Assembly (NCBI GenBank): GCA_004768415.1
Contig: SRMO01000084.1
Span: forward strand, 221,820 to 255,906
DNA: 34,087 nt
Direction: 5' to 3'
Source: Aphanocapsa feldmannii 277cV
GTDB lineage: Bacteria; Cyanobacteriota; Cyanobacteriia; PCC-6307; Cyanobiaceae
The notes under the pieces were generated by a model. That model made no database searches and was not told where the DNA came from. It worked only from the letters and a program-made list of their open reading frames with translations. This document shows positions 1-34,087 of the stretch, in pieces (the first letter of the stretch is position 1; each line of letters opens with the position of its first letter). Position numbers and translations under genes: made by a program.

Positions 1-3000
1 GAGGAACCTGCCCGGGCCGTGGCCCGGGGCTTCTGCGAAGCCGCTGCTGCCGACCTCGGCATCCGCAGCATCGGCTGGCGCAGCGTGCCCCTTGACCGCA
101 GCGTGCTCGGCCCGATGGCAGCGGCAAGCTGCCCCACGATCGAGCAGTGGCTGGTGGCCGCTGACGTGGACGCGGAGGCCCTCGACACACTGCTGTTCCG
201 CTGCCGCCGTCGCGCTGCCGACCTGGCCCGCAGAACCTGGGGTGCTGCCCGGGCCGGCACGCTCTATTTCGCCTCCCTGAGCAGCCGCACCGTCGTCTAC
301 AAGGGGATGGTGCGCTCCGCGGTGCTCCCCCGCTTCTACCGGGATCTGCTGGACGAGCGCTTCGCCGTTCCCTACGCCGTCTATCACCGGCGTTTCAGCA
401 CCAACACCCTTCCCCGCTGGTCCCTGGCCCAACCCATGCGACTGCTGGGCCACAACGGCGAGATCAACACCCTGCTGGGCAACCTCAACTGGGCCCTGGC
501 CTCGGAGGAAAGCCTGGACCAGGTGTGGGGTGAGGCTGCCGCGGACCTCAAGCCGGTGGTGAACGGGGCCTTCAGCGACTCGGCCAACCTCGATGCCATG
601 CTGGAGCTGATGGTGCGCAGCGGCAGGCCCATCACGGACAGCCTGCTGACGCTGGTGCCGGAAGCCTTCCGCCATCAGCCCGAGCTGACGGGGCGCCAGG
701 CGATCCAGGACTTCTACGACTATTCGGCAGGTCTGCAGGAGGCCTGGGACGGTCCTGCCCTGCTGGTGTTCAGCGATGGTCGCTGGGTCGGTGCCACGTT
801 GGACCGCAACGGCCTGCGTCCGGCACGCTACTGCGTCACCTCTGACGACCTGGTGGTGATGGGCTCCGAGGTGGGCGTGGTGGAGCTGGATGACAGCCGC
901 GTGATCGAGAAGGGCCGCCTCGGCCCGGGCCAGATGCTGGCGGTGGATCTGGTCCGGGGTCGGCTGCTGAAGAACTGGGAGGTGAAGCAGGAGGCCGCCG
1001 AACGCCACCCCTACGGCACCTGGCTGGCCCAGCGCCAGCACCTGCCCGCTGCCCCCTGGCGCAGCGGCATGGGGCTGAGCGCCCTGGAACTGCTCCAGGC
1101 TCAGACCGCCTTCGGTTTCACCGCCGAGGACTTCGACCTGATCATCGAGGAGATGGCGGGGCTGGGCAAGGAGCCCACCTACTGCATGGGGGATGACATT
1201 CCTCTGGCGGTCCTGTCCGACAAGCCTCACCTGCTCTACGACTACTTCAAGCAGCGCTTCGCTCAGGTCACCAACCCGGCCATCGACCCGCTGCGGGAAG
1301 AGCTGGTGATGAGCCTGGAGATGCAGCTGGGCGCCCGTGGCTCCGCCCTCCGCCCCGACGCGGCGGCGGCCCGGCGGCTGCAGCTGCGCTCACCGCTGCT
1401 CAACGAGGCCGAGCTGGCGGCGGTGACATCCTCTGCCCTGTCCTGCCGCACCCTGTCCACTCTGTTTGCAGTGAACACAGGCCCTCAGGGTCTGGCCCAG
1501 GCGGTGGCAGCCCTCTGTGCCGAGGCGGAGGAAGCCGTACGCCAGGGGGTGGAAATCCTTGTGCTGTCGGATCGGCTGGCGGGGGGCCTCAACCCCGCCA
1601 CCAGCTACATCCCGCCACTGCTGGCCAGCGGCGCCGTGCACCACCACCTGATCCGCGCAGGACTGCGTCTGCGGGCGTCCCTGGTGGTGGAGACAGCCCA
1701 GTGCTGGACCACCCATCACCTGGCCTGTCTGGTGAGCTACGGCGCCAGTGCCGTCTGTCCCTGGCTCACCTGGGAGACCACCCGCCACTGGCTGGCCCTG
1801 CCGAAGACCCGCAAGAACATCGAGCGAGGCAAGCTGCCCGCCCTGGACGACGTCAGGGCCCAGGCCAACGTGCGCAAGGCCCTGGAGGCGGGCCTGCGCA
1901 AGATCCTCTCCAAGATGGGCATCTCGTTGCTGTCCAGCTATCACGGCGCCCAGATCTTCGAGGCCGTCGGCATCGGTGCCGACCTGATCGAAACCGCCTT
2001 CCGCGGCACCACCAGCCGCATCGCCGGCCTCGGCTTCAGCGATCTGGCCAGTGAAACCCTGGCCTTCCATGCCAAGGCCTATCCCGAGTTGAACCGCACC
2101 AAGCTGGAGTTCATGGGCTTCGTCCAGTACCGCAGCGGCGGCGAGTACCACCTCAACAGCCCGGAGATGTCGAAGGCGCTGCATGCGGCGGTGGCCCGCG
2201 GGCCCGGTTACGACCACTTCTCCACCTATCAGAAGCTGCTGGAAGGGCGCCCCCCCACGGCGCTGCGGGACCTGCTGCAGTTCAGGGTGGCGCCACGGCC
2301 CACCCCGCTGGAGCAGGTGGAGAGCGTCGAGAGCATCTGCAGCCGCTTCTGTACCGGTGGCATGAGCCTGGGGGCGTTGTCGCGGGAGGCCCATGAGGTG
2401 CTGGCCATCGCGATGAACCGCATCGGAGGCAAGAGCAACAGCGGCGAAGGCGGGGAAGATCCCGTGCGGTTCGGGGCGCTGAACGACGTCGATGCCGAAG
2501 GTCGCTCCGCCACCCTCCCCCATCTGAGGGGGCTGCGGAACGGCGACACGGCCAGCTCCGCCATCAAGCAGGTCGCCTCAGGTCGTTTCGGCGCCACACC
2601 CGAATACCTGCGCAGCGCCCGGCAGCTGGAGATCAAGGTGGCCCAGGGGGCCAAGCCGGGCGAGGGGGGGCAACTGCCCGGTGTGAAGGTGGATGAGTAC
2701 ATCGCCAGGCTGCGCAACAGCAAGCCCGGTGTGCAGCTGATCTCACCACCGCCACATCACGACATCTATTCGATCGAGGACCTGGCCCAGCTGATCCATG
2801 ACCTGCACCAGATCCACGCCAGAGCCAAGGTGTCGGTGAAGCTGGTGGCCGAGATCGGTATCGGCACGATTGCAGCGGGTGTGGCCAAGGCCAATGCCGA
2901 TGTGATTCAGGTCTCCGGCCACGAAGGCGGCACCGGGGCCTCACCGCTGAGTTCCATCAAGCACGCCGGCACACCCCTGGAGATGGGCCTCAGCGAGGTC

Positions 3001-4281
3001 CATCGCAGCCTGCTGCACAACGGTCTGCGGGACCGGGTGCTGCTGCGGGCCGACGGCGGGCTCAAGACCGGTTGGGACGTTGTGATCGCCGCGCTGCTCG
3101 GGGCCGAGGAGTTCGGCTTCGGTTCCGTGGCGATGATTGCCGAGGGCTGCATCATGGCCCGCATCTGCCACACCAACAATTGTCCGGTGGGTGTGGCCAC
3201 GCAGAAGCAGGCGCTGCGGAGGCGCTTCACGGGCATCCCCGAGCATGTGGTCAACTTCTTCGTGTATGTGGCCGAGGAGGTGCGTCAGCTGCTGAGCACC
3301 ATGGGACTGCAGCGGCTGGATGAGCTGATCGGCCGGGTGGACCTGCTGCAGCCCCGTCAGGTGCGCCTGGCCAAGACCAGCGGCGTGGACCTGAGTTGTC
3401 TGTTGGCACCGATCGAAGCCGGTGCGGACCGCGCCTGGCTGTGCCATGACCCGGATGCCCATGGCAATGGCCCGGTTCTGCTGGACGACCTGTTCGAGAA
3501 CCCCGACCTGGAGCAGGCCATCGCCTGTCATGGCCACTTCGAGCGCGAGATCGGCATCGCCAACACCGACCGCAGCGTTGGTGCACGGTTGGCCGGCACC
3601 ATTGCTGCCGCCCATGGCAACCGGGGCTTCCAGGGTGCCATCAGGTTGCGGTTCAACGGCTTCGCCGGCCAGAGCTTCGGGGCCTTCTGTGTGCAGGGCA
3701 TGGATCTGCGGCTCACGGGTGAAGCCAACGACTACGTGGGCAAGGGCATCAATGGCGGCCGCATCGTGATCGTGCCCCAACCGGGCTCCGGCCGCGTCGC
3801 GGCGGACAACGTGCTGCTGGGCAACACCTGCCTCTATGGCGCCACCGGCGGCGAACTGTTCGCCACCGGCCGTGCCGGCGAGCGTTTCGGGGTGCGCAAC
3901 AGCGGTGCCCGCGCCGTGGTGGAGGGTGTGGGCGACCACTGCTGCGAATACATGACCGGTGGGGTGGTGGTGGTGATCGGCAGCACCGGCCGCAACATCG
4001 CTGCCGGCATGACCGGTGGCGTCACCTACCTGCTCGATACCGACGGCGGGGTGCAGGAGCGGGTGAATGCCGAGATCGTGGCGATCCACGCGCTGGCGAC
4101 GTCTGCCCTGGAGGTGCAGCTGCGGCAGCTGCTGGAAGTCCATCAGGCGCTCACGGGCAGTGAGCGGGCTGGGGCACTGCTGGCCGACTGGGCGAGCGCC
4201 AGAGCCCGATTCAAGGTGCTCGTACCCCCCAGCGAAGCGGCCGCCCTTGGACTGGTGCGGGAGATGGTCAGCGTCGGCTGA
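1..4281 (+). CDS. gltB: Glutamate synthase (ferredoxin/NADPH) large subunit, 5' end truncated by window start
   Basis: Open from window start; motifs HRRFSTNTLPRW, GHNGEINTL, EGGEDPVRFG, KPGEGGQLPG, SGHEGGTGASPLSSIKHAG, CHTNNCPVGVATQ typical of GltB/GltS. Confidence 0.97.
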   Translation, partial: EEPARAVARGFCEAAAADLGIRSIGWRSVPLDRSVLGPMAAASCPTIEQWLVAADVDAEALDTLLFRCRRRAADLARRTWGAARAGTLYFASLSSRTVVYKGMVRSAVLPRFYRDLLDERFAVPYAVYHRRFSTNTLPRWSLAQPMRLLGHNGEINTLLGNLNWALASEESLDQVWGEAAADLKPVVNGAFSDSANLDAMLELMVRSGRPITDSLLTLVPEAFRHQPELTGRQAIQDFYDYSAGLQEAWDGPALLVFSDGRWVGATLDRNGLRPARYCVTSDDLVVMGSEVGVVELDDSRVIEKGRLGPGQMLAVDLVRGRLLKNWEVKQEAAERHPYGTWLAQRQHLPAAPWRSGMGLSALELLQAQTAFGFTAEDFDLIIEEMAGLGKEPTYCMGDDIPLAVLSDKPHLLYDYFKQRFAQVTNPAIDPLREELVMSLEMQLGARGSALRPDAAAARRLQLRSPLLNEAELAAVTSSALSCRTLSTLFAVNTGPQGLAQAVAALCAEAEEAVRQGVEILVLSDRLAGGLNPATSYIPPLLASGAVHHHLIRAGLRLRASLVVETAQCWTTHHLACLVSYGASAVCPWLTWETTRHWLALPKTRKNIERGKLPALDDVRAQANVRKALEAGLRKILSKMGISLLSSYHGAQIFEAVGIGADLIETAFRGTTSRIAGLGFSDLASETLAFHAKAYPELNRTKLEFMGFVQYRSGGEYHLNSPEMSKALHAAVARGPGYDHFSTYQKLLEGRPPTALRDLLQFRVAPRPTPLEQVESVESICSRFCTGGMSLGALSREAHEVLAIAMNRIGGKSNSGEGGEDPVRFGALNDVDAEGRSATLPHLRGLRNGDTASSAIKQVASGRFGATPEYLRSARQLEIKVAQGAKPGEGGQLPGVKVDEYIARLRNSKPGVQLISPPPHHDIYSIEDLAQLIHDLHQIHARAKVSVKLVAEIGIGTIAAGVAKANADVIQVSGHEGGTGASPLSSIKHAGTPLEMGLSEVHRSLLHNGLRDRVLLRADGGLKTGWDVVIAALLGAEEFGFGSVAMIAEGCIMARICHTNNCPVGVATQKQALRRRFTGIPEHVVNFFVYVAEEVRQLLSTMGLQRLDELIGRVDLLQPRQVRLAKTSGVDLSCLLAPIEAGADRAWLCHDPDAHGNGPVLLDDLFENPDLEQAIACHGHFEREIGIANTDRSVGARLAGTIAAAHGNRGFQGAIRLRFNGFAGQSFGAFCVQGMDLRLTGEANDYVGKGINGGRIVIVPQPGSGRVAADNVLLGNTCLYGATGGELFATGRAGERFGVRNSGARAVVEGVGDHCCEYMTGGVVVVIGSTGRNIAAGMTGGVTYLLDTDGGVQERVNAEIVAIHALATSALEVQLRQLLEVHQALTGSERAGALLADWASARARFKVLVPPSEAAALGLVREMVSVG

Positions 4282-4298
4282 GGCGAGAGCGATCGCCT

Positions 4299-5201
4299 TC
4301 AACGGGGATGGCTGCGCATCAGGGCCTGCACCTGGGCGGCGTGGTAGCTGCTGCGGGTGAGGGGTGAGCTCACCACCTGCAGAAAACCGATCGACTCGCC
4401 GTAGCGGCGATAGACCTCGAACGTTGGCGGTGTGACGAAGCGATCGACCGGCAGGTGTCTGGGGCCCGGGGAGAGGTACTGGCCGATGGTGACGATGTCC
4501 ACCCGCTGAGCCCGCAGATCATCCAGCACGCTCAGCACCTCCGCGTCGGTTTCGCCCAGACCCACCATCAGGCCGGATTTCGTATAGGCGCTGGGCCAGC
4601 CATGGCGGACCCGTTGCAGCAGTTCGAGGGAGCGGGCGTAGGCCCCCTGGGGCCGGGCTCTGGGATAGAGGCGGGGCACGGTCTCGATGTTGTGGTTGAG
4701 CACCTGGGGGGTTGCCTCCATCAGCCTTGCCAGGGCCTCCCAGTTGCCGCAGAGATCAGGGATCAGCAGCTCGACCGTGGTCTGGGGCATGCGCTGCCGT
4801 ACCGCCGCGACGCAGGCCGCGAACTGACCGGCACCGCCATCGGGCAGGTCATCGCGGTTCACCGAGGTGATCACCACATGGCGCAGGCCCAGACGTGCCA
4901 CCGCTTCGCCGAGGCGCTGCGGTTCAGTGCTGTCGAGGCCACGAACACGCCTGTCGAAGTCGATGTCGCAGTAGGGGCAGGCGCGGGTGCAGCCTGGCCC
5001 CATGATCAGGAAGGTGGCGGTACCGCCGGCGAAGCACTCACCGATGTTGGGGCAGCTGGCCTCCTGACAGACCGTGTTGAGCGCGAGCTCCTTCAGCAGA
5101 TCACCGACCTCGCCGATGCGCTCCCGCTGGGGCGCCTTGACCCTGAGCCAATCGGGTTTGGGCAACCCCGGCAACCGCGTACTGAGAGGAAATCTAGGCA
5201 C
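4299..5201 (-). CDS. lipA: Lipoyl synthase
   Basis: [13 protein letters not shown] and [12 protein letters not shown] (radical SAM Cys motifs), [11 protein letters not shown]. Confidence 0.97.
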
Positions 5202-5235
5202 TGCCGGGGGCGGGCATCCCCTAAGCTCTGCTGAT

Positions 5236-5309
5236 CGGGATGTGGCGCAGTTTGGTAGCGCACGTCGTTCGGGACGACGGGGCCGCAGGTTCGAATCCTG
5301 TCATCCCGA
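5236..5309 (+). tRNA. tRNA-Pro (anticodon CGG)
   Basis: Acceptor CGGGATG/CATCCCG, anticodon stem CGTCG/CGACG with loop TTCGGGA, T arm GCAGG-TTCGAAT-CCTGT; CCA not encoded. Confidence 0.95.
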
Positions 5310-5374
5310 TTTGGCAAAGGGCGCCAGGGGCCGTTGGCAACGTTTTCATCGAGCCGGGGGCGGTGTTCTCGCCC

Positions 5375-7228
5375 TCAGGCCAGAGACGTGCTGGCATAGC
5401 CCCTTGGTGTCAGCAGGTACCGGCCATCGCTGCGGCTGCTGCTGTTGCCGATCAGCACCAGGGTCAGCATGTCCACCTGCTCAGGCGTCAGCGCCGCCAG
5501 GGTGGTGAGGCTGATCGTTTCCTCCGCTCGCCCCAGCTGGCGACAGAGGGCCACAGGCGTGTCCGCCGGCCGCTGATCCAGCAGCAACTGCCTGGCCCAG
5601 CCCAGCTGCCAGTGTCGTTCCCGCGAACGGGGGTTGTAGAGGGCGATGACGAAATCCCCTGCCGCAGCCGCCCGCAGCCGCTGCTGGATGGTTGCCCAGG
5701 GAACCAGCCGGTCGCTCAGGCTGATGCTGCAGAAATCCAGCATCAGCGGCCCCCCCAGGCGGGCTGCTGCCATCTGCATCGCCGAAATTCCCGGGTGAAA
5801 GGCCAGGGCGGGACGCTCCTGCCCGGGCAGGCTCTGCCACAGCTCCAGCGCCAGGCCGGCCATGCCATAGATGCCGCTGTCGCCCGACGACACCAGTGCC
5901 ACCTGGGCGCCGCCGCGGGCCAGGTTCAGGGCCTCGGCGCAGCGTTCACGCTCCCGTCCCAGCTGGCCGTCAGCGCGCCACTGCCCCACCTGGCGCAGGG
6001 ATTCCAGCCGATCCAGATAGGGTCCATAGCCCACCCAGACGCTGCTGGCGGCCAGGGCGGCACGGGCAGCGCCGGTGAGTTGCTCCAGCGCCCCGGGGCC
6101 ACTGCCCACCAGCTGCAGGCTGCCCCGTGGAGGTGCCCAGCTCTCCTCCATCAGGGCGATGGCCAGGGTCAGGGCCCCCTGTCCCTGGTCACCACGCACC
6201 ACGGTCTTCTCCAGCAGCAGCCGGCCGCCCCGCCCCGCCGCACAGAGGGCGGCAGCCTCCGCCACGCTGGCGCTGCCCACCGCGTCCAGCACCCGCTGCG
6301 ACGGGTTGGGGGTGGCCATGGCCCTGAGTTGCTCAGCCTCGAACAGCCGCAGGGGCCACTGCTGCAACGCTGCCAGCTCCAGCAGCGCCGTTTCATCCCC
6401 CTTCAGGCTGATGCTGGCCAGGCCCGCCACGGCCACGACCGCCAGGCCCGCCTGCCCCAGCGCCCCAGCCACAGCCTCCCGCACCAGCCCGGGATCCGTA
6501 CCGCGTTCACAGCCCAGCCCGATCCAGAGGCTGGGGGGATGCCAGCAGCAGGCTCCCGCCACCAGCCAGGGGCCGATCTCCATGTCGGCATCCTCCCCTG
6601 GGTGTGCTTTCAGCAGGCCCGCCAGGCCGCCGGCGTGCTGCCAGTGCCGCACACCACCACGCTGCCGCCAACGCAGCGGCTCACCCCGGGCAGCCCGCTG
6701 CATCAGGGCCGACCAGTCGCCCTCGCCACGGCGCCAGCCCCAGCCCTGGCCGAAGCAGTCGAGCGGTAGCCGTTCCTCGGCACTGCTCTGGCTGCTGATC
6801 AGGGCGGTGCCCCCGAGCAGCGCCGCCAGCCGGCGGGTCTGTCGCTCTCCATCGCGGCTGTGCCCCCCCAGCAGGCAGTGCAGCTGACCGCTGCCGGGGG
6901 TGAGCTGCAGCACGGCGGGATCCCTGGCCTTGTGCTGCAGCAACGGCGCCAGGCAGCGGATCAGCGCCCCGGTCGCCAGCGTTGACACCAGCAGCTCCAG
7001 CTGCCGCCAATAGCGCTGCAGCAACTGGCTGGTGCCGCCGTCGTAGATCAGCAGCCCGTGACGCTCACTGGTGCTGAGCGTTGCTGCCAGGGCAGTGGGG
7101 ATGGCGATGGTCTGCAGGGCACCAGCGCCCAGCAGGGGCCTGAGTGCCACCAGGCCCCTGCGGCTCGGCGCCAGACCCAGCTGTCGCGGCACAACCGCGG
7201 CGGCAGCGGTGCAGTGGCTGTCACCCAC
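5375..7228 (-). CDS. cobJ: Cobalamin biosynthesis fusion: N-terminal CbiG-like plus C-terminal precorrin-3B C17-methyltransferase (CobJ/CbiH)
   Basis: N-term LGCERGTDP, GLASISLKGDE (CbiG); C-term LVGSGPGALEQLT, SSGDSGIYGMAG, HPGISAMQMAAARLG, DFCSISLSDRLVPW (CobJ). Confidence 0.92.
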   Translation of the reverse strand: MGDSHCTAAAAVVPRQLGLAPSRRGLVALRPLLGAGALQTIAIPTALAATLSTSERHGLLIYDGGTSQLLQRYWRQLELLVSTLATGALIRCLAPLLQHKARDPAVLQLTPGSGQLHCLLGGHSRDGERQTRRLAALLGGTALISSQSSAEERLPLDCFGQGWGWRRGEGDWSALMQRAARGEPLRWRQRGGVRHWQHAGGLAGLLKAHPGEDADMEIGPWLVAGACCWHPPSLWIGLGCERGTDPGLVREAVAGALGQAGLAVVAVAGLASISLKGDETALLELAALQQWPLRLFEAEQLRAMATPNPSQRVLDAVGSASVAEAAALCAAGRGGRLLLEKTVVRGDQGQGALTLAIALMEESWAPPRGSLQLVGSGPGALEQLTGAARAALAASSVWVGYGPYLDRLESLRQVGQWRADGQLGRERERCAEALNLARGGAQVALVSSGDSGIYGMAGLALELWQSLPGQERPALAFHPGISAMQMAAARLGGPLMLDFCSISLSDRLVPWATIQQRLRAAAAGDFVIALYNPRSRERHWQLGWARQLLLDQRPADTPVALCRQLGRAEETISLTTLAALTPEQVDMLTLVLIGNSSSRSDGRYLLTPRGYASTSLA

Positions 7229-7234
7229 GGATGC

Positions 7235-8806
7235 TCAGGAGAGCGATTGATCACGGCCCAGCATGGGACCCAGGAGAGACTGCAGCAGCCGTCGTGACTG
7301 CTGCAGTGGCTGGGGCCTGGCTGTCCGGGCTGAAGCCTGTGGCGCGGCATCGCTGGACTGGCCTGCGCCATGGGAACGGCTGGAGGATGCTGTGTCCGTG
7401 GCCGCTGGATTCGCTGGCAGCACAGCGGCATCACCAGTGGCTGTGCTGGAGGCCTGGTCGCTGGATGGCGTTTCCGCCGCCGGGCCCACTGACCCCGCGG
7501 ACCCATCCGTCGTCGCTGGGGCTGTTGCAGCGGCTGCGTCATCACCCTGGGCCGGCTGCGGGACAACAGGAACCTTGCCTCTGGCCCGGCCATCACCCCT
7601 GGCCGGCTCCTGTTCGCTGTGATCCTTGGCGCTGTCTGTGCTCTGGAGCGCTGAAGCGGTGGCAGGAGCATCCCGGCCGCTGGGCCCCTCGGCTGCTGCG
7701 CCGCTCCGGGTTTCCCCTGACGCTGTCCCCTGTGGTGTCTCCAAGCGACCGGCCGTTGCCCTGTGGCGGGACCGACGGCTGGGTGCAGCGGTCTGCGGCT
7801 GGCCTGCTGGCCTGGGCGGAAGCGGCTGCAAGGGGTCTGTCAAGGCATCGAGCTCGGCCTCGCTCAGCTCACCCCGCAGCAGCCTGGCCAGCGGCTCGGC
7901 AGCCTTGGCAGGGCCCAGGGCAACAGCCAGCAACCGACTGTTGAAGCGCGGCTCCAGCGGCTGCCCCTGGCCATCCAGCAACGCCAGGCGGATGGCGTTC
8001 TCACCCTTGTTCAAACCCTCCAGCCAGAGGGGCTCACTGCGATCAACCAGGAAGGACTCGCCATTGATCGTGATCTTCAGACGCCAGCGGCCGTCCTGGG
8101 TCTCGAGGTTCTGCAGTGGTGCGTTGCGCAGCAGCCAGTCCAGCAACACCGGTTGCTCACTGATCCTGGCCGGCGGCGCAACAACCAGCAGCTCCGGCGC
8201 AGCGGGCGCAGCCAGGCGCTCCGGGGTTTCCCCCAGCCGGTGCACGGTGATCTCTGCATAGGCCCGGACGGATTGAACGGCCTCACCCCATGGGCGCATG
8301 GCGAAGACGCGGATGCGATGGCTGCCAGGACTGAGGTCCTTCACCCGGATCGGTCCGTCGATGTCGGTGACTCGTTGCAGCGGTCGCTCATCCACCAGCA
8401 GGCCCAGATGGGGTCCCAGGCCCAGTGCCCCGGCATCGATCAGTGGCCAATCGCCCACCTCCAGTCGCAGCTCCAGGCTGTCGCCGCTGATCGGGCTGCC
8501 GTCCCGGGGGCTGCGGATCGTCACCGTGGGGCTGTATCTGTCGAGCCGTCGGCTCAGGGCCAGAACGGTCGCTGGCGGTGCCACCTCATGGATCGCCCCC
8601 CTGGGGGGGCTGGCCGGAATCACCCGGGCCCATGGCCGGACGACAGAGCCTGCTGTTGGCTGGTCGAACGGTTGCCCGCAGGCCCCCAGACCCACCACCA
8701 ACAGCAGGGCCAGGCAGAACCGGATCAGCCCCTGCCTCGCCGCGGGACACCAGAGGGAAGCGGCGGTGGGGCGATGCGCCATGCGGTGGGGCAGGTCTGT
8801 CTCCAT
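7235..8806 (-). CDS. Predicted lipoprotein with Ig-like/bacterial surface-type N-half and low-complexity Ala/Ser/Pro/Thr-rich C-half; unknown function
   Basis: Hydrophobic signal then lipobox LGACG; alternative start at 8782 (MAHRPT); long disordered C-terminal region. Confidence 0.7.
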   Translation of the reverse strand: METDLPHRMAHRPTAASLWCPAARQGLIRFCLALLLVVGLGACGQPFDQPTAGSVVRPWARVIPASPPRGAIHEVAPPATVLALSRRLDRYSPTVTIRSPRDGSPISGDSLELRLEVGDWPLIDAGALGLGPHLGLLVDERPLQRVTDIDGPIRVKDLSPGSHRIRVFAMRPWGEAVQSVRAYAEITVHRLGETPERLAAPAAPELLVVAPPARISEQPVLLDWLLRNAPLQNLETQDGRWRLKITINGESFLVDRSEPLWLEGLNKGENAIRLALLDGQGQPLEPRFNSRLLAVALGPAKAAEPLARLLRGELSEAELDALTDPLQPLPPRPAGQPQTAAPSRRSRHRATAGRLETPQGTASGETRSGAAAEGPSGRDAPATASALQSTDSAKDHSEQEPARGDGRARGKVPVVPQPAQGDDAAAATAPATTDGSAGSVGPAAETPSSDQASSTATGDAAVLPANPAATDTASSSRSHGAGQSSDAAPQASARTARPQPLQQSRRLLQSLLGPMLGRDQSLS

Positions 8807-9324
8807 TCTGTGACCTTGACTGCGGGCTCAAGCCAGGTTCCATGGGCTCTGCCGGCAGTGTTGTGCGGTCACGGAGCGGGGCAGGTGATCGCCGGCCAGC
8901 GACGCCAGCGCAGGGATCCGCAGTGATGTGAGCAGGTGCCAGCCCCGACAGGAGAAACAACCCCGCAGGGCATCGTTCTTTGCGTGGCAGGTAATCGTTC
9001 ACTTCGTTAACAGGAAAGCGGCGCAGATGAACCCGGAAACTGCTATTTACAGAACTTGAGAAAGTAGGCCTGGCCTGGCCTGGCATTGAACGTTTGTAAC
9101 TGCCTCGCTGAGGACTGGAATGCGGCCCCTATAGTCCCTTCTGTGGTCCCCTCTCCAGGGGTCAACTTCCCAGTGCTGGAGTGGGATCTCGGCTTTTCGA
9201 GCACCCAGTCGGCCTGGCTGTTGCAGCCACGGGCGGTTGTTTCGGCGACCGTCGCTCCAAGGGGGTCAGCCGGTTCGTCGGATGCCCCTCACCCACCCCT
9301 CGCCTTACCTCGGGGAACGTCTCG

Positions 9325-11652
9325 ATGACCATCAGCCCACCGGAGCGTGGAGCCAAGGCCAAGGTCGTGGTGGACCGGGATCCTGTGCGCGTCTCTGCTG
9401 ACGTGCTCGGCACCCCCGGTCATTTCGACCGCAACCTCAAGAAGGGTCCAAAAACCACCACGTGGATTTGGAACCTTCACGCCCGCGCTCACGACTTCGA
9501 CAGTCACACGAGCGATCTTGAAGACATCTCCCGCAAGATCTTCAGCGCTCACTTCGGCCACCTGGCCGTTATCTTCATCTGGCTGAGCGGCGCCTTCTAC
9601 CATGGTGCCCGCTTCTCCAATTACAGCGGCTGGCTTGCAGATCCCCTGCAGGTCAAACCCTCCGCACAAGTTGTCTGGCCGATCTTCGGTCAGGAAATTC
9701 TCAATGGTGACGTGGGAGCTGGCTTCCACGGCATTCAGATCACCTCCGGTCTGTTCCAGCTCTGGCGGGCCGCCGGTTTCACCAATGAAAGCCAGCTGCT
9801 TGCCACGGCAATTGCAGCTCTGGTCTGCGCCGGCCTGATGCTCAATGCCGGTGTTTTCCACTATCACAAAGCAGCACCCAAGCTCGAGTGGTTCCAGAAT
9901 GTTGAGTCGATGCTCAACCACCACTTGGCCGGACTTTTCGGTCTCGGTTCGCTGGCCTGGGCCGGTCACCTGATTCACGTGTCACTGCCTGTGAATCAGC
10001 TGATGGATGCCATCGATGCGGGCGAGCCCCTGACGCTCGACGGCACGACCATCGCAAGCGTGGCCGACATTCCGCTGCCCCATGAGTTCTTCAATCAGGA
10101 CCTGATCGCGCAGCTGTTCCCCGGCTTCAATGCAGGCGTCGGTGCCTTCTTCAGTGGTAACTGGGCCGCCTACAGCGACTTCCTCACCTTCAATGGCGGT
10201 GTGAACCCCGTGACCGGTGGGCTCTGGATGACCGACATCGCCCACCACCACGTGGCCATCGCGGTGATGTTCATCATCGCCGGTCACATGTACCGCACCA
10301 ACTGGGGCATCGGTCACAGCATCAAGGAAATCCTCGAGGGTCAGAACGGTGACCCGCTGCTGTTCCCCGCCTCCAACGGTCACAAAGGGCTCTACGAGTT
10401 CATGACCACCTCCTGGCACTCCCAGCTGGCCATCAACCTGGCCATCGGTGGTTCCGTGAGCATCGTCGTGGCGCACCACATGTACGCGATGCCTCCCTAT
10501 CCGTACCTGGCCGTGGATTACCCCACGATGCTGAGCCTGTTCACCCATCACATGTGGATCGGCGGCTTCATGATCTGCGGTGCCGGCGCCCATGCCGCCA
10601 TCGCCATGGTGCGCGACTATGACCCCGCCCAGAACATCGACAACGTTCTGGATCGGGTGCTCAAGGCCCGCGATGCCATCATCAGCCACCTGAACTGGGT
10701 GTGCATCTGGCTGGGCTTCCACGCCTTCGGCCTCTATGTCCACAACGACACCATGCGTGCCCTGGGTCGTACCCAGGACATGTTCAGTGATTCCGCGATC
10801 CAGCTGAAGCCGATCTTCGCTCAGTGGATCCAGGGTCTCCATGCCGCTGCTGCCGGTGGCTACACCTCCAATGGCTGGCCCCTCGGTGCTCCCAATGCCC
10901 TGGCTGCCAGCAGTGAGGTGTTCGGTGGCAATCTCGTCGCCGTCGGTGGCAAGGTTGCCGTCGCTCCCATTGCTCTGGGCACGGCGGACTTCATGGTCCA
11001 CCACATCCACGCCTTCACGATTCACGTGACGGTGCTGATCCTGCTCAAGGGCGTCCTCTACGCACGTAACTCCCGTCTCATCCCTGACAAGGCCAACCTC
11101 GGCTTCGCCTTCCCCTGTGATGGCCCCGGCCGCGGCGGCACCTGCCAGGTTTCCGGTTGGGACCATGTGTTCCTGGGCCTCTTCTGGATGTACAACTCCA
11201 TCTCGATTGTCATCTTCCACTACTCCTGGAAGATGCAGAGCGATGTCTGGGGCACTGTGCTTCCTGATGGCACCGTCAAGCACATCACCAACGGCAATTT
11301 CGCCGAAAGTGCTGTGACGATCAACGGTTGGCTGCGTGACTTCCTGTGGGCCCAGGCCACCCAGGTGATCAACAGCTACGGATCTTCCTCCAGTGCCTAT
11401 GGCCTGATGTTCCTGGCCTCCCACTTCGTCTGGGCCTTCAGCCTGATGTTCCTCTTCAGTGGCCGTGGCTACTGGCAGGAGCTGATCGAGTCCATCGTCT
11501 GGGCTCATAACAAGCTGAAGGTGGCTCCCGCCATCCAGCCCCGCGCGCTGAGCATCACCCAGGGTCGCGCTGTCGGCCTCGCCCACTATCTGCTGGGCGG
11601 CATCGGCACCACCTGGGCCTTCTTCCTCGCCCGCACCCTTGCGGTCGGTTGA
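9325..11652 (+). CDS. psaA: Photosystem I P700 apoprotein A1
   Basis: [38 protein letters not shown]...; [29 protein letters not shown] track start 9181 extended upstream; ATG at 9325 chosen. Confidence 0.99.
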
Positions 11653-11670
11653 CCTGACACCTCCCCTCCA

Positions 11671-13884
11671 ATGGCAACGAAATTTCCTTCGTTCAGCCAG
11701 GGTCTGGCGCAGGACCCGACGACCCGTCGTATCTGGTACGGCATCGCCACGGCTCACGACTTCGAGAGCCATGACGGAATGACGGAGGAGCGGCTTTACC
11801 AGAAGCTGTTCTCCACCCACTTCGGTCACCTGGCGATCATCGGCCTCTGGGTCTCCGGAAACCTGTTCCACGTCGCCTGGCAGGGCAACTTTGAGCAGTG
11901 GGTCGCCGATCCGCTGCACGTGCGTCCCATCGCCCACGCGATCTGGGATCCTCACTTCGGCCAGGGCGCCATCGCGGCCTTCACCCAGGCCGGCGCCAGC
12001 TCACCTGTGAACGTTGCCTATTCGGGCATCTACCACTGGTGGTACACGATCGGCATGCGCACCAATGCCGAGCTGTACATGGGATCCATCTTCATGATGA
12101 TCCTCTCGGCCTGGACGCTGTTCGCGGGCTGGATGCACCTCCAACCCAAGTTCCGCCCATCCCTGGCCTGGTTCAAGAACGCCGAGTCGCGCCTGAACCA
12201 CCACCTTGCGGTGCTGTTCGGCTTCAGCTCCATCGGCTGGGCCGGTCACCTGATTCACGTCGCCATCCCCGAGGCCCGCGGTCAGCACGTTGGTTGGGAC
12301 AACTTCCTCACCACGGCTCCGCATCCTGCCGGTCTGGCGCCGTTCTTCACCGGCAACTGGGGTGCCTACGCCCTGAACCCCGACACCCTTGACCATGCCT
12401 TCGGCACGGCCGATGGTGCCGGCACCGCGATTCTCACCTTCCTGGGTGGTTTTCACCCCCAGACAGAAGCGCTCTGGCTCACGGACATTGCCCATCACCA
12501 CCTGGCGATCGGCTGTCTGTTCGTGATCGCCGGTCACATGTACCGCACCAACTTCGGTATCGGTCACTCGATCAAGGAGATCCTCGAGGCCCACAACCCT
12601 CCCAGTGACACTCCAGGTGACCTGGGTGCAGGCCACAACGGCATCTTCGACACCCTCAACAACTCCCTGCACATGCAGCTGGGCCTGGCCCTTGCCAGCC
12701 TCGGCACGGTGACCAGCCTTGTCGCCCAGCACATGTATTCGATGCCGTCCTACGCGTTCATCGCCAAGGACTACACCACGCAGGCAGCCCTTTACACCCA
12801 CCACCAGTACATCGCCATCTTCCTGATGTGCGGTGCCTTCGCCCACGGCGCGATCTTCTTCATCCGCGATTACGACCCGGCCGCCAACAAGAACAACGTT
12901 CTGGCCCGGATGCTGGAGCACAAGGAAGCCGTCATCAGCCACCTCAGCTGGGTGTCTCTGTTCCTTGGCTTCCACACCCTCGGTCTCTACGTCCACAACG
13001 ACGTGGTAGTCGCTTTCGGTACACCCGAGAAGCAGATGCTGGTCGAGCCGGTGTTCGCCCAGTTCATCCAGGCTGCCAGCGGCAAGGCCATCTACGGGTT
13101 TGACGTCCTGCTGGCCAATGCCAACAGTGCCGCTTCCCTGGCCAGCCAGAACATCCCCGGCGACCACTACTGGCTGGCTGCCATCAATGGCAACACCGAT
13201 GTGTTCATGCCCATCGGTCCTGGTGATTTCCTTGTGCACCATGCCATCGCCCTGGGCCTCCACACCACGACACTGATCCTGGTGAAAGGTGCCCTGGACG
13301 CCCGTGGTTCCAAGCTGATGCCCGACAAGAAGGACTTCGGCTACTCCTTCCCCTGTGACGGCCCCGGCCGTGGTGGCACCTGCGACATCTCTGCCTGGGA
13401 CTCCTTCTACCTGGCTCTGTTCTGGGCGCTGAACACCATCGCCTGGACCACCTTCTACTGGCACTGGAAGCACCTTGCCGTCTGGCAGGGCAACGTTGCC
13501 CAGTTCAACGAATCGAGTACCTACCTGATGGGTTGGTTCCGCGACTACCTGTGGCTGAACAGCTCTCAGTTGATCAACGGCTACAACCCCTTCGGCGCCA
13601 ATAACCTCGCCATCTGGGCATGGATCTTCCTGGCCGCTCACCTCTGCTGGGCCGTCGGCTTCATGTTCCTGATCTCCTGGCGCGGTTACTGGCAGGAGCT
13701 GATCGAGACCATCGTCTGGGCCCACCAGCGCACCCCGCTGGCCAACCTGGTCGGCTGGCGTGACAAGCCCGTCGCTCTCTCGATCGTTCAGGCCCGCTTG
13801 GTCGGTCTGACCCACTTCACTGTGGGCTTCTTCGGAACCTTCGCAGCGTTCCTGATCGCCTCCACAGCAGGTAAGTTCGGCTGA
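11671..13884 (+). CDS. psaB: Photosystem I P700 apoprotein A2
   Basis: [62 protein letters not shown]. Confidence 0.99.
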
Positions 13885-13921
13885 TCTGATCCGAGATCCG
13901 CTTCATCGAGACGTCCAATCA

Positions 13922-13945
13922 CCCCCCGCTTAGGCGGGGGGTTTT
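13922..13945 (+). terminator. Rho-independent terminator after psaB
   Basis: CCCCCCGC-TTAG-GCGGGGGG followed by TTTT. Confidence 0.85.
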
Positions 13946-14236
13946 GTCTTGTGCGGTTGTTTTTCCCAAACCCTGTTTGTCCACCTGCTTGCCCGGGGGA
14001 ACGAACCCCCTTGTTGCCCCAGGTGATCTCAGCAGGTTGGGCACCATATCCCGCCCGAAGCAGGCAACAGCAATGCTGTCCAACCTGCTATGGACCTATG
14101 GACCATCTCAACACCGAAAAGTATTGCTGCTACCAGCAGTGGAATTCGAGATGCGAGGTTTTCCAGAGATTCCCTTGAACATCCCTGTCTGAACAACGTG
14201 AGCAATGCCATGAAAGCGCTGCCAAGAAAGCAGAGT

Positions 14237-14563
14237 TTAACTTGGCCAGGTTGTTGAGGGCTGCTGTTCAGTTCTTGCCATTGACATCAAAAGGGCCCGC
14301 CAAGGCGCTATATATCGAAATGCCCAAGACCAATGCTCAGGTTTAGTGTAAATCAACTCGCTAATCTCCTGATCAGAAAGAGAAGGAAATTCAGCTGCGC
14401 TAGCCCGCAAGAAGTCTACCGCAGTAAAGTGATAGCCTAGACGCTTGCCAATTTCCACAATATCATCGATCGAGCGAGCCGCCTTGAGAGACTTCATTTT
14501 GCCATGATCCATTGACAGATCACCTATAAACTTGGCAAGGTCTGTCTGTTTATTTTGAGTCAT
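14237..14563 (-). CDS. Nif11-domain-like small protein (ORF track start 14578; ATG at 14563 preferred)
   Basis: LAKFIGDLSMDHGKMKSLKAARSIDDIVEIGKRLGYHFTAVDFLRAS resembles Nif11 domain pattern (Phe-Leu region, then GYxFtxxdl); ATGA overlap with upstream ORF. Confidence 0.65.
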   Translation of the reverse strand: MTQNKQTDLAKFIGDLSMDHGKMKSLKAARSIDDIVEIGKRLGYHFTAVDFLRASAAEFPSLSDQEISELIYTKPEHWSWAFRYIAPWRALLMSMARTEQQPSTTWPS

Positions 14564-14877
14564 GCGTTTAGATACCAAATTGCGTATTGATTAGATTTGC
14601 AGACAATCTGCAAAACCAGTGGCCCGCCTGAACAACGAAGAAACCTCCACTTCAGGCCATTCTCGCAGCAGCCAGAGTCGATAAGGTGCTTTGCCGTTCT
14701 CGTTGCCTGCTCAAGTGGTATAGCTGTTGTATACAGCTTTGGGTGAACCTCATGGATCAGTTTCTCTATGTCTTTTGTTTGCGAATTGTGAAAAAGTTTG
14801 TCCTGAACTCCTGTGTTGGTCTTGAGGCGCTCGCCAAAGTGCCAAACGAACTGGTCCTGGTCAATCATTGAATTCAT
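14560..14877 (-). CDS. Small ORF of unknown function, possibly divergent Nif11-like N-terminus
   Basis: MNSMIDQDQFVWHFGERLKTNTGVQDKLF...; start overlaps pebB stop (ATGA), stop overlaps next start (ATGA). Confidence 0.55.
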   Translation of the reverse strand: MNSMIDQDQFVWHFGERLKTNTGVQDKLFHNSQTKDIEKLIHEVHPKLYTTAIPLEQATRTAKHLIDSGCCENGLKWRFLRCSGGPLVLQIVCKSNQYAIWYLNA

Positions 14878-15638
14878 GGCAAACCAGATTGAGAGCTTGT
14901 TTGAGCAGATTCCAAGTCAAACAGAAAGCCGTGGATGTAGGCCTCGGTCCAGTCACTGCCGTAGAAACGGGTCAGCATTCCTCTGGCCGGATCCTTTTCG
15001 GCCCGATAGTCGGTATAGCGCCGTTGACCCGCCAGTAATGCGTCACTGCGGTCCCCTTGCACAGGCCTGGCTTCACAGACCAGATCCAGATAGATCTCAA
15101 GATAGTCCACGAAGGCCGGAAACACAGTGGTCTCCAAGCTGGTCTCGTCATCCAGCGGCAGGCGGGTCCAAAGGAAGCCTTTCGAGAAATAAGGCTCCGC
15201 TTCCTGCGGAATGGGACCACCATCCGGGAGCCTGGACCGCCAGCGCTCAAACACCGGCTGCAGGCGTTTCCAGACAGGGGCCGTGTGGGAAGCATCGCGC
15301 TTGAGCACCGGCTGCAGGTCAAGGGCAATCAGATGACCCCCTGGCAAGCTCACCAAGTCGGCACCGAAGAAGGGCAAATCGTAGTGATGGTCAGGGTTGA
15401 TTACAAAATTCAGCACATGGGGAGGGCCTTCGGCTTCCACACAGGCGGCTCGGGCCTGGCGGATAGCCGGGGCCTTCACTGCCCAGCTGGTGGTGGTCAC
15501 TTCACTCCGCCGTGATCTCGGCCCCGTCATTGCCCGCTTCTGCTCGAAGCCAGCGGGAATGGGGTAGGACGTCAGCGCCAGACGCTCAGTCATGCGTGAC
15601 TTGGCGAGATCCAGAAAGCGCTTCCACAACCAACTCAT
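14874..15638 (-). CDS. pebB: Phycoerythrobilin:ferredoxin oxidoreductase
   Basis: Ferredoxin-dependent bilin reductase motifs: VINPDHHYDLPFFGADLVSLPGGHLIALDLQPV, YTDYRAEKDPARGMLTRFYG. Confidence 0.93.
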   Translation of the reverse strand: MSWLWKRFLDLAKSRMTERLALTSYPIPAGFEQKRAMTGPRSRRSEVTTTSWAVKAPAIRQARAACVEAEGPPHVLNFVINPDHHYDLPFFGADLVSLPGGHLIALDLQPVLKRDASHTAPVWKRLQPVFERWRSRLPDGGPIPQEAEPYFSKGFLWTRLPLDDETSLETTVFPAFVDYLEIYLDLVCEARPVQGDRSDALLAGQRRYTDYRAEKDPARGMLTRFYGSDWTEAYIHGFLFDLESAQTSSQSGLP

Positions 15639-16369
15639 CGGCCGGCTCCCTTGTTGGCGGCCACGGCGACTGGCGTGGCCGAACCCGGGAAGAGGAATTC
15701 ATGCACGAAGCGATCGGCCCACTCCTTGCCGAAATAGCTGCAGAACAGGCCGTGGGCCGGGTCCTTCTCGGCACTGTAGATGTCGTAGTCCAGCTGCAGG
15801 GCGGCCACTTCAGCCCGCAGGGCCGGGTTGGGAATCTGGGCATCGTGCATGGCCCAGTAGGCATCGAGCAACTGCCCGAAGGCCGCCGCGAGAGGGTCCT
15901 GCAGCGTGGAGATGGTGCCCCGGGCAAACAGCAACCAGGGGGAGAAGTAGCGGTTGGCGTCATAGCTGCGCATCTCCTCACCTGCCGCAAAGGCGGGGTA
16001 GCTACCCTGCAGGCGGCGGAGTGGCGCAAGGTAGTGCTCCAGGTAGGCGGGTTCCTGCTTCAGTGGTTGGAAATCCATCACCGCCACAAGCTTGTCGCGG
16101 GTGCCGAAACTGAGCAGGTCGATGCCCAGCAACGGCTGTTCGCGGTCATGGTCCGGGTAGGCCACGGCATTGAGCACCTGAACGGCAGCACCGGCATCCA
16201 ACCGGGTGGCCCGCAGCCGTGCGATGCCCGGCAGTTGCCAGGCCTGGCTGCGTATCCGTCCCTGTTTGCGGCTGGAATCAGCCGCATCGAGCCCCTGCGG
16301 CAGGGTCAATGCTGTGCCCCCCCGGGCAGCCACGTCGGCTGCCAGCCGTTCGAGGAACGCTTCGAACAT
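15635..16369 (-). CDS. pebA: 15,16-dihydrobiliverdin:ferredoxin oxidoreductase (ATG at 16369; ORF track start 16549 probably too early)
   Basis: FDBR motifs GIDLLSFGTRDKLVAVMDFQPL, YDIYSAEKDPAHGLFCSYFGKEWADRFVHEFLFP; paired with pebB. Confidence 0.93.
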   Translation of the reverse strand: MFEAFLERLAADVAARGGTALTLPQGLDAADSSRKQGRIRSQAWQLPGIARLRATRLDAGAAVQVLNAVAYPDHDREQPLLGIDLLSFGTRDKLVAVMDFQPLKQEPAYLEHYLAPLRRLQGSYPAFAAGEEMRSYDANRYFSPWLLFARGTISTLQDPLAAAFGQLLDAYWAMHDAQIPNPALRAEVAALQLDYDIYSAEKDPAHGLFCSYFGKEWADRFVHEFLFPGSATPVAVAANKGAGR

Positions 16370-16598
16370 CGCCTGGCCACAAGACCACGTCACAGTATGA
16401 CTCGGTGGCACGCCTGAGGAAACCCGTGCCAGCCGGCAAAGCGCGCCCTGCCAGTGGACAGGATCCCTTGCAGGGACTTGAGGCAGGAGCTCCAACGCGA
16501 CGCTTTGCAGCGTTCCTTTGGCGACAACAGACGAAAACAGCCGGTGCAAGCCTTCACAGGCAACCAGAGCGCTTCACGCAGGCGTTTTCCCGGACAGG

Positions 16599-17156
16599 TC
16601 AGCAGCGGGCCAGTGACGCCTGCCGCAGCGCCGCGAAGTCGGCATCCGGGCTGCAACGGATCTCCGTGCAGTAGCTCATCAGGCTGGGTCCATCCATCAG
16701 CCGCACGCTGCCCACCCGCACCCGCACGTCGTCATTGATGAACCAACAGCGTTCCACGCCGGTATTGCGGTCGTAATCGGTGTGGATGCTCAGCACGCCA
16801 TCGCAGCTGAACTGATAGCGGCTGATCACCGGGCGGGCCTCCACATAGCCCACATCGCGCATCAGACGACCGCGCAGCGGATTGTCGGTGTCCGGTAGAT
16901 CCACCAGCACCGCGGAATACTTCTCATCGGGGGGGCCTTGTCTGAAGGTGTCCTGCCAGTTGAAGCGGGCGCCACAGGTGGCCGCCGCCAGGGGCAGGCC
17001 CAGCTGCTCGCAGACCCGCGCCACGCTGGCGTCTTCATGGGGCAACAGGCTGACGATCAGGTTCGACTCGCCCGACTCGTCCTCCGCAGCATCGAAGTGG
17101 TGCACGGCGCGCTGGGAGAGCCAGGTGCCGGCACTCTTGGCAAAGAAGGCGTCCAT
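16599..17156 (-). CDS. CpeS/CpcS-family chromophore lyase (start MDAFFAKS at 17156 preferred; ORF track 17201)
   Basis: FFAKSAGTWLSQRAVHHF, SRYQFSCDGVLSIHTDYDRNTGVERCWFINDDVRVRVGSV typical of CpcS/CpeS/CpeU lyases. Confidence 0.8.
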   Translation of the reverse strand: MDAFFAKSAGTWLSQRAVHHFDAAEDESGESNLIVSLLPHEDASVARVCEQLGLPLAAATCGARFNWQDTFRQGPPDEKYSAVLVDLPDTDNPLRGRLMRDVGYVEARPVISRYQFSCDGVLSIHTDYDRNTGVERCWFINDDVRVRVGSVRLMDGPSLMSYCTEIRCSPDADFAALRQASLARC

Positions 17157-17248
17157 CCGCAGGGGAGGCTGCACGGCAACGGCTGGTGACGACGGTCCCA
17201 TGCTGCAGGGCCGTGGGGGAAGCTTGTCGGCAGCAGCTTCGAAGGTTC

Positions 17249-18007
17249 ATGCAGGGTCGCGCCCCGCTTTTCGGCTATGGCATGCAGGCAGCGGGCGCCG
17301 ATCTGCAGAGCTGCGACGGCTGCGATCTGGAGCTTGTCAATGCCGACTTCAGCGGCGCCGACCTGCGCGATGCCCGCTTCCGTGGCGCCGATCTGCGCGG
17401 GGTCGATCTGCGCGATGCCATGGCCTCGGCGGACTTCAGCGGCGCCAACCTCTGTCGGGCCGACCTGCGCGCTGCCGATCTCCGTGGCGCAGTGCTGCGC
17501 GACGTCCGCCTGGAGCTGGCCCGCTACGACCGTGACACCCGCTGGCCCGAGGGCTTCGATTTCGTCCGCAGTGGTGCAGTGGGTCCGGGAGCATCCCTTG
17601 CTGGCAGGTTCCTCAACACGGCTGATCTGCGCGGTATGGACCTGCGCGGGGCCCGCATGCTGGGTATCTATATGAGTGGCGCCGACCTGCGCGGCGCCCT
17701 GCTCCAGGACATCGGCTTCGCCAACGGTGACCTCCGCCGCAGCCGCTTCTGTGGGGCGCTGATGAACGGCTGCCGTTTCGGTTATGTGCAGGCGGAGCAG
17801 TGTGATTTCCGTGGCGCCGACCTCAGCGGCGCCGACTTCAGCGAGGTGGGCAGCATTGCCGGCGCCATCTTCAGCGGTGTGGTGGGGCTGGAGACCATTC
17901 GCGACCACCTGCTCAGTCGCCACTACAGGGAACTGGACTGCTGGAACAGCCTGGCCCGCTGCACCACCCGGGAGAGCATCGAGGCCAGGCAGGGAGCGGC
18001 GCCATGA
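17249..18007 (+). CDS. Pentapeptide-repeat protein (start MQGRAPLFG at 17249; ORF track 17186)
   Basis: Tandem A(D/N)LxG-type repeats: ADFSGADLRDARFRGADLRGVDLRDA..., NTADLRGMDLRGARMLG, CDFRGADLSGADFSE. Confidence 0.9.
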   Translation: MQGRAPLFGYGMQAAGADLQSCDGCDLELVNADFSGADLRDARFRGADLRGVDLRDAMASADFSGANLCRADLRAADLRGAVLRDVRLELARYDRDTRWPEGFDFVRSGAVGPGASLAGRFLNTADLRGMDLRGARMLGIYMSGADLRGALLQDIGFANGDLRRSRFCGALMNGCRFGYVQAEQCDFRGADLSGADFSEVGSIAGAIFSGVVGLETIRDHLLSRHYRELDCWNSLARCTTRESIEARQGAAP

Positions 18008-19266
18008 GTGGCGGGCGTTTCGACAACCTTTTCGCCTGGATGGATGAACCAGAGGCGATCCGCTGCCTGCGCACCCCTGCCGACCAGCTGGACATCCCCG
18101 CAGCTCAATACGTGGCCGCCACACGCCTGGGGGCTGCCAGCAGTGAGGCCTCTCTGCTCGCCCTGCTCGATGCCGCCCGTTTTCGCGGGGACGACATCAA
18201 CAACCGGTTGACGCGGCGCAAGGCCCTGGAGGCCCTGGGGCGGCGACGGGATCCCCGCTCCCTGGCGCTGGTGCTCAAAGCCCTGGCCGCTGACGATCCT
18301 GCGGCCGTGGTCAATGCCGCCAACAGCGTCACCGCCCTGGCACCGCTGGACGACACCCAGGGTGCTGCTGCCGTGACCGCCCTCTGCCACGGCCTGCGGG
18401 GGCCCGGCACCCAGCAACGGGCGGTGGTGCAGGCCCTCACACGCCTGGGGGCCAGCGAGGTCGAAGCCCGCATCCGCTCCTTGCTGGGGGACCCCGATCC
18501 CATCCTGGATGGGGCTGTACGGGCCTATCTCGCCAGGGTCTGCAACGCCCGTGACCTGCTGGGCCCCGTGCTGCAGCGCCTGGGCGACAGCGAGCCCGGC
18601 CAGCGGCGCACGGCGGTGATCGATCTCGGCCTGGCAGGGGATCCCGGCCAGCTGGCGGCGGTGGTGCACACGGCCACCTCCATGCCCCTGCGTGCTCTGG
18701 CGGCCTTTCCCCTGGCCCGCCAGGCCCTGGCAGAGCACCATGACCCCGCCATGGTGGCGTCTCGGCTGGATAGCCTCTGCAGCGACGACCCGCGCACCCT
18801 GCGGCTGCTGGGGGATCCCTGCCCCGAGGACGACAGCCCTGAAGCGTTGCTGCGGCTGATGCTGCAACGGGATGAGAACGCCCAGTACGGCGCGGCCCGC
18901 AGGCAGCTCGCCCTGCCCCGCAGCGAACAGCTGGATCTGGCCGGGCGGATTCGTGCAGACCACTACAGCGATTACGGCGCCAACTATCTGCTGATGCGGC
19001 TGATCGGCCTGGGCAGACTGGAGCAGCTGCGGGATGTCATCGGGGAGGGCCTCAGGGAAACGGCGCCGCAGTACGCGAAGTCGCGCATCGCCGCCGCCAT
19101 GGCCAGTGCGGAGCTCGACCTCGGCGAGCACATCCCCCTGCTGCGGCAGTTGAGCCGGCAGAGCCGCAGTGATGGCCTGCGCTGGGCTTCTGCCCATGCC
19201 CTCCAGCGACTGGCCGGCGAGAGCGATCCCGCTGGCCGGGCTCTGTCCTTGCGGGCTGCCGTCTGA
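18004..19266 (+). CDS. cpeY: HEAT-repeat phycoerythrobilin lyase, CpeY (or MpeY) family
   Basis: MSGGRFDNLFAWMDEPEAI..., HEAT-like repeats, DHYSDYGANYLLMRLIGLG, YAKSRIAAAMASAELDLGEHIPLL; adjacent to PE genes. Confidence 0.88.
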   Translation: MSGGRFDNLFAWMDEPEAIRCLRTPADQLDIPAAQYVAATRLGAASSEASLLALLDAARFRGDDINNRLTRRKALEALGRRRDPRSLALVLKALAADDPAAVVNAANSVTALAPLDDTQGAAAVTALCHGLRGPGTQQRAVVQALTRLGASEVEARIRSLLGDPDPILDGAVRAYLARVCNARDLLGPVLQRLGDSEPGQRRTAVIDLGLAGDPGQLAAVVHTATSMPLRALAAFPLARQALAEHHDPAMVASRLDSLCSDDPRTLRLLGDPCPEDDSPEALLRLMLQRDENAQYGAARRQLALPRSEQLDLAGRIRADHYSDYGANYLLMRLIGLGRLEQLRDVIGEGLRETAPQYAKSRIAAAMASAELDLGEHIPLLRQLSRQSRSDGLRWASAHALQRLAGESDPAGRALSLRAAV

Positions 19267-19365
19267 GGGCTCTGCGAGGCAAGAGACTGTCTAAAAGGAT
19301 GTCCTAGATGAACCTTTGTTGCCTGGTCTGCGCATTCTCTCTGCTGCTGAGCTGGTTTCCCATAA

Positions 19366-19992
<627 letters not shown>

Positions 19993-20040
19993 GCGTTCAG
20001 CACCTGCTCAACGTTTTCGCACACCCTTTTCATTGAACCG

Positions 20041-20538
20041 ATGAAGTCCACCATCACCACCGTGATCGCGGCGGCCGACAACGCTGCTCGTTTCCCCAGC
20101 GCCTCCGACCTGGAGTCCGTCCGTGGTTCCATGGAGCGCGCTGCCGCCCGCATGGAAGCCGCTGACAAGCTCGCCGCCAACTACGACGCCGTAGCCCAGG
20201 AGGCAGTAGACGCTGTCTACGCCACGAACCCCAACGGCAACCTGGGTCGTCAGCCCCGTGCCTGCGCCGTTGAGGGCAAGGACAAGTGCAAGCGTGACTT
20301 CGTTCACTATCTGCGCCTGATCAACTACGCCCTGGTGACCGGCGGCACCGGCCCTCTGGACGAGATGGCCATCAACGGTGCCAAAGAGGTCTACGGCGCC
20401 CTCAGCATCGACACAGCCACCTATGTGTACGGCCTCAACAAGCTCCGTAACCGTGGCTGTGCACCTCGTGACATGAGCTCCCAGGCTCTGTCCGAGTACA
20501 ATGCCGCTCTCGACTACGTCGCCAACTCCCTGGGCTGA
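20041..20538 (+). CDS. cpeA: Phycoerythrin alpha subunit with Cys75, Cys83 and Cys140
   Basis: [30 protein letters not shown]...; [39 protein letters not shown]...[14 protein letters not shown]. Gene symbol by operon position; sequence is MpeA-like. Confidence 0.93.
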
Positions 20539-20565
20539 TCCCCAGCGGATGTGAGAATCCTTTCG

Positions 20566-20590
20566 AGGGGGGGCTTATGCCCCCCTTTTT
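20566..20590 (+). terminator. Rho-independent terminator after cpeBA
   Basis: GGGGGGC-TTAT-GCCCCCC followed by TTTTT. Confidence 0.85.
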
Positions 20591-20892
20591 CATGGCTCCT
20601 GATTCAGGTCCTGCCTGGTCCCTCGATTCCGATGTCGTGCCATCGGTTCAGCCGGTTCCCGCTTGCTCTGGGAAGACAGGCTCAGCCCATGCTGTCAAGT
20701 TCAGCCAGGGCGGGCCAACGGCGAACTTCGTAACGATTTCTCCAACCACGCTCTATCCAGGAAGAGCAGCCATAGGATTTGGCAATCCTCTTGCAACAGA
20801 AGGGTTCTTACCCTCTGCATGGGGCCATGCGTGAGGTTTGGCACTTCCAGCCACTCCCCTTGCTTTCCGTTCATTTCAGGTCGGATCAGCCC

Positions 20893-21777
20893 ATGACCTT
20901 CGGTCCAGCTTCCGTGCTCGGTGTCGAGCGCTTTGAGGCCATTGCGCCTTACGAGGAGTATCAGGCCAGCACTCCTGAAGAGCGAGAGATCCTGATCAGT
21001 GCGGCCTACCGACAGGTCCTGGGCAATGCCTACGTGATGGATAGCGAGCGTCAGGCGGTGGAGGAGTCCCAGTTCAAGCTGGGCCGCCTGAGCATGCGCG
21101 AATTTGTCCGTGCCTTGGCCAAGAGCGACCTCTATCGCAGCCGCTTCTTCGAAAGCTGCAGCCGCTATCGCTACATAGAGCTGGCCTTCAAGCATTTGCT
21201 TGGCCGCGCGCCTGACAGTTTTGAAGAAATGCGTCGCCATGCCGAGCGTCTTGATGCCCGAGGCTACGAGGCAGACATCGATTCCTTCATCGATAGCCCC
21301 GAATACCAGGAGCGTTTCGGCGAAGACGCTGTTCCCTATCTGCACGGTTGGAAGACCGGTCCCGGCAAGAGCATGCGGGAATTCACCTGGATGTTCCAAC
21401 TCACCCGTGGCGCCTCCAGCAGCGACCTGAAGGGGGATTTTGCTCGGCGCAGTGCCAGACTTGGCCGCGCTGCCTACCAGGACCTGTCATTGCCGGTGGT
21501 ATCACCCTCCGGTGTGGGCGGCAATGGCAAGGGTTACAGCTTCCGTCCCACCACCCGCGCTGACGAGCCCCAGAACCGCAATGGTGCAGGTGGCGGTGAT
21601 CAGGGGAAAGTCTTCCGGGTGGAGGTCACTGGCTATATGGCCAACAAGGTCGCCAAATTCTCGCGTTACCGCAAGAGCAATCAGGTTTTCTTCGTCCCCT
21701 TCAACAAGCTCTCTGAGCAGTTCAAGCGCATCCATCGGGAAGGTGGAGTGATCGCCAGCATCACCCCCGTCAACTGA
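20893..21777 (+). CDS. cpeC: Phycoerythrin rod linker with one PBS_linker_poly domain plus C-terminal CpcD-like domain
   Basis: MTFGPASVLGVERFE..., AAYRQVLGN, RYIELAFKHLLGRAP, FGEDAVPYLHGW; C-term FRVEVTGYMANKVAKFSRYRKSNQVFFVPFNKLSEQFKRIHREGGVIASITPVN. Confidence 0.9.
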   Translation: MTFGPASVLGVERFEAIAPYEEYQASTPEEREILISAAYRQVLGNAYVMDSERQAVEESQFKLGRLSMREFVRALAKSDLYRSRFFESCSRYRYIELAFKHLLGRAPDSFEEMRRHAERLDARGYEADIDSFIDSPEYQERFGEDAVPYLHGWKTGPGKSMREFTWMFQLTRGASSSDLKGDFARRSARLGRAAYQDLSLPVVSPSGVGGNGKGYSFRPTTRADEPQNRNGAGGGDQGKVFRVEVTGYMANKVAKFSRYRKSNQVFFVPFNKLSEQFKRIHREGGVIASITPVN

Positions 21778-21822
21778 ACAGCGCTCATCGTTCTCCCTCT
21801 CCCCCCTTTGCTTTCCTGACCC

Positions 21823-23955
21823 ATGAGCAACATCGGTTCCGAGCAGTTTAAGCGCGACGACAATCTGCTGCAGCCCGGCTTCAGTGAAGAGGATCTGCAG
21901 CAGGTGATCCGATCCACCTATCGCCAAGTTCTCGGCAATGTTGGCATAACCGATGCCATGCGCCTGAAGGCGGCAGAGAGCCAGCTGCGCAATGGTCGCA
22001 TTTCTGTCAAGGAATTTGCCACCATGGTTGCCAGTTCCGATCTGTATCGAAGCATCTACTACGATAAGTCGGCTCCGGTACGCTATGTCGAGATCACTTA
22101 CAGTCATTTACTTGGCCGTCCTCCCAGAGATCAATTAGAGGTCCAAGCAGCGATTGAAATGATCAACAGTCAAGGTGTAGATGCATTTGTCGCTAATCTA
22201 GTACAAAGTAGAGAATATGATAGTGCGTTTGGGCTTCAACAAGTTCCTTCCGTGCGCACATCGGAAAGCAAAGTAGGGGAGCCTCAGGTATCCTTCAACC
22301 GCACCTATAAGCTTACTCATGGACCAGGTTCTAGCGATACAATTGACTCAACAAGCAAGCTTGAGAACTCTATTCAAGGCAAAGGGGATAATAAAATCCG
22401 TCGTTACGAAGATGTGACTTCCGGTTTTATTTTTTCTCACATTTCCAGAAAAGGAAAGCTATCTCCATTTGCTTGGTCAGCTAATTATGCTGACTTCCCA
22501 GATACTCGCACGCAGAAATACAATCTTGGTGTGGGGCGTGAGCTAGACACGGATCCTGTGGTGTTGAGCCCCAGTCGAGATAACATTGATGAAGTTATCA
22601 ATATGGCCTATCGCCATGTTTTTGGTGGCATCGGCATCTACGCTGCAGATCGCTGTGAACGTTCAGAATCCGAACTTCGTAACGGTCAAATAACTGTTCA
22701 AAGCTTTGTTCAGGAACTCGGAAAATCAGACGTTTATCAGCGCCTCTTCCTCGATCGCACAACGCCTCACCGCTTCGTTGAGTTCAACTTCAAGCACTTC
22801 CTCGGTCGCCCTCCCATCGATGAAGCTGAGATCAGCGAGCATGTGAAGCTGCTTCGGCAGCAGGGCTACAAGGCAGAAATCAACAGCTATGCCACCACAG
22901 ACGAATACGCCCAAACCTTTGGTGAAGACACTGTTCCATACCTTCGGTCCATATTCACGATACAGGGCCTGCCACAGGACACCTTCAACAAGACCTTCCG
23001 CCTCACTCCTGGCGCAGCTGGTAGTGACTTCGGTAGCATCGTCGGCACCACTAGTCGCACCATTGGCGATCTGCTGGGTTATCCCAGCTACTCCATACAA
23101 TTGCCCAGCAGCGGCTTTCCTCTGCCCAAAACCACTGGATTCGCCAACAACAAGTTCAGTGGCTCGGTTCCTGTAAAATCCACCCCTTGGGCTTCGTTTG
23201 GTGTGGGTGAGCAAGATCAGACCCGCTTCGAGCGCTTCCCGAACTCAACAGCTGAGGACAACAGGCTGTTGCTATACCAAATCTACAAGTTTGTACTGGG
23301 GAATCCTCACTTGATGTCCGCTCAGCGTGACAGCAAGCTTGAATCACGTTTCATCAATGGGCAGCTTTCAGTCAAAGAGTTTGTTCGCCATCTCTGTAAG
23401 AGCCAACTCTACCTTGATCGCTTCTTTTCTGGCTGCGCTCCCTATCGGTTCATTGAGCTCTGCTTCAAACACATCCTCGGCCGGGCTCCCGCCGATCAGC
23501 AGGAGATCGGACCCGCCATGGATGTGGTCGTCCGCAAGGGTGTCGACGCCGCTATTGATCACCTCATGAACAGTGGTGAGTACGACATGGCCTTCGGCGA
23601 AGACGTGGTGCCCTACCTGCGCGGCATTAGCACCGGTGAGGGGCGCAGCATGGCTACCTTCAACCGCACTCTTGCCACCGTTGGTGGCTATGCCGGCACC
23701 GACAAGGCCCAGAAGAAATCCACCTTGGTGGATCTGCGTACAGACCGCACCATCCCTGCCTGCAGCAATGCGGTCAGCGGCGCCATTGATGCGGCCGGCA
23801 AGCGCTACGAGATCGTTGTCAGTGGTCAGCGGGCTGGCAGTCGCCGCCGCTTGGCCACTAGCACCTACGTTGTTTCCGGCGACAACATCTCAAGCCAGCT
23901 CGCGTTCATCCACCGCAGCAGCGGTCGGATTGTGAGCGTGATGGAGATCACCTGA
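21823..23955 (+). CDS. Large phycobilisome rod linker, three PBS_linker_poly-like domains plus C-terminal CpcD-like domain (CpeE-like position)
   Basis: Three repeats of (T/A)YRxVxGxxG...VRYVEITYSHLLGRPP / HRFVEFNFKHFLGRPP / YRFIELCFKHILGRAP; each followed by an SxEY/TxEY...F motif; C-term YEIVVSGQRAGSRRR...QLAFIHRSSGRIVSVMEIT. Confidence 0.93.
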   Translation: MSNIGSEQFKRDDNLLQPGFSEEDLQQVIRSTYRQVLGNVGITDAMRLKAAESQLRNGRISVKEFATMVASSDLYRSIYYDKSAPVRYVEITYSHLLGRPPRDQLEVQAAIEMINSQGVDAFVANLVQSREYDSAFGLQQVPSVRTSESKVGEPQVSFNRTYKLTHGPGSSDTIDSTSKLENSIQGKGDNKIRRYEDVTSGFIFSHISRKGKLSPFAWSANYADFPDTRTQKYNLGVGRELDTDPVVLSPSRDNIDEVINMAYRHVFGGIGIYAADRCERSESELRNGQITVQSFVQELGKSDVYQRLFLDRTTPHRFVEFNFKHFLGRPPIDEAEISEHVKLLRQQGYKAEINSYATTDEYAQTFGEDTVPYLRSIFTIQGLPQDTFNKTFRLTPGAAGSDFGSIVGTTSRTIGDLLGYPSYSIQLPSSGFPLPKTTGFANNKFSGSVPVKSTPWASFGVGEQDQTRFERFPNSTAEDNRLLLYQIYKFVLGNPHLMSAQRDSKLESRFINGQLSVKEFVRHLCKSQLYLDRFFSGCAPYRFIELCFKHILGRAPADQQEIGPAMDVVVRKGVDAAIDHLMNSGEYDMAFGEDVVPYLRGISTGEGRSMATFNRTLATVGGYAGTDKAQKKSTLVDLRTDRTIPACSNAVSGAIDAAGKRYEIVVSGQRAGSRRRLATSTYVVSGDNISSQLAFIHRSSGRIVSVMEIT

Positions 23956-24025
23956 TCCGAATCACACCTCAAGGCGCTTCATTTCTTTCGCTGCGCCCAG
24001 CTTCCCTCCTCCTCTCCTTGCTCCC

Positions 24026-24787
24026 ATGCCCCTTTGGCTTGAATCAGAGTCTCCCGCTGAGCTCTTCGCCCAGCGCTCCGAGACTGAACTCCAGGACACT
24101 ATTCGCCGTGTCTACCGACAGGTTCTCGGCAACATCTCTCTGACTGGTTACGAGCGCTGCAGCCAAGCTGAGTCCCTGCTTCGCAATGGCAGCAGCACCG
24201 TGCGGGAATTCGTCTCAGCTGTAGGTCTGTCCGAAACCTATCGCGATCTTTATTTCGCACCCAACGGCCAGTATCGATTCATTGAACTCAACTTCAAGCA
24301 CTTCCTTGGTCGTGCTCCCCGCAACCAGCAGGAGATCAGCGAGCATGTGCTGATCTGGAACACCCACGGCTACGAGGCAGAGATCCTCTCCTACATCAAT
24401 AGTGAGGAATATGCCAAAGTGTTCGGCGAGGATATCGTTCCTTATCCCCGCACGGATACCTCTGAGATTGGTCAGAACAAGGACTACATTCGCACCATCA
24501 ACCTTGATCGAGGTCGGGCCAGTTCTGACCGTAAGCGTGGTACTGCTGCGATCCTCCAGACAGCTATCAACTCAACGGCGTCAGCTGACGCGCCTCGCAC
24601 CATCAACAACGGTGTGTCCAATCGCTTGGCCCGCTTTGAAGTGGTCTACAGCCTGAGCCGCAACACTGCCGTCAACCGCCGTGCTGGCTCCCACAGCCAG
24701 CGGGTCGATTTTGATCAGCTCACCAAAACGGTGCAGTCGATTCATCGTCGTGGTGGTTCCATTCGCTCTATCCGTCCCATCGCCTGA
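24026..24787 (+). CDS. cpeD: Phycoerythrin rod linker, one PBS_linker_poly domain plus CpcD-like C-terminus
   Basis: RVYRQVLGN, YRFIELNFKHFLGRAP, VFGEDIVPYPR; C-term FEVVYSLSRNTAVN...TKTVQSIHRRGGSIRSIRPIA. Confidence 0.87.
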   Translation: MPLWLESESPAELFAQRSETELQDTIRRVYRQVLGNISLTGYERCSQAESLLRNGSSTVREFVSAVGLSETYRDLYFAPNGQYRFIELNFKHFLGRAPRNQQEISEHVLIWNTHGYEAEILSYINSEEYAKVFGEDIVPYPRTDTSEIGQNKDYIRTINLDRGRASSDRKRGTAAILQTAINSTASADAPRTINNGVSNRLARFEVVYSLSRNTAVNRRAGSHSQRVDFDQLTKTVQSIHRRGGSIRSIRPIA

Positions 24788-24795
24788 CTGTTGCC

Positions 24796-24990
24796 ATGAA
24801 CTTTTCTCCAGCTCGCGGATCCAACAGTGCATCTGAACGGGCCGTCACCTTCACAGTGACTGGTTTGTGTGACAACAACTACTTGCGCACAGCCAATCAA
24901 GTGCTTCATGTTCCCTATAGCCGCATGGCCAGCACGATGCAGGCAATCCATTCCCGCGGCGGTACCATTACCGACATTGCTGTCAGCTGA
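24796..24990 (+). CDS. Small (64 aa) stand-alone CpcD-type rod-capping linker
   Basis: FTVTGLCDNNYLRTANQVLHVPYSRMASTMQAIHSRGGTITDIAVS matches CpcD-domain pattern; 8 nt after cpeD. Confidence 0.8.
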   Translation: MNFSPARGSNSASERAVTFTVTGLCDNNYLRTANQVLHVPYSRMASTMQAIHSRGGTITDIAVS

Positions 24991-25032
24991 CTGCAGCTGC
25001 AGTATCGTCGTTCACAACGAAATCAACTCCTG

Positions 25033-25062
25033 CCTGCCCCTAATGTATGGGGGCAGGTTTTT
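25033..25062 (+). terminator. Rho-independent terminator between small linker and cpeS
   Basis: CCTGCCCC ... GGGGCAGG followed by TTTTT. Confidence 0.8.
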
Positions 25063-25089
25063 GCTTTGTTCGCGGCTCTCCCACTGCTG

Positions 25090-25617
25090 ATGTCTCCTCT
25101 GATCGACGAATTTGTGCGGCGTTCCCTGGGGACATGGGAAAGCAAGCGTAGCGGCCACAACCTTGCTTTTCGGCACGTGGAGGAGGTGGAGTCCAAGATT
25201 GTGATCTCTCCGCTGCCCCTGGATGCTCCAGGCCTGGCAGAGCTCCTGACAAGCCACGGCATCGCTATCGTCGCCATCACCAGCCCTTTTCACATGGCTT
25301 GGGAGGGCAGTTCGGATTGGGACGAGGACGCCACCAGCAAGGGAGAATGCACCTTGGTACCCGTGCCCAAGGATGACCACAGTGGACTGCTGCTGCGCAG
25401 CAGCGGCTACACCGAGCAGATTCCCGCTGTCGGAACCTATCGGTTCAGCAATGACGGCTGCTTCACACTGATCACACCCTATGAAGGCTCCAGCGCCGAG
25501 GAGCGAATCTGGTTCGCCACAGACGATGTGCGTATGCGTGTCTCGATGATGCGCACGCAGTCCGGCCGCGGGGTGCTGCAGGCCTCCTTCTCCTCGGAGA
25601 TCCGTCGTGGTTGCTGA
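25090..25617 (+). CDS. cpeS: CpeS-family chromophore lyase
   Basis: MSPLIDEFVRRSLGTWESKRSGHNLAF, GTYRFSNDGCFTLITPYEGSSAEERIWFATDDVRMRVSMM; followed by cpeT and cpeR as in cpeCDESTR operons. Confidence 0.87.
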   Translation: MSPLIDEFVRRSLGTWESKRSGHNLAFRHVEEVESKIVISPLPLDAPGLAELLTSHGIAIVAITSPFHMAWEGSSDWDEDATSKGECTLVPVPKDDHSGLLLRSSGYTEQIPAVGTYRFSNDGCFTLITPYEGSSAEERIWFATDDVRMRVSMMRTQSGRGVLQASFSSEIRRGC

Positions 25618-26278
25618 GCCCATCGTTGAACTCACCGGTACGCTGATCCCCATGGATCGGGCATCCTTGTTGCGGTTCTGCAGGTGGCTCGCTGGCAGTT
25701 TCTCCAATCACCGCCAAGCTGCTGAGAACCCGGTGGATTTCGCCCATATCCATATAGCATTCAGGCCTTTGCCAGAGGAGCATTTCGGTTCGGGTTGGTA
25801 CTACTCTGAGCAGGCTTACGACTACGACATCTGGACCCCCTATCGTCAGGGGGTTCATCGGGTCGAGTACCGGGGTGATCACGCCTTCGTGCATAACTTT
25901 GGGCTTCCCGATCCCGTGGCAGCTGCTGGGGCCAGCAGGGATGACGATATCCGTGCACAGTTGCGTCCGCAGGGCCTCAGTCCCCGTGCAGGTTGTGCCA
26001 TGGTTTTCCGGCTCACCGCGGAAGGCCATTTCATCGGTAGACAAGAGCCTGGCTGCAAGTGCCTGATTCCCCGCAATGGCCGGATCAGCTACCTGTTCAG
26101 CGAGGTGAGGTTCGATGAACAGCACTGGGTCAGCCGTGATCGAGGCTTCGACCCCGAGAGCCATGAACAGCTCTGGGGGTCCGAACATGGCCATCTGGTC
26201 TTTGAACGCACTGCATCATTCGCCGCCGAGGTGCCCGAGCACTGGCTTGCCGAGCTCAGCTCAGGGTCCCGGGTGTGA
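25607..26278 (+). CDS. cpeT: CpcT/CpeT-family chromophore lyase (alternative start 25652)
   Basis: RWLAGSFSNHRQAAENPVDFAHIHIAFRPLP, YDIWTPYRQGVHRVEY, EPGCKCLI, RGFDPESHEQLWGSEHGHLVFERT. Confidence 0.88.
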   Translation: MVAEPIVELTGTLIPMDRASLLRFCRWLAGSFSNHRQAAENPVDFAHIHIAFRPLPEEHFGSGWYYSEQAYDYDIWTPYRQGVHRVEYRGDHAFVHNFGLPDPVAAAGASRDDDIRAQLRPQGLSPRAGCAMVFRLTAEGHFIGRQEPGCKCLIPRNGRISYLFSEVRFDEQHWVSRDRGFDPESHEQLWGSEHGHLVFERTASFAAEVPEHWLAELSSGSRV

Positions 26279-26281
26279 GGC

Positions 26282-26599
26282 ATGGCCACACGACTCTCAC
26301 CCAGCGAAGCCACAGCAAAGCTGAAGGGCTGGATGCGTTCCCGCCATCTGATCTGCTGTGGCCATTTTTTTGTGATGGAATCGGTGGATCAGTCTCTGAT
26401 CGACCGTTTCTGCAACTGCATCGAGATCCTCGGGGGCACCCTGATCACTGTGGAGGCCAGTGGTCGCTGGTCCACGGGGCCCGGCCGCAAGGTGGTGCTT
26501 CTGCGGGCCCGGGCCACGCTGCTGGGCAGGTCCAGCGAACTGATCACCTACTGGGCAGAGCGAGGGGGGCGGCACACCCGCTTCGAAGAATCCGGCTGA
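26282..26599 (+). CDS. cpeR: CpeR-like phycoerythrin operon regulator
   Basis: KLKGWMRSRHLICCGHFFVMESVDQSLIDRF...TGPGRKVVLLRARATLL...YW; CpeR-like core and operon position after cpeT. Confidence 0.78.
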   Translation: MATRLSPSEATAKLKGWMRSRHLICCGHFFVMESVDQSLIDRFCNCIEILGGTLITVEASGRWSTGPGRKVVLLRARATLLGRSSELITYWAERGGRHTRFEESG

Positions 26600-26876
26600 A
26601 GCGCTGCCGGATCGCTTCACGCCTTTGATGGGCTGGGTTTTGAGCCCTTCGCGGTGACCATTTGTTAAATCTCGAACGAAGGTGGCCGTTTTCTTTGATG
26701 ATGGTCTCGCCCAGTCGGCGACGGCCTGGCTGTGGTCGTTCCGGCTACCCCCGGAATGGCCCTATTCAGTCGGTCCGGGGATCTGATGGGGTATCGGAAA
26801 TGCCAGGGTCAATCCCCGGGCTGTTCCATTTGTCAACATCCTTCGACCCCGAACGTCGAGATCAGGAGTTTAGTCA

Positions 26877-27395
26877 ATGTTCGACGCCTTCACCAAGGTC
26901 GTTGCCCAGGCCGACGCCCGTGGCGAGTTCATCAGCGCTGGTCAGCTTGATGGTCTTGCCGCGATGGTGGCCGAGAGCAACAAGCGCATGGATGCGGTCA
27001 ACCGCATCACATCCAACGCTTCAACCATCGTCGCCGATGCCGCTCGCGCCCTCTTCGCCGAACAGCCTTCACTGATTGCCCCCGGCGGCAATGCTTACAC
27101 CAGTCGCCGCATGGCCGCCTGCCTGCGCGACATGGAAATCATCCTGCGCTACGTCTCCTACGCCATCTTCACCGGTGACGCCAGTGTCCTGGAGGACCGC
27201 TGCCTCAACGGCCTGCGCGAAACCTACCTGGCCCTCGGCACCCCCGGCACCTCAGTCGCCAACGCAGTTGGCAAAATGCGCGATGCTTCAACCGCCATTG
27301 TCAACGACCGCAGCGGTATCACCTCGGGTGACTGCAGCTCACTGATCTCCGAGATCGGCGTCTACTTCGACCGTGCCGCCGCCGCTGTGGCCTGA
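26877..27395 (+). CDS. cpcB: Phycocyanin beta subunit
   Basis: [89 protein letters not shown]. Confidence 0.96.
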
Positions 27396-27440
27396 GACCG
27401 CTCTTCTCCTGACGCGATTCAACCAAGCTTTCCCACGACC

Positions 27441-27929
27441 ATGAAAACTCCGCTCACCGAGGCCGTTGCGGCGGCTGACTCCCAGGCCCGTTTCCTATCG
27501 AGCACCGAAATCCAGAGCGCATTCGGTCGCTTCAACCGCGCCAAGGCCGGTCTCGATGCTGCCAGGGCCCTCACAGCCAAGGCCGATTCCCTGGTCAATG
27601 GAGCCGCCCAGGCTGTCTACAGCAAGTTTCCCTACACCACCCAGATGCAGGGTCCCACCTACGCCTCCACGCCAGAGGGAAAGGCAAAATGCGCACGTGA
27701 CGTCGGCTACTACCTGCGCATGGTCACCTACTGCCTGGTGGCTGGTGGAACCGGCCCGATGGACGAGTACCTGATTGCTGGCCTGGACGAGATCAACCGC
27801 ACCTTTGAACTCTCCCCCTCCTGGTTTGTCGAAGCGCTGAAGTACATCAAGGCCAACCATGGCCTTTCCGGAGATGCCGGTGGTGAAGCCAACGCATATT
27901 TCGACTATGCCATCAACGCGCTAGTCTGA
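27441..27929 (+). CDS. cpcA: Phycocyanin alpha subunit
   Basis: [80 protein letters not shown]. Confidence 0.97.
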
Positions 27930-27950
27930 GCACTGACTGATCGCTGATCC

Positions 27951-27975
27951 AAGGGCCCTTCAACGGGCCCTTTTT
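27951..27975 (+). terminator. Rho-independent terminator after cpcBA
   Basis: AAGGGCCC-TTCAAC-GGGCCCTT then TTT. Confidence 0.85.
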
Positions 27976-28137
27976 CTTTGATCAAGGAAGCTTCGGATTA
28001 GCGACACAGCGCACCTCAGTCAAAGCTGAGTCCCTGAATGTTCGTTTGTCTCCAGTCCCGACCCGCCCCGTTGCGAACCCTTGGCAGATCGTGCGGACCA
28101 GCTGTGATGGTGGCTGTGGGGATGCGACGATTCAACC

Positions 28138-29001
28138 ATGTTTGCCGACCCGTCCCGCGGGGTTGACCCGGGGCAGCCCATCACCGAACAGGAGGCCCTG
28201 GCCAGGCTCCGCCAGCAGGAGGACCCTGGCCAGCGCTATTACGCCGCCTGGTGGCTCGGTCGCATGCGTTCCCGCCATCCCGATGCGGTGCCGCTGCTGA
28301 TCGACGCCCTCGCCGTACGGGGCACTGCCGTTGACTCCGCTGCAGGTGTGAACGAGCCCAACGCCATCGCCCGCAATGCGGCCCGTGCCCTCGGCAAGCT
28401 GGCCGACGCGGCTGCTGTGCCCGCTCTGCTCACAGCCCTGGAAGACCCCGACGACGGACTGCGGGAGGCGGCCGCCCGCTCCCTCGGAGAGCTGGGGGCC
28501 ATCGAGGCCCGCCGGCCCATCAGCCGCCGCCTGGCCACTGGCCCTGAATGGGCTGGCTCCGTGCAGCCGGGCAGCAGTCGCCTGCAGGAACCCTGTGAAG
28601 CCCTGCTGGAGGCCCTCGGCATGATCGGCCTGGCAGGGGAGGACGACCCTGACACGCTGCTGGCGCTGGTGCGTCCCTATGTGGACCATGGTCGCCCCCT
28701 GATCCGTGCGGCGGCCTGCCGCTGCCTGTTCCAGCTCAGCGGCGAGACCCACTGGGTGGAACAGCTCAGGGCCCTGCTGCTCCATGAGCAGCTGCAGGTG
28801 CGGCGGGCTGCGCTGATGGACCTGGCTGCCACCGGCTGGCGGCCGGCCGGCCCCGCCATCGCCGGGACCCTGGCCGAGAACAGCCTCAAGCTGATCGCGC
28901 TGCGGGGGCTTGTCGAGCAGAGCCCGGAGCACGATCCGCAGGCCACCTGGCCGAGCGCTGCCGAGATCGATCTGTTGAATGCCATGGATGCCCTGCTGTG
29001 A
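28138..29001 (+). CDS. cpcE: HEAT-repeat phycocyanin alpha bilin lyase subunit, CpcE/RpcE type
   Basis: YYAAWWLGRMRS, HEAT repeats, NEPNAIARNAARALGKLAD, GDD-type downstream partner. Confidence 0.87.
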   Translation: MFADPSRGVDPGQPITEQEALARLRQQEDPGQRYYAAWWLGRMRSRHPDAVPLLIDALAVRGTAVDSAAGVNEPNAIARNAARALGKLADAAAVPALLTALEDPDDGLREAAARSLGELGAIEARRPISRRLATGPEWAGSVQPGSSRLQEPCEALLEALGMIGLAGEDDPDTLLALVRPYVDHGRPLIRAAACRCLFQLSGETHWVEQLRALLLHEQLQVRRAALMDLAATGWRPAGPAIAGTLAENSLKLIALRGLVEQSPEHDPQATWPSAAEIDLLNAMDALL

Positions 29002-29678
29002 CCGTGAGGCCCCCCAGCGTCATTCCCACGGACCAGGTCGAGGGATTGGTGGCTGCTGTCGAAGCGGCCCAGACCGCCGATGACCTCACCGATGCCGTGG
29101 AAGCACTGGCAGCGGCAGCCCATCCCGATGCTGTTCCCTGCCTGATCGAGGTGCTGGGTTTCAACAACCCCGGCGCGGCTGTGGCGGCGGTCGATGGCTT
29201 GGTGGCCATCGGCGAGCCTGCGGTGGCGGCCATCCTGCGGAACCTTGACGATTACAACTACGGGGCCCGGGCCTGGGGGGTGCGAGCCCTGGCCGGCATC
29301 GGTGATCTGCGCGGTCTGGAGACCCTGGAACGGGCCCTGGCCCAGGACATCGGCCCCAGCGTGCGGCGGGCCGCGGCCAGGGGCATGGGTCAGCTCGATC
29401 CGGTGGGTCTCGGCACCGGGGAGCGCCAGGCCCTGGCCGGGCGGGTGCTGCCCCAGCTGGAAGCAGCCCGGGCCGATGGCGAATGGATTGTCCGCTTTGC
29501 CGTGGCGGTGGGGCTGGAGGGCATGGCCCGCTGGTGGCGACCTGATCCAAGCCAGCGCCTCCTGACAGCCCTGGCAGCCCTGGCCGACAGCGAGCGTGAA
29601 ACAGTTCCCGTGGTCAGGCTGCGGGCCGTGCTGGCCCAGGCCCGTCTGCGGGGCGAGGCCCCCTGGCCTTCACCCTGA
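28998..29678 (+). CDS. cpcF: HEAT-repeat phycocyanin alpha bilin lyase subunit, CpcF/RpcF type
   Basis: NNPGAAVAAVDGLVAIGEPAVAAILRNLDDYNYGARAWGVRALAGIGD; overlaps cpcE end. Confidence 0.88.
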   Translation: MTVRPPSVIPTDQVEGLVAAVEAAQTADDLTDAVEALAAAAHPDAVPCLIEVLGFNNPGAAVAAVDGLVAIGEPAVAAILRNLDDYNYGARAWGVRALAGIGDLRGLETLERALAQDIGPSVRRAAARGMGQLDPVGLGTGERQALAGRVLPQLEAARADGEWIVRFAVAVGLEGMARWWRPDPSQRLLTALAALADSERETVPVVRLRAVLAQARLRGEAPWPSP

Positions 29679-29749
29679 CATGGTTGTCCCCAGTTGCTAC
29701 CCGAGCGTCGTCTCGGCACTGTCTTCCCGCCTCTACCGCTTGATTCCCG

Positions 29750-30334
29750 ATGGGCAGTCCCCGCCGTCGCCTGCTGGAGCAGCTCTGCGCCACCTTCTCC
29801 AACCAGGCCCAGGCCCTGGCCAATCCGCCCCTCTACGCTCACATCCAGGTGGTGTTTCGCCCAGCACCTCAGCTGGCGGCAGGATCGCTGCTGCTGGAGC
29901 AGGCCTATGCCCTGGATCCGACCCAGCCCTACCGCATCCGCGTGCTGAGGGTCTGCGAGGACAGCCGCGGGCTGATCATCGAGAACAAGGCCATCGTTGC
30001 TGAGCAGCGTTTTCACGGTGCCACGGCCGATCCCAGCCGCATCGCCGCGATCCGTGAGGACGACCTCTGCCTCCTGGAGGGTTGCACCTATCTGGTGGAA
30101 CCTGACGGTGCGGGCTTCTGCGGTGAAGTGGAACCCGGCTGCAACTGCCGCGTGCAGCGCAAGGGCAGCGAGGCTTATCTGGTCAGCAGCTTCCGCGTCG
30201 GGCCGGAGCATCTCGAAACGGTGGATCAGGGCTTCGACCCGGTGACCCACAGCCATCTCTGGGGCTGCCTGGCCGGTCCCTTCGCATTCCGGGTGACCGA
30301 GCGCTTCTGTCATGAGCTGCCACCGGACTGGTGA
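29750..30334 (+). CDS. cpcT: CpcT-type phycocyanin beta chromophore lyase
   Basis: FSNQAQALANPPLYAHIQVVFRPAP, EQAYALDPTQPYRIRVLRV, GLIIENKAI, EPGCNCRV, GFDPVTHSHLWG. Confidence 0.87.
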   Translation: MGSPRRRLLEQLCATFSNQAQALANPPLYAHIQVVFRPAPQLAAGSLLLEQAYALDPTQPYRIRVLRVCEDSRGLIIENKAIVAEQRFHGATADPSRIAAIREDDLCLLEGCTYLVEPDGAGFCGEVEPGCNCRVQRKGSEAYLVSSFRVGPEHLETVDQGFDPVTHSHLWGCLAGPFAFRVTERFCHELPPDW

Positions 30335-30448
30335 ACCAGCCCACCAGCCCCTGCCGAGCCGTCATGGAGACTGGATTCGCGCCGCGTGGGCATCCCACAG
30401 GACTGCTGTGGCAGGTGTTGTCGTGGCTGATGCTGTTGCCCGGGTGCC

Positions 30449-30958
30449 ATGTCCACCGCCGCCGACCCCATCAAGCTGCTGTTCGTCTGCCTCGGCAACA
30501 TCTGCCGCTCACCCGCAGCCGAGGGCGTCGTCCTGCACCAGTTGGCGCAGCGGGGGCTGGGCGGTCGCTTCCACGTCGATTCCGCCGGCACCGGTGCCTG
30601 GCATGTGGGCAACCCGGCAGACAGCCGCATGGCTGCAGCGGCCTCGCTTCGGGGCATTGAACTGTCGAGCCGGGCCCGGCAGATCGAGCCGGAGGACCTG
30701 GAACAGTTCGACCTGATCCTCACCATGGATCCCGGGAACCTTCGCGATGTGCGGGCCCTCGATCCCCGCGGCCGGTCCCATGGGCGGATCCGCCCGATCA
30801 CGGATTTCTGCCGCCGCCACCGGGCCAGGGCAGTCCCTGATCCCTACTACGGCGGAGCGGCTGGTTTCGAGCAGGTTCTGGACCTGCTCGAGGATGCCTG
30901 CACGGGCCTGATCGACGCCTGCCTGGATGGTTCTGCGCTGGCGCATCGTCCCTTCTGA
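30449..30958 (+). CDS. Low-molecular-weight protein tyrosine phosphatase
   Basis: LFVCLGNICRSPAAEGV (CX5R P-loop), HVDSAGTGAWHVG, DPYYGG. Confidence 0.95.
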   Translation: MSTAADPIKLLFVCLGNICRSPAAEGVVLHQLAQRGLGGRFHVDSAGTGAWHVGNPADSRMAAAASLRGIELSSRARQIEPEDLEQFDLILTMDPGNLRDVRALDPRGRSHGRIRPITDFCRRHRARAVPDPYYGGAAGFEQVLDLLEDACTGLIDACLDGSALAHRPF

Positions 30959-31029
30959 ATCATCCCTTCCGAGCGGCACCTGGATCGAGGACCTGCTGGC
31001 CGGGGCAGGTCTGTTCCGCTGCCCGCAGC

Positions 31030-32598
31030 TCAGCGCCGGGGGATGGGCCAGACCTCCTCGGGAACGCGGCTGCGAAACAGCGCCACCAGGCGCTCGACGA
31101 CCGCTTCGACGGTCATGCCATCGGTCACAAGCTCTTCCGCATCGTCAGCTCGGCAGAGGGGAGCCAGCTCACGGGTTGCGTCGAGATGGTCGCGCTCGGC
31201 GATCTCCTGCTCCAGCTCCCTCAGCGGCGGAACGCCAAAGCCCCGTCGCTCCATATCGACAGCGCGCCGTCGGGCCCGCTCCTCCACCGTGGCGGTGAGA
31301 TACACCTTGAGCTCCGCCGCGGGGAACACCGCCGTGCCGATGTCCCGGCCCTCGGCCACCAGGCCGCCCTGCTCGCCGAGTCGACGCTGCTGCCGGGTCA
31401 GGGCCGCACGCACGCTGGGCAGCGCTGCCACAGCAGGGACCAGGGCTGTCACCACTGCCGTGCGGATGGCGCTGCTGACGTCCTCGCCGTTGGCCATCAC
31501 CCTCTGCGCTCCGGCGGCGTCGGTGTCGAGGTCCAGTTCCAGCGCCTGCAGCACCGCCGCGAGTGCTGTGCCTTCCTGCGGAGCGACCCCTCGTTCCCTG
31601 AGCAGCCAGCTGACGGCGCGATACATCGCACCGGTGTCCAGGTAGGTGAGGTCCAGCTTCCGGGCCAGGGCACGGGTGACCGTGCTCTTGCCCGCACCGG
31701 CGGGGCCGTCGATGGCGACGATCGGGGCTCGCGTCATCAGAAAGCGATGATCGATGAGACGGGTGGCACCGAAGCGCACAGCGGTGGCCAGCAGGCTGAG
31801 CTGCTGCACCTGAGCCTGGGGTTGGAGTTGGTGAGGATCCACCAGCTCCACATAGTCCACAGCACCGCCAGCGGACCGCAGGGCCTGGCCTACGGACGCC
31901 GTCAGTGTTGTTGCCTGCCGCTGACCCTGGCGCACCTGCTCGGCGGCAGCCGCCAGCGCAAGGGGCAGAGCACGGGCCTGGCAGCGCTCCTGCGGTTGCA
32001 GCTGGCGGTTGCGGGAGCTTGCCGCCAGTCCATCCACATCCCGCTGGGTGGCAACAGCCAGGACCCGCACCGCCGGGTGCCGCTCCCCCACCATGGCGCG
32101 CAGGATGACCAGCTGCTGCCAGTCCTTCTCCCCCAGCACCAGGAGGGTCGGTCGCACCAGCCCGAGCAGGCGATCCATCACGGTGACGACACCGTCGAAG
32201 TGGCCCGGTCGACCCGGCCCGCAGAGGGTGCGGGTGAGGGCTGCGGGGGCCGGCAGCGCCGGCGTGGCAGCGCTGCCATCGGGGTAGATGGCGTCAACAG
32301 CAGGACACCAGAGCGCCTGGGCCCCCGCCCCGCCGGCCAGGGCCAGGTCGCCAGCGAGGTTGCGTGGATAACAGGCGTAGTCCTCCCCGGGGCTGAACTG
32401 CAGGGGATTGACGAACACACTCACCAGCACGGCGGCTCCCTGGTCCGCCGGTGTGGCTGCCGCCCGCTCGATCAGCGTTCCATGACCGTGATGCAGACCG
32501 CCCATGGTGGGCACGAAGTGCACCGGCCGAGCGGCTGCCTGTTGATGCGCCAGCCAGTGGGCCAGGGCGTCGTTGGTGTCGAGCAGTTGGGGAAGCAT
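31030..32598 (-). CDS. panC: Bifunctional pantoate--beta-alanine ligase / cytidylate kinase (PanC-Cmk fusion); ORF track start 32619
   Basis: [41 protein letters not shown]-half [37 protein letters not shown]. Confidence 0.95.
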
Positions 32599-32732
32599 CG
32601 GCCCAGGCTGCCCGCTCACCCGTCAGGGCGTCCACCCCGGCAGCCACTGCGCCAGGTCAGGCCCTGGGGACCCCTGGGCCCCGCTGGGCGGTGGAGACGG
32701 AAGATGGGAAGCACCAGCAACAGCGCCAGCAG

Positions 32733-33761
32733 ATGGATTACCGCGACGCGGGTGTCGATCTCGAAGCCGGCCGAGACTTCGTGACGCGTATCCGCTCCAG
32801 CGTGGAACGCACACGTCGCCCTGAAGTGGTGGGTGGCCTGGGGGGCTTCAGCGGCGTCTGTCGCCTGCCGGCTGGTCTGCGCCAGCCCCTGCTGGTGTCG
32901 AGCACCGATGGGGTGGGCACCAAGCTGGAACTGGCCCAGCGCTGGCAGGCCCACCACGCCGTGGGCATCGATCTGGTGGCCATGTGTGCCAACGACGTGA
33001 TCACCAGTGGCGCCGAGCCGCTGTTCTTTCTGGACTACATCGCCACCGGCAGACTCGGCCCCGAGGCCCTCACCGAGGTGGTGGCGGGCATTGCCAGTGC
33101 CTGCACCAGCTGCGGCTGTGCCCTGCTCGGTGGTGAGACGGCTGAGATGCCCGGCTTCTACGCCGACGGCAGCTACGACCTGGCGGGTTTCTGCACCGGT
33201 GTGGTGGAAGCCGATGGGCTGCTGGACGGCAGTCGCATCGCCGTCACGGACAGCGTCATCGCGCTGGCCTCCAGCGGGCCCCACAGCAACGGCTTCAGTC
33301 TGATCCGCAAGCTGCTGCACACCACTGGTGCCGACCCCGGCAGCAGCTATGTGGAAGGCGAATCCCGCAGTCTGCGGGAGTGGCTGATGGCGCCCACCCG
33401 TCTCTATGGGCCACTGGTGACCACCCTGCGGCAAGCCCGCCTGCCGCTCCATGGCATGGCCCACATCACCGGAGGTGGCCTGCCCGAGAATCTGCCTCGC
33501 TGCCTGCCCCAGGGCACCAGCGTGGCGCTTGATCCCGGCAGCTGGACCGTGCCCCCATTCTTCCGCTGGCTACAGCGGCAGGGCGAGATCCCCGAGCCTG
33601 CGCTCTGGAACACCTTCAACCTGGGGGTCGGTTTCTGCCTCGTGGTGCCGCGAACCGCCACGGCGGCTGTGCTGGAGTGCTGTCGGCAGGCCGGCGAGAT
33701 CGCCTGGTTGATCGGTTCGGTCGTGCCCGGTGACGGAGGGCTGCAAGGGGTTCCTCGCTGA
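32733..33761 (+). CDS. purM: Phosphoribosylformylglycinamidine cyclo-ligase (ORF track start 32451 too early; MDYRDAGVD at 32733)
   Basis: [82 protein letters not shown]. Confidence 0.96.
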
Positions 33762-34069
33762 CCTCGGCACCCCATCGCACCTGCCCGTCGGTTGCCGGGA
33801 TCTCGGCACCGTCCCTGTCGGGTTGGCCTGCCACGTCCTGCCAACGCTGTTTCAAACGGGCCCCGAGGCTCACAGCATGGAGGTGTGGATGGCAAACTTT
33901 GGCCAATGGACGCCTTCCCCCCTGCGGGGGGCTTCTGGTTGTTGCCACCAGCCCGGTCCGCCTCCGGGCATCGTCGCTGCTCAGCTCAGGTTCCTAGCGT
34001 TTAGTCGGTTTCATGACGTTCAATTCCACACAGCGCACGACACGGCGGCGCTCCTCCGCTGGACCTAAG

Positions 34070-34087
34070 CCCCCCCCCCCCCCCCCC
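34070..34087 (+). repeat. Terminal poly-C homopolymer (18 C) at the window end; probable sequencing/assembly artefact
   Basis: Uninterrupted C run to last base. Confidence 0.8.

Follow-up and report, generated by a model that had tools for sequence, protein, structure and literature searches.

A predicted phycoerythrin II alpha chain of the marine type encoded by a relative of Candidatus Synechococcus spongiarum

The window analysed here, a stretch of 34,087 nucleotides from Aphanocapsa feldmannii 277cV, carries genes for a phycoerythrin, its rod linkers and bilin lyases, bilin biosynthesis enzymes and phycocyanin. The features are given below with coordinates of the window and strand.

14874..15638 (-): pebB, phycoerythrobilin:ferredoxin oxidoreductase (NF009722, 351.3 bits, cutoff 283)
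15635..16549 (-): pebA, 15,16-dihydrobiliverdin:ferredoxin oxidoreductase (NF009720, 302 bits, cutoff 263)
16599..17201 (-): second CpeS/U-family lyase, CpeU by position beside pebA (PF09367, 182.5 bits; synteny)
18004..19266 (+): MpeY-family bilin lyase, 420 aa, HEAT repeats, directly upstream of mpeB
19426..19992 (+): mpeB, phycoerythrin II beta chain, 188 aa (297.8 bits, cutoff 275)
20041..20538 (+): mpeA, phycoerythrin II alpha chain, 165 aa (open frame of 165 codons; phycoerythrin alpha model)
20263-20265, 20287-20289 and 20458-20460 (+): codons for Cys75, Cys83 and Cys140 of mpeA
20893..21777 (+): CpeC-type rod linker, one linker domain (PF00427) plus a CpcD domain (PF01383)
21823..23955 (+): MpeD-type rod linker, 710 aa, three linker domains (three PF00427 stretches)
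24026..24787 (+): CpeE-type rod linker (PF00427 and PF01383; synteny)
25066..25617 (+): CpeS-family bilin lyase (PF09367, 183.2 bits)
25607..26278 (+): CpeT-family bilin lyase (PF06206, 191.6 bits)
26282..26599 (+): small protein called CpeR-like for its place behind cpeT (identity of 40-47% with its syntenic marine counterpart; no Pfam or NCBIfam match)
26877..27929 (+): cpcB and cpcA, phycocyanin (TIGR01339 and TIGR01338, above cutoff)
28138..29678 (+): cpcE and cpcF, phycocyanin alpha-84 lyase subunits (NF058502, 225.1, under the cutoff of 330; NF058515, 220.3, cutoff 220)
29750..30334 (+): second CpeT-family lyase, CpcT or RpcT by position (PF06206, 166.6 bits)

Several smaller observations accompany this list. 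A G/C hairpin followed by a run of T, resembling a terminator, is seen directly in the sequence right after mpeA (20567..20590, +). Two large open reading frames upstream of the phycobilisome genes (9181-13884, +) look psaA/psaB-like by eye. A Nif11-like small protein (14237-14578, -) scored 22.5 bits against a cutoff of 32.3; in marine strains with phycoerythrin II (PE-II), relatives with 29-38% identity have cpeR on one side and the MpeY-family gene on the other. A pentapeptide-repeat protein (17186-18007, +) overlaps the start of the MpeY-family gene, and in marine strains its relatives (46-57%) precede the CpeC-type linker.

Translation of 20041-20538 on the plus strand gave a protein with cysteines at positions 75, 83 and 140 and no others. 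This is the 165-residue phycoerythrin alpha chain described by the sequence-only reading, and the residue contexts match those quoted there, NRGCAPRD around Cys140 and [18 protein letters not shown] included. The protein scored 255.5 bits with the NCBIfam phycoerythrin alpha model (curated cutoff 225), which identifies mpeA as a real gene and excludes a chance match. It shares about 92% identity (90-92%) with the MpeA of named Candidatus Synechococcus spongiarum, mostly 74-77% with marine MpeA (71-73% in a few genomes) and 52-62% with the alpha chains of phycoerythrin I (PE-I). A maximum-likelihood tree built from 44 proteins placed it in the MpeA clade (support 97/100) and, within that clade, in a group of sponge symbionts (100/99). 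The position of the protein could have been driven by Cys75 itself. This was rejected since the MpeA clade persisted (support 100/100) when a smaller tree was built without alignment columns 60-92, those that contain Cys75 and Cys83. MpeA-type matches were present in 69 of the 400 genomes of the family sample. All three cysteines occurred in each of 37 distinct MpeA sequences, while none of 21 other full-length phycoerythrin alpha chains had a cysteine at residues 70-79, and Cys75 as a variant of PE-I was rejected on these counts. The earlier assignment to the MpeA rather than the CpeA type was thus borne out, also by the alpha-subunit tree it had called for: the protein does not fall within CpeA, and PE-I does not commonly have Cys75. 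Judged by sequence, the gene is a genuine marine-type PE-II alpha gene with three predicted pigment-binding cysteines.

The closest known systems are the three Ca. S. spongiarum loci (SH4, L043; LMB bulk15M, L044; SP3, L050), whose MpeA proteins carry Cys75, Cys83 and Cys140 and are sister to the window protein in the tree. The same three cysteines are present in marine Synechococcus MpeA (WH7803, L075; RCC307, L062; 73-76% identity). CpeA proteins have the same fold and length class, and their Cys82 and Cys139 correspond to Cys83 and Cys140 of MpeA. This holds also for the CpeA encoded on contig C60 of the window genome (G000), which, however, has only 57% identity with the window protein and no Cys75.

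The beta chain encoded by the adjoining mpeB gene has cysteines at 50, 61, 73, 82, 109, 137 and 169. It belongs to the MpeB clade (support 99/97) and groups with S. spongiarum (100/98). Bilin cysteines of PE-II are present at 50/61, 82 and 169, the last having been matched to marine position 159 by eye on the beta alignment. As in S. spongiarum, Cys73 is present and Cys60 is absent, whereas MpeB from marine strains WH7803 and RCC307 has Cys60 and lacks Cys73. In the wider sample, Cys73 was kept in 44 of 44 beta chains without Cys60, the type to which the window protein belongs, and in 0 of 27 with the ICCEN motif that contains Cys60. Because Cys73 is kept and Cys60 is absent, the sponge-clade MpeB is, as far as the sequences tell, less altered from CpeB than marine MpeB.

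The MpeY-family lyase was compared with the related enzymes of marine strains. Assignment to CpeY was rejected, as the protein reached only 158.9 bits with the CpeY model (cutoff 600) and grouped with MpeY, MpeZ and MpeW against CpeY with support of 100/100; a better CpeY candidate is encoded on contig C80 (430 bits). Together with its counterpart in the sister genome G008 the window lyase forms a deep, basal branch of the MpeY/Z/W family. Trees in which the sponge lyases were constrained to join either MpeY alone or MpeZ/W alone were rejected by the AU test, a result partly due to one MpeZ-like sequence nesting among MpeY; hence these lyases are placed only at the base of the family. MpeY has been reported in all PE-II strains (PMC2246261, excerpts), and in marine ones, including WH7803 and RCC307, the MpeY-family gene lies just before mpeB as it does in the window. 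The S. spongiarum loci differ in this respect: no match to the window lyase was found beside mpeB, and the G008 copy is located on another contig. In Synechococcus RS9916, MpeY attaches phycoerythrobilin to Cys83 of MpeA (PMC7948978, excerpts). The window lyase has the motif DYG at residues 323-325. A glycine after the active tyrosine goes with phycoerythrobilin lyase activity, as in MpeW, and a valine with lyase-isomerase activity, as in MpeQ (PMC9705338, excerpts), and DYG disfavours a lyase-isomerase of the MpeZ/MpeQ kind. Histidine at beta-141, which has been tied to phycoerythrobilin at beta-50/61 (PMC9705338, excerpts), is found in both phycoerythrin beta chains of the genome. By these published rules, both derived from marine Synechococcus and extrapolated here, phycoerythrobilin would be predicted at alpha-83 and beta-50/61 (PMC9705338, excerpts). 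The corresponding phenotype would be that of a green-light specialist with low phycourobilin content.

The genes directly downstream of mpeBA encode linkers of the CpeC, MpeD and CpeE types, as they do in S. spongiarum. The CpeC-type protein has 60-65% identity with the syntenic marine linker and about 75% with that of S. spongiarum. The 710-residue MpeD-type linker has three domains, whereas its relatives, including those of S. spongiarum, have two and align from about residue 211 on. The extra domain is N-terminal (residues about 1-212) and has no cysteine; 82 of the 400 sampled genomes gave a match, and in none of them did another match extend over the first 210 residues. Sequence comparison did not reveal in the sponge-clade MpeD-type linkers, that of the window among them, the N-terminal cysteine pair of marine MpeD, the role of which is dealt with in PMC2246261 (excerpts). 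A query of the window genome with an MpeC-type linker from RCC307 gave matches only from residue 69 on, so the N-terminal cysteine region of MpeC was not found there. The cysteines of the phycourobilin type that occur in linkers of marine PE-II were therefore found neither by the MpeC query of this genome nor in the sponge-clade MpeD-type linkers. Since MpeB in addition keeps Cys73 and has no Cys60, assembly may yield a complex different from marine PE-II.

The sequence-only reading had taken the window alpha chain as the sole phycoerythrin alpha of its genome. This holds within the window, but the genome search recovered a second phycoerythrin alpha chain on contig C60 with cysteines at 59, 82, 96 and 139. 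Its gene adjoins its own beta gene, both proteins pass the curated phycoerythrin models, and the pair (cpeBA, PE-I) is accompanied by cpeZ. Contamination is an unlikely source of C60: cpeZ, cpeA, cpeB, an unnamed gene, a phycobiliprotein-like gene and pgk are grouped in the same way there and in G008, and the GC content is 65% compared with 64% for the window. Because of this shared grouping and the similar GC content, C60 is most likely native to the genome. Two genes from cpeB, C60 encodes a 201-residue phycobilisome-domain protein (6405-7010, L009; PF00502, 110.9 bits) that stays under every NCBIfam cutoff and has a 60% relative at the equivalent place in G008. In a search of relatives, all seven genomes with an MpeA match, the window genome included, also had a second, CpeA-like match.

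Pigment type III combines cpeBA and mpeBA in one gene cluster with an MpeC that has an N-terminal cysteine region and with the lyase MpeU (PMC6363710). The window genome has both gene pairs, and the RCC307 query described above did not recover that MpeC region from it; its mpeBA lies on C84 and its cpeBA on C60, and thus not in one cluster. The assembly, a draft of 100 contigs, does not give the distance between the two loci. In G008 they likewise lie on separate contigs (C24 and C4), unlike in marine Synechococcus, where PE-I and PE-II genes are found within about 6-7 kb. The surroundings of mpeBA in the window had been described as a cpe-type cluster. This is true of its appearance only, as marine PE-II strains, too, have these linkers and the cpeS-cpeT-cpeR stretch in the neighbourhood of mpeBA, so that such a setting is no mark of a cluster restricted to PE-I. 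A proposed match to the phycoerythrin cluster of brackish Baltic picocyanobacteria did not hold up either. The Baltic type IIB cluster resembles the window in combining phycocyanin and phycoerythrin genes, but it contains PE-I only and lacks mpeBA (PMC4139726, PMC6363710, excerpts), and the brackish sites yielded no PE-II (PMC4139726, excerpts).

Taken together, we are highly confident that mpeA encodes the alpha chain of PE-II in a genome related to S. spongiarum that has its PE-II genes in a phycocyanin rod cluster and its PE-I genes elsewhere, and that MpeA and MpeB would form discs carrying six bilins. The cysteines, the orthology, the two phycoerythrins, the lyase family and its motif are read from the sequences themselves. 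MpeA and the adjacent MpeB would form the PE-II discs of a phycobilisome rod built on phycocyanin, with a putative load of six bilins per alpha-beta pair, at alpha 75, 83 and 140 and at beta 50/61, 82 and 169. The lyase encoded beside mpeB most likely places phycoerythrobilin on alpha-83, and the PE-I from C60 is probably situated between the PE-II discs and phycocyanin, as in marine strains. The putative third alpha bilin at Cys75 would increase absorption of blue-green light and pass the energy inward via PE-I and phycocyanin. For the identity of the chromophores, the order of the discs and the path of energy transfer, this is what we infer.

The sequence-only reading had instead envisaged a picocyanobacterium whose single phycoerythrin stands between CpeA and MpeA, as an intermediate or as a form that predates the duplication. 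The lone phycoerythrin pair within the window and the CpeB-type Cys73 of MpeB fit that idea, and the latter is the one respect in which the word intermediate applies. We nevertheless regard it as highly improbable, given that the alpha and beta chains nest inside MpeA and MpeB, that an ordinary PE-I pair is present separately with cpeZ in a gene order as in G008, and that the sister genome has the same two phycoerythrins. We also give very little credence to recent horizontal transfer of mpeBA from marine Synechococcus. Transfers of phycoerythrin clusters between picocyanobacteria have been reported (PMC6363710, excerpts), but the window proteins and those of S. spongiarum form a separate clade outside the marine sequences (100/99 for MpeA, 100/98 for MpeB) and the lyase of the sponge clade branches deeply.

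A different question is whether Cys75 carries a bilin at all in this lineage. If the matching lyase were missing, PE-II would bind five bilins, and a genome search indeed found no MpeZ-like second MpeY-family gene and a single MpeU/MpeV-family match, on C80, which fits MpeU or MpeV. An enzyme for Cys75 of MpeA is not named in the literature as far as it was surveyed, which was in part. On the other hand, Cys75 is invariant in the sponge clade and in marine MpeA, and strain WH7803, which has PE-II, is listed with neither mpeU nor mpeZ (PMC2246261, Table 3, excerpts). We therefore consider a bilin-free Cys75 unlikely and retain the six-bilin PE-II with a separate PE-I as the preferred reading.

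The main result is thus a corrective one: an ordinary MpeA in a genome with two phycoerythrins. That S. spongiarum, whose lineage has been reported as sister to the free-living picocyanobacteria, has retained both cpeBA and mpeBA was already published (PMC6363710, excerpts). Our partial, incomplete literature survey turned up no earlier report of the ancestral traits of MpeB, of the absence of the linker cysteines or of a linker with three domains. These features suggest a tentative order for the assembly of PE-II, one that we hold possible without favouring it: Cys75 of the alpha chain and an MpeY-type lyase would have come first, remodelling of the beta chain (loss of Cys73, gain of Cys60), phycourobilin linkers and lyase-isomerases would be confined to the marine lineage, and the rod of the window organism would have been rebuilt with the three-domain linker. 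If this is true, a single chain of that linker would hold three discs, and rod length would change in a way that can be tested. The genome also offers a small natural set of lyases in which to seek the enzyme that loads alpha-Cys75. PE-II serves the harvesting of blue-green light in marine picocyanobacteria, and its presence in a relative of S. spongiarum supports an early duplication.
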